64,000 nucleotides of DNA from positions 1 to 64,000 of the forward strand of contig JAJRPJ010000010.1 of assembly GCA_024280835.1 (NCBI GenBank). Direction: 5' to 3'. The position numbers and the translations under genes were made by a program. Positions 1-64,000 of this stretch are shown piece by piece. The stretch comes from Candidatus Zixiibacteriota bacterium. GTDB lineage: Bacteria; Zixibacteria; MSB-5A5; GN15; JACZUZ01. The first letter of the stretch is position 1. Each line of letters begins with the position of its first letter. A model generated the notes under the pieces. That model was not told the DNA's origin and ran no database searches. It saw only the letters and a list, made by a program, of their open reading frames with translations.

Positions 1-116
1 CCATCAAACCACACCAAAATCCTGCTCCGTCCGTAAGTGATGGCAAACTCATGGCACACACTACAATCGAGGGAGATTCTACAAAAACACTACAACAATC
101 CTATGTGCGCAAGCTG

Positions 117-138
117 CATATGCGAAACGAACCCATTT
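117..138 (+). repeat. 22-bp dispersed repeat, copy 1
   Basis: Reads CATATGCGAAACGAACCCAT followed by TT. It matches the consensus TATATGCRAAACRAACCCAT+TT seen at four other intergenic places in this window, with one difference at the first base. Confidence 0.7.
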
Positions 139-169
139 TGGGGGGACAACAGCACTGGTTACATCAATG

Positions 170-254
170 TCGTGCCGAGCGTAGCGAAGTACCTTGTTGG
201 ATATTAGCAGGATGAATCGAAAGAAGATTCTTCACTGTGTTCAGAATGACAGTG
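170..254. repeat. diverged widespread intergenic repeat (TTCAGAATGACA type)
   Basis: Contains GCCGAGCGTAGCGAAGTACC and then GATTCTTCACTGTGTTCAGA followed by ATGACAGTG. The second part has the look of a repeat family common between genes in many bacterial genomes (reverse strand TGTCATTCTGAACnnnGTGAAGAATC). CACTGT and ACAGTG form a 6-bp inverted repeat inside it. The family match is from memory. Confidence 0.4.
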
Positions 255-319
255 TAGAAGAACAGTAATTGCCAGAGAGTTTGACGGAAAGACTACAGCG
301 CTTGTATCTGCGCACGCTG

Positions 320-341
320 TATATGCAAAACGAACCCATTT
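320..341 (+). repeat. 22-bp dispersed repeat, copy 2
   Basis: Reads TATATGCAAAACGAACCCAT followed by TT, identical to copy 3, which begins 49 bp later. Confidence 0.8.
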
Positions 342-368
342 GAAGGACGGAAAATTGGTAGTATAGCG

Positions 369-390
369 TATATGCAAAACGAACCCATTT
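369..390 (+). repeat. 22-bp dispersed repeat, copy 3
   Basis: Identical to copy 2 over all 22 bp, in the same orientation, just beyond the purF stop codon. Confidence 0.8.
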
Positions 391-401
391 AGGGTTATCT
401 G

Positions 402-1784
402 CTACTCTAGGAAGAGTTTGCCGTTGCGGGGTTCGACTGGGACTGGGTATTTGCCGGTGAAACAGCCGACGCAATAGGATTCGGCTGGGAGTGAGTCCAT
501 ACCGAGCATGCCGTCGACCGAAAGATAGCCGAGTGTATCGGCACCGAGATATTTGCAGGTTTCCTCAACAGACTTTGATGAAGCAATCAACTCTTTCTTG
601 GTGGGCATGTCGATGCCATAGAAACAAGGTGAGATAATCGGTGGCGAAGAGGCGCGGAAATGCACTTCTGTGGCGCCCGCCTCACGGATAAGCTTAATCA
701 ATTTTTTGGAGGTTGTGCCACGGACAATTGAATCATCAACGACAATCACGCGTTTGCCCTCAAGCACGCCTTTGACAGTGTTGAATTTTACGCGCACATC
801 CAAATCACGAATCTTCTGATCAGGATCAATAAAAGTTCGGCCAACATAATGATTACGAATCAAACCGATTTCAAATTTGATTCCTGACTCTTCGGAATAA
901 CCGAGTGTCGCAGTGTTAGCCGAATCAGGAATACCAATAACGATGTCGGCCTCGACAGGATGTTCAATTGCCAGTTGACGACCCAGACGGCGACGAATCT
1001 TATCGACATTTTCTTCAAAGATCTTTGAATCAGGACGGGCAAAATAAATGTATTCAAAAATACAATATGCGTGCTTCTGTTTCTGATGTGGAAAAACAGA
1101 CTCAAGTCCGTCCTTGGTAATCTTTACAACTTCGCCAGGCTCGATATCACGAATATATTCCGCGCCCACCAAATCAAAAGCGCAAGTCTCGGAGGCCACT
1201 ACATAGCCGCCGTTAAATTTGCCCAAACAAAGTGGTCGAAATCCCTGCGGATCACGAGCGGCGATCACCGAGTCTTCGGTCATAAACAGAATTGAATAAG
1301 CGCCAGTCACAGTTTTTAGAGCTTCACAAATCGCAGAGAGCGGTTTTTCTTCTTTTGAACGCGCCACCAGATGCAAGACAATTTCTGTATCGGATGTAGT
1401 CTGGAAAATCGAGCCTTTGTCTTCTAGCTCAGTCCGCAAAGTGCGGCTATTAGTCAAATTGCCATTATGGGCGATTGCCAATTTGCGCTGACGGTTGGTG
1501 ATTAAGAACGGCTGGATATTGGTGATTGAAGAGGCGCCAGTCGTTGAATAGCGCGTGTGGCCGATAGCGATTGAGCCAGACAGTCTCTCTAGGATTGCGG
1601 GGTCTTTGAAGACGCGGCTAACGAGTCCCATGCCGCGATGCAGTTCGATCTTGCCTTCATCGGAGGTGATGATTCCTGCGGATTCTTGCCCGCGATGTTG
1701 CAGGGAGTAGAGTCCGAAGTAAGTCAGACGAGCGGCGTCAGATAGCCCGACCGCTCCAAAAACACCACATTTGTCTCGCATCAT
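402..1784 (-). CDS. purF: amidophosphoribosyltransferase (PurF), Fe-S type
   Basis: Catalyses the first committed step of purine synthesis, PRPP plus glutamine to phosphoribosylamine, in the cytoplasm. The N-terminal class II glutamine amidotransferase begins MMRDKCGVFG, where the Cys after a short propeptide is the nucleophile. The phosphoribosyltransferase loop VIVVDDSIVRGTT is present. Cysteines in HAYCIFEY, SPCFYGID and SYCVGC match the four ligands of the [4Fe-4S] cluster in Bacillus-type PurF, so this is the oxygen-sensitive, propeptide-processed type. The open frame extends 21 codons upstream (to 1847), but that extension would bury the N-terminal Cys, so I place the start at the ATG-ATG pair at 1784/1781, preceded by GTGGGA. 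About 460 residues, normal for the family. It stands alone, with no other purine gene nearby. Confidence 0.95.
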   Translation of the reverse strand: MMRDKCGVFGAVGLSDAARLTYFGLYSLQHRGQESAGIITSDEGKIELHRGMGLVSRVFKDPAILERLSGSIAIGHTRYSTTGASSITNIQPFLITNRQRKLAIAHNGNLTNSRTLRTELEDKGSIFQTTSDTEIVLHLVARSKEEKPLSAICEALKTVTGAYSILFMTEDSVIAARDPQGFRPLCLGKFNGGYVVASETCAFDLVGAEYIRDIEPGEVVKITKDGLESVFPHQKQKHAYCIFEYIYFARPDSKIFEENVDKIRRRLGRQLAIEHPVEADIVIGIPDSANTATLGYSEESGIKFEIGLIRNHYVGRTFIDPDQKIRDLDVRVKFNTVKGVLEGKRVIVVDDSIVRGTTSKKLIKLIREAGATEVHFRASSPPIISPCFYGIDMPTKKELIASSKSVEETCKYLGADTLGYLSVDGMLGMDSLPAESYCVGCFTGKYPVPVEPRNGKLFLE

Positions 1785-2346
1785 TCCCACTGAATCCCCA
1801 CAGTCATTCCTTGGTGGCCCGATTCTGATGAGGAGTTGTTCCACCACCAGAAGGCGCCAAGTAACAGCCCCTTTGGAGACCTGTCAAGTCGGGCCAGATG
1901 AGTATTGAATGTGCAAGAGATTTCACAGTCTGGAGCAGTTACTTGTCTTTCATGCGCGAAAACAGACCCAAAGACGCAAGACGAGTTTGCCAGAGAGGAT
2001 GTATCGCTTATATTGTGAAATACCTCTGGTGTGACTGCAAAGAAACGCCAGCGCGTTCAGACTGTACCTATTGTACTTACCGACGATTTTGTCACCGATT
2101 AGCTTTACGAAATAGCGCATATTGCTTTGATATTCGACAATAGACTTTCTTTGCTAGGCCGATTCGGCGGAATCGGCTGGGTTTTGCGAAGATGGACGTT
2201 TCGAGGCACAGCAGTTGCTCAGAGCATAAGTAACTAGCCGAAGATGTATAGCCAGGGTTGTATAGCCAGTTAGTTGTGGGATCAGTACTTATACAGAGTT
2301 TTAAGAAAAGTGTCTATGAAGAGTTTTTCTCGAATGTAACGAATCA
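1785..2346. other. non-coding stretch between purF and the GAF-HisKA gene
   Basis: Divergent intergenic region. The 81-codon frame at 1898-2143 is Cys-rich, has no ribosome-binding site and resembles nothing I know, so I do not call it. An 8-bp inverted repeat GCCGATTC-GGCG-GAATCGGC lies at 2158-2177, followed by TGGGTTTT. Promoters for both flanking genes must lie here but none is clear. Confidence 0.6.
2158..2177. other. inverted repeat
   Basis: Perfect 8-bp arms GCCGATTC and GAATCGGC around a 4-nt loop, followed on the plus strand by TGGGTTTT. It could be a weak terminator or a structured leader element. Confidence 0.35.
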
Positions 2347-3150
2347 GTGGATAAAAATAACGAATCAAATAGTCTAGTCCGCTTTGAGATATTGCGGCGC
2401 CTTGCCATTTCTGGCGCACAGGGGAGTAATCTCTCTGAGACCGTCAAGAGCGCTCTGGCTGACACTGCGTCCCTCTTGGGGCTATCTGCTGTGCGGATTG
2501 TGCTTTGGGGAGAGACGGGAGCTGTGGCTTTGAATGTTTGCCATGCCGCTGACGACCAATCGCTAGTTGTTCTCGATGAACTCGAAGAAGACCTTTTCGA
2601 GGGATTACGCAAAAAACGCAAACTGCGCAGCGCTTTTCTCTCGTTTGGTGGCGAAAAGCCGCTTTCGGCATTCACTGTTCCACTTGTTCGTGGTGATGAA
2701 TTGATGGGGGCCGCCTTTGGAGTCAAGCCCGATCAGACTGGCATTATTCGCGAAGATTATTTTCTTGAGGCTCTAGCGGCCTCAGTGACACTGGCGGTTA
2801 TTGCCGATTATGCGCCCGCTAGTGGCGCTAGTGAAATGAGTCAGGACCAAATAGACAAGGTTCGCCTAGAGGCGGTTATGGAGACTGCTGTAACTGTTAA
2901 TCATGAAATCAACAATCCTCTAACTGCGGCTCTGGGGAATATTCAGTTATTGCTGATGAAAAGCGATGAACTGACTCCCGCGGTTCGGCGAAAATTGGAA
3001 ATCGTCGAAAAGTCGGCGATGCAAATTCGCGATGTCACTCAGAAACTATTACGGCTCACTGAAGCTCGCTCAGTGAGCTATGCTGGCGATGAAAAAATGA
3101 CTGATTTGGGTGATTCCGAAGAAAACGACAATCCTAAGAAGTCGGACTAG
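2347..3150 (+). CDS. GAF-like plus HisKA phosphoacceptor protein without ATPase domain
   Basis: 267 residues, GTG start at 2347 by frame (no strong Shine-Dalgarno, no in-frame ATG until far inside). Residues about 20-150 look like a GAF sensory fold. Residues about 165-235 hold a histidine-kinase dimerisation/phosphoacceptor domain with an H-box (TVNHEINNPLTAALGNIQLL). The protein then ends in an acidic tail; no N, G1, F or G2 box of a HATPase domain follows, and the next 300 bases do not encode one. As it stands it cannot autophosphorylate by the standard mechanism. It may be a phosphotransfer or dimerisation partner for another kinase, or a truncated kinase. No response regulator is adjacent. 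Confidence 0.75.
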   Translation: MDKNNESNSLVRFEILRRLAISGAQGSNLSETVKSALADTASLLGLSAVRIVLWGETGAVALNVCHAADDQSLVVLDELEEDLFEGLRKKRKLRSAFLSFGGEKPLSAFTVPLVRGDELMGAAFGVKPDQTGIIREDYFLEALAASVTLAVIADYAPASGASEMSQDQIDKVRLEAVMETAVTVNHEINNPLTAALGNIQLLLMKSDELTPAVRRKLEIVEKSAMQIRDVTQKLLRLTEARSVSYAGDEKMTDLGDSEENDNPKKSD

Positions 3151-3257
3151 TATCAACGCACAGATTTTTCTTCTAGATGTAACCTCCTGCATGACAACGA
3201 ATTATCTGCTTTTAGCTCCCTGTTCTGTGTGATCTTCCTTAAAAACTAAAGAATTAG

Positions 3258-3286
3258 TTAACTTTCTCGCCATTTTGGCGTATACT
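3258..3286 (+). promoter_or_regulatory. sigma70-like promoter of the blaI-M56 operon
   Basis: -35 TTAACT at 3258-3263, 17-bp spacer, -10 TATACT at 3281-3286. The predicted start is near 3293, giving a leader of about 160 nt before the repressor gene. Confidence 0.55.
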
Positions 3287-3294
3287 AATCAACG

Positions 3295-3309
3295 GGAATT
3301 ACTAATTCC
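3295..3309. promoter_or_regulatory. palindromic operator candidate for the BlaI-like repressor
   Basis: GGAATTA-C-TAATTCC is a perfect 7+1+7 palindrome centred 16 bp after the -10 box, over the predicted transcription start. BlaI/MecI repressors are known to bind dyads around the promoter of their own operon, so this is the natural autoregulation site. No binding evidence exists beyond position and symmetry. Confidence 0.5.
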
Positions 3310-3453
3310 TTAATTGTTAGGTCGTTTTCATGGTATTCACTGATTTGCGGCAACACTGATTTAGATTAACAAAGATAAACAAATACATCCAAGTGAATCG
3401 CGACTTCTAGCCATTTAGAATGGCAGGAGGGTCGGATTGAAGGAGAGAATCAT

Positions 3454-3831
3454 ATGGCAAGGAAGAAATCACCAACTCTGACAGATGCTGAATTACGTTT
3501 GATGGACATCCTTTGGGAGAAAGGCAGTGGTTCGGTTAGTGACTTGGTAGCGGCTCTGCCAGATTCACAGCCGTTGGCCTATAACACAGTGCTGACGACA
3601 CTTCGAATTTTGGAGCAAAAGGAATATGTGAATCATGTCAAAGAGGGACGGGCGCATGTTTTCACGCCGTTGGTTGATCAAGTTCAAGCACGCAAAAGCG
3701 CTGTTAGCTATATGCTCAGTCGCTTCTTCGACAATTCCCCAGAATTATTAGCGCAACACATTATCGAAAGCGATGATATCAATCCAGCGGATCTTGAAAA
3801 GATCAAACGTATGATCGAAGGAGAGAATTAA
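3454..3831 (+). CDS. blaI: BlaI/MecI-family transcriptional repressor
   Basis: 125 residues, the usual length. The N-terminal winged helix is typical (LTDAELRLMDILWEKGSGSVSDLV, then NTVLTTLRILEQKEYV), and the C-terminal part is the dimerisation region whose cleavage relieves repression in this family. The start is fixed by GAAGGAGA 6-7 nt before the ATG. The M56 peptidase gene follows after 4 nt, so this is a BlaI/BlaR1-type sensor pair. No beta-lactamase or penicillin-binding protein gene is nearby, so the regulated targets may be only its own operon or genes elsewhere. Confidence 0.93.
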   Translation: MARKKSPTLTDAELRLMDILWEKGSGSVSDLVAALPDSQPLAYNTVLTTLRILEQKEYVNHVKEGRAHVFTPLVDQVQARKSAVSYMLSRFFDNSPELLAQHIIESDDINPADLEKIKRMIEGEN

Positions 3832-3835
3832 TACT

Positions 3836-6800
3836 ATGTGGACAAATCTCATAGAATTGATAGAAACGATGTCTCGTATGTCGATCGAAGCGCTGTTGAA
3901 TGGGCTATGGCAGGGTGTGGCTTTGACATTAGTGATTTGGGCTATGATAAGAGTTGCCCCGCGGATTCATCCGCGTGGAAGATTCGCAATTTGGTCAGCG
4001 ACATTGGCGGTGATTGTTTGTCTGCCGTTTGTGACAGGTCAGAAACTTTTACCCTCCGCTGTAGCGCAGTATTTTGTTTCAGGGGATTTTGTATCAGGGA
4101 GTTCAAACGTTGCATCTGACTCTCCTGCTATAGATGGGGCTACTGGCAGAGAGAATTTTGGCGAACAAGGACATGTCTTGTTTGCTGATAGTCCAACTAC
4201 TTTCGCAGTTGGGACAACGGATAATTCATCTAGTAAATCTAGGACAGGGCCGCTTGGCGGCGCCAGTCAGTCTGCGATACCTGTGACTGACTTCGAAAAA
4301 TCTGGCTACTCAAAGAGTTTCGCAGGTAGCATTGCACGTAGTTCCCCTTCGGTCAGCAATGTTGGTGACAACACCACTAGTGATAAGAGCAACCAGTTTG
4401 CTGCAGGAGCTGTTTCTAACACGACGCTTGAAACTCAAGAAGATACTTTACTCTCATTTGTTCTCAGCCGAACGATGGCTCTGGGTATCTTCGGATTATG
4501 GTTGATGGTCTCGGTGTTTCTGCTTTTGAGATTGGTTTACAGTTATTGGCGCTTACAGGAGCTTCAAGCATCCGCGATTGAGGCGCCGGAGAAACTGCAA
4601 AGACAGTTCTCGCTCTGGATGGACAAGCAGGAAATAAACCGTGATGTTAGTTTGCTCATTTCTTCTGATATCTCTGTTCCGTTGGCAGTGGGTTTTGGTT
4701 CGCCAGCGGTGATTCTTCCGCAGGGGATACTAAGTAGTTTGACGGATGCTGAATTTGATTTGGTTATTGTTCATGAGCTAGCGCATTTGAAACGTCGGGA
4801 TGATTGGAGTGTCTTTTGGCAGCAGGTAGCTCAGGCTTTATTCTTTGTGAATCCTGCGACATTTTGGATTGCCAGTCGAATGGATTTCGAACGCGAAGTG
4901 GCTTGTGACAATGAAGTGATTGCCCACATTGGTTCACCACGCAAGTATGCGGCATGTCTGGCGCGACTCGCCGAACTGGCGACTGTTCCGCGCCATAGCG
5001 TTCTGGTTGCGGGGACGTTTATCCGAAAGAATCGTCTTGTTGAACGTGTTGAGCGACTTCTAAGTAGCGCCACCTATGGTAATTCACGTTTTTCACGAGC
5101 AACCGTTATCGCATCATTTGTTGTTCTGACATTAGCCTTGGCACAATTCACATTGATACCAGCGATTGTGGCTATTGAAGGACCTGGTGATGACAGCGAA
5201 GACAATGATGGCAGTTATGAGATTTACGAAGTATATGGAAATGAAGGCAGTATTGTAGTTGCACCTAGTATTCGTTCCGGAGAAGGCATTGCAGCAGCAA
5301 TGGATGATGCGAGTCACAAGCGTGATAGAATTCTCAGAAAATACGAGGGTCAACGCCGTAGCGCTGAAGAGCAGATCAGTTCATTGAGAGTCGCCCTAGC
5401 GGAATTACAGGATAAGACCGCAGAGCAGACACCTGAACGTCAGGCTCGACTGAGGACTTTCAGAAGATCGTTGGATGACTACACGTTAAAGCTTGAGCGT
5501 CTGAGTAAGAAGCTCTCAAGAGTGTCAACTGGTCGAGGGTTCTTTGGCTCTGGCGGAATTATTGGCGCCATCGGTCCAGTCACACTAGTAGCGCCTACCG
5601 TGGCCATATTCCCTACAGTCCCTTCTCGGGCACTGGCAATTGTCTCTGCGCCGCGCAGTGTCCCAAGCATTCGAACTTTTCCAACAGTACCAGTAATCCC
5701 AAGCGCCCCTGCTGTCATTGTCTCTTCCAGGAATAGCAATGGAATTAACATTTCGTTTCCTAAAGTTTCATTTGATGGAGTTGGTAATTGGAACTTTGAC
5801 AATGAAGACGGTGGTGTGATGAATTTCAACTGGTCAGACGGTCGTCACAAAATCCAAGTTCGCGCACAAGGCGAAATTGAATTTAGGGATGACGAATCTG
5901 ATGTCCTTTCGATTTCAGACAATGGCTATTTCTCAGTTCATGAGCGCGATCGCGGTCTTGACAGGGAGTATGAAGTTCTTGCTGATGAAGACGGAGAGTT
6001 GGATAAGACTTACTATGTCGATGGCCGTAGGACTGAACTTGATGATGAAGCGAAAGTTTGGGTTGGAGAGTCAATTCTTTTTCTCTTACGAAATTCGTCA
6101 GTGGGCGCCAAAGATCGCGCCGCAAGAATCTTGAAGAATGACGGTATAGTTGGGCTACTCAAAGAAATAGAGTTTATCGAATCTGACTATGTTAAGCGGT
6201 CATATTATAGCGCGTCATTTGCTAGTGGTGAAATGAGCGCTACTCAAATTCGTGCGGCTCTGGCTCACATCGTTGGAGAGATTGATTCTGATTATGAGAA
6301 GGCGCAGATTCTTTCAGAAATTGATGAAAGCGCATTGAGTGATGATGAGACTTTAGTTGCCTATGTTGCGGTGGTCAATTCTATAGACTCTGACTATGAA
6401 AAACGTCGCGCTCTTGAGACCGTTCTCTCTCGCCAAGATATTCCCAAGGATGTCATGTTAGGGTTATTATTGGCGGCCAAGGATTTCGACTCTGATTATG
6501 AACGCGCACAATTGTTGTCGGCGTTAGCTGAAGATGGTTTTGATGATGATGAAGTTGTTGAGGCTTATACATTGGCCATAGATGGAATTGATTCTGACTA
6601 TGAAAAACGCCGCGCTTTGGAAGCAATAACAAAACGCAAGAACTTGAACAAAGAGACCGTGCTGGCGATTTTGAAAATGGCGCGGAGTATTGACTCGGAC
6701 TATGAACGCGCAGAGTTACTTAGTGATATGTCTCGATTCATGAAGGATGATGACATCCTTGCCAATGCTTATTATGACGCATTGGTCGATATTGATTCAA

Positions 6801-7372
6801 ATTATGAGAAGCGCCGTGTACTCTCAAAACTTATGAAGCGCCGTACGCTCAGCGAAGAGATGGCTTTGAATATTCTGGATTTGGCAAGAACGATTGATTC
6901 AGATTACGAAAGAGCTGAGCTTTTGATTGATATGACACGTTTCAATGAGGGGCAGGCTGCATTCTATAAGGCCTATGTTGCGGCTCTTAAAGACATTGAT
7001 TCTGACTATGATACGCAGCGTGCGCTTAATAGACTTGACCTTGATAATGGCGCTCCGAAGCAGGCATTGCTGTCTGTTCTTTCTGTGATTGACGGTTTTA
7101 GCTCTGACTATGAGAAGGCTGGCGCTTTGGAGAAAATTGCGGAGCTGTATACAGCTGATGAAACACTATTCGATGCGTTTGTTGCAGTTGCTGACAGGAT
7201 TGATTCAGACTACGAACAGGATCGAGTTTTTGCCGCTCTTTACCGGTATGATCGGTTTTCGGATCATAAGTCAAGTCGCCGTCAGTTTAAGAGAAGACGT
7301 ATTACAGACAGCGTTGGAGACAGTGATAGTAGAGGCAGGGACAGTAAAGACAAGGAAGATGGCCGAGATTAG
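3836..7372 (+). CDS. BlaR1-like M56 membrane metallopeptidase with SDYE-repeat solenoid
   Basis: 1178 residues, about twice an ordinary BlaR1. The N-terminal half is a membrane M56 peptidase: hydrophobic segments near residues 17-35, 45-65 and 210-235, zinc motif VIVHELAHLKRRDDW with downstream EREVACDNEV, and a further transmembrane helix near 425-450 (ASFVVLTLALAQF). A charged, coiled-coil-like stretch (about 485-570) and a Pro/Val/Ala-rich linker follow. The C-terminal third, probably extracytoplasmic, holds 11 copies of a roughly 34-residue unit marked by xIDSDYEKRRAL or xIDSDYERAELL, the two forms largely alternating. No penicillin-binding sensor domain is seen, so the signal is unlikely to be a beta-lactam. 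It presumably cleaves the BlaI partner when the sensor is triggered. It converges on the next gene with only 5 nt between stops. Confidence 0.88.
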   Translation: MWTNLIELIETMSRMSIEALLNGLWQGVALTLVIWAMIRVAPRIHPRGRFAIWSATLAVIVCLPFVTGQKLLPSAVAQYFVSGDFVSGSSNVASDSPAIDGATGRENFGEQGHVLFADSPTTFAVGTTDNSSSKSRTGPLGGASQSAIPVTDFEKSGYSKSFAGSIARSSPSVSNVGDNTTSDKSNQFAAGAVSNTTLETQEDTLLSFVLSRTMALGIFGLWLMVSVFLLLRLVYSYWRLQELQASAIEAPEKLQRQFSLWMDKQEINRDVSLLISSDISVPLAVGFGSPAVILPQGILSSLTDAEFDLVIVHELAHLKRRDDWSVFWQQVAQALFFVNPATFWIASRMDFEREVACDNEVIAHIGSPRKYAACLARLAELATVPRHSVLVAGTFIRKNRLVERVERLLSSATYGNSRFSRATVIASFVVLTLALAQFTLIPAIVAIEGPGDDSEDNDGSYEIYEVYGNEGSIVVAPSIRSGEGIAAAMDDASHKRDRILRKYEGQRRSAEEQISSLRVALAELQDKTAEQTPERQARLRTFRRSLDDYTLKLERLSKKLSRVSTGRGFFGSGGIIGAIGPVTLVAPTVAIFPTVPSRALAIVSAPRSVPSIRTFPTVPVIPSAPAVIVSSRNSNGINISFPKVSFDGVGNWNFDNEDGGVMNFNWSDGRHKIQVRAQGEIEFRDDESDVLSISDNGYFSVHERDRGLDREYEVLADEDGELDKTYYVDGRRTELDDEAKVWVGESILFLLRNSSVGAKDRAARILKNDGIVGLLKEIEFIESDYVKRSYYSASFASGEMSATQIRAALAHIVGEIDSDYEKAQILSEIDESALSDDETLVAYVAVVNSIDSDYEKRRALETVLSRQDIPKDVMLGLLLAAKDFDSDYERAQLLSALAEDGFDDDEVVEAYTLAIDGIDSDYEKRRALEAITKRKNLNKETVLAILKMARSIDSDYERAELLSDMSRFMKDDDILANAYYDALVDIDSNYEKRRVLSKLMKRRTLSEEMALNILDLARTIDSDYERAELLIDMTRFNEGQAAFYKAYVAALKDIDSDYDTQRALNRLDLDNGAPKQALLSVLSVIDGFSSDYEKAGALEKIAELYTADETLFDAFVAVADRIDSDYEQDRVFAALYRYDRFSDHKSSRRQFKRRRITDSVGDSDSRGRDSKDKEDGRD

Positions 7373-7377
7373 GTTGG

Positions 7378-8241
7378 TTACTTCTTTAGAGTTTTGAGAA
7401 CTGTTTGTAGCCAGTTGGCAAGGTCTGTTAACGCTTGGTCAATATTGTTAGGAATGTTTGTACCGTGACTTGGGGAGTTGTAGACGTTTAGGACTTTACG
7501 GCCTTCGGTAATTTCGTACAGTTCCTTGGTGGACTCGAAGGAATAGGTGTCTTGATTGCCGACCATAAAGAGAATGTCTTTGTGGTCAGTCATTTTCAAA
7601 TGTGGTTCTGGTATAAGTCCCACGTAATCCTTGCCAGGGGAGAGTAGGACTACAGCTTTAACTCTGTCCTCGATATTGGCAAGAATGCCAGCGCTATTGG
7701 CCCCGATTGATGCGCCAATGACAATTATTGGTATGCGCCTAAGTGACTTATGCTTATTGCGGACTAGCCTCAGGCCTTCTTTTATGTCGTGCGGTATTTT
7801 TGTGTAGGCTTCGCGGCTCATCGTCTGAAAATCTAATGTATCAGAGCCAGCCAGTACAGATGCTCCGTGACCTCTTAAATCAAAATCTATAAAGGACAGT
7901 TGCGGAAACTTTTCCGCCAAAAAGTCGTCTATCTTGCTATAGGTCGCTCGTGTTCTTGAGCGCATTGGCAGAGTGACTATCAGCGCTTTGGCTTTTTTCT
8001 TTGGGTTCGTCTTGTAGGTATAGCAAAGTAGCAAACTGTCATGCAAAGTGACAGTACCATCCAAACTGTTGAGTATAGTAGTGGTATCAGTGTTTGTTGA
8101 ATTACTTGTTGTTGTTTGGGTGAAGCCGATGGTTGGGGAACCAAGAAAGATTGCGAGAGTTAATAGCAGGGCTAGAGTGGAAGAATATTTGTTCAAAGAA
8201 AACTTGTCAAAAGAATACTTGCTAAATAATGTTTGTTTCAT
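7378..8241 (-). CDS. secreted alpha/beta hydrolase
   Basis: 287 residues. An N-terminal hydrophobic segment (residues about 21-41, ending GFTQ) looks like a signal peptide or anchor. The alpha/beta-hydrolase fold is shown by DLRGHG (121-126), the nucleophile elbow GASIG with Ser178, a probable acid in GNQDTYS (Asp231) and the catalytic His259 in SPSHGTN. Substrate unknown; esterase or peptidase-like activity is the family expectation. The start overlaps the end of the upstream FAD oxidoreductase gene by 20 nt, so the two are probably co-transcribed. Confidence 0.8.
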   Translation of the reverse strand: MKQTLFSKYSFDKFSLNKYSSTLALLLTLAIFLGSPTIGFTQTTTSNSTNTDTTTILNSLDGTVTLHDSLLLCYTYKTNPKKKAKALIVTLPMRSRTRATYSKIDDFLAEKFPQLSFIDFDLRGHGASVLAGSDTLDFQTMSREAYTKIPHDIKEGLRLVRNKHKSLRRIPIIVIGASIGANSAGILANIEDRVKAVVLLSPGKDYVGLIPEPHLKMTDHKDILFMVGNQDTYSFESTKELYEITEGRKVLNVYNSPSHGTNIPNNIDQALTDLANWLQTVLKTLKK

Positions 8242-9385
8242 GGATGAGCGCTCCTTTGGCGAATCTCTCGGGGGAAAAGTCTGTGATGTCGAATCTGGGA
8301 GTGGCGCCAGAGATTATATCTGCAATTACCATTCCCGCCGCTGGGGCGTGCATTAGTCCGTGGCCTGAAAAGCCATTAACAAAAATTAGTCCATTGATAC
8401 CTGGCGCTTTGCCGATAATTGCGCGATGGTCGGGCGTGGTTTCATATAATCCCCCCCAAGCGGCGCCTATTTCTGCGTCTTCAAGACGCGGGAGGCGCTC
8501 TAATGTGCGCATCAGGATTTCGTCAGTATAGTCATCATCGGTTGATTCATCATAACCAGGTTTAGTTTTTGGATCAGCCCAGCCCATCAAGAGACCAGGC
8601 GTTTCCTTATGGAAGTATACACCTGTGGAGACATCCACGACCATAGGAAATTCATCGTTGATGTAGTCGAGGGGGCCTGTGACGACGATTTGCCGTTTTA
8701 CAGGAATTACTTGGAGGTCATAGCCAGCCATTTTGGCAATCTCCGCGGCAAATGGTCCTGCGGCATTGATGACGTTTTGGCATTGAACTGATTCACGAGA
8801 TGTTTGTACAGCAGTGACTGAGTCGCCACTCATTGTCAGACCGGTTACAGTTGTATCGGTCATGACCTCAACGCCTAAGCGTTTGACAGCATTGTAATAG
8901 CCCATGGCGATGTCACCTGGGTCGGCGATACCGTCGCGGCTGAAGAAGTTGCCGCGAATGAGGTCATCGACTTTTAGAGCAGGGGCTAGTTTTTTGATTT
9001 CATCGGGCGCGAGGAACTCTACATCGACACCGAGAGAGCGTTGGAGTGTGGCTTGTTTTTCAAATGAGTCGACTTGATCTTGGGTTGATTGAAGAAACAG
9101 GTAGCCGCATTGCTGGAAGACTAGTGGGCTACCAGTTTCTTCCTCGAAGGATTCAAAGGCCTCGATTGAGCGGAGTGAGAAAATGATATTTTCTGGGCTT
9201 GAAAACTGGGCGCGAATTCCGCCTGCGTTTTTGCCTGTGGCTCCTGCGCCAGTGACAGGTTCTTTTTCGATGATAATGACCTTGCCTTGGGCTTGGCCGT
9301 TATAGAGATCGCGGGCAATGTAGAAAGCACAGGAGAGTCCGATGACTCCGCCGCCGATTATGACTATGTCCGCTGATTTGCTCAA
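8222..9385 (-). CDS. FAD-dependent oxidoreductase, DAO (sarcosine/glycine oxidase-like) family
   Basis: 387 residues. The N-terminal FAD-binding Rossmann motif is VIIGGGVIGLSCAFYIA, followed by IIIEKEPVTGAGATGKNAGG and the middle GYLFL segment typical of D-amino-acid oxidase-type flavoproteins; the C-terminal ending GLIFVNGFSGHGLMHAPAAG also matches. It probably oxidises a small amine or amino acid in the cytoplasm; the substrate cannot be told from the sequence. It heads a two-gene minus-strand unit with the alpha/beta hydrolase and is divergent from the ClC gene across 327 bp. Confidence 0.85.
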   Translation of the reverse strand: MSKSADIVIIGGGVIGLSCAFYIARDLYNGQAQGKVIIIEKEPVTGAGATGKNAGGIRAQFSSPENIIFSLRSIEAFESFEEETGSPLVFQQCGYLFLQSTQDQVDSFEKQATLQRSLGVDVEFLAPDEIKKLAPALKVDDLIRGNFFSRDGIADPGDIAMGYYNAVKRLGVEVMTDTTVTGLTMSGDSVTAVQTSRESVQCQNVINAAGPFAAEIAKMAGYDLQVIPVKRQIVVTGPLDYINDEFPMVVDVSTGVYFHKETPGLLMGWADPKTKPGYDESTDDDYTDEILMRTLERLPRLEDAEIGAAWGGLYETTPDHRAIIGKAPGINGLIFVNGFSGHGLMHAPAAGMVIADIISGATPRFDITDFSPERFAKGALIHETNII

Positions 9386-9712
9386 TGTTTCTCTATGTAT
9401 TCTCTGGTTTTTGTTTGTTGCGTGTGTGCCGTTTCAGTGGCAGGGGTCAAGGTACATGGCTGAGAGCATTTAAGTCAAGAAATTCGAAAAAGTGTTCGTG
9501 GCCTTTTGTTAGAGTTTGATTGGGCGCTCAAAGACTAGCAAAGATGATTTATTTTGCTTATTTAGGCGATTCTTGCTGAACTTTCTGTTCAATGACTTGG
9601 TAAATCGGATAAAGAAGATTACTTTCGTTTGCCAGTGACTTAGGTCTGTGTTAAGGGCCAAACGGTGCCGTGTGTATTAGAGTTGTAATTATTGAAGGAA
9701 TGAAGCAAAAAT
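9386..9712. other. divergent intergenic region
   Basis: Must hold promoters for the FAD oxidoreductase (minus) and the ClC gene (plus). No clear -35/-10 pair, palindrome or RNA is seen. A GAAGGA at 9694-9699 is the likely ribosome-binding site of the ClC gene, although 13 nt from its first ATG. Confidence 0.5.
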
Positions 9713-11461
9713 ATGATGCTCAGTAGTTCAAATCGATTGGTGCGTTTTTTGTCGCCAATACTTCACCTTTCACAGACACAGATATTAATCATTTTCTCCG
9801 TGATAGTCGGAGCTTCTACTGGTTTGGGCGCTTATGTATTTTTCAGGCTCATCAAATTTTTTACGGGCTTGGCTGTGGACATAAGTGATCCGACAGTTTA
9901 TGGAGCGGCTGTTAATCCTTCGTATTGGATATTGTTGGTACCTATGCTTGGTGGTTTGCTTTCGGCGCCTTTGATAATTCGTTTTGCAAAGGAAGCCAAG
10001 GGGCACGGTGTTCCAGAGGTTATGAACGCAGTTGCTCGTGAGCGGGGGTGTATTCGTCCTCGTGTGGCAGTGGTCAAGACTATCGCCTCGGCGATTTGTC
10101 TTGGCTCTGGAGGTTCGGCTGGTCGCGAGGGACCGATTGTGCAAATTGGTTCGGCGATAGGTTCGACTATTGGGCAGGTTTTCAAATTGTCGGTTGATCG
10201 TGTGAGAATTTTGGTCGGCTGTGGAGCTGCAGCTGGAATTGCGGCGGTCTTTAATGCTCCTATAGCTGGAGTATTTTTTTCATTGGAAGTAATTCTGGGT
10301 GATTTTGCAATTAAGACATTTTCGCCTGTGTTGATTAGTTCGGTTGTGGCTTCTGTTGTTTCACGCTCTCTGATGGGCAATCATCCTGCGTTTATGGTTC
10401 CCGCCCATGAATTAGTTTCGTCATGGGAGATTCCAATTTATGCGGTGATGGGTTTGGCTCTGGCTTTTGTCGCAGTTGGATTTACCAAGACTTTGGATTG
10501 GTCGGAGGACTTTTGGGATAACCTGAAAATCTCGCCATATATCAAACCTGCGATGGGTGGGCTCTTGCTCGGATTTGTTGGGTTGTACTATCCGCAGGTT
10601 TTCGCGGATGGCTATGAGACTGTCACTTATGCGCTAGAGGGTTCTCTGGTATGGCAGTTGTTGGTTGTCTTGGTCTTTCTGAAAATAGTGGCGACATCAT
10701 TGACACTTGGTTCTGGTTCTTCGGGTGGTATTTTTGCGCCTTCGTTGTTTATGGGGGCTATGGCTGGTGGGGCTTTTGGTTTTCTGGTTGATTTGCTATT
10801 CCCTGGCTTGGGGGTTAATCCAGGGGCTTATGCTTTGGTGGGAATGGCTTGTTTGGTGAGTGGAACGACTCATGCTCCGATTACTGCGATTTTGATAATT
10901 TTTGAAATGACTAATGACTACAGGATAATATTGCCGCTAATGGTGGCGGTGGTTTTTACAACTTTGCTGGCTCAGAGACTAGAGAAGCAATCGATTTACA
11001 CTATCAAACTTGCTAAGCGCGGTATCAATCTTAAGGCTGGTAAGGATATTGATATTCTGCGGCAGTTGAATGTTTCCGATGCGATGGACGATCATGTGGC
11101 GCTGGTGCCAGCTTCGTCAACATTGCCGCAGATTTTGAAACACGCTTCGGATTCAGGGGAGGCGTATTTTATGGTGGTCAACTCCGCAGGGGCTTTGACG
11201 GGAGTGCTGACATTTAGTGATTTGCATCGCGCTATGGCCGCGGAGGCCGCTGTTAATTTGATTATCGCGCAAGACATTGCTTCGACTCCATTGACTGTGA
11301 CAAAAACAGACTCGCTGGAAACCGCGCAAAAACTTATGTCGGGCAAAGGCCTGTCTTTGTTGCCCGTTGTTGATAGCAAAGAATCTGGCAAAATCCTCGG
11401 TGTTATCCGCCAAGAAAAACTTTTGCAGAGTTACAATCGTAAGTTGATTGAGAGTTTGTAG
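9713..11461 (+). CDS. ClC-family chloride channel/transporter with CBS pair
   Basis: 582 residues. The membrane part (about 20-430) carries the three ClC selectivity motifs: GHGVPEV (97-103, Ser of the usual GSGIP replaced by His), GSAGREGP with gating Glu139, and GSSGGIFAPSLF. At the position of the internal proton glutamate of the E. coli antiporter the sequence is SLEVIL, with Val193 after Glu192, as in ClC channels rather than H+/Cl- exchangers. Two CBS domains fill residues about 455-580 and probably bind a nucleotide. It moves chloride or a similar anion across the inner membrane. ATG at 9713 or 9716; monocistronic, with a terminator about 100 nt downstream. Confidence 0.92.
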   Translation: MMLSSSNRLVRFLSPILHLSQTQILIIFSVIVGASTGLGAYVFFRLIKFFTGLAVDISDPTVYGAAVNPSYWILLVPMLGGLLSAPLIIRFAKEAKGHGVPEVMNAVARERGCIRPRVAVVKTIASAICLGSGGSAGREGPIVQIGSAIGSTIGQVFKLSVDRVRILVGCGAAAGIAAVFNAPIAGVFFSLEVILGDFAIKTFSPVLISSVVASVVSRSLMGNHPAFMVPAHELVSSWEIPIYAVMGLALAFVAVGFTKTLDWSEDFWDNLKISPYIKPAMGGLLLGFVGLYYPQVFADGYETVTYALEGSLVWQLLVVLVFLKIVATSLTLGSGSSGGIFAPSLFMGAMAGGAFGFLVDLLFPGLGVNPGAYALVGMACLVSGTTHAPITAILIIFEMTNDYRIILPLMVAVVFTTLLAQRLEKQSIYTIKLAKRGINLKAGKDIDILRQLNVSDAMDDHVALVPASSTLPQILKHASDSGEAYFMVVNSAGALTGVLTFSDLHRAMAAEAAVNLIIAQDIASTPLTVTKTDSLETAQKLMSGKGLSLLPVVDSKESGKILGVIRQEKLLQSYNRKLIESL

Positions 11462-11480
11462 GTTTTTTCTTCTTTTTTGA

Positions 11481-11504
11481 GTGTCAGGTCTGAGGACCTG
11501 ACAC
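11481..11504. other. perfect 10-bp stem-loop
   Basis: GTGTCAGGTC-TGAG-GACCTGACAC, 20 nt after the ClC stop. There is no T-run after it, so it is more like a processing or REP-type hairpin than an intrinsic terminator. Confidence 0.5.
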
Positions 11505-11560
11505 AACTTTGGAAAGATTGTTACTTTGAAAAGATTGTAGTCAATAAGTAGTCTGTGTCA

Positions 11561-11593
11561 GGAGCGACGAGTTAATCTCGTCGCTCCTTTTTT
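11561..11593 (+). terminator. rho-independent terminator after the ClC gene
   Basis: Perfect 11-bp stem GGAGCGACGAG / CTCGTCGCTCC with a 5-nt loop, followed directly by six T. Confidence 0.85.
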
Positions 11594-11605
11594 GTGTCGA
11601 GGTTG

Positions 11606-11627
11606 AAATGGGTTTGTTTCGCATATA
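11606..11627 (-). repeat. 22-bp dispersed repeat, copy 4
   Basis: The reverse strand reads TATATGCGAAACAAACCCAT followed by TT. Confidence 0.75.
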
Positions 11628-11667
11628 GAGCTTGGCTTAGATGGATGCTGTTGCTTTCTGGCCTTTG

Positions 11668-11689
11668 AAATGGGTTCGTTTTGTATATA
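11668..11689 (-). repeat. 22-bp dispersed repeat, copy 5
   Basis: The reverse strand reads TATATACAAAACGAACCCAT followed by TT. It starts 62 bp from copy 4 in the same orientation. Confidence 0.75.
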
Positions 11690-11850
11690 CGGTGTATTGG
11701 TTTGGAATTCGGACTTGATGTGAGATTCGGGTGTTTGGTGTTCATACATAGTAGTGGGTTGGGGATTTTGTGGTGGTTTGGTGGGGAATTTGGCTCAATA
11801 GCAAGTCTACTACTGAGAGGATTGTGAGGATTGGCAATCCAGTTCTGCAT

Positions 11851-11879
11851 TTCTCACTGACATGCCCTGTCAGTGAGAA
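11851..11879. promoter_or_regulatory. 12-bp perfect inverted repeat upstream of the methyltransferase
   Basis: TTCTCACTGACA-TGCCC-TGTCAGTGAGAA, 100 bp before the methyltransferase start. Perfect symmetry suggests an operator, a terminator lacking a T-run, or a boundary of the inserted island. Confidence 0.5.
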
Positions 11880-11978
11880 GGGCTATTGTCTTGCGCTTGA
11901 GTCAAAGGTATACGATATTGATGAAGCGTGGAAACTATAATACCAGAACACAAATTTTGACATTCTATATGAGTTGAT

Positions 11979-13049
11979 ATGAAACGAAACAAACAGTTTA
12001 GAGCGGTAGACTTTTTCTCGGGGGCTGGCGGCCTTACTTATGGGCTAAGAGTAGCTGGAATTGATGTGCTCGCAGGAATTGATAACGATGAATCTTGTAA
12101 GATGACTTATGAAGTAAATAATTCAGGTTCGAAGTATCTTTGTAAGGATATTTCGAAGTACAATCCAGCGGAATTAGCCAAAGAAATCGGTGTCTTGAGG
12201 AATGATGACAATCTAATATTCGCGGGATGCGCACCGTGCCAGTATTGGAGTATAATAAACACGACTAGGGAAAGGTCGCGTAAGGGTAAAGACTTGATTC
12301 TAGATTTTCAGCGGTTCATAGACTACTTTCTTCCTGGATATATAATTGTCGAAAATGTTCCCGGAGTTTCATCTCAACTTGATAGCCCAATGGGACGATT
12401 CATTTGGGAACTTGAGAGCCTCGGATATCATGTAGCTCACGAAGTTACTGATATGTCAGCCTATGGTATACCTCAAAGTAGACGACGATTCACGCTACTT
12501 GCCTCGCGACTGACAGAAATGACTCTACCGAAGAAGAGGCAGACTAAGAAATCAGTGAGGGATTCAATCGGTGTTCATAATGGGTTCATGAAGATTGGCG
12601 CTGGCACGAAAGATAGGAGTCCGTTTTTGCACACAGTGTCTGGATTGAGTGAAAAAAACATTAAGCGATTGAAGCTAACTCCGCGCGATGGCGGGAATAG
12701 AACTAAGTGGCAAGCGATTGAAGACTTAGGATTGGATTGTTACAGAAATAAAGGAAACATCTTTCATGATACTTATGGGAGAATGTGGTGGGATAAGCCA
12801 GCGCCCACAATAACTACGAAGTTCTTCAGTATCAGTAACGGAAGGTTCGCACATCCAGAAGAGAATCGTGCAATCTCACTCCGTGAAGGAGCTACACTAC
12901 AAACTTTCCCAAAGAAGTATAAGTTTCACGGGTCAAGTATACAGTCGATTGCGAAAATGATTGGCAATGCCGTCCCACCTAGGTTTGCTACGATCCTTGG
13001 AAGGCATATTCTCAAAACTGCTGCATCTCATGGAGGGCAACATGGCTGA
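11979..13049 (+). CDS. DNA (cytosine-5) methyltransferase
   Basis: 356 residues. Transfers a methyl group from S-adenosylmethionine to C5 of cytosine in DNA. Ordered motifs are visible: I (VDFFSGAGGL, 10-19), IV with catalytic Cys87 in GCAPCQYWS, VI (ENV, 125-127), VIII (YGIPQSRRRF, 162-171), IX/X near the C-terminus (SLREGATLQTFP, IGNAVPPRFA). Motif IV has A-P-C-Q in place of the usual P-P-C-Q and YWS in place of the usual GFS/PFS. The target recognition region is about 172-300; the target sequence is unknown. It is translationally coupled to the next gene (8-nt overlap). Codon use is rich in AGA/AGG and ATA compared with the flanking genes, a sign of transfer. Only a weak ribosome-binding site precedes the ATG. 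Confidence 0.92.
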   Translation: MKRNKQFRAVDFFSGAGGLTYGLRVAGIDVLAGIDNDESCKMTYEVNNSGSKYLCKDISKYNPAELAKEIGVLRNDDNLIFAGCAPCQYWSIINTTRERSRKGKDLILDFQRFIDYFLPGYIIVENVPGVSSQLDSPMGRFIWELESLGYHVAHEVTDMSAYGIPQSRRRFTLLASRLTEMTLPKKRQTKKSVRDSIGVHNGFMKIGAGTKDRSPFLHTVSGLSEKNIKRLKLTPRDGGNRTKWQAIEDLGLDCYRNKGNIFHDTYGRMWWDKPAPTITTKFFSISNGRFAHPEENRAISLREGATLQTFPKKYKFHGSSIQSIAKMIGNAVPPRFATILGRHILKTAASHGGQHG

Positions 13050-14691
13050 AGAACTATTAACGATGACTTTCGATCCGAATACTATTGAACATCTCGGTGT
13101 TCGAATGTATTCGACTTTGCCCCCTGTAATTGCAGAGCTGATTTCCAACGCCTATGATGCGGATGCCGATTGGGTGAAGATCACTTTGATTGACAATGAG
13201 GAGTACAAGAAAATTATTGTCGAAGATAACGGCGATGGAATGACGTTTGAAGAGATTGGCAAGAAATTCCTGCGCATCGGTCGGAACCGACGAGAAAAGG
13301 AAGGAGATGAGCCAACAGCCAAAGGCCGCAAAATAATTGGCAAGAAAGGACTCGGTAAACTGTCTTTCTTTGGAATTGCTCATGAGATCGAGATCGCAAC
13401 AAAGAAGGCTGGTAAGGAAAACGTCTTTGTGATGAGTTGGCAAGGTATTCAGGGCACCGATGCGGACTATCACCCAGTTGTTTTGAAAAATGATGAAGAC
13501 TGCTCGGTTGATGAGAATGGAACAACATTTACGCTTACAGAAATTCAAAGAGCAAGCGATTTTGAACCCATAGGACTAGTCAGTAGTCTTTCTAAGATAT
13601 TCATTATTGATCCAAACTTTGAGATAATTATCCAGCACAATGATAATGAACCTGTAAAGCTTGATAACGAGACAAAATTCGCCGATTTAGAAATTGAACT
13701 AGAGTGGGCAATACCAGATGAATCTTTAATCGAATCTACTTATGAGCGTAAAGGAGAAATCACTGGAAAGCTCATTACCGCACAGAAGCCGATATCCCCA
13801 CGAAGTAACATGAGAGGAATCGTTCTCTTCTCTAGAAAGAAACTCGTCAATCTTCCTGAGTATTTTTCTGAGAGCGCTTCTAGCCACTTCTATTCCTATC
13901 TCACTGGATGGCTTGAAGTTGATTTCATCGACGATCTAGATATAGATGTTATAGCGACAAATAGACAGTCTCTCAATTGGGACCATCCAGAGTTGCAAAG
14001 TCTACGCGAATATCTGCAAGAGTTGTTGAGGCGACTTCAGATTGTTTGGCGCGAAAAGAGGGCTAAACTAAGGGAGAGGAAAATTACAGAAGTAACTAAC
14101 ATTGATATTGGGGCTTGGTTTTCCAAAGTACCTGAAGCAGTTAGAGAGCATCTTGAACCACTAGTCTTAGCAATAGTGAAGGATTCGGAATTGCCTGATG
14201 AATCTCACATTGAAGCGGTCAAGAGTATTCACGAACTCGTACCTGAGTATACTTATTACCATTGGCGTCATTTGCATTCAGAGATTCAGGACGCTTCAAG
14301 AGCAGACTACGAAAGAGGTGATTACTACAGAGCATTCATCGAAGCCGCAAAGAGGTACATTACGGCGGTTAGAACTAAATCAGGCAGCAACCAAACTTCC
14401 GATTTTAGTCTCATGAGTGATGTCTTTAGTGCACAAACGCCTAAATTGAAGGTTGCTCAAAACTATCTTAAGCCCAACGGAAACGCTTTTACTAATTTCA
14501 CAATCGAAAACATTGAGAGTGGCCAAAGATACTTTTCACAGGGTGTTGTTTCAGGATGCAGAAATCCACTCAATCACGAAGAACGGGAAGACCTGATTGC
14601 CTCTGATCTGTTCTCAGAGAAAGACTGCCTAGATGCTCTAAGTTTGCTATCACATCTATTTAGACGACTTGATAATGCCGTCGTAGTCTAG
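13042..14691 (+). CDS. GHKL (MORC/Hsp90-like) ATPase fused to a HEPN-like C-terminal domain
   Basis: 549 residues from the ATG at 13042, chosen because GGAGGG sits 4 nt upstream and it couples to the methyltransferase stop; the frame is open to 12961 but lies inside that gene. The N-terminal GHKL ATPase has an N-box (ELISNAYDA, Glu32/Asn36/Asp39), DNGDGM (62-67) and GKKGLGK (100-106). The middle (about 200-370) is uncharacterised. The C-terminal ~120 residues (YERGDYYRAFIEAAKRY ... SGCRNPLNHEE ... ALSLLSHLFRRLD) resemble the TIGR02391/Hypoth_Ymh family of HEPN domains, with Arg507-x4-His512 as a candidate HEPN RNase motif. ATPases of this superfamily are known beside C5 methyltransferases in restriction-modification-like loci; here no restriction nuclease is adjacent, so the HEPN part may be the effector (inference). 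Confidence 0.8.
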   Translation: MAEELLTMTFDPNTIEHLGVRMYSTLPPVIAELISNAYDADADWVKITLIDNEEYKKIIVEDNGDGMTFEEIGKKFLRIGRNRREKEGDEPTAKGRKIIGKKGLGKLSFFGIAHEIEIATKKAGKENVFVMSWQGIQGTDADYHPVVLKNDEDCSVDENGTTFTLTEIQRASDFEPIGLVSSLSKIFIIDPNFEIIIQHNDNEPVKLDNETKFADLEIELEWAIPDESLIESTYERKGEITGKLITAQKPISPRSNMRGIVLFSRKKLVNLPEYFSESASSHFYSYLTGWLEVDFIDDLDIDVIATNRQSLNWDHPELQSLREYLQELLRRLQIVWREKRAKLRERKITEVTNIDIGAWFSKVPEAVREHLEPLVLAIVKDSELPDESHIEAVKSIHELVPEYTYYHWRHLHSEIQDASRADYERGDYYRAFIEAAKRYITAVRTKSGSNQTSDFSLMSDVFSAQTPKLKVAQNYLKPNGNAFTNFTIENIESGQRYFSQGVVSGCRNPLNHEEREDLIASDLFSEKDCLDALSLLSHLFRRLDNAVVV

Positions 14692-14698
14692 GGAGACT

Positions 14699-14725
14699 GT
14701 CAAGTCCCTGAAAAGGGGACTTGAC
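14699..14725. other. stem-loop between convergent genes
   Basis: GTCAAGTCCC-TGAAAAG-GGGACTTGAC, 10-bp perfect stem placed between the stop codons of the ATPase-HEPN gene (plus) and nuoN (minus). It lacks a T-run on either side but could serve both transcripts as an RNA 3' end. Confidence 0.55.
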
Positions 14726-16168
14726 CTACGGGAGTTGGTTTAGTGTGGGGAGCCAGTTTGTGGTTTGGGTTTGGATTGTTTCGTAGACGTGGGGGATTAC
14801 TCCTAGGAGGATTACGGCTAGGGTGGTTAGTAGGAAGGTTAGCGCTAGGGTTTTTGAGATTGGTAATTTCTTGGCGTTTTCGGCTGGGGGTTCCATGTAC
14901 ATTTGGCGGATGATTCTCAAATAATAATATAGTGACACTGTTGAGTTGATGGCGGCGACAGCTACTAGCCAATGGTAGCCGGCTTTGGCGGCGATGCTGA
15001 AGAGGAAGAATTTGCCGACGAAGCCAGAGAGTGGTGGGATGCCAGCGAGACTGAAGAGTCCGATCATCATGACAAATGCGATAGCGGGGTTTGTCCGCGA
15101 GAGGCCTTTGTAGTCGTCGATTTCTTCTTTGCCAGTTGTGTCACTGTAATAAATTATCACTCCAAAGACAGCCATGTTGGTGAAGACATAGATGAACAAG
15201 TAGAATAACATCGACGGTACGCTTTCGGAGAATGGTCCGAGGAAGCCGAGAATGATGTAACCCGCTTGCGAGATGGCGCTGAAGGCCATGAAGCGTTTGA
15301 TATTGTTTTGCACTATCGCAACTAAATTACCGAGTGTCATTGTCGCAGTGGCTAGAGCGGCGATTAGCCAACCATATTCGCTGAGAGCATTACCAAAAAT
15401 CCCGAATAATATTTGGAACATGAAAGCCATGCCAGCGCTTTTGGAAGCCACCGAGAGATAAGCAGTGACGACTGTTGGGGCGCCTTGGTAGACATCGGCG
15501 GCCCAGATGTGAAATGGGAACATGGTGATTTTGAAGCCGATACCAGCTAGGATTAGCGCTCCTGCTAGCCATAGCGCTGGTGAGTCAGTTATGGTTTGGC
15601 TGATGACGAGTAAGTCGGCGCTTCCGCTGAGTCCGTAGAGTAATCCTAGTCCATAGAGCAACAGGCCCGAGGCCAGAGCGCCGAAGATGACGTATTTTAG
15701 ACCCGCTTCGCCTGAGAGTTTGTCGCCTTTTCTCCAAGCGGCTAGTGCGAAGAGTGGGATGGTGGCTAGTTCGAGCGAGATGTAGAGTGTGATGAGGTCG
15801 CGGGCTGAGATGATGAACATCATGCCGACGACTGTGAACATCAGGACCGAATAGAACTCTCCAGTTGAGGGGAGTTTTTCACGGGCTTTTGATTGCCAGC
15901 AGAAGATGACGGTGAAGGCGGCGCCGAGTAGGAAGAATAGTTTGAACCAGCCAGCGACAGGATCAAAGACAAAACGGCCGCCGAACATTGATGATGTTTC
16001 TGGTAGCAGATTGCAAACACTGACACTCGCGAGCAGGATTCCGATTAGGGCTATTGGGCCGAGGATGTGTCTCTTTTTGTCCTCGATGAAGAGGTCGGTG
16101 ATGAGGACGACGAATCCAGTTAGAGCGACTATTAACTCTGGCGCGATTATCATGTTGAGGATATTCAT
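14726..16168 (-). CDS. nuoN: NADH-quinone oxidoreductase subunit N
   Basis: 480 residues, about 14 transmembrane segments, an antiporter-like proton-pumping subunit of complex I. Typical stretches include LYISLELATIPLFAL, AWRKGD, GAPTVVTAYLSVASKSAG and MAFSAISQAGYIILG. It is the last gene of the nuo operon, 1 nt after nuoM. Length is normal. Confidence 0.95.
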   Translation of the reverse strand: MNILNMIIAPELIVALTGFVVLITDLFIEDKKRHILGPIALIGILLASVSVCNLLPETSSMFGGRFVFDPVAGWFKLFFLLGAAFTVIFCWQSKAREKLPSTGEFYSVLMFTVVGMMFIISARDLITLYISLELATIPLFALAAWRKGDKLSGEAGLKYVIFGALASGLLLYGLGLLYGLSGSADLLVISQTITDSPALWLAGALILAGIGFKITMFPFHIWAADVYQGAPTVVTAYLSVASKSAGMAFMFQILFGIFGNALSEYGWLIAALATATMTLGNLVAIVQNNIKRFMAFSAISQAGYIILGFLGPFSESVPSMLFYLFIYVFTNMAVFGVIIYYSDTTGKEEIDDYKGLSRTNPAIAFVMMIGLFSLAGIPPLSGFVGKFFLFSIAAKAGYHWLVAVAAINSTVSLYYYLRIIRQMYMEPPAENAKKLPISKTLALTFLLTTLAVILLGVIPHVYETIQTQTTNWLPTLNQLP

Positions 16169-16169
16169 C

Positions 16170-17711
16170 TTAGAATGTCATCCATGTGTTGGCATTTAAA
16201 CTGAGACGATTTATCAACGGATAAATTGCGCCTTCAATCAAATCTATGAAGAACCACGGCGCGAGTCCGACGATTGCTAAAGTCGCCACTAGGACACCAG
16301 TGCTGATTTTTTCTGTGAGAGTGGCATCGGTGATTGTCTTGAATTGTTCTTTGAGTGGTCCTTGGAAGACCTGCCCGAGTCCACGGAGGACATAGACGGC
16401 GGTCACGACGATGGACATGGTGGCGATGACAGTCAGGACGCGCATGGTTGTGGCGTCGGTCCACGGGTTGCCGATGAAACCTCCGAGGAAGACATGGGAT
16501 TCGGCGATGAAGCCAGCTAGACCAGGGAGTCCTAGTGAGGCTAGACCTGCGACATAGAAACAGACCGCCAGCCACGGCATGACTTTGGCGAGCCCGCCCA
16601 TTTCTGTGACGATACGTGTTTTGGTGCGCCCGTAGACCATGCCGATGAGTCCGAAGAAGAGCGCCGTCATGATTCCGTGCGAGAACATTTGAATGACGGC
16701 GCCTTTGACACCAATCATGTTCAAGGTGACGATTCCGAAGAGAACGAAGCCGCAGTGACTGACTGATGAGTAGGCGGTGAAAAATTTCAGGTCTTTTTGT
16801 TTGATAGCGGCGAAGGCGCCGTAGATGATGTTGATGGTTGTGAGTCCCATGAAGAACAGCGCCCAGTTTTGTGCGCCTTCGGGCAGGAGATAGAGTCCGA
16901 TGCGCAAGGCTCCGTAGCCGCCGAGTTTCATAAGCACGCCAGCATGGAGCATCGAGACGGCAGTTGGCGCTGATGAGTGACCGTCGGGTGACCAAGTGTG
17001 GAATGGATAGAGAGCGCCGATGACACCGAAGCCGATGAAGATTGTCGGGAAGACCCAGTTTTGGAAAGCGATTGGGAAGTGGACTTTTGAGATTTCGATA
17101 AGGTCGAAGGTCTCTAGGCCGCTACCATGATAGAGAGCTAGGAAGCCGACAAGAATTAGCGCTGATGAAGCCATGAGCATCATGGTTAGTTTCATGGCGG
17201 AATACTCTTTTGGTCCTGTGCCCCAAATGCCGATGAGCAAATACATGGGTAGAACGGCGACTTCATAGAACATGAAGAACATGAACAAGTCGAAACTGAC
17301 GAAGACACCAAAGACACCCGAGACGAGAATCAGTAGGAGGGCGAAGAACTCTTTGGAGCGCTCGACGACTGACCAACTGGCGAGGATACCAGTGAAGATG
17401 ACTATTGAAGTTAGGACGACCATGAAGAGCGAGATGCCATCGAGTCCGACGAAGTATTGAATACCGAGACTTTCGAACCACGTGATTTTTTCGACCAAAT
17501 ATAATTGCGTGATGAGGGCTTCTTTGACTCCTTCGCCTGAGAAGGTGGCTACCTGAATAAACTTGTAGACGATATAGCCAGTTAGGAGCAAATGCAGAGA
17601 CGTACCTGCGAGCGCGATTTTGCGCACGAGATCGGAGCGTCCCGCAGGTGTCATGATGACAGCCAGCGCTGTGACGAACGGAAGTATGAAAAGCCAGCTA
17701 ACTAAGCCCAT
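16170..17711 (-). CDS. nuoM: NADH-quinone oxidoreductase subunit M
   Basis: 513 residues, proton-pumping membrane subunit. The family signatures FFMFYEVAVLPMYLLIGIWG, PFHTWSPDGHSSAPTAVSMLHAGVLMKLGGYG and AYSSVSHCGFVLFG are all present, including the conserved Glu in the MFYEV helix and the Lys of LMKLGGYG needed for proton pumping. Between nuoL and nuoN. Confidence 0.95.
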   Translation of the reverse strand: MGLVSWLFILPFVTALAVIMTPAGRSDLVRKIALAGTSLHLLLTGYIVYKFIQVATFSGEGVKEALITQLYLVEKITWFESLGIQYFVGLDGISLFMVVLTSIVIFTGILASWSVVERSKEFFALLLILVSGVFGVFVSFDLFMFFMFYEVAVLPMYLLIGIWGTGPKEYSAMKLTMMLMASSALILVGFLALYHGSGLETFDLIEISKVHFPIAFQNWVFPTIFIGFGVIGALYPFHTWSPDGHSSAPTAVSMLHAGVLMKLGGYGALRIGLYLLPEGAQNWALFFMGLTTINIIYGAFAAIKQKDLKFFTAYSSVSHCGFVLFGIVTLNMIGVKGAVIQMFSHGIMTALFFGLIGMVYGRTKTRIVTEMGGLAKVMPWLAVCFYVAGLASLGLPGLAGFIAESHVFLGGFIGNPWTDATTMRVLTVIATMSIVVTAVYVLRGLGQVFQGPLKEQFKTITDATLTEKISTGVLVATLAIVGLAPWFFIDLIEGAIYPLINRLSLNANTWMTF

Positions 17712-17755
17712 TTATTGTTTGCCTATCATAAGATATATCTACTATACAATTATGC

Positions 17756-19747
17756 TCAGCTGGCATAGAGCCAGATAATCACTACAACGGCTATGACACC
17801 GTTGATTAGCCATGCGGCATAGGTTTGTGTTTGTCCTGTTTGTAGATGGCTGAGCGTTGCGCCACTCCGGCGTGTTAGCCAGCCAGTTAGATCTACTCCG
17901 CCATCGACGATTCGTTTATCGAACCAAGCGATGGGGGTGGAGATGAAACGGATGATAATTTTGTGTGTGATGAACTGATAGATTTCATCGATATAGAACT
18001 TTGCGCAAATGACACGATAGATGACACCGAGTTTTTCGGTGACGGCTGTCGCGCGGTCTTTTTCGCCGCCGTACATGAACCAAGCGATTCCGATTCCAGT
18101 TAGGCCAGAGAGTAGGGCGGGAATCCAAATTGGGAATCCGCCTTCGGCGTGACCTGTGGCGTCTCCTGTTATTATGCTGGCGACACTAACGTAGTCTCCG
18201 AAGTGGATGAAGCCCACGACAGCAGTGAGGGCGGCTAGTATCATCAAGGGAATGGTCATTGTCATGGGGGCTTCATGCGCGTGGTCGACGGCTTCGGAGC
18301 GGGCTTTGCCTAAGAAGGTGACGATATAGATTCGGAACATGTAGAAGGCGGTGATTCCGGCGACGAGTAGTCCGATGGCGAAGATGACATAGTGATGGTT
18401 GCCAAAGGCCGCGGCGATAATTTCATCTTTGGAGAAGAAGCCAGCGAAGGGCCAGACGCCTGAGATGGCGAGGGTGGCGATAAGGAAAGTTATGTTAGTG
18501 ATGGGCATTTTCTTAGCGAGGCCGCCCATGTTCCAGATGTTGTTGGTGTGGACGGAGTGAATCACTGCGCCTGCGCCGAGGAATAGGAGAGCTTTGAAGA
18601 AGGCGTGGGTGAAGAGATGGAACAGTGAGGCTGTGTAGCCGAGAGTTTCAGTGGCGCTGGCGACACCGAGGGCGAACATCATATAGCCGATTTGACTCAA
18701 GGTTGAATAGGCTAGGACGCGTTTGATATCGTTTTGTGTGCAGGCGATTATTGCTGCGAAGATGCAAGTGAAGGCGCCGAGATAAGCGGCGACTAGCAGC
18801 GCTGACTCTGAGGCGGCGAAGGTTACAAATAGTCGAGCAACAAGATAGACACCCGCGACGACCATAGTGGCGGCGTGGATTAACGCGGAGACAGGTGTTG
18901 GACCTTCCATGGCATCTGGTAGCCAGATGTGCAGTGGGAAGAGTGCGCTTTTTCCTGCGGCGCCGATGAAGATTAGGATTAGCGCTGGGGTTAGTATCCC
19001 GAAGTTATTCATCATTGTTGAGACGCCAGAGTTGGTGATGAAGGCGAAGTCAAAGGCGGAGACATTTTCGGGTAGGCCGTTTGGAACGCCGAAGAGGGAC
19101 ATTAGATTGTAACCGACGACAGCAATTAGAAGAATTCCAACTAGGAAGAATAAATCTGCGAATCTTGTGACAATGAAAGCTTTCTTTGAGGCGGCAACTG
19201 CGCTGGGTTTTGTGTAATAGAAGCCAATTAGTAAAAACGAACTGACACCGACTAGCTCCCAGAAGATATAGGTTTGGAGAATGTTCGGGGCGACAACTAA
19301 GCCGAGCATGCTGAAGGTGAAGAGGTTTAAGTAAGTGAAGTAGCGTCCGTAGCCGTCCTCGCCTTTCATATAGCCGATGGAATACAAATGTACGAGTGAG
19401 CTAACGAATGTCACGACAACCATCAGGAGAATTGAGAGCGAGTCGATGAGTGTGCCGACATTGACCACGAGATATTCATTGTACCGTAGCCACTGGAAAC
19501 TCCATGAGACTAGGGCTGGGTGTTCGGCGCCAGCGGGGAAGGCGCTGAAATAATCGAAAGCTAGCCATAGTGACAAGGCCGCCGACGTGGAGACTGAGAG
19601 TGTGGCTACTATGCCAGCAAGTTTCTCGGAATAGGGCCTGATAAAGAGTCCGACCAAGAGGAATGAGAAAAACGGCAAGGCCGGGATTAGCCAAGCATTG
19701 TTGAAGGCGAAGCTGTTGGCGAGAGCGTTGTTTGCTAGTTCGTTCAT
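17756..19747 (-). CDS. nuoL: NADH-quinone oxidoreductase subunit L
   Basis: 663 residues, the largest antiporter-like subunit, with the long C-terminal lateral helix expected of NuoL. Signatures: YIFWELVGVSSFLLIGFYYTKP, PLHIWLPDAMEGPTPVSALIHAATMVVAGVYL, AYSTLSQIGYMMFALGV. Lies 12 nt after nuoK. Confidence 0.95.
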   Translation of the reverse strand: MNELANNALANSFAFNNAWLIPALPFFSFLLVGLFIRPYSEKLAGIVATLSVSTSAALSLWLAFDYFSAFPAGAEHPALVSWSFQWLRYNEYLVVNVGTLIDSLSILLMVVVTFVSSLVHLYSIGYMKGEDGYGRYFTYLNLFTFSMLGLVVAPNILQTYIFWELVGVSSFLLIGFYYTKPSAVAASKKAFIVTRFADLFFLVGILLIAVVGYNLMSLFGVPNGLPENVSAFDFAFITNSGVSTMMNNFGILTPALILIFIGAAGKSALFPLHIWLPDAMEGPTPVSALIHAATMVVAGVYLVARLFVTFAASESALLVAAYLGAFTCIFAAIIACTQNDIKRVLAYSTLSQIGYMMFALGVASATETLGYTASLFHLFTHAFFKALLFLGAGAVIHSVHTNNIWNMGGLAKKMPITNITFLIATLAISGVWPFAGFFSKDEIIAAAFGNHHYVIFAIGLLVAGITAFYMFRIYIVTFLGKARSEAVDHAHEAPMTMTIPLMILAALTAVVGFIHFGDYVSVASIITGDATGHAEGGFPIWIPALLSGLTGIGIAWFMYGGEKDRATAVTEKLGVIYRVICAKFYIDEIYQFITHKIIIRFISTPIAWFDKRIVDGGVDLTGWLTRRSGATLSHLQTGQTQTYAAWLINGVIAVVVIIWLYAS

Positions 19748-19759
19748 CTGGTTAGCTTC

Positions 19760-20077
19760 TTAACCTTTGAGTGTGTCGATTTGGGTGACATCAACAGTTT
19801 TCCGACTACGGAAAATTGCCACAAAGAGCGCCATCGCAACTACGGCTTCGGCGGCGGCGACCGCGATGATAAAGAGGGCCATAACTGCGCCGTCGATAAA
19901 CGGCTTGGCGGCAAAGTGATTAAATATCAGGAAATTCATTGCCGCCGAGTTGAGTAATAGCTCGACGGACATTAGGACACCGACAGCATTTCTGCGAGTC
20001 ATGACACCATAGAGACCGATTGAGAATAATATGGTCGAGAGGCAGAGCCAATGGAACAGGCCTGGGACGAAACTCAC
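19760..20077 (-). CDS. nuoK: NADH-quinone oxidoreductase subunit K
   Basis: 105 residues with three membrane helices. The conserved glutamates of helices 2 and 3 are visible in MSVELLLNSAAMNFL and VAAAEAVVAMALFVA. The start overlaps the nuoJ stop by 4 nt, so the two are translationally coupled. Confidence 0.95.
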   Translation of the reverse strand: MSFVPGLFHWLCLSTILFSIGLYGVMTRRNAVGVLMSVELLLNSAAMNFLIFNHFAAKPFIDGAVMALFIIAVAAAEAVVAMALFVAIFRSRKTVDVTQIDTLKG

Positions 20078-20652
20078 GTTGCGCTCCCATCTGATTGTTC
20101 TGATTGACCTGATAGATCACTTGATTTTTTGAGTGGATTTCTGGCGACGACAATTGCTCCGATTACCGCAGAGAGCAAGAGAAGTGAGATTATTTCAAAG
20201 GGCAGGACATAGCCATCGGAGCCGTAGCCGAGCAATTTGCGTCCGATTTCCAGCGCGACATCAGAAGGCTGTTCGGGTGTTGGGGCGCTTAGTGGAAATG
20301 ATGTTGATTGGAAAGCTATTAGCGCTGTTGCCAAAAAGCCGAGCGAGGAGATGATCCCGAGAGCTTTGCGTGATTTGCTGGGCCGTATTTCAGTGTCTTC
20401 GAGAGAGCTGGTGAGCATCACGGCGAAAACAATCAGAATCACAATTCCGCCGACATAGACTAAGAGTTGAATACCAGCGATAAAATCATAGTCTAAGAGA
20501 ATATAGAATCCCGCTCCACAGACCAAGACAGTCGCTAAAGCGACAGCGGCGCGAAAGATTCGTTTGACAGTGACTACTAGCAGAGCCGCGACTATTGAGA
20601 CTAGCGCGAGTCCGTAGAAGACAATTGTATGTGTCAGTTCAGCGGGGTTCAA
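20074..20652 (-). CDS. nuoJ: NADH-quinone oxidoreductase subunit J
   Basis: 192 residues, five membrane helices, with the pi-bulge-type helix AGIQLLVYVGGIVILIVFAVML typical of NuoJ. It ends in a short Ser/Asp-rich cytoplasmic tail. Between nuoI and nuoK. Confidence 0.93.
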   Translation of the reverse strand: MNPAELTHTIVFYGLALVSIVAALLVVTVKRIFRAAVALATVLVCGAGFYILLDYDFIAGIQLLVYVGGIVILIVFAVMLTSSLEDTEIRPSKSRKALGIISSLGFLATALIAFQSTSFPLSAPTPEQPSDVALEIGRKLLGYGSDGYVLPFEIISLLLLSAVIGAIVVARNPLKKSSDLSGQSEQSDGSAT

Positions 20653-20695
20653 TTGGTTATTATCCTGTGATACTTTGTTGGTCTAATGTTGAGTG

Positions 20696-21421
20696 TTATT
20701 TGTGCTTCGGACTCGCATTGTCTTTGGTGTTTTCCGTCTCTAGAGCTGGCACGCCTGGCATTTTTCTTCCAGCTAATGGGACTGGTCCGCCGTATTGTTT
20801 GCGGGGTTCCATGGTGGCCAATAACTCTTCTACACGATCCTCTTTTTTCTTGGCGCGGTTGATGGCCTTGACTGGCGGGCCAGCATAGTCGTTGAGAGTA
20901 TACACCAAGAGTCGTCGGTCGTAAACTGCCGCTTCAAAACCATCTGACCATTCGAGCGCGTCATGCGGACAGGCCTGCAGGCAGGCGTTGCAGAAAGTGC
21001 ATGAATCGAGGCGCCAGAGGAAACGTTCGAGTTCTAGTTTTTCATTAACTGGATTACGTTGGTCGGTGATGACAATTGAGCCGTTAGGACATGCGATTTC
21101 ACAGAAATTGCAACCGTTGCAATTCATGTAATTGTTTTCATCTTTTATCAAACGCAACTGGCCACGAAAACGGTCGAACATTTTTAGTGTTTCGCGGTTT
21201 TCGGGATATTGTTGGGTGACAACAGTTGATGGGCGGACTAGATAGCCGATGGTGACTTTCATGCCGACAAAGAGGGATTTTACACTTTTGAAAATTGTGG
21301 TCAGGAGACTTTCGCTATCGGCGCCGCTGGGGCTACGTGGCGCAATGACAACATTGATGGGAGTGTTCCCAACAGTAGTGACTTTGGCTTTGGTACTTTT
21401 CTTTGTGTCTATGTATCCCAT
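20696..21421 (-). CDS. nuoI: complex I iron-sulfur subunit I (NuoI)
   Basis: 241 residues, longer than a typical NuoI (about 160-180) because of a roughly 60-residue N-terminal extension and a basic C-terminal tail. Two [4Fe-4S] motifs, CNGCNFCEIACP and CTFCNACLQACP, carry the N6a/N6b clusters that pass electrons toward quinone. In complexes without the NADH module this subunit is a plausible docking site for ferredoxin. Lies between nuoH and nuoJ. Confidence 0.92.
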   Translation of the reverse strand: MGYIDTKKSTKAKVTTVGNTPINVVIAPRSPSGADSESLLTTIFKSVKSLFVGMKVTIGYLVRPSTVVTQQYPENRETLKMFDRFRGQLRLIKDENNYMNCNGCNFCEIACPNGSIVITDQRNPVNEKLELERFLWRLDSCTFCNACLQACPHDALEWSDGFEAAVYDRRLLVYTLNDYAGPPVKAINRAKKKEDRVEELLATMEPRKQYGGPVPLAGRKMPGVPALETENTKDNASPKHK

Positions 21422-21437
21422 AAGTCTAGCTTCTCGC

Positions 21438-22544
21438 TTACTGTCCAGGGAAGAAATATAGTTTGGTTAGGACTATGGTTGCCGCGGCGAAGAGATTGAT
21501 AAAGCCGACTGGCAAGAGGAACTTCCATTCGAGTCGCATCAGTTGATCAACACGCAAACGTGGGAATGTCCAGCGGACCCACATCATTAAGAAAACTATG
21601 AAGGCGGTCTTGCCAGCGAACCATAGTCCAGGTGGAATTAAATCCATAATTGAATTGAAGGTTTCAAAGCCACCGATATGGAAAGGCATCCAGCCTCCGA
21701 AAAAGAGAGTCGCGCCGAGAGCGGAGGCGATGAACATATTGATAAACTCGGCGAGGAAAAAGAACGAGAAGCGCAGGCCAGAGTATTCAGTGTGGAAGCC
21801 GCCAGTTAGTTCGCTTTCGGCTTCGGGTAGATCGAATGGCGGGCGGTTTAGCTCGGCGGTTGAGGAGATGATGAAAACGAAAAAGGCGACGACACCGACG
21901 ATGTGACCCCGCCAGATCCACCAACCATCTTGTTGACTTTGGACTATCTCTGAGAGTTGTAGCGAACCTGCTAGGAGAGTTATCACTAAGAGTGAAAGTG
22001 TCACTGAGATTTCATAGGAAATGAACTGAGCGCCAGCGCGCATGGCGCCGAGAAGTGACCATTTGTTGTTTGAACTCCAGCCAGCTAGGAGGATACCCAA
22101 GACTCCGAAACCACCAACAGCTGATATGAAAATTACTCCGATGTTTAAGTCCACTACTTGTAGTGAGGGGCTCATCGGGATGATTATCAAAGCCAGGACA
22201 GTGGCGATGATGCTGAAGACTGGCGCGAGGAAGAACAGTAATTTGTCGGCTTTCTCGGGGATAATGTCTTCTTTTTGTAGCAGTTTTAGAGCATCGGCGA
22301 TTGACTGCAACATACCGTGCCAGCCGACACGCATGGGTCCGAGGCGACATTGGAAATGAGCGGCGACTTTGCGCTCGACATAGATTAACGCCATCCCTAG
22401 CAGACTCAAGAATGCGCCTGTGCCTCCGAGAGCTAAGAGGGTGTATCCTGCGGCTTCCCATGGATTCTCGGCCAAGGCCTGCGCGGCGCGGTCCGAGAGC
22501 GTCAGTATTTCAAAGGCGCTGTGTGTGAGTAAGTTTTCGAGCAT
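21438..22544 (-). CDS. nuoH: NADH-quinone oxidoreductase subunit H
   Basis: 368 residues, eight or more membrane helices; forms the quinone chamber together with NuoB and NuoD. Signatures: IYVERKVAAHFQCRLGPMRVGWHGMLQSIADALKL, STAELNRPPFDLPEAESELTGGFHTEYSG and WVRWTFPRLRVDQLM. Normal length. Confidence 0.96.
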   Translation of the reverse strand: MLENLLTHSAFEILTLSDRAAQALAENPWEAAGYTLLALGGTGAFLSLLGMALIYVERKVAAHFQCRLGPMRVGWHGMLQSIADALKLLQKEDIIPEKADKLLFFLAPVFSIIATVLALIIIPMSPSLQVVDLNIGVIFISAVGGFGVLGILLAGWSSNNKWSLLGAMRAGAQFISYEISVTLSLLVITLLAGSLQLSEIVQSQQDGWWIWRGHIVGVVAFFVFIISSTAELNRPPFDLPEAESELTGGFHTEYSGLRFSFFFLAEFINMFIASALGATLFFGGWMPFHIGGFETFNSIMDLIPPGLWFAGKTAFIVFLMMWVRWTFPRLRVDQLMRLEWKFLLPVGFINLFAAATIVLTKLYFFPGQ

Positions 22545-22567
22545 AACTAGCTTAACTAATTCTTCGT

Positions 22568-23731
22568 CTATCTATCTATATCAGGTACGACGATATCGAG
22601 TGAGGAGATGTTGGCGACCAAATCACCGATTCTGGCATTGCGAGTCATGGCATCTACCGACCAGACATTATGATAATTCGGGCTGCGCATATGAATTCGG
22701 ACAGGGTTTTCTGATTTGCCATCGGAGACTGCGTAAATGCCTAAGATTCCACGTGCAGTTTCCAATTGGGCGTAGTGTGAGCCTTCTGGTAAGATAATTT
22801 TCTTGGCTGGTTTGGAGAGCATGGTTTTGCCTGCGGGGATATTGTCTATCAATTGCTCGATAATTCTAAATGATTGGCGGATCTCCTCGACACGCACCCA
22901 GTATCTATCCCAACAATCTCCAACACTACCGACTGCGACTTCAAAGTCGACTTGGCCATAGGCGCCATAGGGAGCAACTCTGCGTAGATCAAGCGCTACT
23001 CCGCTGGCGCGCAAGACCGGGCCAGTGACACCCAGTGATGTGGCTTGTTCGGCGGTGATTGTTCCGACGTTTCGTAGGCGTTCTTGAATAATGACATTGC
23101 CACTAAGTAGTTCTTCGTATTCGTCGATTTTTGGTTTGGCATAGGCAATGACATCCTTGACACGTTTGACGAAATTCGGATGGATGTCATCCATCAGTCC
23201 GCCAGGTTGGATATAGTTCATTGTCAGGCGACAACCAATGGTTTCTTCGAAAATGTCGGTAATCATTTCGCGGTCACGGAAGCCATAGAGAAATGGTGTA
23301 AAGGCGCCGAGATCCATGCCCAGCACGCCCCACCAGAGCATGTGGCTTTGGATGCGCTCAAGTTCGGCCATGATTGTGCGGATGTATTCAATGCGGTCAT
23401 TGAGTTGGGTCTGCATGGCTTTTTCGACCATCAGTGAGACTGCCCAATTGTTCATCATCGCCGAGAGATAGTCGCATCTGTCGGTCAGATGGACAAATTG
23501 ACGATAGGTTTGGTGTTCGCCGATTTTTTCTATGCCACGATGAATGTAGCCGAGTACAGGGATGACCTCGCGGACTGTTTCGCCGTCGAGTTTGAGCATT
23601 AGCCGCAGGACGCCATGAGTTGCGGGATGCTGTGGTCCCATATTGATAAAGTATTCCTGCGTGTTGAGCGGATTATCGCCTTCGGCTGGAACACTGATTC
23701 GTTCTTCGAGTGTGGAGATTTTGACTGCCAT
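22568..23731 (-). CDS. nuoD: NADH-quinone oxidoreductase subunit D
   Basis: 387 residues, the 49-kDa-type subunit related to the large subunit of [NiFe] hydrogenases. Signatures: INMGPQHPATHGVLRLMLKLDGE, GYIHRGIEKIGE, WWGVLGMDLGAFTPFLYGFRDRE, and the C-terminal DIVVPDIDR. NuoC is a separate gene rather than fused. Part of the quinone site. Confidence 0.96.
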   Translation of the reverse strand: MAVKISTLEERISVPAEGDNPLNTQEYFINMGPQHPATHGVLRLMLKLDGETVREVIPVLGYIHRGIEKIGEHQTYRQFVHLTDRCDYLSAMMNNWAVSLMVEKAMQTQLNDRIEYIRTIMAELERIQSHMLWWGVLGMDLGAFTPFLYGFRDREMITDIFEETIGCRLTMNYIQPGGLMDDIHPNFVKRVKDVIAYAKPKIDEYEELLSGNVIIQERLRNVGTITAEQATSLGVTGPVLRASGVALDLRRVAPYGAYGQVDFEVAVGSVGDCWDRYWVRVEEIRQSFRIIEQLIDNIPAGKTMLSKPAKKIILPEGSHYAQLETARGILGIYAVSDGKSENPVRIHMRSPNYHNVWSVDAMTRNARIGDLVANISSLDIVVPDIDR

Positions 23732-23758
23732 ATTTGCCTTGGTGATGAATTACCTACA

Positions 23759-24376
23759 TCACTCCCTGAGACTATCAATATCCAAGGTTAACATGAAATC
23801 GTCTTTGTAATCTTTGCGCAGCGGAAAACCAACCCAATCATCTTCGAGGAAAACGCGCCGTAGGTCTGGGTGGTTATCATAAAGCACGCCAAAGAGGTCA
23901 TAGACTTCGCGCTCTTGCCACTCGGCGATGTCCCAGAGGTGGCTGACAGTTGGAATTATTGGTTTATCGCGTGGAATCTTTGTTGAGACCAAGAGCATCG
24001 AGAGTGTGGTCAAAGAATAGAGGCGGTAGACTAATTCGAATTTTCCGTCTTCGATTCTGTCTACTGCGGTGTGATCCATGAGCATGGAAAATGCGAAATC
24101 TTGATTGTCACGTAAAGCGGTTAGGACTTTGACTAGGTTTTCTGGAATGACTTCAACTGTAGGACAATCTGAGGCGGCAGAATATGGTTTGCATTCTGAA
24201 ATAGCTGCGCAAACTTTTAGAGTTAACTCTGGTGGTTGCGGTGGCTTTTCGACTTGCTCTTCTGGTTTAGCAGGAGCGGGCGGGGGAGTCGGCTTTGGAG
24301 CAGACGATTCTGGAGTAGACGGCTGTTGGGCTGGCTTCTCTGGATGTTTGTTGTCCTGCGGTGATTTTTCAGTCAC
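23759..24376 (-). CDS. nuoC: NADH-quinone oxidoreductase subunit C with Pro-rich N-terminal extension
   Basis: 205 residues. The 30-kDa signature region (VSHLWDIAEWQEREVYDLFGVLYDNHPDLRRVFLEDDWVGFPLRKDY) is intact. The first ~50 residues are rich in Pro, Lys and Glu (PKPTPPPAPAKPEEQ) and probably disordered, unlike most NuoC. Between nuoB and nuoD. Confidence 0.92.
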   Translation of the reverse strand: MTEKSPQDNKHPEKPAQQPSTPESSAPKPTPPPAPAKPEEQVEKPPQPPELTLKVCAAISECKPYSAASDCPTVEVIPENLVKVLTALRDNQDFAFSMLMDHTAVDRIEDGKFELVYRLYSLTTLSMLLVSTKIPRDKPIIPTVSHLWDIAEWQEREVYDLFGVLYDNHPDLRRVFLEDDWVGFPLRKDYKDDFMLTLDIDSLRE

Positions 24377-24459
24377 AATATATATACTCTAAGTATTTCT
24401 CTGACTACTCACTATGAGTCAACTTCTAAAAGTGTTTTTTGAAAATGTTTTTAAAAATG

Positions 24460-25122
24460 TTAGATTCCAGTGGGCCAAGTTAGGCCTTTGCGAGTTTTCT
24501 CGACATCGACTTCGGAGTCTTTTTCGAGCACGGCTTTCATCTGCTCTTCAATTTCTTTCATGGAAATATCAGGTGGCAGGGCGCTGAAGACTGGTTTCTT
24601 GCGAATGCCAGGCTTGCGGACGGTTTCGCCTTCTTTAATCATTCTTTGCAAAGTCAGCAAGCCATAGAAAAGACCTTCTGGACGTGGGGGACAACCTGGA
24701 ACATAGACATCGACAGGAATAATTTCATCGGCTCCGCGAATAGTTGTATAGGAATTATAGATAAAAGGTCCGCCCGAGATTGTGCAGGCGCCAGTAGCTA
24801 TGACATAGCGTGGTTCGGCCATCTGCTCATAGAGAGTGCGCAGGCGCGGGGCCATGCGTTTGACGATTGTACCAGCTATGATAATTAAATCGGCTTGGCG
24901 CGGAGAAGGGCGAGCGACCTCCGCGCCGAAACGGGCGATGTCATGACGCGAGGCGCCAGTGGCCATCATCATTTCGATTGCGCAACAGCTTGTGCCGAAA
25001 GTTAACGGCCAGAGACTGTTGGAACGAGCGAGATTCATGACTTGATCCATGCGAGTGAGCATGAACGAGCCACCAGGCATTTTTTCTATATGCTCTGGAA
25101 ATTTTTCAGTAATTAGACCCAT
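24460..25122 (-). CDS. nuoB: NADH-quinone oxidoreductase subunit B
   Basis: About 220 residues. Carries the N2 [4Fe-4S] cluster next to quinone: SCCAIEMMM tandem cysteines, [10 protein letters not shown] and [11 protein letters not shown] are all present. I choose the ATG at 25122 (MGLITEKF), which overlaps the nuoA stop by 10 nt and has GGGG about 9 nt upstream; a longer start at 25143 would also be open. The C-terminal tail is longer than usual. Confidence 0.95.
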
Positions 25123-25463
25123 TCGAGCACCCCTTTTTTCCAAGCGTACATTAAAGCTACTAGCAGGATAACGATGAAAATTCCGACCTCTAAGAGGGCT
25201 ATCACTCCAACTTCACGGAAGACTAGAGCCCAAGGATAGAGGAATGCCGCTTCGACATCAAATACCAGAAATAGCAGTGCGAAGAGATAGTAGCCGACAT
25301 TGAAATGCACCCAGGCTGGGCCGACGGTTCTTTCGCCGCATTCATAAGGTTGGGCTTTGACTATGTTAGGTCGATGTGGGGCAATGAGGTGTGAAATAGC
25401 CAAGCCACCCCCGACGAGGGCGACAGCTAGTCCGACAAAAAGTAATACAAAGAAATAATCCAT
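25113..25463 (-). CDS. nuoA: NADH-quinone oxidoreductase subunit A
   Basis: 116 residues, three membrane helices. Typical [44 protein letters not shown]. First gene of the nuo set, 134 nt downstream of korB; that gap contains a small stem AAGCCA/TGGCTT at 25491-25506. Confidence 0.95.
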
Positions 25464-25597
25464 AACCTTGCGTTGGTTACTACCTTGTTTAAGCCAGTTT
25501 TGGCTTGATTAGGTTACTGTAGCCCCCGGGTAAGAAATCCGGACAATAACAAGTGATTCAATAGAGCGAGACTTTCAGGGCTCACACAAAAGATGAC

Positions 25598-26626
25598 TTA
25601 GGCTTCTACTTGCCAAGTTTCTCCAGAGTGTAGCATTTTCTCGACATCGGCGTTTCCGAATTTTTCGGCTACCTCATGCTCTTGCTTTCTAACACCGCTT
25701 TCATAGACAGGCGCTTCAACTTGGCGGAAGACACCCACTGGATAAGGAAACTCCGGATGAGCTAGGTTTGCAAGTTTGAAAGCGAGCGTCGCATCTTGGC
25801 TTTGGGCGTCATGCACCAACAACTCTGAAATATCGACTCCGTCTTTCTCCATGTCAACTACTTCGATGTTCATTCCATTGAGGCGGAAGCCTTTAGTATT
25901 ATCCGCTCCGAAGGTCATCGGTTCGCCGTGCTTGAGAACAATACTATTTTCGGCGCGGTTGGCCTTTTTGGCAATAGGGAACCAAGCTCCGTCATTGAAG
26001 ATATTGCAGTTTTGCAGAATCTCGACAAAGGCGACCCCTTTGTGCTTGTGGGCTTGCATCAGAATGTCGGTAATCATGGCTCCGTCTGTGTCGGGGACGC
26101 GGGCGACGAAGGTGGCTCCAGCGGTCAATGCCATTGGCAATGGGTGCATGGGGCCGTCTATCAAGCCAAATGGTGTAGACTTGGTGATTTTACCAATTGG
26201 TGAAGTCGGTGAAGCTTGGCCTTTGGTGAGACCGTAGATTTGATTGTTGAAAAGAATCATATTGATGTCTGGATTTCGGCGGAGCATGTGTATGAAGTGA
26301 TTTCCGCCAATTGAAAGCGCATCCCCGTCACCTGTGATAACCCAGACAGATAGATCGGGTTGGGTTAACTTGATTCCTGTGGCGACTGCCGGAGCGCGTC
26401 CGTGGACACTATGAAAACCGTAGGTGTCGACATAGTATGGGAAGCGTGACGAGCATCCGATTCCAGAGACAATACAAACTTTCTCTTTTGGCAATTGTAG
26501 TTTTGCCATTGCGACAGTGAAGGATTTGAGTATGCCGTAGTCTCCACAACCGACACACCAGCGGACTTCAACGTCACTGACGTAATCCTTACGGACTAAT
26601 TCTTTCTGTTCTATTGCTTCAGCCAT
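25598..26626 (-). CDS. korB: 2-oxoglutarate:ferredoxin oxidoreductase beta subunit
   Basis: 342 residues. Binds thiamine diphosphate (GDGDALSIGGNHFIHMLRRN, the GDG motif) and a [4Fe-4S] cluster (Cys in RWCVGCGDYG and GIGCSSR). With KorA it performs the reversible 2-oxoglutarate plus CoA to succinyl-CoA reaction and reduces ferredoxin, part of an oxidative or reductive TCA cycle. It follows korA with 2 nt between stop and start. A substrate other than 2-oxoglutarate (a related 2-oxoacid) cannot be excluded. Confidence 0.92.
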   Translation of the reverse strand: MAEAIEQKELVRKDYVSDVEVRWCVGCGDYGILKSFTVAMAKLQLPKEKVCIVSGIGCSSRFPYYVDTYGFHSVHGRAPAVATGIKLTQPDLSVWVITGDGDALSIGGNHFIHMLRRNPDINMILFNNQIYGLTKGQASPTSPIGKITKSTPFGLIDGPMHPLPMALTAGATFVARVPDTDGAMITDILMQAHKHKGVAFVEILQNCNIFNDGAWFPIAKKANRAENSIVLKHGEPMTFGADNTKGFRLNGMNIEVVDMEKDGVDISELLVHDAQSQDATLAFKLANLAHPEFPYPVGVFRQVEAPVYESGVRKQEHEVAEKFGNADVEKMLHSGETWQVEA

Positions 26627-26628
26627 GA

Positions 26629-28530
26629 CTAGCCCTTAACCATTTCATGAATTTTACTTTCAATTTCACTAATCTTGAATGGTACGCCATTGACTTTGCT
26701 AAGAAGTTTGGCGTCCACCAAGTAGATCGAGCGCAGGAGTGTCCAGAGTTGTCCGAGGTTATTCTCGACGATTAGGACGTTCTTGTAGCGTTTTAGAATA
26801 TCGCCCAAATCCTGCGGAAGAGGACTTAAGTGTCTCAGATGAACACTGGCAACCGAGACATTGTCATCAGTAGCGTTCATTACCGCTCTGGTGATAGCTC
26901 CGTAGGAACTGCCCCAACCGACGACTAGTAAGTCTGCGTCTTTGTCGCCTTCGATTTCGAGTGGTGGAATATCTGCGACAACTCTGGCGACCTTTTCAGC
27001 TCGGAAATGCACCATCTTGGCATGATTGTCAGCGCTTTGATCGACACCACCTGTGATGTCTTCTTTCTCTAGACCACCAACTCGGTGTTCTAGTCCAGGT
27101 GTTCCAGGTATGGCCCATGGACGCGCCAAAGTCTTGGAGTCGCGTTGGTAGGGGTGGAATTTTTTGGCGTTGGTGTAGAATTCGTTTTTCATCTCAGGTA
27201 AGTCATCCATAGAAGGGATGCGCCAAGCTTCCGAGCCGTTGGCGATATAGCCATCGCTGAGGATGATGACAGGTGTCATGTATTTCAAAGTTAAACGACA
27301 GGCCTCGATTGCTGTGTCAAAGCAATCTTTTGGTGAATTGGCCGCGAGAATAATCAGTGGACATTCCCCAGGTCTGGACCATAGCGCTTGAAAGAGATCG
27401 GATTGTTCCATCTTGGTTGGTAGGCCAGTTGATGGGCCGCCGCGTTGGACATTGATAATCACCAAGGGCAATTCAATTGAGACCGCCAAACCGATGAATT
27501 CGGTTTTGAGAGCCATGCCAGGCCCTGAAGTGCTGGTGACCGCCAGCGAGCCAGAGAATGAAGCCCCAATTGCGGCTCCGATAGCGGCAATTTCGTCTTC
27601 GGCCTGGAAAGTTGTCACAGGAAATTCTTTGTGACGACTTAGTTCATGCAGAATATCTGAAGCTGGTGTGATTGGATAGCTTCCGAGGAACAAATGCAAG
27701 TCAGCTCTATTGGCGGCAGTTATCAGACCCATTGAGAGGGCGGAGTTGCCGTTGAGATAACGATAGGTTCCTGGTTGCTTTTGTTTTTCACGCTTCTTGA
27801 TGACATAGCTAGTGGCGAAAAGCTGATTGCTGTCGCCGTATTTGTTGCCAGCTATGAGCGCTTCGGTGTTGGCTTTGATGACGTCTGGTTTTTTGCCGAA
27901 CTTAGTTTTGAGCCAATTCAGGGTGTTATCCAGCGGCATATTGAATAGCCAGCAAATCAGACCCAAAGCGAAAAGGTTTTTGGATTTGTTGACCTGTTCA
28001 CGTTCAACACCTAGTGGCTCAAGAGCCAGAGCTGTCAGTCGTGAGATTCCAACTGGGAAGACTCGATAGCCAGCGAGGGCATGGTTTTCCAGAGGGTTCT
28101 CGTCATAGCCGACTTTTTTGAGGTTCTTTGCTGTGAAAGTATCCTCGTTGACGATTAGAATGCCATCTTCTTTGACATGCTCAAGGTTGCTCTTGAGCGC
28201 GGCTGGGTTCATTACTACCAGCACATCAACCATATCACCAGCAGTGTAAATATCCTGCGGGCCCATAGAGAGTTGGAAGCCAGAGACCCCTGCTATAGTT
28301 CCAGCAGGGGCGCGGATCTCAGCGGGGTACTCCGCGAGAGTCATCACATCCTTGCCAAAAACCGCAGAGGTATTGGCGAAACGTGTTCCCAACAACTGCA
28401 TACCATCGCCAGAATCTCCGGCAAAGCGAATAGTTGTTATGTCTAATTCTTCAGGCGCATTCGAGCGTCTATCTTCGTCAATAGGCGAAGACTTGTCTGG
28501 CGCTTTATCCGCGCTGACTTCTTTTTGCAT
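26629..28530 (-). CDS. korA: 2-oxoglutarate:ferredoxin oxidoreductase alpha subunit (gamma-alpha fusion)
   Basis: 633 residues. The N-terminal gamma domain (IRFAGDSGDGMQLLGTRFA, residues about 33-230) is fused to the alpha domain, which has LGSYPITPASDILHELS and TSTSGPGMALKTEFIGLA. This fused form is usual for bacterial KorA. The upstream ferredoxin gene ends 40 nt before it and is the obvious electron acceptor. Confidence 0.92.
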   Translation of the reverse strand: MQKEVSADKAPDKSSPIDEDRRSNAPEELDITTIRFAGDSGDGMQLLGTRFANTSAVFGKDVMTLAEYPAEIRAPAGTIAGVSGFQLSMGPQDIYTAGDMVDVLVVMNPAALKSNLEHVKEDGILIVNEDTFTAKNLKKVGYDENPLENHALAGYRVFPVGISRLTALALEPLGVEREQVNKSKNLFALGLICWLFNMPLDNTLNWLKTKFGKKPDVIKANTEALIAGNKYGDSNQLFATSYVIKKREKQKQPGTYRYLNGNSALSMGLITAANRADLHLFLGSYPITPASDILHELSRHKEFPVTTFQAEDEIAAIGAAIGASFSGSLAVTSTSGPGMALKTEFIGLAVSIELPLVIINVQRGGPSTGLPTKMEQSDLFQALWSRPGECPLIILAANSPKDCFDTAIEACRLTLKYMTPVIILSDGYIANGSEAWRIPSMDDLPEMKNEFYTNAKKFHPYQRDSKTLARPWAIPGTPGLEHRVGGLEKEDITGGVDQSADNHAKMVHFRAEKVARVVADIPPLEIEGDKDADLLVVGWGSSYGAITRAVMNATDDNVSVASVHLRHLSPLPQDLGDILKRYKNVLIVENNLGQLWTLLRSIYLVDAKLLSKVNGVPFKISEIESKIHEMVKG

Positions 28531-28569
28531 CTGTCTATGGCTCGTTACTTTTGATTCTATTGGTTGTTG

Positions 28570-28857
28570 TTAGTTTCTAAAATGTGAAGGATATTCTGTT
28601 GGAATTTCCTTGTCTGGATGTAGTACTTTGGCTCGGGCCAGCAGGGATGGTTCGTCCTCAACGATGTCCGGGTCTGTTACGCATGAATCGACTGGGCAAA
28701 CATCAGCGCATTGTGGTGTATCAAAGAATCCGACACACTCAGTGCATTTGTCTGGGTCAATAATGTAAATGTCGTCGCCTTCGGTGATGGCCTCGTTCGG
28801 GCAGGGGTCGACACATTTGTCGCAAAGGTTACATTCGTCTGTGATAATGTAGGCCAT
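28570..28857 (-). CDS. 2[4Fe-4S] ferredoxin (Alvin/YfhL type)
   Basis: 95 residues. First cluster motif CNLCDKCVDPCP; second motif CTECVGFFDTPQCADVCP with the insertion between second and third Cys typical of low-potential Allochromatium-type ferredoxins. The acidic protein has a C-terminal helix. AGGA is placed 5 nt before the ATG. First gene of the korAB operon and probably the carrier between KorAB (and the divergent PFOR) and complex I. Confidence 0.92.
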   Translation of the reverse strand: MAYIITDECNLCDKCVDPCPNEAITEGDDIYIIDPDKCTECVGFFDTPQCADVCPVDSCVTDPDIVEDEPSLLARAKVLHPDKEIPTEYPSHFRN

Positions 28858-28874
28858 AATTCCTAACTCCTATC

Positions 28875-28893
28875 TGGCGGCTGCTGGCCGCCA
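28875..28893. other. stem-loop in the ferredoxin leader
   Basis: TGGCGGC-TGCTG-GCCGCCA, 18 nt upstream of the ferredoxin ATG on the minus strand, next to the ribosome-binding site. It could affect translation or RNA stability. Confidence 0.4.
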
Positions 28894-29264
28894 TACCAAC
28901 GTTGTATAGCGCTTCTTTCCTTGTTCGTCCACCCCATACTAAACGCTCCATGAAAGAACATTTCTCAGGCGCCGACGAATCACCATCGGACATTGTACAT
29001 ATATCTCTCTAGTTTGTCACCATCGCGGTCAATTTTTTTCGTCCAAGTTTTTCGACCAATAGTCGGAATAGCCTATCTGGGATTGATTCTTGGTCAATAT
29101 TGATTGACAAGCTCTGATTCAAATCCTGCTTTGTTAATATCGGAACTTTGCCCTCAAAGCTGTTGTTTTGAAGTATGGATGGGAAGCAAGGATAGGATAT
29201 CGCGGTAATATGGACAATTGGAGGATAGTAGAAAGTTGAGATATTGGTCTATAAAGTAGTTCTT

Positions 29265-29286
29265 TTCCAGACACAGCAGTCTGGAA
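29265..29286. promoter_or_regulatory. 8-bp inverted repeat, operator or stem-loop candidate
   Basis: TTCCAGAC-ACAGCA-GTCTGGAA in the middle of the ferredoxin/PFOR divergent region. A dyad in this place could coordinate both operons, but only symmetry supports it. Confidence 0.35.
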
Positions 29287-29734
29287 ATCGATTTTTTGAG
29301 TTAAAAGCTGATTTGTTTCGAGCTTTGCGGGCCAATTGTTGGCTATACGGCTTTTGGGGGTTTTTCTCAGATTTGAGATACTGTCTCAGAAGCTTGTAAA
29401 ATGCCAGAAATTGCGTAGATTATCTCTGGCGCTGGGCTTTTACGATGGCGCTGATTATTGGCTCTTTTCGGTCGATATATGTAAGAAAGGTGAGGCGCTG
29501 AGAAGTTAATTTTGGGGCTAGGATTAGTGGTAAGATTGCCATAGTTGATTTTGCGACCTTGTTATTACCTTTCGTTGGTATGTTGGATCGGCGCTGTTGA
29601 ATTCTCCCTAGCGGAAACGAAGACCGCAAAGGAAGATGTTTGACTCAAGAGTGAGTTTCTGGGGTCTGGTTACTAATGTTTTTTTCAGTTGTTGTATTCA
29701 GTGTGAATTTTCATTGAAAAGGGGAATAACTAAT

Positions 29735-31693
29735 ATGTCAACATCAAATACAAAACCTCCGTTTCCTGGGATCTCCGCCACACGCGATGGGAGCGAGGCG
29801 GTTGTTTGGGTAGAGACACATGCTTCGACAGGCGCGGCGACTTATCCGATTACGCCATCAAGCTCGATGGGAGCTGGGTATCAAGTGGCGGTGGCCAATG
29901 GGCGCAAGAACCTTTGGGGTGATAGTCTTGTCTTTCTTGAGCCAGAGAGCGAACATTCCGCTGCCAGTGTATGTGAGGGCTATGCTGCAGCAGGTGGTCG
30001 AGTTGTCAATTTCACTTCTGGTCAAGGCTTGATGCTGATGAAAGAAGTTCTTTACACTATTGCTGGGAAACGTCTGCCGATGGTTTTCAATATTGGCGCT
30101 CGTGCGATGACGGTTCATTCGCTTAATGTGCATGCGGGTCATGATGATGTCATGGGTGTTGCTGATTGTGGTTGGGGGATTATTTTTGCCTGCAATGCGC
30201 AAGAGGCGGCGGACTTTTGTTTGATTTCACGGCGGACAGCCGAAGAGTCGCATACGCCATATTTTAGTGTGCAGGATGGTTTTCTAACCACGCATACAGT
30301 TGAGGATATGCTTCTGCCTGAGCCAGAGTTAATCAAGACCTATCTTAAGTCGCCAAAAGAGGCGCTGGTCAATCTGATTGATCCTGAGAATCCGATTATG
30401 AGTGGCACTGTGCAGAATCAGGATGCTTATATGCGTGGCAAGATTGCGCAGCGGGCTTATTATGGGCAAATCAAGGATAATCTAAAGGCCAACTTCGAGG
30501 AGTTCTATCGGCTGACTGGTCGTAAGTATGGCTTGATTGAGACCTATCGGATGGATGACGCGAAATATGCGATAGTCGGGATGGGCTCTTATATGGAGAC
30601 GGCCAAAGCGACAGTTGATGCGATTAGGAAGCGTGATGGTATCAAAGTCGGTGTGGTGACTGTGCGTTCATATCGCCCATTCCCAGGACCAGAGTTGGTT
30701 GAGGCTCTTAAGAACGTTGAAGTGATTTCGGTTTTGGAGCGGATGGATGATTCTGCATCGCCAGAGAATCCATTAGCGCGCGATATTAAGTCGGCTTTTG
30801 CTGACGCTCTTTGGGGGCATGAAGATTACCTTGAGATTTCTAGGATGCCAGTTTTGCAACATGGCGCTGGTGGCTTGGGTAGTTTTGATGTTCGGGCTGG
30901 GGATTTTCAGGCGATAATCGAAAATATGAAACGCGGCAAAGATGGCAATATTCGTTATTGCATCGGAATTCGTCATGATGATGCTTTAGTGGCTCCCGCT
31001 GAAGAAGTTGATTTGCGGACAGATGGATATTTTGCGATGCGTGGATATTCGATTGGTGGTTTTGGTTCTGTGACGACCAATAAGATTATCGCTTCTGTTT
31101 GCGCTGACTTGTTCGGTTCAAGTGTTCAGGCTTATCCGAAATATGGCGCAGAGAAAAAGGGCATGCCGACGATGTATTTCTTGGCGGTTAGTGACAGCCA
31201 TATTCAAAGTCATCAAGAATTGAAGCTTGTTGATTTTGTGGCTATCAATGATATCAATGTTTTTCGTAGTGGCAATCCGTTGGATGGTTTGAGTGAGGGT
31301 GGCGCGGTCTTTATGCAGACTTCGCAAACTTCCCCTGAGGCTATTTGGGATGAGTTGCCATTGGCCACGCGCGAAGAGATGAAGCATAAGAGTGTTCGGC
31401 TGTATGGTTTGGATGCGACAAAAATTGCTCGTGATATCGCTCGCAATGTGGATTTGATACATCGTATGCAGGGAATTATCCTGCTGGGTGTGTTCCTGAA
31501 AGTAACTCCATTGGCCGCGGCGCATGGTTTCAATGAAGAGCAGGCGTTGAGCGGTGTTGAGGAGATTGTTAGAAAGTATTTTGGTAAGCGCGGCGAGAAA
31601 GCCGTCGAGGACAATATGACCTGTATTCGCAAAGGATACCAAGAGGTGATTGAAGTCCCGTTGAATTTACAAGTTTTGCAAGGGGGCAAATAG
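29735..31693 (+). CDS. pyruvate:ferredoxin oxidoreductase (NifJ-like), alpha-gamma part
   Basis: 652 residues from the ATG at 29735, picked because AAAAGGGG lies 10 nt upstream and homology begins directly after; the frame is open to 29636 but that extension looks unlike the family. Domain I carries TYPITPSSSMGAGYQVA (thiamine/CoA site); domain II and the gamma-like domain III (GYFAMRGYSIGGFGSVTTNK) follow. With the next gene it makes a NifJ-type enzyme split into two chains: 2-oxoacid plus CoA to acyl-CoA, CO2 and reduced ferredoxin, or the reverse. Pyruvate is the likeliest substrate. Confidence 0.88.
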   Translation: MSTSNTKPPFPGISATRDGSEAVVWVETHASTGAATYPITPSSSMGAGYQVAVANGRKNLWGDSLVFLEPESEHSAASVCEGYAAAGGRVVNFTSGQGLMLMKEVLYTIAGKRLPMVFNIGARAMTVHSLNVHAGHDDVMGVADCGWGIIFACNAQEAADFCLISRRTAEESHTPYFSVQDGFLTTHTVEDMLLPEPELIKTYLKSPKEALVNLIDPENPIMSGTVQNQDAYMRGKIAQRAYYGQIKDNLKANFEEFYRLTGRKYGLIETYRMDDAKYAIVGMGSYMETAKATVDAIRKRDGIKVGVVTVRSYRPFPGPELVEALKNVEVISVLERMDDSASPENPLARDIKSAFADALWGHEDYLEISRMPVLQHGAGGLGSFDVRAGDFQAIIENMKRGKDGNIRYCIGIRHDDALVAPAEEVDLRTDGYFAMRGYSIGGFGSVTTNKIIASVCADLFGSSVQAYPKYGAEKKGMPTMYFLAVSDSHIQSHQELKLVDFVAINDINVFRSGNPLDGLSEGGAVFMQTSQTSPEAIWDELPLATREEMKHKSVRLYGLDATKIARDIARNVDLIHRMQGIILLGVFLKVTPLAAAHGFNEEQALSGVEEIVRKYFGKRGEKAVEDNMTCIRKGYQEVIEVPLNLQVLQGGK

Positions 31694-31694
31694 A

Positions 31695-33374
31695 ATGGCA
31701 ACGCAGGATATATCGTCTAAGAATAATCCTTCTCAGGATGTATCATCAAAAAAGCCAGAACCCGCAGTGAAAGATGCTGTGAAAGATAAGGCGGTTGGGG
31801 CTAAGGGTGGCAATCATCCTATAGACTTACATAGTTTCCAAGATAAAGTATTGTCGCCATATCTTCAGGGTCAGGGCGATCATGGTGTCGTGGCTGATGA
31901 GCTTGCGGCGCGCTCTTTGATGCCGCCGAACACAGCTAGCCAACGTAGCTTTGCTTTTGTTGGCTCTGAAATCCCAGTTGTTCACGCTGAGAATTGTGTG
32001 GCTTGTATGGAGTGTATCATCGTTTGCCCTGATATTGCGATTCGCTCAAGAGGCGTTACAGAGGAAAAACTTGAGTCCGCTTTGAATAACATCTCTGATG
32101 AAAGCGCCCGTTCGGGTATGCGTGATCAATTTGTCAAAACTCGCAAGCTTTGGAAATCCTTTGAGAAAAAGGGTGAAGAGCCAGCGTATTTTTCACTCTG
32201 GATTGATCCTGATAGATGCAAAGGTTGCGGTGTTTGTGTTGAGGTTTGTGGCTCGCGCGATGCTTTGAGTATGCGTGATAAGAGTCCAGAGCAGATGGAG
32301 AGTTATGCCGAGGGTGTGGATTTTGTGAAGCGAGAGTTTCCACCGACTCCGCAGGAGTATATTAGTGAAAAACGTCTTACTGATCAGTATATGAGTGAGA
32401 GCTGTTGGGTTAGTGACGGTGGCGCTGGTTCTTGCGCCGGTTGTGGTGAAATTACTGCTATCAACATGGCTTTGACCGCCACTTCAATTAAGTATGGCAA
32501 GAATATGGCGATTGTCGCTTCGACAGGTTGTAACACAGTTTATAGTTCGACCTATCCTTATAATATTTTTGATGTGCCATGGACGAACTCACTGTTTGAA
32601 AATGGGCCGACCACGGCGATGGGTGTGCGGATGCGTCTTGATCAAGAGGGCAAGAAAGATACGAAGCTATGGGTCTTTGGTGGTGATGGCGCGATGTTTG
32701 ATATTGGGTTTCAGGCGTTGTCACGTTTGCTAGCTTCGGATATGAATATCAATGTCTTGGTGCTTGACACACAAGCGTATTCAAATACAGGCGGTCAGGC
32801 CTCGACAGCGACGTTCTTAGGTCAAAACGCCAAGATGAGTGTGCATGGAACAGAGATTCCAGGTAAGATGGATAGACGTAAAGAACTGGGATTGATTGCG
32901 ATGAATCATCCTGACGTATTTGTGGCGCAGATTTCTCCGTCATACTACAATCACTATCTCAAGACAGTGCTGGCGGCGCTTGAATATCCGGGTCCTTCGG
33001 TGTTGATTGCCTATTCGTCATGTACACCAGAGCATCAAATTGCTGATAATATGACTTTCCAAGCGGGCATCTCGGCGGTTAATAGCCGTGCTTTCCCATT
33101 GTATGTTTATGACCCGCGCAATGGTGAGACATTCAAAGAGCGTTTGGAATTAAAAGCCAATCCGTCATTCAAGAAGGATTGGCATGTCGATGAAAAAACT
33201 GGTGAGAGAATTACACAGGATTTTGTTTGGTTCGCCCGTAGTGAGGGTCGTTTTGCTAAGCAGTTTGACAAAGACGGGAAGCCTTCGGAGACTTTATTGG
33301 CCTCACAGAATGACCGATTGCGGAATTGGCATATTTTACAAGAGCTTGCTGGGGTGCTTAAGCCAGCCAGCTAG
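31695..33374 (+). CDS. pyruvate:ferredoxin oxidoreductase (NifJ-like), ferredoxin-beta part
   Basis: 559 residues. An N-terminal Lys/Ser-rich tail (1-45) precedes two [4Fe-4S] motifs, CVACMECIIVCP and CKGCGVCVEVCG (the last lacking the usual Pro). The beta domain follows, with CAGCGE, STGCNTVYSSTYPYNIFDVPW, GDGAMFDIGFQALSRLLA and LDTQAYSNTGGQ, binding thiamine diphosphate and the proximal cluster. Start is 1 nt after the alpha-gamma gene. Together they equal a whole NifJ cut at the domain III/IV border. A strong terminator follows 70 nt later. Confidence 0.9.
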   Translation: MATQDISSKNNPSQDVSSKKPEPAVKDAVKDKAVGAKGGNHPIDLHSFQDKVLSPYLQGQGDHGVVADELAARSLMPPNTASQRSFAFVGSEIPVVHAENCVACMECIIVCPDIAIRSRGVTEEKLESALNNISDESARSGMRDQFVKTRKLWKSFEKKGEEPAYFSLWIDPDRCKGCGVCVEVCGSRDALSMRDKSPEQMESYAEGVDFVKREFPPTPQEYISEKRLTDQYMSESCWVSDGGAGSCAGCGEITAINMALTATSIKYGKNMAIVASTGCNTVYSSTYPYNIFDVPWTNSLFENGPTTAMGVRMRLDQEGKKDTKLWVFGGDGAMFDIGFQALSRLLASDMNINVLVLDTQAYSNTGGQASTATFLGQNAKMSVHGTEIPGKMDRRKELGLIAMNHPDVFVAQISPSYYNHYLKTVLAALEYPGPSVLIAYSSCTPEHQIADNMTFQAGISAVNSRAFPLYVYDPRNGETFKERLELKANPSFKKDWHVDEKTGERITQDFVWFARSEGRFAKQFDKDGKPSETLLASQNDRLRNWHILQELAGVLKPAS

Positions 33375-33444
33375 TGTTAGGTCGACAATTGTGTTCATTT
33401 GTGTTGTTGAATGACTAGCATGAGTTTTATAATTATTACAATTA

Positions 33445-33479
33445 GACACCGAGCGCAACTTTGCGCTCGGTGTCTTTTT
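33445..33479 (+). terminator. rho-independent terminator after the PFOR operon
   Basis: GACACCGAGCGCAA / TTGCGCTCGGTGTC perfect 14-bp arms (minimal loop CT), followed by five T. Confidence 0.9.
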
Positions 33480-33626
33480 GTTTGGTAATTGCTGATGAGA
33501 GCTCAGGGTTGCGTGTTCAAATAGACGATGTTGTCGATAAGCACAATGTAGATGTTCGAATGTCTAGTTTAAGACCTCTGTAGTCCTAAAAGTTCGTAGT
33601 TTTTCTATGAAACTCGCTGAGTTTTG

Positions 33627-33656
33627 TTGACACCGATATGGATGATAAAGTATAAC
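33627..33656 (+). promoter_or_regulatory. sigma70-like promoter of the cytochrome cluster
   Basis: Perfect -35 TTGACA (33627-33632), 18-bp spacer, -10 TATAAC (33651-33656). It lies 280 bp upstream of the first gene of the electron-conduit cluster, with the upstream operon already terminated. Confidence 0.55.
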
Positions 33657-33811
33657 TGCATAGTAAGATTTGGCATAATGGGGGCCGATAACTTACCTCA
33701 GAAGCTTACTCCTTCTCAAAGATTATTTTGTTGTCAAACCAAACCGTCAGAGACAAAGTTGATCATCGCGTTTTATTTTCGCAATTAGTCATTCCCAAAA
33801 GTGATCAGGGT

Positions 33812-33834
33812 TTCTACTAACTAGTTTAGTAGAA
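33812..33834. promoter_or_regulatory. 9-bp inverted repeat in the cytochrome-cluster leader
   Basis: TTCTACTAA-CTAGT-TTAGTAGAA, 104 bp before the first ATG and about 150 bp after the predicted transcription start. It may be an operator or an RNA hairpin. Confidence 0.4.
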
Positions 33835-33937
33835 GAGCAGTTTCAAGGCGACACCACCAAGACGACACCTCACATGCTCAGTATTGCAAACTCACAATGT
33901 TGTTTGAGCGATTCGTAAGAAGCAAAGGTCTCAAAAT

Positions 33938-35254
33938 ATGTCACTAGAGCAAATAATATATGTCGGAGCGGTTTTTCTATGCGGCTTAGTAGTTCGGTCG
34001 TATTGGAAGAAGAGTTTTGGGCACACTCAGGATGCTCAAGAAAAGCTGTCCAAGTCTGTTACTGACGGACTGACTGAGCCTGTTTCGCTTCATCCGGAAA
34101 TTAACGCTCAGCAATGTATTTGCGCTGGCGCCTGTTTGAGCGCTTGTCCTGAAGGTGGCATTATTGGTATTGTTAACGGTAAGGCCGAATTAGTGTCACC
34201 AACGAAGTGTATTGGTCATGGAGCCTGCTTGGACGCCTGTCCAGTTGGAGCGATAAAACTAGTTTTTGGAACTGCTCGCCGTGGTGTAGATATTCCAGCC
34301 GTCAAAGAGACATTTGAGACAAATGTTCCAGGGATATATATCGCTGGTGAATTAGGTGGGATGGGTTTGATTCGGAATGCAGTCACGCAAGGCAAGCAAG
34401 CGATGGATTATATTGTCAAAGCTGGTCGGCGCTCGAATAATGGAATTCATGATGTGCTGATAGTCGGCGCAGGGCCCGCTGGGATTGCTGCGACATTGCA
34501 GGCTAAGAAACTTGGGTTGAAGTATATCACAGTTGAGCAGGAAGATGTTGGTGGGGCGGCTTTGAGTTATCCACGACAGAAGTTGGTGATGACACAGCCA
34601 ATGGATATTCCGTTGTATGGGAAAGTTAAGTTCAAAGAGATAATTAAAGAGGACTTGCTTGAACTTTGGGAAAAGGTGATGACGACCGCTGAAATCGAAG
34701 TGCAGACCGAAGAGAAGGTTGAAGACATCAAGCGGTCCAATGGTCATTTTGAAATTGTTACCAGTAAGACTACTCATGAGGCGTTGAATGTTTTGCTGGC
34801 GATTGGGCGGCGCGGGACTCCACGCAAGCTTGGTGTTAGCGGCGAACGTTCCTCGAAAGTTGCTTATAAGCTCATTGAACCAGAGCAATACAAAGGCATG
34901 AAATTACTGGTTGTTGGCGGTGGCAATAGCGCCGCTGAAGGCGCTTTGGCTCTTGGTGAGCAGGAGGGGACAGAGGTGACACTCGCTTGCCGCGGTCAGG
35001 CGCTTGAGGCTGCGAATGCCGAGAATCGTGAAAAAGTTCAACGAGCGATTGATGCGGGTTGGTTGCGGTTTATTCCAGAGTGCGGTGTTAAAGAAATACA
35101 AGAAGAGATTGTTATACTTGAAAAGTTGAATGACACCAAAGAAATTATAGCAATTGAGAACCAATATACTTTTGCTTTTATCGGGGGGATACTCCCGACA
35201 GGATTTTTGAATCAAATCGGAATTGAGGTAGTGACGAAGTATGGCGAGCAATAA
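33938..35254 (+). CDS. membrane-anchored Fe-S/FAD/NAD(P) oxidoreductase
   Basis: 438 residues. Residues about 5-21 form one transmembrane helix. Then two 4Fe-4S-like motifs, CICAGACLSACPEGG and CIGHGACLDACPVGA; in the second, His stands where the second Cys of CxxCxxCxxxCP is expected, and in the first that position is Ala with an extra Cys one place earlier. Thioredoxin-reductase-like FAD (VLIVGAGPAGIAATLQA) and NAD(P) (LLVVGGGNSAAEGALALG) sites follow, with a C-terminal FAD segment (FAFIGGILPTGFL). It probably passes electrons between a soluble reductant and the cytochrome-b-like protein encoded next (14-nt overlap). No CxxC redox disulfide of thioredoxin reductase is present. Confidence 0.85.
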   Translation: MSLEQIIYVGAVFLCGLVVRSYWKKSFGHTQDAQEKLSKSVTDGLTEPVSLHPEINAQQCICAGACLSACPEGGIIGIVNGKAELVSPTKCIGHGACLDACPVGAIKLVFGTARRGVDIPAVKETFETNVPGIYIAGELGGMGLIRNAVTQGKQAMDYIVKAGRRSNNGIHDVLIVGAGPAGIAATLQAKKLGLKYITVEQEDVGGAALSYPRQKLVMTQPMDIPLYGKVKFKEIIKEDLLELWEKVMTTAEIEVQTEEKVEDIKRSNGHFEIVTSKTTHEALNVLLAIGRRGTPRKLGVSGERSSKVAYKLIEPEQYKGMKLLVVGGGNSAAEGALALGEQEGTEVTLACRGQALEAANAENREKVQRAIDAGWLRFIPECGVKEIQEEIVILEKLNDTKEIIAIENQYTFAFIGGILPTGFLNQIGIEVVTKYGEQ

Positions 35255-36128
35255 ACGCGACGTATTCACTTTGGTGATGACCTTGCTCTATGCGGTTTCA
35301 CTGACATTGATTGTTGTGGCCTTTGTTTCTGGTTGGGTGTATTACTCAGCTCCACTTATTGATCGTCCGCGACTGGAAATGCACACAATGCTGAAGCCCG
35401 GTGGCCTTTGGGGGCATGGGTATGGGATCGTCGGAAGCACGATGATAATGTTGCTGTTTTTGTATTCATTGCGTAAGCGACAGAAGTTTGGGATCCGTTG
35501 GGGCAAGACAAGTAAATGGTTGGCAGTACATATTTACTTCGGAATTGTGGGGCCACTGTTGGTGACTTTGCATACGGCCTTTAAGTTTAATGGCATTGTT
35601 TCGATAGGGTACTATTCGATGTTGGCAGTGATGTTTAGCGGTGTTTTCGGGCGGTATATTTATATTCAAATTCCTCGAGGCGCTCAAGGAGCTGAGCTGG
35701 AGTTGGGAGATATTAAGTCAGCTAGTGATTCACTGGAGGCGATTTTGCGAGAGACCTATGGTCTTTCAGAAACATCACTGAATATGCTCAATTCGTTTTC
35801 GGAGTCAGGAGCGGCGGCAGAAAATGCTGGTGTTAAAGCCATGTTTGCAATCGCCCTGAATGATATTAAGCGCCCTTTGCGTTTTCGTCAATTGAGGAGG
35901 CAGATTCAGCGTGACACACCTGATATTCCGCCAAGGGCAATTGCTGAGGCGATGAAACTTGCGCGTCGTAAAGCATTGCTTGAGAGGAGATGCGCATACT
36001 TGGATACTTTTGTTAAGCTCTTTCATTATTGGCATGTAATCCACAAGCCGTTTGCTTATATCATGGTGGGAGTTGTGATTTTGCATGTGCTAGTGACTGT
36101 GTTGCTTGGTTATCGCTGGATATTTTAG
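35241..36128 (+). CDS. cytochrome-b-like membrane protein
   Basis: 295 residues with about five membrane helices (near 10-32, 58-76, 90-115, 118-137, 265-290) and a charged cytoplasmic or periplasmic region (about 140-255) between the last two. Histidines in VHIYFGIVGPLLVTLHTAF and in HYWHVIHKPFAYIMVGVVILHVL are spaced as axial ligands of two b hemes, as in ferric-reductase or cytochrome b561-like proteins. It is the likely quinone or trans-membrane step between the FAD protein and the multiheme cytochromes. The start lies inside the previous gene. Confidence 0.75.
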   Translation: MASNKRDVFTLVMTLLYAVSLTLIVVAFVSGWVYYSAPLIDRPRLEMHTMLKPGGLWGHGYGIVGSTMIMLLFLYSLRKRQKFGIRWGKTSKWLAVHIYFGIVGPLLVTLHTAFKFNGIVSIGYYSMLAVMFSGVFGRYIYIQIPRGAQGAELELGDIKSASDSLEAILRETYGLSETSLNMLNSFSESGAAAENAGVKAMFAIALNDIKRPLRFRQLRRQIQRDTPDIPPRAIAEAMKLARRKALLERRCAYLDTFVKLFHYWHVIHKPFAYIMVGVVILHVLVTVLLGYRWIF

Positions 36129-36156
36129 ACGAGATGTGCTTAGAAAAGCTAGAGAG

Positions 36157-37929
36157 ATGACAGGAACACAGGAAAGATTACACCAAAGAGCGCTCCAGAC
36201 TGCTACCCAGATGGTGGCGCTAATTATTGGACTTGTTCTCTGGCAAATATTGAGCGCGAGAGTTGCGCAGGCGCAATTGTCCCCTGGTGATTTGGCCGCG
36301 CCACATTCCGCATTTGAAGGATTGACGAATTGCACCGAGTGTCATGAGATTGGTAAGGGGCCCAGCGCTGATAAATGTTTGAGTTGTCATACAGGTGTGA
36401 AGGCTTCTATTGAAACGGAGAAAGGTTATCACTATCGAGTTGTTAAGCAGGACAAGCGCGCTTGTTTTTCGTGCCATAGTGATCATTCGGGCAAAGAGTT
36501 CAAGTTGATACATTGGGAAAACGGCATTGAGAAGTTTGAGCATCAATTGGCTGGCTATGCTCTCAAGGGCAAGCACGAAAGCTTGGAATGCCGTAATTGC
36601 CACAAACCTGATTTTGCAAAGACTGAGTTCTTGTTGGCGCATCAGCAAGTGAATTTGAGCAAGACGTTCTTGGGTTTAACGGATAACTGCTTGAGCTGTC
36701 ATGGCGATGAGCATCGGGGGCAATTAGGCGCTGATTGTCAGAACTGTCATGGCTCGGATCATTGGACTCCAGCGAGAGGCTTTGAGCATGACAAGGCGAA
36801 GTTTACTTTGGTTGGCAAACACGCTACTGTCCAGTGCCAAAAGTGCCATAAGCCTCTTAATGACAGGGTCGTTATTTCTCCAGCAGGAGTCTCAGATAGC
36901 GCTTATAGTGAGTTTACAGGTTTGAGTTTTGGAAAGTGTGTGTCTTGCCACACGGATCCACATCAGAGTAAGCTGGGCGATGATTGTTTGAAATGTCATA
37001 GTCAAAAGGCTTGGTCTCCAGCTAGTGGATTTGATCATAGTTCGACGAAATTTGCATTGACTGGTAAGCACAAGAGTGTGCTTTGTGAAAAATGTCACAA
37101 AAGTGTTGGCGCTCAGAAAGTTTCTAGTGGTAAGAGCGGAAAAGTCGAAGATGCTTTTGCGGCCTACAAGGGATTGGAATTTGGAACCTGTGAGTCGTGT
37201 CATACTGATGTGCATCAGGCGAAGCTGGGTAAGGATTGCCAAAGTTGTCACAAAACTAATGGTTGGAACTCTTTGAAGAGCAATAGTTTTGACCACGGCA
37301 AAACAGAATATCCGTTACTTGGTAAGCACAAGGCAGTGAAGTGTCAGAGTTGCCATAAGACTGGTGTCAAAGATGCGAAGACGCTCAAATCGGAGCATTG
37401 TACGGATTGTCATTCTGACACGCATAAGGGTCAATTTGCTGATAGGTCAGATGGCGGAGCTTGCGAGAGTTGCCACACTGTGTCTGGATTTGCGCCGTCG
37501 CAGTTCACAATTGAACGTCACAACCAAGAGAGCGCTTTCAAGTTGGCAGGAGCGCATTTGGCGCAACCCTGTCCGATTTGTCATGTGACACCCAAGAAAG
37601 GGAAGGGCGCCAAGGTTATGAAGTTTAGTTTTGAGAAGACCGATTGCGTGGCGTGCCATTCAGATATTCACTTTGGGCAATTCACTGTCACAAGTCCCGA
37701 GAAAGGCTGTGTTGATTGTCACGGCGCCGATGCTTGGCAAGAATTAGTATTCGATCATAATCGTGATTCGAAGTATGTCCTAGAAGGTGCGCACGCACAG
37801 ACCTTGTGTCAAAATTGCCACAAGACAGAGAAGCGGAAGGGTAAGCGCTTTGTGCGTTACCGTCCATTGGATAGCGCTTGCAAGAGCTGTCATTCACTTG
37901 AGACATTGGAATTGTTGAAGCAGAAATAG
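36157..37929 (+). CDS. 20-heme cytochrome c
   Basis: About 590 residues from the ATG at 36157, 28 nt after the previous stop; a TTG at 36106 would add 17 residues from inside the previous gene and is unlikely. A signal anchor follows (MVALIIGLVLWQILSARVAQAQ). I count 20 CxxCH heme motifs spread through the chain (CTECH first, CKSCH last) with many extra His as distal ligands. The repeated pattern FDHxxTxxxLxGKHxxVxCxxCHK marks a repeated cytochrome c3/NrfB-like unit. Probably periplasmic, or inserted in the outer-membrane barrel encoded downstream, and carrying electrons outward. Confidence 0.88.
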   Translation: MTGTQERLHQRALQTATQMVALIIGLVLWQILSARVAQAQLSPGDLAAPHSAFEGLTNCTECHEIGKGPSADKCLSCHTGVKASIETEKGYHYRVVKQDKRACFSCHSDHSGKEFKLIHWENGIEKFEHQLAGYALKGKHESLECRNCHKPDFAKTEFLLAHQQVNLSKTFLGLTDNCLSCHGDEHRGQLGADCQNCHGSDHWTPARGFEHDKAKFTLVGKHATVQCQKCHKPLNDRVVISPAGVSDSAYSEFTGLSFGKCVSCHTDPHQSKLGDDCLKCHSQKAWSPASGFDHSSTKFALTGKHKSVLCEKCHKSVGAQKVSSGKSGKVEDAFAAYKGLEFGTCESCHTDVHQAKLGKDCQSCHKTNGWNSLKSNSFDHGKTEYPLLGKHKAVKCQSCHKTGVKDAKTLKSEHCTDCHSDTHKGQFADRSDGGACESCHTVSGFAPSQFTIERHNQESAFKLAGAHLAQPCPICHVTPKKGKGAKVMKFSFEKTDCVACHSDIHFGQFTVTSPEKGCVDCHGADAWQELVFDHNRDSKYVLEGAHAQTLCQNCHKTEKRKGKRFVRYRPLDSACKSCHSLETLELLKQK

Positions 37930-37959
37930 AAGTCAGACTTTGTGACGGGATAGAAGGCT

Positions 37960-39159
37960 ATGAATATAAAGAAGAACATGTTGTTTATCATTGTGCCTTT
38001 GGCTTTGATGTCGATGGTGGCGATTATGGTTGCTCACGCGAGTACATCAAAGAATCCGCATAAGAATCTGAAATTCGATTGTGAGAAGTGCCATAGCGCT
38101 GCGTCGTTTACAGATATTCGTTTCGATCATGATCTGACTGGCCATCAGCTGGATGAGAATCATGCCAAGGCGGATTGTTTGGGTTGTCATGTTGTCGAAG
38201 ACTTTAGCCGCGCTAATGAGGACTGCGCGGTGTGTCATGAGGATATTCATGAGGCAAAGATGGGGAACGATTGCGAGAGTTGCCATACATCTTCGCGTGG
38301 TTGGAATATAATGGATATACAGACGATTCATATGGCGTCGAATTTTCCGGCGATGGGTCGCCATGCTTTGCTTGACTGCCAGAATTGTCACCCTGGGCTG
38401 CCGCGAGAGGATTTGTCATTCAATACGACACGAGGTGTTGAATGTCATCAGCAAGATTATCTGAATGTCGTCTCGCCGAATCATATCACAGGTGGCTTTA
38501 CTACTGAATGTCAGGATTGCCATCAAATGAATTTATGGCAACCTGCGGTTCTGGCCGATCATGATCCTTTCTTTCCAATCTATTCAGGATCTCATCGTGG
38601 ACAATGGGATCAATGTGCAACCTGTCACACTAATACTACCAACAATAGAGATTTCAGTTGTCTCAATTGTCATGGTCATCCACAAACACAGACAGACAGT
38701 GACCATCAGGGAATTAGCGGGTATGTTTACAATAGTCAGGATTGTTATCTGTGTCATCCTACTGGCGAGACGGGTTCATTTGGAGATCATGATGTCCAGT
38801 TCTTTCCAATATTTTCTGGGTCGCACGCCAATCAGTGGAGTGATTGTGTTGAATGCCACACTGACCCGAATCTTCGTAAGGTCTTCGACTGTTTGTCCTG
38901 CCATCCAAATCCTGGGACTGACGCTACTCATCAAGGCATGGCTGGGTACAGTTTTGACAGTCCCAATTGTTTGAGTTGTCACCCAGATGGAACTAAAGGA
39001 AAATTTGTTGATCATGACGCACAGTTATTCCCGATTTTTTCGGGGACACATTTGAATACTTGGAATGAATGCTCAGAGTGTCATAACGTTCCAACTGACA
39101 GGAAAGTCTTTGACTGTCTTTCCTGCCATCCAAACCCTAGCTCTGATGCTACTCATTAA
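37960..39159 (+). CDS. multiheme cytochrome c, ended early by an in-frame TAA
   Basis: 399 residues to the stop at 39157-39159. Signal peptide (MLFIIVPLALMSMVAIMVAHAS) followed by 14 CxxCH motifs and one degenerate GVECH. From about residue 185 the chain is built of roughly 70-residue repeats (DHDxxFFPIFSGSHxxxWxxCxxCH ... FDCLSCHPNPxxDATHQG). In the last repeat the Gln codon CAA of DATHQGM is TAA, and the same frame then continues with the repeat to 39459. The product is therefore either truncated, made by readthrough, or the stop is an assembly or sequencing error. ATG at 37960, 30 nt after the 20-heme gene. Confidence 0.8.
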   Translation: MNIKKNMLFIIVPLALMSMVAIMVAHASTSKNPHKNLKFDCEKCHSAASFTDIRFDHDLTGHQLDENHAKADCLGCHVVEDFSRANEDCAVCHEDIHEAKMGNDCESCHTSSRGWNIMDIQTIHMASNFPAMGRHALLDCQNCHPGLPREDLSFNTTRGVECHQQDYLNVVSPNHITGGFTTECQDCHQMNLWQPAVLADHDPFFPIYSGSHRGQWDQCATCHTNTTNNRDFSCLNCHGHPQTQTDSDHQGISGYVYNSQDCYLCHPTGETGSFGDHDVQFFPIFSGSHANQWSDCVECHTDPNLRKVFDCLSCHPNPGTDATHQGMAGYSFDSPNCLSCHPDGTKGKFVDHDAQLFPIFSGTHLNTWNECSECHNVPTDRKVFDCLSCHPNPSSDATH

Positions 39160-39162
39160 GGG

Positions 39163-39459
39163 ATGCCTGGGTATAGTTTTGATAGTCCTACTTGTCTGAG
39201 TTGCCATCCCGATGGCAAGAAAGGAAAGTTTACTGATCATGACGCTGCCTTCTTTCCGATTTATTCGAACAAGCATAATGGTGAGTGGAACGAGTGCGCT
39301 GATTGTCATACGCAACCGCAGCAGAGGTCATTTTTCACGTGTTTAGAAGGGTGTCATGAGCATAGGCTGTCAAAGATGGATGACAAACACAAATCAATTA
39401 ATGGTTATGCGTCTGATGGGCCGACTTGTATCGGATGTCATCCAAACGGAAGAAAGTAG
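39163..39459 (+). pseudogene. in-frame C-terminal continuation of the multiheme cytochrome
   Basis: 98 codons in the same frame as the preceding cytochrome, beginning one codon (GGG) after its TAA. Starts GMPGYSFDSPTCLSCHPDG, the exact continuation of the upstream repeat. Holds three further CxxCH motifs (CLSCH, CADCH, CIGCH) and a CLEGCH, a Cx3CH variant. It has no ribosome-binding site or signal peptide of its own, so it is not an independent gene. Intact, the full protein would have about 499 residues and 17 canonical heme sites. Confidence 0.75.
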
Positions 39460-39475
39460 AGATGAGGAGAGGTGT

Positions 39476-41110
39476 ATGCGAAAGCTTTGTTTAGTGTTAC
39501 ACAAATCATCGATAGTCTTCGCTCTGCTGTTTGTTGGTGTGTTTGTCACAGTCAGTAGCGCTTTGGCAGCTCCCAAAGCTAAAGTTACATACTTGGCCTC
39601 GGAGGCTGTATACATAAATGCTGGCACAAAATCGGGATTGACTATTGGCGATACGTTAGTAGTGACAAGAAAGGCAGATACACTGGCGATTGTGATGGTC
39701 AAGAGTGTTTCAGGCTCTTCTGCGGCTTGTGTTTTGTTAAAAACATTTGGAGAAATTAAAGTTGGGGATGTTTTGCCGCTGTCGGCATTCAAGAAAACTA
39801 GCAACTTGGAAAAATCCTATTCGGGGAGAGATGTTGCTAGTGGCTCTGAGGCGACGAAAGGGACAAAGCTCAAGTCACGAAGATCTAGAAATGCGCCGAA
39901 TGTGGTTTCTGGTGGAGTCTCTATTGAAAATCTATATCGAAAAGATCTAACTGGATCAAAGTTGTCATCTAACCAAGCTGGGATTCGTAGTCGTGTGATT
40001 GTTAAGGATATCAATGGCAGTGGTATTCGATTCGAATTGCGTCATCGCTCACGTTTGTATCAACGCTCGCGGTCAGTTGGAGCGAATCTGGAGACTGATG
40101 AGTGGTCGCATCAGGTTTATCGCTTGGGGATTACTTATGGGGATAGTCAGTCTCCAGTTAGTTGGGGTTTCGGCCGGATGCTGGTTCCGTATGTGCGAGG
40201 GATGGGGTATGTTGATGGAGCGTTCTATCTTCGTAGAGTTAGTGACAAATTGAGTGTTGGTTTTGCAGGAGGAGCAACACCTAATGCGCAAACATCGGGT
40301 TTGCAATTAGAGCGTGTGAAATTGGGGGCTTTTGTGCGTTACGAAGTTGGTGACGCTGGAGTGCAGAGGTTGTCATTGACAGGTTCATTAACTTCCGAGA
40401 CCGAGTCGTTTTCGGTTAGTCGTGATTTCTTGTATGTTCAGAGCAGATACACTCACGGTAGATGGATTTCCTTGAATCAGTCGTTTGAACTAGAAATCAA
40501 TCGAGGGTGGAGACGTGATGTTAGTGGTAAGAGCTTTGAAGTTAGCAATTATTTCGGAACTGTGAATCTGAGTGTCTTATCTGATGCAAATGTCTATGTG
40601 ACATATGACTCGCGGAGAAACATACGCCGTTTTGATAATGCTGAGACTCCTGATAGTTTGTTTGATAATTCTACCCATCGTGGAGTTCGCGGCGGTTTTC
40701 GTATACGCGCGCGCAAGAATCTTCGTTTTCACGGTAATCTTGGTTTGAGACTCCGTGGCGAAAGCATCGGCAACAATACGTTTGCGTCATTTGGAGCGCG
40801 GCTCAATCGTTTCCCAAGGCGTGGGCATTCGTTGGCGCTCAATATGTCTTATGTTCAGACACAATTTACAACTGGCTACAGGCCGAATGTGACTTATCGC
40901 TTTCCGATAGGTAGGCGGACACGTGTTTATTTGACTGGTTCGCTGTACACTTATAAGACAGGCACAACGACCGTTTCGAATTATTATCTAGATCTAGGCG
41001 CTTCTCGTCCGCTAGGTAAACGCTATTTCTTTACTGGCAGTTATCGTCAGTATTTTGACAGCGCCTTGCAATCTGGTGAATTGTATACCGAAATCGGCCT
41101 ACGACTGTAA
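39476..41110 (+). CDS. outer-membrane beta-barrel protein of the cytochrome cluster
   Basis: About 544 residues from the ATG at 39476 (AGGAGAGG just upstream); the longer frame from 39356 lies inside the cytochrome. Signal peptide ends VTVSSALAAP. Residues about 35-110 form a small beta domain (VTYLASEAVYINAGTKSGLTIGDTLVV). The remainder is long alternating hydrophobic/polar strands with aromatic girdles (RLGITYGDSQSPVSWGFG, YFFTGSYRQYF) and ends ELYTEIGLRL, typical of a barrel. Placed directly after two multiheme cytochromes, it fits the porin part of a porin-cytochrome conduit, although similarity to MtrB/PioB cannot be claimed by eye. Confidence 0.75.
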   Translation: MRKLCLVLHKSSIVFALLFVGVFVTVSSALAAPKAKVTYLASEAVYINAGTKSGLTIGDTLVVTRKADTLAIVMVKSVSGSSAACVLLKTFGEIKVGDVLPLSAFKKTSNLEKSYSGRDVASGSEATKGTKLKSRRSRNAPNVVSGGVSIENLYRKDLTGSKLSSNQAGIRSRVIVKDINGSGIRFELRHRSRLYQRSRSVGANLETDEWSHQVYRLGITYGDSQSPVSWGFGRMLVPYVRGMGYVDGAFYLRRVSDKLSVGFAGGATPNAQTSGLQLERVKLGAFVRYEVGDAGVQRLSLTGSLTSETESFSVSRDFLYVQSRYTHGRWISLNQSFELEINRGWRRDVSGKSFEVSNYFGTVNLSVLSDANVYVTYDSRRNIRRFDNAETPDSLFDNSTHRGVRGGFRIRARKNLRFHGNLGLRLRGESIGNNTFASFGARLNRFPRRGHSLALNMSYVQTQFTTGYRPNVTYRFPIGRRTRVYLTGSLYTYKTGTTTVSNYYLDLGASRPLGKRYFFTGSYRQYFDSALQSGELYTEIGLRL

Positions 41111-41149
41111 AATCTCTCAACCTAATCTTCTGGCAACAATAGCGCCTAT

Positions 41150-43447
41150 CTACTGTCCCGTTGTACCACAAATTGGAGCTGGGCCGCCGCCGAAGACCCT
41201 ACCTATTCCATAGGTGATATCAGCTATGTTGAAAGTATTGTCTCCGTTGCTGTCGGCTTCGTCTAGACATGCTGGAGCTGGACCTGAATTGAATATTCGA
41301 GCAATACCGAATGTAACATCGGCGATGTTGAATGCGCCGTTGCCATCTGCATCTCCAGGTGTCACACAGCAAGAAGCAATCGCGATAAGGGATGGTGTGT
41401 ACTGTGGCAGGAATCCAGCAGCGCTAGCTCCCCTTGCAGTTGGGTTCGGGGTAAATCCTGCACTAATTACCAGCGGATACAATGATGTATCAGGGTAATT
41501 ATCTGACAGTGGTTGAATAGGTGATATTGCTTTCCAGTCAATAGTGACGGTACGTTCAAAGGGAACTGGGTCGACTGTCAGATGCATGATTCCGAGATTG
41601 TGGAAACCACTCGCAACACTGTCTGACCAATTCACGAAACCGTAGGCGGCTATCAAGGCAATGCCAGAGCTGTCGATTATTCGAAGCGCCTCTCTTGGTT
41701 CCATGTTCCATGTGTTCCAGGCATCAAGAGAATTAAAAACTACAGAGTCGATTGTAGGTATGGTTCCACCAACCTTGACTCTTAGCGGGAAATTAAATCC
41801 AATGACGTTAACGAGATTCCTAAGGGTCAAGCGCACAGTTATGTCAGTTTGATTTGGCCCGACTCGATTATTGTAGATGAGGGAAATAGTTGTATCGATG
41901 TTGCTAAAAGGCGGGTTCGCCGGTGGACATGTCGGCAGTGGGCCTGCATCAAAAATATATGAGCGGATTGCGACGATATCTCGAAGTGTGATAAGGCGGT
42001 AACCGTCTCCATCGGCGCTGACTGGAACTTGAGGCGCGTTTCCTCCGAAGTAGAGGTAGTCCCAAATCTCAACCACATCAACAATGTTTAATACACCGTC
42101 ACCAGATGCGTCACCTGGGAAATCGCAGCTGTCTGGACACAAGCCATTTCCAAATGCAATTGTTGGGCACTCATCACACATATCACCAAAGCCATCACCA
42201 TCAGTGTCGTCTTGGTTCGGGTTGACGGTATTGGGGCAATTGTCGCAAAGGTCGCCGAGTCCGTCTCCGTCAGCGTCTATTTGGGCGGGGTTGAAAGTCA
42301 CTGGGCAATTATCAGCTACTCCCGCTAGGCAATCTCCATCGGTTTCTGAATTGTTATCAAAATTGGGACAATCGTCGCAGACATCACCGACACCGTCGCC
42401 ATCGGCGTCTGCTTGGTCTGGATTGGGAGTCAGGACACAGTTGTCCGCAAAATCCAGTATTCCGTCACTATCAAGATCGCTGTTGTCGCAGGCATCGCCG
42501 AGTCCGTCATTGTCTCCGTCGTTTTGGTTAGGATTAAAAGTATTCGGACAATTATCACAGACATCTGGTCTGCCATCATTGTCGCTGTCTGGTGGAGACG
42601 GCGCTCCTGTTGTGTCGTCATTGCAGGTGACTGGACTGATAGCGCCGTTCAGATAGGGTTCCCAGTGAGAAATTGGGTCTAGTTCGACACCGAGAAGTGT
42701 CGGGGTAATAGAACAATCTGGAAAGGGAGCATTGGTTGGTGAAACTGCCGCCCAGGAGATTTCTATGTTTCTGTGGGCTGGTACCATCGGTAGCGTAATA
42801 TCAATTTCTGCCAAAGCTCCCGTATGTGGAGATTGGGGAACAAAATCAAGGTGGCCAATCATGACGATTCCAGAATCGGGAAATATACGGAAACGATTAG
42901 GCAATGAACCGCTCCAATCGAACCCATTCACCCGCACTGCTGAAATAGTTGGTATGGCTCCGTCGACGCGAATTCTCAAAGGGAATGAGTAGCCGATTGA
43001 CTCAATACTTGTGGACAGGTCCACATGCAAGGTTATTGTAGTCGCTCCAGCAAGTAATATGCTTTCCTGCACAGAGAGATTGACGCCTGGGTCACGAAGA
43101 ATTGGAGGTGGAGTTAAATCAGTGCAGGGGCATCCAAGGGCTGGCCCGCCACGGAATATCATGTTGAGCGTGTGTTGAGCATCGCCGATAGTAGCTTGGG
43201 GTACACCGTCGACAGCTTCAGCGAAGACCATGTCTGCTGGCGCCGGGCCATCGATAAAAAGGTATGAGAGCCAAGTTGTAAAGTCAGCTATATCGTTTTT
43301 CCCATCATTGTTAACATCACCGCAAATGGTCTGCGCTCGTGTATTCTCAGGAATGAGTGTCAGTAGCGAAAAGATGACAAATATTCCCAAGGGCAGCAAG
43401 AATTTGAAAGTTCTAGCATGTGAGGGCCGAGTATTTAGTTTACGCAT
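41150..43447 (-). CDS. secreted cohesin-like / thrombospondin type 3 / dockerin-like protein
   Basis: 765 residues. Signal peptide (FLLPLGIFVIFSLLTLIPENTRAQ). A first dockerin-like calcium unit (CGDVNNDGKNDIADFTTWLSYLF), then a beta-sandwich resembling cohesin (about 120-260). About six thrombospondin type 3 calcium repeats follow (DxDxDGxGDxCDNCP), a second dockerin-like pair (GDASGDGVLNIVDVVEIWDYLY), a second cohesin-like sandwich, and a C-terminal doubled dockerin motif (GDADGNGAFNIADVTFGIAR ... SNGDNTFNIADITYGIGR) ending CGTTGQ. Extracellular or surface-bound; function unknown, probably adhesive or structural. It converges on the barrel gene with 39 nt between. Confidence 0.85.
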   Translation of the reverse strand: MRKLNTRPSHARTFKFLLPLGIFVIFSLLTLIPENTRAQTICGDVNNDGKNDIADFTTWLSYLFIDGPAPADMVFAEAVDGVPQATIGDAQHTLNMIFRGGPALGCPCTDLTPPPILRDPGVNLSVQESILLAGATTITLHVDLSTSIESIGYSFPLRIRVDGAIPTISAVRVNGFDWSGSLPNRFRIFPDSGIVMIGHLDFVPQSPHTGALAEIDITLPMVPAHRNIEISWAAVSPTNAPFPDCSITPTLLGVELDPISHWEPYLNGAISPVTCNDDTTGAPSPPDSDNDGRPDVCDNCPNTFNPNQNDGDNDGLGDACDNSDLDSDGILDFADNCVLTPNPDQADADGDGVGDVCDDCPNFDNNSETDGDCLAGVADNCPVTFNPAQIDADGDGLGDLCDNCPNTVNPNQDDTDGDGFGDMCDECPTIAFGNGLCPDSCDFPGDASGDGVLNIVDVVEIWDYLYFGGNAPQVPVSADGDGYRLITLRDIVAIRSYIFDAGPLPTCPPANPPFSNIDTTISLIYNNRVGPNQTDITVRLTLRNLVNVIGFNFPLRVKVGGTIPTIDSVVFNSLDAWNTWNMEPREALRIIDSSGIALIAAYGFVNWSDSVASGFHNLGIMHLTVDPVPFERTVTIDWKAISPIQPLSDNYPDTSLYPLVISAGFTPNPTARGASAAGFLPQYTPSLIAIASCCVTPGDADGNGAFNIADVTFGIARIFNSGPAPACLDEADSNGDNTFNIADITYGIGRVFGGGPAPICGTTGQ

Positions 43448-43583
43448 GATGTGTTTCCCTTCCTGAGGTAAGTAGGGTTAGTCCAGGCATGGACAGTTAT
43501 GAGACCACAATTGACAACTTACATTCAGGACCCTTTTTTAGCAAGGGCTAATTCTATGTTTTCAATCAATACTAGATTAAATG

Positions 43584-46142
43584 CTAGATCCCTGTTGTGC
43601 CGCAGACTGGCGCAGGGCCTGAGTTGAAGATTCGGGCTATGCCATAGGTTACATCGGCGACGTTGAATGAGTTGTCGCCGTTGGCATCGGCTTCGTCCTG
43701 ACAGATTGGGGCTGAACCTGAGTTGAAAATTCGCGCTATTCCAGCGGTGACATCGGCAATATTAAAAGAGCCATTATTGTCATAGTCGCCAGCAACTACG
43801 CAACATGATGTTGGTGGCACATCAATTGTGGTTGAATACATGGAGCGACCGTGCGTTCCCGCTACTAGCTTTCCAGTGGCTGGGTGAAAGTCGATGTCAT
43901 GCACTGGCAGAATTGGTAGGCCAGTTCCGAGTGGAGCCCAAGTTGTTCCCAGGTCAGCGGTTTCATAGACGCCGATGTCTGTGCCGATGATTAACGCCAG
44001 TGAGTCGAAGGGTGACGGAATGATGTCATTGATTGGAGCATCAGGGAAGTTGCCACTGATGTCTGTCCACGTCGCGCCGAAGTCTTCGGTGCGGAAGATG
44101 TGGGGCAATGATGAACCCGAGAGGTATCCCGAGACTGTTACATAGGCGATATTGGCTTGGCGTGGGTCTGTGGCGACACGGGTTATCCAACGGTCAGGAA
44201 TAGCTGCATCAATTTGCGTCCAACTGCCGCCGCCGTTTTGTGTGACCCAGACGTTACCATCGTCTGTACCAACATAAACAACTTGATTATCGGTCTTAGC
44301 GGGAGAGATGGTTGTAATTACCCCGAAACTGCTACGTGGGTGGGGGGCATCAGATAGGTCGGCGCTAATAGCTGTCCAATTAGCTGCGCCGTCAGTAGTT
44401 TTGTAGAGACCCTCCGAGCCGTAATATAATGTCAGATTGTCATTGGGGTCCATGGCGATAGGTGTACTCCAAGCATGGCGCTCGCCGTTAAAATTCATTC
44501 CGTTACGCGCCGCGGTCCAACTGGCGCCGCCGTTGAAAGTTTTGACTAGCCAGCCATTTTGGCTTTCAGCATAAATTATGTCGGGATCGGTGGGGTCGAC
44601 GATGACATAGAAGCCGTCACCACCCCAGATTCTTGTCCAGTCACCGGTAGCGCCAGTGAGTGTGCGTAGTGTGCCATTGTCCTGTGTACCACCGTAGAGA
44701 CGTTCAGGATTGGTGGGGTCGATTGTGATAGCGTAGAATTGTGTTGAGGGTTGTCCGATGCGCACAGCCCAAGTTAGGCCGCCGTCACTCGAGAAATTAA
44801 CACCACCATCGCAGCCTGAATACATCACTTGTGGATTGGCCGGGTCTATCCAGAGAGCGTGTTGGTCGACGTGAATACTTGCTGAGCGCCAATCCCAACT
44901 GTCGCCTGAGGTAGCTGTGCGATAGATATCAAAACCAAGCGCGAAGACGATTGATGGGTCACTTTGTGCGACACGCGTTTGGCCAAAATACCACCCACCG
45001 CCCCAACTGGCGTTCAGTGGCGCATTGACTAGGTCATTGTCAATAGTTCTGCTCCAGGTCAATCCTTGATCGATACTTTTGTAGAATCCGTCATAGGCGC
45101 CACTACTGGTTGCCAAGAGCGCGTAGGCGGTTGTTCCTGAGCTGACAGCGGTTAGGCCGATTCTTCCGTTTAAGTCTGATGGGTCAAGTAGGCCGTCGAG
45201 GGAGGTGAGTAGTGTCCAAGTTTCACCTAAATCTGATGAGCGATAGATACCAGTTGTGATTCCGCCGAGTCGGGAAGGTTCGTCGACGAGACGTACGCGC
45301 TCCCACATTGCGGCAATGACTACACCAGTGGCAGGAAAGAGGACTACGTCTATACAGCCAGTAGTATCTGAGACAAACAATTTGTTGGTCCAGTTGGCGC
45401 CGCCATCGTCCGAGCGGTAGAGACCACCTGCGCCATTGCCTCCGCCAAAATGCTGGCCACCGACGGCGACGAAGATACGGTCGGAGTTTGTTGGGTCAAC
45501 TACGATTCTGGCGATACGGCGACTGTCTGGCAGGCCCATATTGGTAAAGGTTGTTCCGCCATCGGTGGATTTGTAGATCCCATCACCTTCATAGGTGTCG
45601 AAAGCTGGGTTTGATTCGCCTGTTCCAACATAAATCACTGATGAATTGTTGGGATCAATAGCGATGTCACCGACTGAATAGCTACCGTAATTATCGAAAA
45701 TTTGCGTCCAAGAATTACCGCTATCGGTAGATTTGAAAACTCCACCTGCAGCGCTGCCTGCGTAGACAGTTGAGATGTTTCCAGCTACAGCTTCGACATC
45801 GACAATACGCCCAGGGATATTGGTGGGTCCGGCAGGTACCCAAACAGGTGGAGCTGAGGCGCTGCGTCGAAGCTTTGAATTGGCCGCGAGTTTTAGGTTT
45901 TCGGCAACGGCGAATTTTAAGCTCGCTTGTCGTTTGGCCTGTGAGATTGTGTCGTATGGGAAAGAGCGTTGGACATAGAACCAGTCACTCGGGCGTTTGC
46001 CAGGAGGTTTGGGATATTTTTGGGCTGGTTCACTGAATGCCAGCTGATTAGCGTTGTCGACTGTATTAGAAGTTTTCCAGAGAGATATGGAGGCGCCACC
46101 GAGGATAACTAACGCTGCTACAAAATAGATTCGTTTATTCAT
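43584..46142 (-). CDS. secreted BNR/sialidase-like beta-propeller protein with dockerin C-terminus
   Basis: 852 residues. N-terminal signal segment (YFVAALVILGGASISLW), then a long series of BNR/Asp-box repeats (S-x-D-x-G-x-T/S-W, for example STDSGNSWTQI, SDDGGANWTN, SSDLGETWTLL, SSDGGLTWAV, TEDFGATWTDI), as in VPS10/sortilin-type or plant photosystem-assembly-like propellers. The C-terminus is the same doubled dockerin-like unit (GDYDNNGSFNIADVTAGIAR ... ANGDNSFNVADVTYGIAR) ending CGTTGI as in the neighbouring gene. Surface or secreted; no catalytic residues of a true sialidase were identified. Confidence 0.88.
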   Translation of the reverse strand: MNKRIYFVAALVILGGASISLWKTSNTVDNANQLAFSEPAQKYPKPPGKRPSDWFYVQRSFPYDTISQAKRQASLKFAVAENLKLAANSKLRRSASAPPVWVPAGPTNIPGRIVDVEAVAGNISTVYAGSAAGGVFKSTDSGNSWTQIFDNYGSYSVGDIAIDPNNSSVIYVGTGESNPAFDTYEGDGIYKSTDGGTTFTNMGLPDSRRIARIVVDPTNSDRIFVAVGGQHFGGGNGAGGLYRSDDGGANWTNKLFVSDTTGCIDVVLFPATGVVIAAMWERVRLVDEPSRLGGITTGIYRSSDLGETWTLLTSLDGLLDPSDLNGRIGLTAVSSGTTAYALLATSSGAYDGFYKSIDQGLTWSRTIDNDLVNAPLNASWGGGWYFGQTRVAQSDPSIVFALGFDIYRTATSGDSWDWRSASIHVDQHALWIDPANPQVMYSGCDGGVNFSSDGGLTWAVRIGQPSTQFYAITIDPTNPERLYGGTQDNGTLRTLTGATGDWTRIWGGDGFYVIVDPTDPDIIYAESQNGWLVKTFNGGASWTAARNGMNFNGERHAWSTPIAMDPNDNLTLYYGSEGLYKTTDGAANWTAISADLSDAPHPRSSFGVITTISPAKTDNQVVYVGTDDGNVWVTQNGGGSWTQIDAAIPDRWITRVATDPRQANIAYVTVSGYLSGSSLPHIFRTEDFGATWTDISGNFPDAPINDIIPSPFDSLALIIGTDIGVYETADLGTTWAPLGTGLPILPVHDIDFHPATGKLVAGTHGRSMYSTTIDVPPTSCCVVAGDYDNNGSFNIADVTAGIARIFNSGSAPICQDEADANGDNSFNVADVTYGIARIFNSGPAPVCGTTGI

Positions 46143-46336
46143 TTGCTGTATTCCATCTGATGAATATTGATCTAACGGATTAGAACCCGCTAGAAGTAGT
46201 TTTCGGCATTCTTGAGGAGCGGATGAAGAAGGAAAAGCAAGTATATTCGCTCAGGTGGAAGATAAGAGTTGGCTGGGAATCTGTAAAGAAGAATTGTTAG
46301 CTGTCAGAGTGGCAGATCTGGCTCCAAAAGTATCAC

Positions 46337-46366
46337 GGCCGGAAACGTAAAGACGTGTTTCCGGCC
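46337..46366 (-). terminator. terminator-like hairpin after the TPR gene
   Basis: GGCCGGAAAC / GTTTCCGGCC perfect 10-bp arms with a 10-nt loop, about 45 nt beyond the TPR gene stop on the minus strand. Downstream on that strand a short T-run (ACTTTTGG) follows. Confidence 0.5.
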
Positions 46367-46411
46367 ATGATTGTATAAGCTCCCTGCAATATCTCAGTAT
46401 TAACCGAGAGC

Positions 46412-46915
46412 TTACTCGTTCTTCCATGACTTCTGACTGTCAAGTTTTTCCGCTCGTTCAGTCCAAGCGTCCGCTAGATCCGTCCAGCCATTGCTCTCAA
46501 GGTACGAGGCGCCTCGGCGGAGATCTGAGGAGTCATCAGCTACTAACCAAAAAGCATGAGCAAACTGCTCCTTGGCATCTGCAGTTTCTTTTAGCTCTGA
46601 GTAGCAGATTCCAAGAGAAAACCGCACATGAGAGAGGTTTGGCTCAGCGGCCACGGCCTTTTCATAGGCTGCTTTGGCGTCAGCGTACAACTCATGCTCG
46701 TTATACATATCTCCGATTTTTTCGAAGATACTAGCGCGACGGCGGGTTTCGGATTCGTCGATCATCTCGAGAATACGACCATACAGGCCGATAGCCTTGA
46801 CGTACTTATCGGAGTTGTAAAGTTCCTGCGCTTTGGTCAGTGCTTTCAGTAAGCGGCGCTTACGGTATTTAATCGAACAGTATTTATTCAAGCTGTGTTT
46901 GTTCAAAAACTTCAT
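46412..46915 (-). CDS. small tetratricopeptide-repeat protein
   Basis: 167 residues from the ATG at 46915 (AAAGGAA 7 nt upstream); the frame is open to 47008 but the extension is unlike TPR sequence. A basic N-terminus (KYRKRRLLKALTKAQ) precedes about three TPR units (YVKAIGLYGRILEMID, ADAKAAYEKAVAAEPNLSHVRFSLGICYSEL, ADAKEQFAHAFWL). No signal peptide. A scaffold or adaptor role is the family expectation; its partner is unknown. Confidence 0.75.
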   Translation of the reverse strand: MKFLNKHSLNKYCSIKYRKRRLLKALTKAQELYNSDKYVKAIGLYGRILEMIDESETRRRASIFEKIGDMYNEHELYADAKAAYEKAVAAEPNLSHVRFSLGICYSELKETADAKEQFAHAFWLVADDSSDLRRGASYLESNGWTDLADAWTERAEKLDSQKSWKNE

Positions 46916-47070
46916 CGACGATTCCTTTCTTCGCCCGCGCCAATGTCGGGGTCTGTCCTGCGCATAGAAGAGCGCTTGGCGCCACGGGAATAGTTGCGCT
47001 AGGACCAATAATTGTTATCAATTTTTTACAGAAGAAGAAAGGGTACTACTGGGAAGGGAAAAAACGTAAA

Positions 47071-47100
47071 GTGTTATTCAAAACAGTGTTATTCAAAACA
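47071..47100 (+). repeat. 15-bp perfect tandem duplication
   Basis: GTGTTATTCAAAACA occurs twice back to back (47071-47085 and 47086-47100). Confidence 0.85.
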
Positions 47101-47511
47101 GTCTTCTTCTGCGTCACCTAAAGGCCGCTTTATAGCGGCATATTGTTCGGAGACATCTATTTGCTTGAAAATCCATGTGCCATCCTTTCAGTGTTGGCGA
47201 TATTACACCGATAATTAATATCGCGAATTCTGTTATGTTTGCTATCGGCAGTGGCGTTACGCCACGCTGACCGTTGTTGATTATTCCGTATACTTGTATA
47301 TGAGACAAACGCCTTGTCAATTCAAGTGAACGAGCTGAGCGAGTCATTATATAGCGCTATTCGAAAAAGTCAACGACTTTGTTGCGTAAAGCTCTAATAA
47401 TTTTCAACAAACTTCTTGAGACAATTCTCAAAACTAAGAATTGCGAGGGTTATAGACCGAAAAGTGTACCCGCTAGTCAAACAAGTTTGCTCTATCCGCT
47501 TGCGATTTTTC

Positions 47512-47530
47512 ATACCGTAAGGTATTTTTT
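47512..47530 (+). terminator. weak terminator or attenuator-like hairpin
   Basis: ATACC-GTAA-GGTAT followed by a run of T, about 55 nt upstream of the secreted DUF1579-like gene. The stem is only 5 bp. Confidence 0.3.
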
Positions 47531-47585
47531 GGAGGTGTTACTGAAGAACAGTAAACCTAGGAATGAAAATCGGGGAACAGGAATC

Positions 47586-48254
47586 ATGAAACTAATTAGC
47601 CAGATCTTTTCGATTCTATTATTAGCGGTGACAGTGGCTCAGGCGCAGAGTGATCCACATCAACGTGATTCACGTCAACAGAGCGCCAAAGCTAATCCTC
47701 ACGGTGAGATGACAATGGAAGCGCCCAAAGGGATGACTCCAAAACAAATGAAAGAGTATCTCAATTCACTGTTGCCAGGTAAACATCACAACTTTTTGGA
47801 GCAGTTCGTTGGTGAATGGAAAACCCTTAGCCGCGTTTGGATGCTTGGTCCTGATTCATTGCCGACCGAGTCTGAAGGTACGACAACAGCTAAGTGGATT
47901 CTTGGCAAGCGCTTTGTACAGTTTGAGACTGTTGGGCAAATGATGGGACAACAGTTTGATGAAGTTATGCTTTTGGGACATGATAACTATCGCAATCTCT
48001 ACACGGCTTCTTATGCTAGTTCGATGAGCACAGCTTTGCTGTCTATGACTGGACAGCGTCATCCGAAAACGGGTGATATTACTTTGTATGGTGAGATGGA
48101 CGAGCCGATGTTGAGTGTTACCGGAAGAACTGTTAAGTATGTCTACAGTTTTCCTGATGAGAAGACAATCAAGATGGAGCTGTTTGATTTACATGCTGGA
48201 GATGACTACAAAGTCATCGAAGTGATTTACACGCGTGAATCTACTGAGAAATAG
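47586..48254 (+). CDS. secreted DUF1579-like protein
   Basis: 222 residues. Signal peptide MKLISQIFSILLLAVTVAQAQ. After a His/Gln-rich linker, the DUF1579 signature is visible (HNFLEQFVGEWKTLSRVW ... TTTAKWILGKRFVQFE ... GHDNYRNLYTASYASSMST ... GEMDEPM). The family has a lipocalin-like beta-barrel of unknown function. ATG at 47586 with AGGA upstream. It converges on mnmA with a 1-nt gap. Confidence 0.8.
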   Translation: MKLISQIFSILLLAVTVAQAQSDPHQRDSRQQSAKANPHGEMTMEAPKGMTPKQMKEYLNSLLPGKHHNFLEQFVGEWKTLSRVWMLGPDSLPTESEGTTTAKWILGKRFVQFETVGQMMGQQFDEVMLLGHDNYRNLYTASYASSMSTALLSMTGQRHPKTGDITLYGEMDEPMLSVTGRTVKYVYSFPDEKTIKMELFDLHAGDDYKVIEVIYTRESTEK

Positions 48255-48255
48255 T

Positions 48256-49395
48256 TCAGCCGACTTTGCTGATAACACCGCCACCGAGGACGACTTTGTC
48301 GCGGTAGAAGACCGCTGATTGTCCTGGAGTGACTGCGCGTTGTTTTGAAGCGAATGTTACTCTAACAGTGTTTTCGTCGACTGGTGTGATGGTTGCTTCG
48401 GCGGCTTTGTGTAAGTAGCGAATTTTGACGCTGGCTTTGAATGGCTCAGTTGGTCGGTCGATTGCCATCCAATTGATTTCACTGACATCCAAATCGCATT
48501 CATGTAGACCATCGGCGCCGCTGACAACAATTTGGTTGTTAGCGGTGTCGATTTTTTTGACATAGACTGGCTGACGGTAGTAAATACCGAGACCTTTGCG
48601 TTGTCCGAGAGTATAGAATGAAACGCCCTTATGCTGGCCTATTTTTTCGCCTTCTTCATTGACAATATCGCCGCCTTCGAAGTCTCTGCCGCGTTTTTGT
48701 TCCCACTCGCGCAAGAAGCGATGATAATTGTTGTCAGTGATAAAACATATCTCGCGTGACTCTGGTTTGTCGGCAGTGCGGACATCATGGGCGTGCGCTT
48801 GTCTGCGAACTTCTGACTTTTCCATCTCACCGACAGGCAAAAGAGTGTGCGCCAATGCGTCCTGCGATAATCCCCAGAGTGCGTATGACTGATCACGAGT
48901 GACGTCCTCGCCAGGAATTAGATAATAGCGGCCAGTTTCTTCGTAGCGCTTGATTGTGGCATAGTGACCTGTGGCCATATAGTCGCAGCCGAGTTCACGA
49001 GCGCGTTTGAGGAATGATTCCCATTTCATGCGAGTGTTGCAAACCACGCAAGGGTTGGGAGTGCGTCCTGCGCGATATTCTGAGACGAAGTTTTCGATGA
49101 CTTCTTCGCGGAATCGGTCTACGAAATTGAGGACATAAAAAGGCACACCGATTTTGGCGCAAAGTGAACGACAATCGTCGATAGATTCGAGCGTACAGCA
49201 ACGTCCGTCTTTTTTCATCTCTCCACCGACTTCAGAGAAATCCCACAGTTTCATGTGAGCGCCAATGACTTCATAACCCTGCTCTTGTAACAAGTACAAA
49301 GCTACTGAAGAGTCGACGCCGCCAGAGAGTGCGACTAGGACGCGGCCTTTGCTTTTGAGATTATTTTCTGAATCTGTGGAATTATTCTTGTTCAT
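48256..49395 (-). CDS. mnmA: tRNA-specific 2-thiouridylase
   Basis: 379 residues. Thiolates U34 of Lys/Glu/Gln tRNAs. PP-loop VALSGGVDSSVALYLL, catalytic Cys in NPCVVCN and second Cys in SREICFITD, C-terminal RNA-binding beta-barrel (GQRKGLGIYYRQPVYV). It overlaps the upstream cysteine desulfurase gene by 4 nt, its probable sulfur donor. Confidence 0.95.
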   Translation of the reverse strand: MNKNNSTDSENNLKSKGRVLVALSGGVDSSVALYLLQEQGYEVIGAHMKLWDFSEVGGEMKKDGRCCTLESIDDCRSLCAKIGVPFYVLNFVDRFREEVIENFVSEYRAGRTPNPCVVCNTRMKWESFLKRARELGCDYMATGHYATIKRYEETGRYYLIPGEDVTRDQSYALWGLSQDALAHTLLPVGEMEKSEVRRQAHAHDVRTADKPESREICFITDNNYHRFLREWEQKRGRDFEGGDIVNEEGEKIGQHKGVSFYTLGQRKGLGIYYRQPVYVKKIDTANNQIVVSGADGLHECDLDVSEINWMAIDRPTEPFKASVKIRYLHKAAEATITPVDENTVRVTFASKQRAVTPGQSAVFYRDKVVLGGGVISKVG

Positions 49396-50597
49396 CGTTT
49401 GGATGCGGCGTAGGCTGGAGACATGCTTCTGAGGCGCTCTATAATTTTTGGTAGGACATTGCCTACGTATTCAATTTCGTCTTGTGTTGTATGGCGACCC
49501 ATCGAAAACCGGATTGATGATTTGGCGAGTTCTGGTGTTTGACCTATAGCCAGCAGAACTGGCGAGGGGTCAACGGCTCCAGCGCTGCAGGCGGAACCTG
49601 ATGAAACAGCGATGCCTTCAAGATCGAGCGAGAGGATTATCGCTTCGCCTTCGGCTCCAGCAAATGATAGGTTGACTGTCTGTGGTGTGCGCAGAAGACT
49701 ATCTGGTAGGTTCGAGATTTCTGATTCTGGGAACTCTGGGCCATTGAGTATCACGTCGGCGATATTTGCACGGACTGAGGTTAAGAATCTCTGTGAGAGT
49801 CTATTCAAGCGCAGATACTCTTCCTCAATCATTGTCACAGAGACTTCCATGGCTTTAGTCAGTCCGATAATTCCAGGGACGTTTTCAGTGCCAGGCCGGC
49901 GAGATTTTTCGTGACTGCCACCTTGGACTAGTGATTCAATTTTGACACCGCTTCTGACGAAAGCTAAGCCAGTTCCTTTGGGGCCGTAGATTTTGTGCGC
50001 CGAAAGTGAAAGCAAGTCAACGCCCAGCTCTTCAACAGAGACAGGGATTTTGCCAAAGGCCTGCACAGCATCGGTGTGGAATAGAGCGCCTTTGGCGTGG
50101 GCGATTTCTACTAGCGCCGGAATGTCTTGTATGGTACCGATTTCATTGTTGGCTTGCATGATAGAAACAATAGCAGTGTCTTCATCTACCAAATTCGCAA
50201 GAGTCTCAGTTGTGACAAAGCCCTCAGATGTGACTGGCGCGATTTGTACATCGAATCCTTCCTGAGCCAAACTTTCGGCGGATTGCAAGATTGCGCTATG
50301 TTCAATCGCAGAAATGACGATTCGTCTGCGTTTGTGTTTGAGAGCTCGTGCGGCGCCTTTGAGGCAGATGTTATCCGCTTCGGTGCCGCCGCTACAAAAA
50401 ACAATTTCTGAGGGCTCGGCGCTGAGAATTTCGGCGCAGGACTCGCGAGCGTTTTCTAGGCCAACTTTGGCGTCTCTGCCAAAACTGTGCATGGAGCTGG
50501 CATTGCCGTATTGGGGAGAAAAATACGGCAACATTGCCTCTAAGACTTCAGGGGCCACTTGTGTTGTGGCATTATTATCGAAATAGATTTGTTTCAT
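49392..50597 (-). CDS. cysteine desulfurase (IscS/NifS family)
   Basis: 401 residues. Pyridoxal-phosphate enzyme taking sulfur from cysteine. N-terminal MKQIYFDNNATTQV, PLP region LSLSAHKIYGPKGTGLAFV with the Schiff-base Lys, and the active-site Cys loop SSGSACSAGAVDPSPV, closer to NifS-type than housekeeping IscS. Coupled by overlap to mnmA, suggesting that its main task here is tRNA thiolation, though it may also serve the many Fe-S proteins nearby. No iscU or iscA is adjacent. Confidence 0.93.
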   Translation of the reverse strand: MKQIYFDNNATTQVAPEVLEAMLPYFSPQYGNASSMHSFGRDAKVGLENARESCAEILSAEPSEIVFCSGGTEADNICLKGAARALKHKRRRIVISAIEHSAILQSAESLAQEGFDVQIAPVTSEGFVTTETLANLVDEDTAIVSIMQANNEIGTIQDIPALVEIAHAKGALFHTDAVQAFGKIPVSVEELGVDLLSLSAHKIYGPKGTGLAFVRSGVKIESLVQGGSHEKSRRPGTENVPGIIGLTKAMEVSVTMIEEEYLRLNRLSQRFLTSVRANIADVILNGPEFPESEISNLPDSLLRTPQTVNLSFAGAEGEAIILSLDLEGIAVSSGSACSAGAVDPSPVLLAIGQTPELAKSSIRFSMGRHTTQDEIEYVGNVLPKIIERLRSMSPAYAASKR

Positions 50598-50820
50598 AAG
50601 TATGTTTGTTTTAAGAATATATTTGTTCTAAGATCAGGCTATATCAAATATGTGTCAATGAATCACTATGTTGAATCAGTAGGTTGAATTTCAATACTAT
50701 ACTTTTGTGTGGTGAATTCAAACTGCCCCTGTCGGTTAGTATATAGGGGGCTGATTGTTTGTCAAGGATGGAGATTTGATGGGTGTAGAGTATATCAATA
50801 GACTGTTGTAGGGTAATAGC

Positions 50821-52758
50821 TTAGAATGCATAGAGGATGGTGAAATGGAGGCGATCGTTGAACTCGATTCCACGAGTTCTGATTCGACGGGCATAGTCCA
50901 AACGCAAAGGCCCAGCGGGAGAGAGATACTGTACACCGACACCATATGAGTAGGCGGCATTTTTGAAGGATATTTTGGGGTCATCCAATCCTTCCCAGCC
51001 GTTGCCAGCGTCGAAAAACATGCTACCCCACAATTTCTTGAATATTGGAAAGCGTAGTTCTTCGTTGAAGATAAAGTAGAACTCCGAGCCGCGTGAAACA
51101 TTGGAGGAGTCGGATCGCGGACCCAATTCATCGGTTGAAAAAGCGCGGATAGTGTTAGCCCCGCCAATGAAGAAACGATCAATGAATGGAACTTCATCAT
51201 TTGTACTAAGTGGTTCTGCGAAGCCGAACTTTATGCGAGTGGCTCGCAAGACAGACTTCCAAAATGGTTGAGATTTTGACCAACTACCTTCGAAGCGCAC
51301 AAAGTTATCATCGCCGCCGAGAAAACCACCAAAAAAATCGACTCTGGCTTCGATGACACCGCCGTTGTGTGGCACAAAGATGTCATCACGAGAATCTAGG
51401 CGAATTGATCCGTATAGTTTTCGGCGCACAGAGATTCCTTCGGCTTCACGAAAGTCAGCTAGCGCTTCAGGTTCAATATCGAAGATTTTGACGGCTTCAT
51501 ACTGTGTGCCGACGATAACTCGTCTTTTGCGTCGTTTTTCCCAGAGCGTTTCGACATCGAAACGCCACTTTTGGATTCGGAACGGCTGCAATTGCGACTT
51601 GACACCAGGTTCGATTTCGGCCGATAGTGACATTGGCATTCGTATACCAAGGAACCACGGTTCGACGTAACGCACTCGATAACGATGTGAGAGGAGCCCT
51701 TCGTCACGCGGCACAAAGACTCCTTCGGCGGATAATTCGATTCGCCGTGTGTTGAAGAGGTTGCGTTTTCCCCAGCCGATTGATTGTTCCCATACCAAGT
51801 CACGCACTGAGTCTTGAGCTATGCCACCGCGTAGAGTAATAAACTGCGGGCGTTTTTCTTTGACTCGGACTCGAAAGTCTGGACGGTGTTTATCAAAGTC
51901 TGCGCCAGTCTCTATGGAGTCTTTGGCTTGTATTTGGATAGTTGTGTAGTATCCCGAGCGCAATAAACGTCTTTGCGAGTCCTGAATATCTTTTCGGCGA
52001 TATAGTTTATCAGGTTTGATTTTTAGTTCGCGCATGACAGCATGTTCACCAAATAGATCCGAGCCGACAACTTCCATTGAACCGAAATGCGCGATAGCTC
52101 CAGTTTCAATTGCAAAGTGGATTGGGGTTAAGCGTTTTTCGGAACTGGCTTGCACTGTATCGACACTATAGTTGATTCGAGCGTATGGATAGCCGCTATT
52201 GGCAAACAGTTCTTTGAGGTTCAACTGTACGCGGCGCAAATTGAACAAGTTGACAGGGCCCTTGCGGCGCATCAGGCGTGTTGGGTTGTTCATTTTTTTG
52301 CGTAGTTTTTCAGGGATGTTACCGAGGTAGTCGACAGCGCCGAGCATGAACCGTGTGCCCTCAGTGATAGTGATGTGAATGCGCGCGCTTGAGTCTGCCA
52401 GCGGCTCAAATGTTTCTTTAATTCGCACGCCGAGAAAGCCCTCGCTCAGATACATCGCTTTTACTTCGGAGGTGTCTCGGACAACTGTTTCACGGTGCAA
52501 GATGACACTACGGGAGTTTCTCAAGTTATTGAAGAACGAATACTCTTTGCTGAATAATTTAGCTTTGATAGCGTCTGTCGAAAAGAAAGTGTGGCCTTCA
52601 ATTTTGATTTTGCGGATTTTGGGGCGGTGGTTTATCCAGCGCAATGTCTCCCTGTCGAATTGAGCCATAGTGTCGTTCGGCGCTATGTTTAACACTGCCC
52701 AAAGAAGCATTGTGGCGACAGTAACAACGAAAGTGAGGGAGGAGTTAGATCTTTGCAT
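50821..52758 (-). CDS. tamA: Omp85-family outer-membrane assembly protein (TamA-like)
   Basis: 645 residues. Signal segment (SSLTFVVTVATMLLWAVLNIAP). Residues about 40-290 hold POTRA domains (IRKIKIEGHTFFSTDAIKAKLF, FGSMEVVGSDLFGEHAVMRELKIKPDKLY). The C-terminal bacterial surface-antigen barrel (about 290-645) ends DRLHFTILYAF with the terminal aromatic and contains the FFIGGANTIRAF motif of the Omp85 lid lock (usual (V/I)RGY/F replaced by IRAF). Its start is immediately after the tamB stop, so the pair forms the TAM complex. Confidence 0.88.
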   Translation of the reverse strand: MQRSNSSLTFVVTVATMLLWAVLNIAPNDTMAQFDRETLRWINHRPKIRKIKIEGHTFFSTDAIKAKLFSKEYSFFNNLRNSRSVILHRETVVRDTSEVKAMYLSEGFLGVRIKETFEPLADSSARIHITITEGTRFMLGAVDYLGNIPEKLRKKMNNPTRLMRRKGPVNLFNLRRVQLNLKELFANSGYPYARINYSVDTVQASSEKRLTPIHFAIETGAIAHFGSMEVVGSDLFGEHAVMRELKIKPDKLYRRKDIQDSQRRLLRSGYYTTIQIQAKDSIETGADFDKHRPDFRVRVKEKRPQFITLRGGIAQDSVRDLVWEQSIGWGKRNLFNTRRIELSAEGVFVPRDEGLLSHRYRVRYVEPWFLGIRMPMSLSAEIEPGVKSQLQPFRIQKWRFDVETLWEKRRKRRVIVGTQYEAVKIFDIEPEALADFREAEGISVRRKLYGSIRLDSRDDIFVPHNGGVIEARVDFFGGFLGGDDNFVRFEGSWSKSQPFWKSVLRATRIKFGFAEPLSTNDEVPFIDRFFIGGANTIRAFSTDELGPRSDSSNVSRGSEFYFIFNEELRFPIFKKLWGSMFFDAGNGWEGLDDPKISFKNAAYSYGVGVQYLSPAGPLRLDYARRIRTRGIEFNDRLHFTILYAF

Positions 52759-55700
52759 CTAGTAATCCCATCCTAGGTTTAGGAATAAGAAGTACTGGTC
52801 GTTTTCGTCGCGCTTACCTTGAACTAGCAGGTGGCGACCAAGGTAGTATTCGAAACCGAACTCCTGACCACTTGCGGAAAAATCGGATTTTCCGTAAGTG
52901 TACAAACTTGGAAGGACTTGCACTCCTAGCGTTATTTCAGTTTGCTCGACATCAACACTTGGGTCAATTTCAAATGTCTCAACTCCGATGCGACGAGCTC
53001 CCACGCGAGTTAAATTCGAGCTGAGATAATTAGCTATCATCTCAGCGCTGCGTCTACCGATCATCTCGGTTTGATTCTGGTCATTTCTACCGACTTGGAA
53101 GCCGAATGCCAATAAAGTGTATAATTGATCTTCATCGATTTTGTCGTTGTCGCTAGTTGATGGATCATTGTAGTAGGTGATAATCGGTTTTTCTAGTGTT
53201 CCGGTGACTTGAATGGCAGCTTCAACTTGTCGTGTTCCAGTGGAAATCTCTCCAGGTGCGCTGGGATTCGGGACCCTAACTCTAGTGCGAGCAATTAGAG
53301 ATAGTTCAGGGTTATTGAGAGCTTCATCTTCATTGATGACTGTGCCGCCTGGATCCATACGAAATGAGCTGGTTGTCAAGAAGACTCGTCCACGGATGAC
53401 TTTCAATTCGTATAAGTATGACCAAAGGCCATCGGTACGGATTGCGCGTGCTGTGCCCTTAAATTCTGCATCTAGTTCTGTATTTCGCACTCGGGCTTTA
53501 GAAATTATAGTGACATTGACATCCATATCCCATGATTCGGGACGCTCGAATTGTGTTAGCAATAAATAGCCTGCGTCTTCTTCGAGAAACTCATCTTCAT
53601 ACAAAGCTGAAATCAAATCAATTTCACCAGTGACTTTTGGGGGTGTGATTCCGCTGACTAGCAGTTTGGCGTCGGCTTTGCCTTTGATAGCTCCGAGAGA
53701 ATATTCAAATGGAAAGTTTGTGGCGCTCAGGGCGATATTGTAGTCGATGCTGTCGATATTTAGAATTTCGAGTGAGCCATGGTCGATAGTGACATAACCG
53801 TATTTTTGGGATTTGTATTCTTTGTTCTTGTTTGGCTGACGAACCTCTGGTGGAAAACGGCATGCGCCATCGGTGATTGTTATCAACCGTCCTTGCATAA
53901 TGAAATTAACATTGAGAGACTCGGCTGGTATTTCTAACTCGTATATTTTCAGAGTTCCGTCATGCAAACTTCCAGCGCCGGAAAATGTTGGCTGCTTTGG
54001 TGTGCCTTTGATGATTGCGTCTATATGTAGCTGTCCAGTCAAGTTTTCAATTTGCGGCAGGAAGTAACTAACAAAATCATAGTTTGTCTCTGATGAATGC
54101 GTTTCCAAGTGTTGTTCGCCTACGAAAAGTGTTTCTGGAATTGAACCAAACTTGAGATCCAGTGGGACTGTTCCGTGAAGACTGTGTTCTCCGCCTTGAG
54201 TGCGGAGATTGAATGTGTCGATTTGTAGGAGTTGGTCGGCGTAGTTGAAGTCCGCCTCTAGATCACCGATGAGCAAGTCTTGATAGACCAACGAATCAAT
54301 ACTACCATTCGCATCGAATTGCATTTTCTCAGATTCGGCTGTGAAGTCACCAATCAATGAAAGGCGCCCTTCTATTGTTGAGTTTGTGATAAGTCCTGTC
54401 CAAGGGGCCATGTCGATGTTCTCTAAGTTGACTTTGAAAGAGAGGTCTCTGTCAAAACCAGCGCGGCCTTTGAAACTGAATGACTCTTGGGAGTCGCCAT
54501 TAGTTTTTTGGAGACTTTGGAACTCAGTGCGCACAAACTCAATGCCTGTTGTGTCAAATAGCAATAGCGCCGTGTCTAGGCTGTGATAGATATTGTCGCG
54601 GAACGCCATTGTGATATTGTGCAGATTGATTGGTTGTGGTTCCGCTAGATAATCTATTTCTCCAGCCGTTGAGAGTTTGGCCTCGCCAGTGAAGACAGTT
54701 AGAGAGTCGAGTAGAATGAGATTAGAGTCGATGCGTAATTCTGCGCTGAGACTATCGATTGGAAACTCCCAGGCGTCGATTGAGCCTAGCTTGGCGCTGA
54801 CTTTTCCGTTGCGGCGTGTCATGAAGCGGTTGACATTGAAATCATACCAAGCGCGCTCAGCGTACATTTGATAAAACCAAACGCTGTCACTATAGAATTT
54901 CCCACTGATATTGGGGTCGTTGAATGTGCCGTTCAATGTATAGGTGGCTTGCCCACGACCTGCGAGGTCTTCAATAAATGTTTGGCCGTTAAATCGGGTG
55001 AGATTATTTAGCTCTGCGGCGCCACTGATATCTACAGGGCCAGCAAACTTTATCAATCCACTAGCGCTGAATGAGTTTTCATAATAGCTGACAGCAAAAC
55101 CTGGCTCAAGGCGCAAGCTATCGATATAAATATCCATCTTGCCTGTGGCGCTGTGGACATGGAAAATATCTAGGAATGACTCCTCTAGTGTTACGCCTGC
55201 TTGAATTTTCATATCGTCATTGGAAAGACCGCTACCTTGCAAAGCGATTTCGCCAGCGATGTTAGTGGACATTGCGCCATTGGCTAGGTTGGCGATATTT
55301 AGACTATCTATAGTTCCGTCGAACTCATAGCTGATATCGGGATGTGAGAAATCCATGCTAAGCTTCCCAGCAATGTCACATCCGCCCAGAATTGTACCAT
55401 AAAGCGTGTCGGCTTGGAGTTTTCCGTCATTGTAGTGGACTGAGGCGAAGAGTCGTTCGAATTCTCGACCTTGAAAACCACCTTCTATAGTAACTGTTCC
55501 GTCTATGGTTTCGTCATCAATATCTAGTTCTCCACCGATAGAGAGGGCCCCGATGTATTGCTTGTTGACGAAGCCTCCAAGGTAATCCATTTCGGCATAT
55601 AATTTTTCAATTTCAATATGACCCGCGAGCGGTTTGTTATTGGCGGTATCGGGAAAGGCCAACCAACCGTCACAAATGATTCCGCCGCGAGTGAGATCAA

Positions 55701-56376
55701 CTGACAGGTCTTTGAAAACAAGTCGTTCGTTTGAGTAGGTTAGTTTTCCCTTGGCTGAACGCAAAGTTGATTGATGATAGTCTGTGACAAAGTCAAAGCT
55801 TCGCAAGTCCACCGCGAAGGCGCCTTCGGCTGAGACAACTCCAGCTGTTAGATTCAAACTATCCAAACTCCAAGTGGAGTCCCGTCCAAACATTTGCATA
55901 CTGGCATTGGAGATTCGGAGCAAGTTTGCAGAGAAAGATGGTATCTTGGGAAGTGAGGTGGCTGTCTTTCTTTCTGGCTTGGGGATTAGCCATTTGCCGC
56001 TGGCATCTTGACGGATGGTGAAGTGCGCTGAGTCAATTCCGAGAATATTGATGTCGAATCTTCCGCGCCAGATATCCGCCAGAGAGTATGACGCTTTAAT
56101 AGAAGGTATCTCCGCCACGGGATAGGATAGGCTGTCGGTTGAATAACGAACACTAACATCACTGATGAACAATGTGTTAAAAAAGTCGCCTTCAATGGCT
56201 CCGATACTAACTTCCAGAGGAGTATTTTTGCCGACAAGTTCGCTTAACTTATAATTGATGCCGAATTCCAAGAAACCGAAGTTGAAGACACCGACATAGA
56301 CTATTACCACTAAGAGCGCTGCTGAGAACAGCGCCCAAGCGACGACTTTAAGTAGTGTTAATAGGAAGTGTCTCAT
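52759..56376 (-). CDS. tamB: TamB-like translocation/assembly protein (DUF490)
   Basis: 1205 residues. One N-terminal membrane anchor (WALFSAALLVVIVYVGVFNFG), then a very long run of amphipathic beta-strands (AsmA/TamB-type groove), and a C-terminal DUF490 region (TGEIDLISALYEDEFLEEDAG, VRVPNPSAPGEISTGTRQVEAAIQVTGTLEKPIITYYNDPS, DQLYTLLAFG). Spans the periplasm and works with TamA in outer-membrane protein or lipid transport. Overlaps the upstream CMD gene by 4 nt. Confidence 0.9.
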   Translation of the reverse strand: MRHFLLTLLKVVAWALFSAALLVVIVYVGVFNFGFLEFGINYKLSELVGKNTPLEVSIGAIEGDFFNTLFISDVSVRYSTDSLSYPVAEIPSIKASYSLADIWRGRFDINILGIDSAHFTIRQDASGKWLIPKPERKTATSLPKIPSFSANLLRISNASMQMFGRDSTWSLDSLNLTAGVVSAEGAFAVDLRSFDFVTDYHQSTLRSAKGKLTYSNERLVFKDLSVDLTRGGIICDGWLAFPDTANNKPLAGHIEIEKLYAEMDYLGGFVNKQYIGALSIGGELDIDDETIDGTVTIEGGFQGREFERLFASVHYNDGKLQADTLYGTILGGCDIAGKLSMDFSHPDISYEFDGTIDSLNIANLANGAMSTNIAGEIALQGSGLSNDDMKIQAGVTLEESFLDIFHVHSATGKMDIYIDSLRLEPGFAVSYYENSFSASGLIKFAGPVDISGAAELNNLTRFNGQTFIEDLAGRGQATYTLNGTFNDPNISGKFYSDSVWFYQMYAERAWYDFNVNRFMTRRNGKVSAKLGSIDAWEFPIDSLSAELRIDSNLILLDSLTVFTGEAKLSTAGEIDYLAEPQPINLHNITMAFRDNIYHSLDTALLLFDTTGIEFVRTEFQSLQKTNGDSQESFSFKGRAGFDRDLSFKVNLENIDMAPWTGLITNSTIEGRLSLIGDFTAESEKMQFDANGSIDSLVYQDLLIGDLEADFNYADQLLQIDTFNLRTQGGEHSLHGTVPLDLKFGSIPETLFVGEQHLETHSSETNYDFVSYFLPQIENLTGQLHIDAIIKGTPKQPTFSGAGSLHDGTLKIYELEIPAESLNVNFIMQGRLITITDGACRFPPEVRQPNKNKEYKSQKYGYVTIDHGSLEILNIDSIDYNIALSATNFPFEYSLGAIKGKADAKLLVSGITPPKVTGEIDLISALYEDEFLEEDAGYLLLTQFERPESWDMDVNVTIISKARVRNTELDAEFKGTARAIRTDGLWSYLYELKVIRGRVFLTTSSFRMDPGGTVINEDEALNNPELSLIARTRVRVPNPSAPGEISTGTRQVEAAIQVTGTLEKPIITYYNDPSTSDNDKIDEDQLYTLLAFGFQVGRNDQNQTEMIGRRSAEMIANYLSSNLTRVGARRIGVETFEIDPSVDVEQTEITLGVQVLPSLYTYGKSDFSASGQEFGFEYYLGRHLLVQGKRDENDQYFLFLNLGWDY

Positions 56377-57074
56377 GAGTTTTGGAGAACCTCAGCGAGC
56401 ATATTGGCGCTCATCAGGATGGTTGCTTCGGGAGTGAAAACAGCCAATACACGAAAGAGTTCTTGTAGGGTTTCAGGTGTCACTCCGACATTAAGCGCTC
56501 CACGTAGGTGCGCGCGTAGTTGACGCGGACGGCGGTCCACAACCAATGCGGCGACAACGGCTAGCTCACGAGTTTTCACGTCTAGTCCTGAACGTGAAAG
56601 TGTTTTGCCATAACCCTCCATAATCATCAACCTGAAAACATCAGGCGACATCTTTGAAATAGCATGCTCTAATTTGTGGTAATTCTTGCCGTAGATGAGT
56701 TGGATTAAATCACGTCCGCGTTTCTCGTAGGACATTGATTCGTCAGCAGTATAGGCCAGTTGGGAACTATTTCTTTTTGTCTTGGTGTTACTAGGCAAGT
56801 AACTATTCGGCTCGACAAGTGCCGCAAGATCAAATAGCGCATCGAGCATGCGCGGAAACCCACAGAACAAATAGCTTTGCAACAGGACTTCATATAACTC
56901 GGGCAAAGAAACCTTGCGTTCAATCAGAGCCTCAATGGCTCGTTTGGTGAGGAAACTTTCGCTGTGGGCAATTAGTCCTGAAAACGCCGCCAGAGCTATG
57001 GAGTCGGACTGCGCTTCATCGATGGCTTGGGAGACCTTGCCGGCCTGTTGGGTTAATTGAATTGTCCCGTTCAT
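56373..57074 (-). CDS. carboxymuconolactone decarboxylase/AhpD-like fold protein
   Basis: 233 residues. The C-terminal half (RLMIMEGYGKTLSRSGLDVKTRELAVVAALVVDRRPRQLRAHLRGALNVGVTPETLQEL) is a clear CMD-family helical domain; the N-terminal half has a partial second copy (LTKRAIEALIERKVSLPELYEVLLQSYLFCGFPRMLDAL). The CxxC redox pair of AhpD is absent, so a peroxidase role is unlikely. Translationally coupled to tamB, an unexplained partnership. Function unknown. Confidence 0.8.
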   Translation of the reverse strand: MNGTIQLTQQAGKVSQAIDEAQSDSIALAAFSGLIAHSESFLTKRAIEALIERKVSLPELYEVLLQSYLFCGFPRMLDALFDLAALVEPNSYLPSNTKTKRNSSQLAYTADESMSYEKRGRDLIQLIYGKNYHKLEHAISKMSPDVFRLMIMEGYGKTLSRSGLDVKTRELAVVAALVVDRRPRQLRAHLRGALNVGVTPETLQELFRVLAVFTPEATILMSANMLAEVLQNS

Positions 57075-57338
57075 GCTTCTTTACTTGTCTGACGCCGATG
57101 TTGTTTGTTACTCGTAATAAATGTCCTTGGTGGATTTGAATCTGTTTTCCAAAGCAGATAGCCATCTCACCGTCTGCAAAAGTACACAGTCCTATCCTCA
57201 AGAGCAACGCTAAGTTAGGTTTGTTCGCAAATGTTCTCAAAGATTAGCGTGTCAAGATAGTGGCCAGTGAAAGCGGTTGGCAAGGGGAACTTAGAATGAT
57301 AAGGGCAACTTCGCCAGAGACAGGCGATTGCAGGCGTC

Positions 57339-58652
57339 TTAGCGCTGACCTTCGAGATCGCGTAGACGTTGTTCGAGTTCTTCGATGCGTTTGAGCAATG
57401 CGCTGTAATCGCCCTGTTTGGTCTTGATTGCAGGCGCTTCGTAGGAGCGGATTTTCATCGGAGTTGCGTCGTTTAGGGGGGCATCGGCAAGGCGGACGCT
57501 GATTTTTCTTTGCTGATTGCCACGCAGAAGATTAAGTGAGATAATCGAGTCAGGCGCACAGCCACGGACATAATCTCGGAAGGCATTGGCGCTTTCCACT
57601 GCTTGGTTGTCGTATTTGTAGACTACGTCGCCAACTAAGAGCCCAGCCTTATTGGCAGGTGAACCGTTTTCGACGACTGTGATAAGCGCTCCTTGAGTTA
57701 CGTTGTCAGTTACAGGCTCTATCTGGGTAGTTTCTGAACAATCGTTGTCAGAGGCGAAATGTACCAAATCCTCTGTAGAGAGTTTCGCGCTTCCATAGGA
57801 GCTGCTGGCATTTGGATTTAACCCGCGAATGATAGTTCCGACGACTTGCACGCCCAAATATCCAGCCTCACGGTCGCCACAACACTTTAGCCGAGTGACA
57901 ATTGGTTCGATGCGAGATGCTGGCAAAACAAAGACTCTATTGGATGATCCACTAGCGGATAGAGAGCCTAGCGCCAAGCCGAGAAATTGACCGTCCATAT
58001 TGAAAAACGCTCCGCCGACTGTACCTGAGCCGACTGGGCCACTGAATTCGAGATAGCCATCGACACTTGAGGCTCCACTGGCAATTGCCAAAGTCGGTTC
58101 AACTGACTCTGAGCCTGTGGCTTTGAGGAATAAACTCAGGGCGCCAGTTGATGATGGGTTGGGCACATAGGTGGCTGAGCACAGATTCGGGGCGTTTGTT
58201 TTTAGAAGGGCTAACCCTGAGCGAAAATCAATGCCGATTCTTTCGACTGCATAGCGTTTTCCATCCCTGATGAGCCAGAGGCTGTCTTGATTAGATAGCA
58301 GAGCCGCCGCACAGATTAAGTAGCCGCCGCTATCTACCGCTAAGGCGGTGACATTGCGCAGATAAATCGGCTGGGAAGAGCCAACGGCTGTTTTTGGGGA
58401 GACTTCGGACTGAAAAGGTGAAGTTCTGGAGGCGACTTGGACAGCGACTAAGGAGTGGGAGAGTTTCTTGACCAACTGTTGAAATTGCATATCCAATTGG
58501 TGTGTAGAGGATAAAGTCGGCGTCTCATTGGCGGCCGATCTGCATATTCCAATCAATAGAAAGCCAAGTGAAAACGTGACTATAGCAATACTTCTTGGAA
58601 TAACCCGATTGACTCGAGTAGTTGGGATATTTTGTTCTTGGGACAAACTCAT
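57339..58652 (-). CDS. HtrA-like PDZ protein with lost protease triad
   Basis: 437 residues from the ATG at 58652 (GAGGAAAG 4-6 nt upstream); an upstream start at 58691 has no such site. Signal anchor (SIAIVTFSLGFLLIGICRSAA). The trypsin-like region is recognisable but the catalytic residues are replaced: His of TNNHV by ICAAAL, Asp of DLAVLK by SGLALLK, Ser of GNSGGPL by GTVGGAF. One PDZ domain follows (GALITVVENGSPANKAGLLVGDVVYKYDNQAVES), then a short C-terminal coiled coil. Probably a periplasmic sensor or binding protein in the sigma/anti-sigma operon rather than a protease. Confidence 0.82.
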   Translation of the reverse strand: MSLSQEQNIPTTRVNRVIPRSIAIVTFSLGFLLIGICRSAANETPTLSSTHQLDMQFQQLVKKLSHSLVAVQVASRTSPFQSEVSPKTAVGSSQPIYLRNVTALAVDSGGYLICAAALLSNQDSLWLIRDGKRYAVERIGIDFRSGLALLKTNAPNLCSATYVPNPSSTGALSLFLKATGSESVEPTLAIASGASSVDGYLEFSGPVGSGTVGGAFFNMDGQFLGLALGSLSASGSSNRVFVLPASRIEPIVTRLKCCGDREAGYLGVQVVGTIIRGLNPNASSSYGSAKLSTEDLVHFASDNDCSETTQIEPVTDNVTQGALITVVENGSPANKAGLLVGDVVYKYDNQAVESANAFRDYVRGCAPDSIISLNLLRGNQQRKISVRLADAPLNDATPMKIRSYEAPAIKTKQGDYSALLKRIEELEQRLRDLEGQR

Positions 58653-58840
58653 AAACTTTCCTCGTCTACTTTGCATACCTCTTATACACAATATGAAGAC
58701 AAGTGGATGAAGTTGTCGCTGAACTTATAGAGTCGGGATGTGACATGCGGCGCTTTGGCTGGGAGACGCATGGTTTGTACTATCTGAAATCAGGTGAATA
58801 TGAGTAGATTGAGGGGGCTTCGCTATAGAAGTAAACTTCT

Positions 58841-59872
58841 CTAGAAAGATCCGCGCACCATACGTCCTTGAGGAGCCTGCTCACGGATTGGCGCATTGGG
58901 CATAGGCTGAACAATAATTTGCGGAGATCCGACTACATTATTACGACCAGATGATGGACCGCAGTGGAAAACAATGCGCCCGACTGGACCAAGCAGAACA
59001 CCGTTGGCGTCGAAACGGACAATTTGGAAATAGCCGCCACTGCGACACATGGAATTTGAAATAGCCAAAATTCTGCGAGTCCGCGCATAGTCACTAGCGA
59101 AGCGCCAGCGGCGCGAGCTATAAGCTGGAAGATTTCCTTGCGCGGAAACCAGTGATGCGCCATTGGCCGTTGAAGGTGAAGACGGGCCTTGGGTGGCGTT
59201 GGTTGCGGTTGAACTGTAGACAGGATTGTTTATTGGCTGCGCTGTCATGTACTCTTCGCTTAAGCCCAGATGCTCGCCTAAAGCAGGAGCGCTGAGAATT
59301 GGGTCTGGAGTGAAGGCCAAGTTAGTTGGTGTCTCAGTTGAAGCGTTTTGGGTCGCAAGATTGCTATTATCTGAATTTTGATTGTCAAACATTCCTTGAC
59401 GTTGACCTACAAGAGCAAAGACTGCAATTGCGGCGACTGAAACAACGGCTGGGATGAGTTTGCCAAAGGCAAAATGCGGCGCGTTTTTTGGCAAAAATGC
59501 TTGATTGCTTTGCTTGTGAGCTTGGGTGCGTGTTTCGGCGAAACGCTCATTGGCGATACGTCTCATCAGACGATTATTGAAATCATTGGAAACTTGCAAG
59601 GGGGTAAATGTTGGTTTTGAGGCATTATCGGAATCAGAGAAGCCAGACTGCTCAAAGAGCGCAGTAGAGTTCTCTTGAATCTCGGTGTGATTCTCATTTG
59701 GAGAAGAATCAGCCAAAATTGTGAGAGTTGTGGCGATTAGGCGATGTGCGGCAAGTTCCTCGCGGCAACTGTCGCACTCGTGAAAATGGCGCTCTATGTC
59801 CGAAGTCACAGAGCTGTCCAGTTCGCACTTACAGTACGCTGGTAGCAAGGAGCGTAGTTTTTGACAACGCAT
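58841..59872 (-). CDS. zinc-finger anti-sigma factor
   Basis: About 343 residues from the ATG at 59872 (GGAGG 8 nt upstream), overlapping the sigma gene by 44 nt. N-terminal zf-HC2/ZAS motif H-x3-C-x2-C in ERHFHECDSCREEL, a charged linker, one transmembrane helix (LIPAVVSVAAIAVFALVG) and a Ser/Thr/Asn-rich periplasmic part of unknown fold. It holds the ECF sigma factor inactive until a signal arrives, as in related pairs. Confidence 0.82.
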   Translation of the reverse strand: MRCQKLRSLLPAYCKCELDSSVTSDIERHFHECDSCREELAAHRLIATTLTILADSSPNENHTEIQENSTALFEQSGFSDSDNASKPTFTPLQVSNDFNNRLMRRIANERFAETRTQAHKQSNQAFLPKNAPHFAFGKLIPAVVSVAAIAVFALVGQRQGMFDNQNSDNSNLATQNASTETPTNLAFTPDPILSAPALGEHLGLSEEYMTAQPINNPVYSSTATNATQGPSSPSTANGASLVSAQGNLPAYSSRRWRFASDYARTRRILAISNSMCRSGGYFQIVRFDANGVLLGPVGRIVFHCGPSSGRNNVVGSPQIIVQPMPNAPIREQAPQGRMVRGSF

Positions 59873-60500
59873 GCTGTGCCTCCACTTGGGGTAAGAGCCT
59901 TTCGCGCAAGATAGCACGAGCGCGGTTAACGCGTGATTTTACTGTTCCTAGCGGAACTGCCATAACTTGTGAGACTTCCTCGTAGGACATTTCTTGAACA
60001 TCGCGAAGCACAAAAGCTTCTTGGTATTTTTGAGGAAGCGCCTGAATTTCACGCTCTAGGACTGGTCCTAAACGTGAGGGTAATTTCATTTCTACCGAAA
60101 TTTCGGCTTCATTGCCCTGCATATCAAAGATATCTTGAAATTTGAAACGTTTGCGTTTGCGCAATTCGTTACGGGCTAGATTCAAGGCGATGGTGTACAT
60201 CCAAGTTGAAAAACAATGTTTGAAATCGAAAGACTGGCGATGTTGGTAGACGCGCACGAAGGCTTCCTGCACGACATCCTCGGCCTCTTCGGTGCTTGAG
60301 AGCATCCGACCAATGACATTCATCAAGCGGTCTTTGTAATTATCAACCATTTCATTGAAAGCCACCATATCACCAGCTTGTATGCGGCGCATGATAGCAA
60401 AATCTTTGGCTTTGATAGTCTCACTCTTCTCGAGCTTCTTATCAGTTGGCGCCGATTCTAACTGGACAGGCGCTGTTGTCTTGGAAGTATTCTTAGTCAT
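59829..60500 (-). CDS. ECF-type RNA polymerase sigma factor (RpoE-like)
   Basis: 223 residues. Region 2 (RLMNVIGRMLSSTEEAEDVVQEAFVRVYQHRQSFD ... FSTWMYTIALNLARNELRKRKR) and region 4 (LPQKYQEAFVLRDVQEMSYEEVSQVMAVPLGTVKSRVNRARAILRE) are intact. First gene of an operon with its anti-sigma factor and the HtrA-like protein, an envelope-stress arrangement. The first ~35 residues are a variable Lys/Thr-rich tail. Confidence 0.95.
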   Translation of the reverse strand: MTKNTSKTTAPVQLESAPTDKKLEKSETIKAKDFAIMRRIQAGDMVAFNEMVDNYKDRLMNVIGRMLSSTEEAEDVVQEAFVRVYQHRQSFDFKHCFSTWMYTIALNLARNELRKRKRFKFQDIFDMQGNEAEISVEMKLPSRLGPVLEREIQALPQKYQEAFVLRDVQEMSYEEVSQVMAVPLGTVKSRVNRARAILRERLLPQVEAQHALSKTTLLATSVL

Positions 60501-60896
60501 ATTTGTTCGCCCTTTCTGGTTCTCTAAACGAAGACGGAAATCTGCTAATAGTGTGATTCAATAGCTTAAAGTGACTTAATGAAAAGAAATGCTATTGAGT
60601 CGTTCGTGAGCTTGGTTTCAGATGTGACTCCGGCGGTTTCCGTTTTTTCTTTGGCCTCTGACTATTGTTAAATCATTGAGGCTCTGTCTTCAGGGCTGAC
60701 ACCAAATAGTAGCTTATAGTAGCTTGTTGAAGGCCTATTTGGCGTCTTGTTGTAATATATACAATCAAAGGCGTTTGTGGTTCCACTTATTTTGATTATT
60801 TTTTAGTCTATTGTTCTTGTCCTGCAAAGAGTTATAAGGTCCGACCGAGTATTGGCTGGATTGACAATTCTCTATGGGAACTCTATTGTCGATTGT
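60501..60896. other. divergent intergenic region between sigma factor and pabB
   Basis: Contains TTGTA-ATATA-TACAA at 60750-60764, a short AT-rich dyad that could be an operator or a promoter -10 region for pabB. No gene is seen on the minus strand; the pabB frame is open from a TTG at 60852. Confidence 0.5.
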
Positions 60897-62219
60897 ATGG
60901 AGACACAGGAGACAATAGAAGCGGCCGAGATGTCTAGTCAGACTGGGGCCGTGGCCATAGGTGAGACTGATATTCGGGCCGAATTTTCCTCCCGAGCAGG
61001 TGAATTTGGGGCAGTCTTGCTGGAATCTTCGCTTTCGGCTTATGGAAGAGGAGGGAGGACTTTCGTTGCGACATATCCTGTGGCGGTATGGGCGATTGAA
61101 CATGATGAACCGATTCCGACGGATTGGATGAATAGCTTGGATGCTTTTCTGGCGGATACCTCGGCTTTTTACGCGCTATTTTTCTCCTATGATTTTGGGT
61201 CGGAACTGGTTGCAGGAGAGGTCTTTAAGCAAAAGCTGGAGGCGTCTGATAGCGCCAAACAGCTTGTTCCTGAGTACAAAGCCATTGTTTTGAAATACTC
61301 TCATGTTCAAGTAACTGAGGATGTGTTTGCTAGTGTGGGGGAGGTGGCAAGTGTAGCCAATCGCGCGAGGATGCTATCGAAACCTGATCGCGAGTTGTAT
61401 CGCCAGAATATTGCTCGGATTAAGAGTCATATTCGTGAGGGCGATATATATCAGGCCAATTTAACTGCCGAATGGACAGTTGAATCTGAGGAGTCGCCTT
61501 GGGATGTCTATCGGCGGTTGCAGAGGCTGAATCCGTGTCAATATGGTGGCTATGCTAATCTGGGTGATTATACGGTTCTTTCCTCAACTCCAGAGCGGTT
61601 GGTTTCAGTCAAGGATAGGATAATTACCGCCAACCCAATCAAGGGCACGATTGCTGTGGGAGTGACGGAGTCTCAAACCGCTAAAAACCGCCAGCGATTG
61701 GTCGAAAGCGAGAAAGACCGCGCGGAGTTATTGATAATAGTCGATTTATTGCGCAATGATTTGGGGAAAATCTGCCAAACTGGAAGTGTCAAAACGCCGA
61801 CTCTGTGGAGTCCTGAGATTTACTCTTCTTTGATTCACTTGGTTGCTGAAATCAACGGCAGGTTGCGCGAGGATGTCACAACATCCCAGATTATTGATGC
61901 CGTTTTCCCTGGTGGCTCAATAACTGGCGCTCCTAAGCGCAGAGCTATTAGAATCTTGAGTGAAATCGAAAGCCGCAAGCGTGGGATTTACACTGGTAGT
62001 TTTGGTTACAAATATGGTTCGGAGTTGGATCTCAATATTGCTATTCGGACTTTGACTTATGTTCCGAAATCGCAAGCGGCTCCAGCAAACTCAGGTGTTT
62101 ATTATGCCCAAGCTGGGGGAGGGATCGTTGCCGACAGTGAGGCTGATTCAGAGTATGAAGAGGCGGCGTTGAAAGTTAGCAACTTACTCAAAGCTATCGG
62201 CCCCGAGTTACGGCCATGA
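60897..62219 (+). CDS. pabB: aminodeoxychorismate synthase component I
   Basis: About 440 residues from the ATG at 60897; the frame is open from TTG 60852 and another ATG lies at 60930, and no ribosome-binding site decides between them. Converts chorismate to 4-amino-4-deoxychorismate for folate. The chorismate-binding domain is clear (REGDIYQANLT, DLLRNDLGKIC, VFPGGSITGAPKRRAIRIL). ITANPIKGTIAVGV carries the Lys that distinguishes PabB from anthranilate synthase (which has PIAGT). No pabA amidotransferase is in the window. The next gene is pabC. Confidence 0.9.
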   Translation: METQETIEAAEMSSQTGAVAIGETDIRAEFSSRAGEFGAVLLESSLSAYGRGGRTFVATYPVAVWAIEHDEPIPTDWMNSLDAFLADTSAFYALFFSYDFGSELVAGEVFKQKLEASDSAKQLVPEYKAIVLKYSHVQVTEDVFASVGEVASVANRARMLSKPDRELYRQNIARIKSHIREGDIYQANLTAEWTVESEESPWDVYRRLQRLNPCQYGGYANLGDYTVLSSTPERLVSVKDRIITANPIKGTIAVGVTESQTAKNRQRLVESEKDRAELLIIVDLLRNDLGKICQTGSVKTPTLWSPEIYSSLIHLVAEINGRLREDVTTSQIIDAVFPGGSITGAPKRRAIRILSEIESRKRGIYTGSFGYKYGSELDLNIAIRTLTYVPKSQAAPANSGVYYAQAGGGIVADSEADSEYEEAALKVSNLLKAIGPELRP

Positions 62220-62243
62220 GTGGGGGAGCGAGGGAGTGAGGGA

Positions 62244-63113
62244 GTGATTGTGATCTCTATTGATGGACAGATAGTCACTGGAGATGAAGCTTCGATTTCT
62301 ATTCTCGATAGTGGCCTGCTTTCGGGGTATGGTGTTTTTGAGACTATGCTGGCCGAGGGTGATCTTGTGTTTCGCTTAGGTGAGCATTTGGCGCGTTTTG
62401 AGAAGTCTTGCCTTGCGCTTGGATTGATTCCAAAATATTCTTCGAATCAAATAGAAGAGTTTATTGGTGAGGCGCTTGGGCGGAATCAGGATGGCTACAA
62501 GCGAATTAGGGTCATGCTGACTGGCGGAAATTCAGGCGATGGTCTCTGGGGGGATGAGTCGATTGATAACAGACTGGTAATTATTGTCAGGGAGCATAGC
62601 CTTTCAAGAGGAATTGTGAGACCAAAAGCCGAAGTTGTTTATTCAGCTACTTCATTGCATTGGCTGGCCAAGCATAAGACTCTTTCGCGGATGTTGTATT
62701 CACATCCGACCCCAGAGTTTGCTCAGGTTCGCGGCAAGAATTCCAAGAGTTTGCAGATTCTCTATCATCCCTCAATTGGAGTCACTGAGTTCAGTTCGGC
62801 TTCGTTGTTTGTTCGCCAAAGTGAAAATGTTGTAACTGCTTTTTCTGAGGATGTTTTCCTTGGAATTTGCCGTGCGGAAATCATCAAGAATTGGAGAGCC
62901 TTGGTTCCTGAGTTCAAACTTGAGATTCGCAAGGTTGAGCTATCTGACTTGTTCGCGGCCGATGAAGTCATAGGTGTTAACTCGCTTAGAGGGGCCTTCG
63001 CTGTTTCTGAGCTGAATGATAACACTGGGGAATCTTTTGCATCTACGAATCCGATTTCTTACTCCAAACCAGTTCTTAGCTTGAAGTTACATGATTTCTT
63101 GCTAACTCGTTGA
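62244..63113 (+). CDS. pabC: aminodeoxychorismate lyase (class IV aminotransferase fold)
   Basis: About 289 residues. Removes pyruvate from aminodeoxychorismate to give p-aminobenzoate. SISILDSGLLSGYGVFETM and the later LAKHKTLSRMLY (probable PLP-binding Lys) fit class IV PLP enzymes; placement after pabB supports PabC over a branched-chain or D-amino-acid aminotransferase. I choose GTG 62244 (reading MIVISIDGQ) because GAGGGAG ends 7 nt upstream; GTGs at 62220 and 62250 are alternatives in the purine-rich repeat GAGGGAGTGAGGGAG. Confidence 0.85.
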   Translation: MIVISIDGQIVTGDEASISILDSGLLSGYGVFETMLAEGDLVFRLGEHLARFEKSCLALGLIPKYSSNQIEEFIGEALGRNQDGYKRIRVMLTGGNSGDGLWGDESIDNRLVIIVREHSLSRGIVRPKAEVVYSATSLHWLAKHKTLSRMLYSHPTPEFAQVRGKNSKSLQILYHPSIGVTEFSSASLFVRQSENVVTAFSEDVFLGICRAEIIKNWRALVPEFKLEIRKVELSDLFAADEVIGVNSLRGAFAVSELNDNTGESFASTNPISYSKPVLSLKLHDFLLTR

Positions 63114-63144
63114 ACCTTTTGTCACCCACTTAGAAATTGATAAA

Positions 63145-63166
63145 GCCCACCAGTGGGCGTTTTTTT
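63145..63166 (+). terminator. rho-independent terminator after pabBC
   Basis: GCCCA-CCAG-TGGGC stem followed by G and seven T, 30 nt beyond the pabC stop. Confidence 0.75.
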
Positions 63167-63278
63167 CTTGCTTGGCGCGCGCCAGTAGCGCCTTTTAGTA
63201 GTTGGTATGGTGTCTGTTGGTTTCTTGTGATTTGTAGCGCCATCGAAGGAGCGCCATAGAAAGTGAATCGAGGAAGTG

Positions 63279-64000
63279 ATGCAAGTTAGAAAAGCCCTGT
63301 GGGCTAAATCCAGTGTTAGGTATGGTCTTGCCAGTGTTCTGATGAGCGCTTTGGTATTTGTTTTTTCATTGACGGGTTTTTCATCGATGGCGATTGGACA
63401 GACTGTTGATTATGAAGAGACTACTCATTATGTCAGCGAAGTTGGCAATCGCTTGTTGATTGACGCACCGACTGCGCATTCTCTTCCACGTGGGGCTTTT
63501 GATTTGAATTTCCAAGTTAACGCGGGTGGGGCGTTGACTGCTGCGACTAATGTTGGCTTGTCGGAGTTTCTGATGGTTGGTTTTTCTTATGGCGCCAATG
63601 GTGTGTTTTCGCAGGACGATCCTTCTTACAATCCTAATGTTGAATTCAGTGTTAAGTGGCGTCTGACTGAGGAGAGCAAGACAGTGCCAGGATTGGCGTT
63701 GGGGTTTACATCGCAGGGCGCAGGTCCCTATCTCGATAGTTTCAATCGTTCGACATACAAACCTAAAGGTTTCTATGGCGTTTTCTCAAAAGCGATAGCA
63801 ATTACTGGCTATGCTTGGGAGTTGCATGGCGGCGCAAATTATTCTATTGAAACCGCTGATAATGTGACTGACACCGATCGAGGTATCAATATGTTTGGTG
63901 GACTCTCCACGGAATTACGTCGCAATCTAAAATTCGCGGTGGAGTATGATTTTGCTCTCGATGACAACAAATCTGGTCTGCCGTTTGGGCGTGGCCGTGG
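63279..64000 (+). CDS. outer-membrane beta-barrel-like protein, cut by the window end
   Basis: Open from ATG 63279 (GAGGAAG 2-8 nt upstream) to the window end, 240 codons without a stop. Hydrophobic signal segment (LASVLMSALVFVFSLTGFSSMAIGQ). Then alternating strands with short turns (LIDAPTAHSLPRGAFDLNF, EFLMVGFSYGANGVF, LALGFTSQGAGPY, YAWELHGGANYS, FAVEYDFALDD), as in barrel proteins of the outer membrane. The family is not identified and the C-terminus is missing. Confidence 0.7.
   Translation, partial: MQVRKALWAKSSVRYGLASVLMSALVFVFSLTGFSSMAIGQTVDYEETTHYVSEVGNRLLIDAPTAHSLPRGAFDLNFQVNAGGALTAATNVGLSEFLMVGFSYGANGVFSQDDPSYNPNVEFSVKWRLTEESKTVPGLALGFTSQGAGPYLDSFNRSTYKPKGFYGVFSKAIAITGYAWELHGGANYSIETADNVTDTDRGINMFGGLSTELRRNLKFAVEYDFALDDNKSGLPFGRGR

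Follow-up and report, generated by a model that had tools for sequence, protein, structure and literature searches.

Introduction

Known conduits that carry electrons to the cell surface, such as Mtr and Pcc, are fed from the quinone pool, and their inner-membrane step is often encoded elsewhere. The Pcc conduits of Geobacter combine an OmbB-type porin with 8-heme and 12-heme cytochromes. A less-known type, PCC3, has been put forward as a porin-cytochrome c complex (He et al. 2017, PMC5566968; Gallionellaceae survey, PMC10734462). It comprises a porin of up to 42 strands, a periplasmic multiheme cytochrome (MHC) of about 21 (21–27) hemes, and a second MHC outside the cell, which has repeats and a large, variable heme number; the residue-to-heme ratio is low, at 22–39 (PMC5566968; PMC10734462). 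The PCC3 inner-membrane protein has about 300 aa and five transmembrane (TM) segments, with SGXXG in TM4 and WX3HX13H in both TM3 and TM5 (PMC5566968; PMC10734462).

Here we describe a five-gene set on one strand (33938–41110, +) of a 64,000-nucleotide stretch of DNA (the window) from a Zixibacteria-like uncultured bacterium. The operon seems to encode every step of an electron path between metabolism and the cell surface. An earlier note had compared it with the Mtr, Pio and Pcc systems; family scores and heme numbers speak against membership in these (Pcc being the OmbB type), and the signature of its cytochrome b places it nearest to PCC3. What is new in this PCC3-type unit is its reductase, a conserved flavin/Fe-S protein of the cytoplasmic side whose FAD domain is circularly permuted.

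Organization of the locus

Computation shows the genes and their domains, the heme motifs and export signals, the linkage conserved among relatives, the cytochrome b signature, the predicted barrel and the separability of the MHC2-BAR module. The five genes listed in the earlier note are all present (Table 1), in the order RED (reductase), CYB (cytochrome b), MHC1, MHC2 and BAR (barrel), and Pfam bears out the domains claimed for them, i.e. 4Fe-4S dicluster and Pyr_redox domains in RED and cytochrome c7/c3 domains in MHC1 and MHC2. Neighboring coding regions overlap or are separated by gaps of 30 bp or less, which fits a single operon. An intrinsic terminator closes the preceding operon and sets a boundary before RED; because of this strong terminator, and because they do not adjoin the unit in the sister species, we exclude the upstream 2-oxoacid oxidoreductase genes (29636–33374) from the unit.

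Table 1. Features of the locus and its upstream boundary.
Feature	Coordinates	Strand	Basis or remarks
Intrinsic terminator of upstream 2-oxoacid:acceptor oxidoreductase operon	33444..33475	+	Perfect 14-pair stem, 9 GC, T-rich tail
RED, membrane-anchored FAD/NAD(P)/2x[Fe-S] oxidoreductase, 438 aa	33938..35254	+	Pfam, NCBIfam, phmmer, conserved residues
CYB, five-TM di-heme cytochrome b, 295 aa	35241..36128	+	Alignment of 54 sequences; AF2 model
MHC1, 20-heme c-type cytochrome, Sec signal (...ARVAQA/QLSPG)	36106..37929	+	20 CXXCH, Cytochrome_C7
MHC2, exported multiheme cytochrome with repeats, 399 aa, 14 CXXCH	37960..39159	+	Ends at in-frame TAA
In-frame TAA in MHC2	39157..39159	+	CAG in sister species; CAA in preceding repeat copy
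MHC2 frame continued past the stop, 3 CXXCH and one CXXXCH	39160..39459	+	75% identity to sister C-terminus, dN 0.155
BAR, outer-membrane protein, 544 aa	39476..41110	+	AF2 model

The reductase and the inner-membrane cytochrome b

RED begins with a TM segment followed by a Lys-rich stretch (cytoplasmic side); its ferredoxin domain occupies residues ~53–106, and the second cluster motif is C-xx-H-xx-C-xxx-CP. Residues ~122–160 correspond to the C-terminal FAD segment of the YpdA/TrxR fold and stand ahead of the GxGxxG Rossmann part (172–434), so that the domain is circularly permuted; with Bdr (7a7b), phmmer aligns query residues 173–434 to 6–267 and 122–140 to 276–294. The FAD and NAD(P) Rossmann folds can thus be aligned with the YpdA/thioredoxin-reductase family over ~260 residues, but RED differs in the displaced FAD segment, in the added ferredoxin domain and TM segment, and in that the redox-active disulfide motif is not conserved. 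We reject its assignment as a YpdA bacillithiol disulfide reductase on the permuted domain order and on the NCBIfam score (TIGR04018, 155.8 bits, under the cut-off of 339.9). In the window and the sister species the NAD(P)-site motif SYRKxxFxRxK is replaced by ACRGxALEAAN; cluster I in the window's clade either lacks its second Cys or has it at a shifted position. No paper on a permuted thioredoxin reductase with a ferredoxin domain turned up in the literature collection searched.

The RED slot is occupied in Acidobacteria by an unrelated FAD_binding_6/NAD_binding_1/Fer2 protein (FAD/NAD/2Fe-2S), and in Legionella by an FAD-binding oxidoreductase that neighbors cytochrome c3 and a short 'iron reductase'; both cases favor a flavin/Fe-S input at this position. 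The conservation of RED, together with its exchange for a FAD/NAD/2Fe-2S enzyme in Acidobacteria, points to an input that is NAD(P)-linked rather than purely quinone-linked.

CYB, with relatives at 67 database loci, carries WX3HX13H twice (W93xxxH97x13H111 and W264xxxH268x13H282) and SGXXG (S133GVFG137). Both His pairs are invariant across the alignment, and the invariant residues are those of the published PCC3 inner-membrane signature. The AF2 model (pLDDT 89.5, pTM 0.82) has no fold counterpart in the PDB (no Foldseek match with E <0.6), and no Pfam family matches CYB, hence none to the ferric-reductase TM domain PF01794. Without a PDB fold match the likeness to NOX/FRD rests on motifs, and as sequence comparison gave no match to these enzymes either, we do not count CYB as a member, the HX13H spacing being all that is in common. 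The two systems would work alike, each with a stacked pair of b hemes held by two HX13H pairs and with a cytoplasmic NAD(P)H/FAD input; here, by contrast, the flavin is on a polypeptide of its own, which is unrelated and carries Fe-S clusters, and electrons would continue to c hemes.

Cytochromes and barrel

The 20 hemes claimed for MHC1 agree with the CXXCH motifs counted, at ~28 residues per heme, and its translation may truly start at the ATG at 36157. Among 53 full-length homologs, 33 have 20 hemes and 14 have 17. The "17-heme" description of MHC2 holds only across the TAA at 39157 (14 motifs before, 3 after), i.e. in the read-through frame spanning 37960–39459, and not as one open frame. 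An additional heme site is lost through a Cys to Gly change at codon 38434–38436, where CXXCH is kept in 11 of 11 aligned orthologs. The dN relative to the sister species is 0.135 before the stop and similar after it, so the stop either arose recently or is an artefact of assembly or strain. With this stop and one heme site lost, the copy may be damaged or mis-assembled, and MHC2 may be impaired in the window's strain. A separate gene at 39163–39459 was rejected, as this frame is the in-frame remainder of MHC2 and lacks a signal, and there is no evidence of stop-codon reassignment, other genes terminating at standard stops. Second cytochromes at the MHC2 position in related units have from ~8 to >70 CXXCH. 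Both cytochromes carry export signals; a lack of these had been named as a finding that would speak against the conduit.

The outer-membrane barrel of the earlier note reappears in the AF2 prediction for BAR with 26 homologs (pLDDT 80.4), which has 22 strands. The predicted layout is a signal peptide, a small beta domain (~31–101), a disordered linker, the barrel (143–543) and a C-terminal ...YTEIGLRL. BAR has no homolog of known function: Pfam gave chance matches only, with no MtrB/PioB family at E up to 0.1, and sequences of solved structures gave no match. Foldseek returned generic barrels only, of which the best, the FimD usher (TM 0.43), is taken as a likeness of shape only, and MtrB is absent among the best 50 structural matches listed. 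A barrel never linked to cytochromes elsewhere had also been named as a contrary outcome; BAR lies beside large multiheme cytochromes in every context read. This link holds also in genomes without RED and CYB, where a lone BAR still follows MHC2, and the stand-alone MHC2-BAR pairs have 27–48 hemes.

Conservation of the unit

Gene order in relatives had been proposed as a check, and gene content proved to be kept in about a dozen phyla, with three gene orders among the related units. In a sample of 133 genomes of the window's phylum, BAR is present in all 29 RED genomes (7 expected; p ~1e-25 before any phylogenetic correction) and RED in all 27 CYB genomes. Pairs lie on the same contig within 10 kb in 23 (CYB-RED), 20 (CYB-BAR) and 26 (RED-BAR) cases, RED and BAR being adjacent except at contig breaks. 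Conservation of the unit is far beyond chance. The full unit is also found in the cultured aerobe Emticicia oligotrophica DSM 17448, at EMTOL_RS21085–21110, where it adjoins a ResB-CcsA cytochrome c maturation gene. The literature collection searched had no paper on the unit in Zixibacteria or Marinimicrobia, and none on Emticicia with extracellular electron transfer.

Comparison with described conduits

CYB matches the PCC3 inner-membrane protein in length, TM number and motifs. MHC1, with its Sec signal and low residue-to-heme ratio, resembles the periplasmic MHC, its 20 hemes being slightly under the published 21; MHC2, a candidate for the second MHC, has repeats and, in relatives, a variable heme number, although the window copy is interrupted and its surface position is putative; and the predicted barrel adjoins it. 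The differences are the conserved FAD/NAD(P)/Fe-S reductase, the hosts (FCB-group and other phyla, not Proteobacteria) and the 22 strands of BAR. The likeness to proteobacterial PCC3 (Sideroxydans/Leptothrix) is one of published description and motifs. Plasmid searches for proteobacterial PCC3 found none; the full unit appeared only in Emticicia, the remainder being related short cytochrome b and FHA-decaheme systems.

PCC4 likewise has an inner-membrane protein with the same motifs, a porin, MHCs and additional redox genes, among them an Fe-S gene in the case of subgroup II, but its three MHCs are small (4, 5 and 10 hemes) and it lacks an extracellular MHC (PMC5566968). With MtrCAB, MtoAB and PioAB the locus shares a barrel, here a predicted one, and a multiheme cytochrome that would span the outer membrane; we reject membership, as BAR has no match to MtrB/PioB and MHC1 has 20 hemes rather than ten and scores 50.3 bits against the DmsE/MtrA family (NCBIfam cut-off 192.2; MHC2 22.5 bits). 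The Geobacter OmbB-OmaB-OmcB (Pcc) and Ext systems also encode periplasmic MHC, porin and outer MHC together, but their inner-membrane partners, ImcH and CbcL, are quinone-linked and of another type. The cytochromes here (20 and 17/18 hemes) set the locus apart from Geobacter Pcc by heme numbers. Going by NCBIfam names, there is likewise a b-type cytochrome Fe-S subunit in the selenite/tellurite Ext operon; matches of the unit to ExtN/ExtO are at noise level only (E ~0.01).

Discussion

We conclude that the operon probably encodes a trans-envelope electron conduit of the PCC3 type, supplied by an input enzyme of its own in the cytoplasm. FAD in RED would be reduced by NAD(P)H or some other cytoplasmic donor of low potential; electrons would then pass by way of the two Fe-S clusters of RED to the stacked pair of b hemes in CYB and so across the inner membrane. 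MHC1 would serve as a wire crossing the periplasm, and MHC2, in or on BAR, would lead the electrons across the outer membrane to an acceptor outside the cell, e.g. Fe(III), Mn(IV), humics or another cell. RED-CYB docking, the direction of flow, the placement of MHC2 in BAR, complex formation and the acceptor are inferred. The suggestion that one unit may encode the whole cytoplasm-to-surface route is strengthened by the gene content in about a dozen phyla and the CYB signature. Outward flow from NAD(P)H would depolarise the membrane, as in NADPH oxidases, suggesting redox balancing more than energy conservation.

An alternative is that CYB exchanges electrons with the menaquinone pool and that RED does not donate directly but is accessory, regulatory or quinone-reducing. 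In the model of He et al. the PCC3 inner-membrane protein is quinone-active, and their clusters list no reductase (PMC5566968); quinone enzymes also occur among two-helix HX13H cytochromes b; nevertheless, the presence of RED in every CYB genome of the window's phylum, and the refilling of its slot by an unrelated flavin/Fe-S reductase in Acidobacteria, make this unlikely. Electrons could also run inward from extracellular Fe(II), Mn(II) or other cells, with RED handing them on to NAD(P)+ or to an acceptor of the Fe-S kind. The proteobacterial PCC3 hosts include oxidisers of Fe(II) and Mn(II), the aerobes Emticicia and Lacihabitans carry the unit, and the window's own genome also encodes a COX1 oxidase; however, electrons from Fe(II) would reach NAD(P)+ only by a steep climb in energy that also opposes the membrane potential, and PCC3 is down-regulated on Fe(II) in Sideroxydans ES-1 (PMC8788666), so that we regard inward flow as very improbable.

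Strain-level decay, in which the MHC2 stop and lost heme site disable the outer part while relatives keep a working unit, would account for two lesions in a gene that is intact in the sister species, one at a site kept in 11 orthologs. We doubt this explanation, as the remaining four genes are unbroken and conserved (dN 0.08–0.26, synonymous sites saturated), dN after the stop equals that before it, homologs carrying 16 hemes exist, and an assembly error within the repeat is possible.

Returning to the conduit with its own input, we tentatively propose, with some reserve, a quinone-independent, NAD(P)H- or ferredoxin-driven route from cytoplasm to surface. A single operon would encode it in about a dozen phyla, with separable inner-membrane input and outer-membrane output modules, and its input would be a flavoprotein not described before, circularly permuted and with an Fe-S motif that contains His. 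Counting against the favored reading are the replaced NAD(P)-site motif of RED, its missing or shifted cluster I Cys, the MHC2 lesions, the failure to match CYB to a PDB fold or BAR to a homolog of known function, and the down-regulation of PCC3 on Fe(II) in Sideroxydans ES-1 (PMC8788666).

The PCC3 type of conduit is already known; what is added here is its link, in many phyla, to its own cytoplasmic flavin/iron-sulfur enzyme. RED would give PCC3, described in 2017, a first testable input, and the complete copy in the cultured type strain E. oligotrophica DSM 17448 makes the question directly testable. RED, CYB, MHC and BAR markers could be used to score uncultured Zixibacteria, Calditrichota, Marinimicrobia and Ignavibacteria for extracellular electron transfer, and with a flavin/Fe-S reductase as part of the conserved unit, cells would be able to discharge electrons of their metabolism from NAD(P)H directly to the outside.

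Layout of the unit

All five same-strand genes that the earlier note had placed at window 33938–41110 (+) were found there: RED (a membrane-anchored FAD/NAD(P)/Fe-S oxidoreductase), CYB (a five-TM cytochrome b), MHC1 and MHC2 (exported multiheme c-type cytochromes) and BAR (a predicted outer-membrane barrel). MHC1 starts within the end of CYB, or alternatively at ATG 36157; MHC2 follows at a spacing of 30 bp, and BAR begins 16 bp beyond the MHC2 frame. A terminator and a gap of >500 bp set the unit off from the upstream 2-oxoacid:acceptor oxidoreductase genes. These alpha and beta genes do not adjoin the unit in the sister species (L017). Pfam searches assign RED a 4Fe-4S dicluster domain and pyridine-nucleotide oxidoreductase domains, and both MHCs cytochrome c7/c3 domains; CYB matches almost nothing, and BAR matches at chance level only.

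Features of the window and of related loci
Feature	Location	Strand	Remark
2-oxoacid:acceptor oxidoreductase alpha, beta	window 29636–33374		directly upstream; end in strong terminator
Perfect terminator	window 33444–33475		upstream of RED
RED	window 33938–35254	+	overlaps CYB by 14 bp
RED Fe-S motifs	window 34115–34241		RED residues 60–101
CYB	window 35241–36128	+	end overlapped by MHC1
Two large secreted proteins	window 41150–46142	-	dockerin-like stretches (FNIADVTYGIARIFNSGPAP type); sortilin-like repeats in one of the two
Acidobacterial reductase	L070 8558–9901		unrelated FAD/NAD/2Fe-2S membrane protein instead of RED; also L072, L074
Distant systems	L095 3388–15538; L098 6171–11519		CYB-kind cytochrome b, 10-heme cytochrome, FAD-containing oxidoreductase
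Emticicia oligotrophica plasmid pEMTOL02	L097 5878–17676		complete unit
Stand-alone MHC2-BAR	L103 6968–11596		36-heme MHC2 homolog then BAR; reductase and cytochrome b absent
Stand-alone MHC2-BAR	L104 5917–11386		48-heme; otherwise as L103
Stand-alone MHC2-BAR	L105 5505–9270		27-heme; otherwise as L103

Conservation and linkage

The unit recurs in related genomes, where the earlier note had proposed looking for it, with variants of gene order. Scanning a single genome for each species gave 67 CYB relatives in Zixibacteria, KSB1, Calditrichota, Fidelibacterota (Marinimicrobia), Ignavibacteriota, Bacteroidota, Kryptoniota, Eisenbacteria, Latescibacterota, Fibrobacterota, Margulisbacteria, Acidobacteriota, Gemmatimonadota and Abyssobacteria, these names being labels recorded for MAGs, some possibly mis-binned. 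One such is L077, titled a Bifidobacterium breve MAG, whose CYB-type cytochrome system clusters with Acidobacteria and which is probably mis-binned. The order RED-CYB-MHC1-MHC2-BAR of the window's clade forms one supported group in the CYB tree, and CYB-MHC1-MHC2-BAR-RED or CYB-RED-MHC1-...-BAR is found in other groups, with at least four changes of order overall. The Emticicia unit belongs to a cultured aerobe and has MHCs with 23 and 40 hemes; ahead of it lies a ResB-CcsA fusion gene for cytochrome c maturation.

Among 133 genomes of the window's phylum, CYB gave a strong match in 26 and a fragment at a contig end in one more, RED was full-length in 29, and BAR was present in 33. Every CYB genome has RED and every RED genome has BAR, where 7.2 would be expected (hypergeometric p ~1e-25, kinship ignored), and the three lie within 10 kb wherever they share a contig, the exceptions being parts on separate contigs of fragmented assemblies. 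BAR occurs without RED in four genomes and as a second copy in a fifth; in the three contexts read, an MHC2 homolog lies directly upstream, so MHC2-BAR can form a module of its own, RED-CYB-MHC1 being the part joined on.

Protein features

RED residues 173–434 align to 6–267 of Bdr (7a7b, a YpdA/thioredoxin-reductase-family structure), and residues 122–140 align to 276–294; the small piece alone is weak (4.2 bits), but the family alignment shows no variation at its G137, E138 and G141. Because this piece precedes the main match, the C-terminal FAD segment has been relocated to the front. Fe-S cluster ligation is also unusual: His replaces Cys in the second motif in 55/56 sequences, and the second Cys of the first motif is absent from its usual place in 16/56, the window included. 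Behind the NAD(P) loop, nearly all homologs carry a basic motif, SYRKxxFxRxK. It is altered in the window and sister species, making the nucleotide used in this genus uncertain.

CYB carries W93xxxH97x13H111, SGVFG (133–137) and W264xxxH268x13H282, its four motif histidines being invariant in 54 sequences; the AF2 model is helical and confident (pLDDT 89.5, pTM 0.82), and no fold match was found in the PDB. In agreement with the earlier note, BAR is predicted to be a barrel: AF2 (26 homologs) yields 22 strands over 143–543, preceded by a small beta domain (pLDDT 80.4, pTM 0.60), for which Foldseek returned generic barrels.

MHC1 homologs have exactly 20 CXXCH heme motifs in 33 of 53 full-length sequences and 17 in 14; numbers in MHC2 differ widely. 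The window MHC2, previously described as a 17-heme type, reaches 17 if TAA 39157–39159 is read through, but has only 14 CXXCH in the 399 aa before it, three more following in the frame to 39459. In the sister species the stop codon is replaced by CAG, and MHC2 has 18 CXXCH. A Cys to Gly change (GGT, 38434–38436) removes a heme site kept in 11/11 aligned orthologs. Neither lesion occurs in the sister species. Since dN is similar before and after the stop (0.135 vs 0.155), the stop is either of recent origin, peculiar to the strain or the product of misassembly.

Relation to known systems and electron flow

Wherever testable, the window matches the described features of PCC3, the putative porin-cytochrome c complex type of He et al. 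2017 (PMC5566968); PCC3 descriptions lack a flavin/Fe-S reductase, which the window unit has. PCC3 expression fell on Fe(II) in Sideroxydans ES-1 (PMC8788666) and was above average in CL21 (PMC12442390), and its MHCs have been modelled as long and linear (PMC10734462). Membership of the Mtr type is excluded. Comparable trios outside PCC3 are decaheme systems with an FAD/4Fe-4S protein in Sphingobium and Zixibacteria and, in Legionella, an FAD enzyme with an 'iron reductase' and cytochrome c3. No barrel was found at the distant L095 and L098 systems; the 10-heme cytochrome of L098 has an FHA domain. The acidobacterial units (L070, L072, L074) have a different large candidate outer-membrane protein. 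Zixibacteria and relatives in hadal sediment were scored likely metal reducers on other porin-cytochrome markers (PMC10809760).

Wherever CYB occurs in the phylum, a flavin/Fe-S enzyme goes with it; the acidobacterial units have an unrelated FAD_binding_6/NAD_binding_1/Fer2 membrane protein instead. This argues that CYB would exchange electrons, in either direction, with cytoplasmic carriers. Assembly into a complex, the location of the proteins, the direction of flow and the substrate are inferred. Electron flow would be outward, since passing electrons inward to NAD(P)+ would run uphill; if so, no energy would be conserved by the flow itself.
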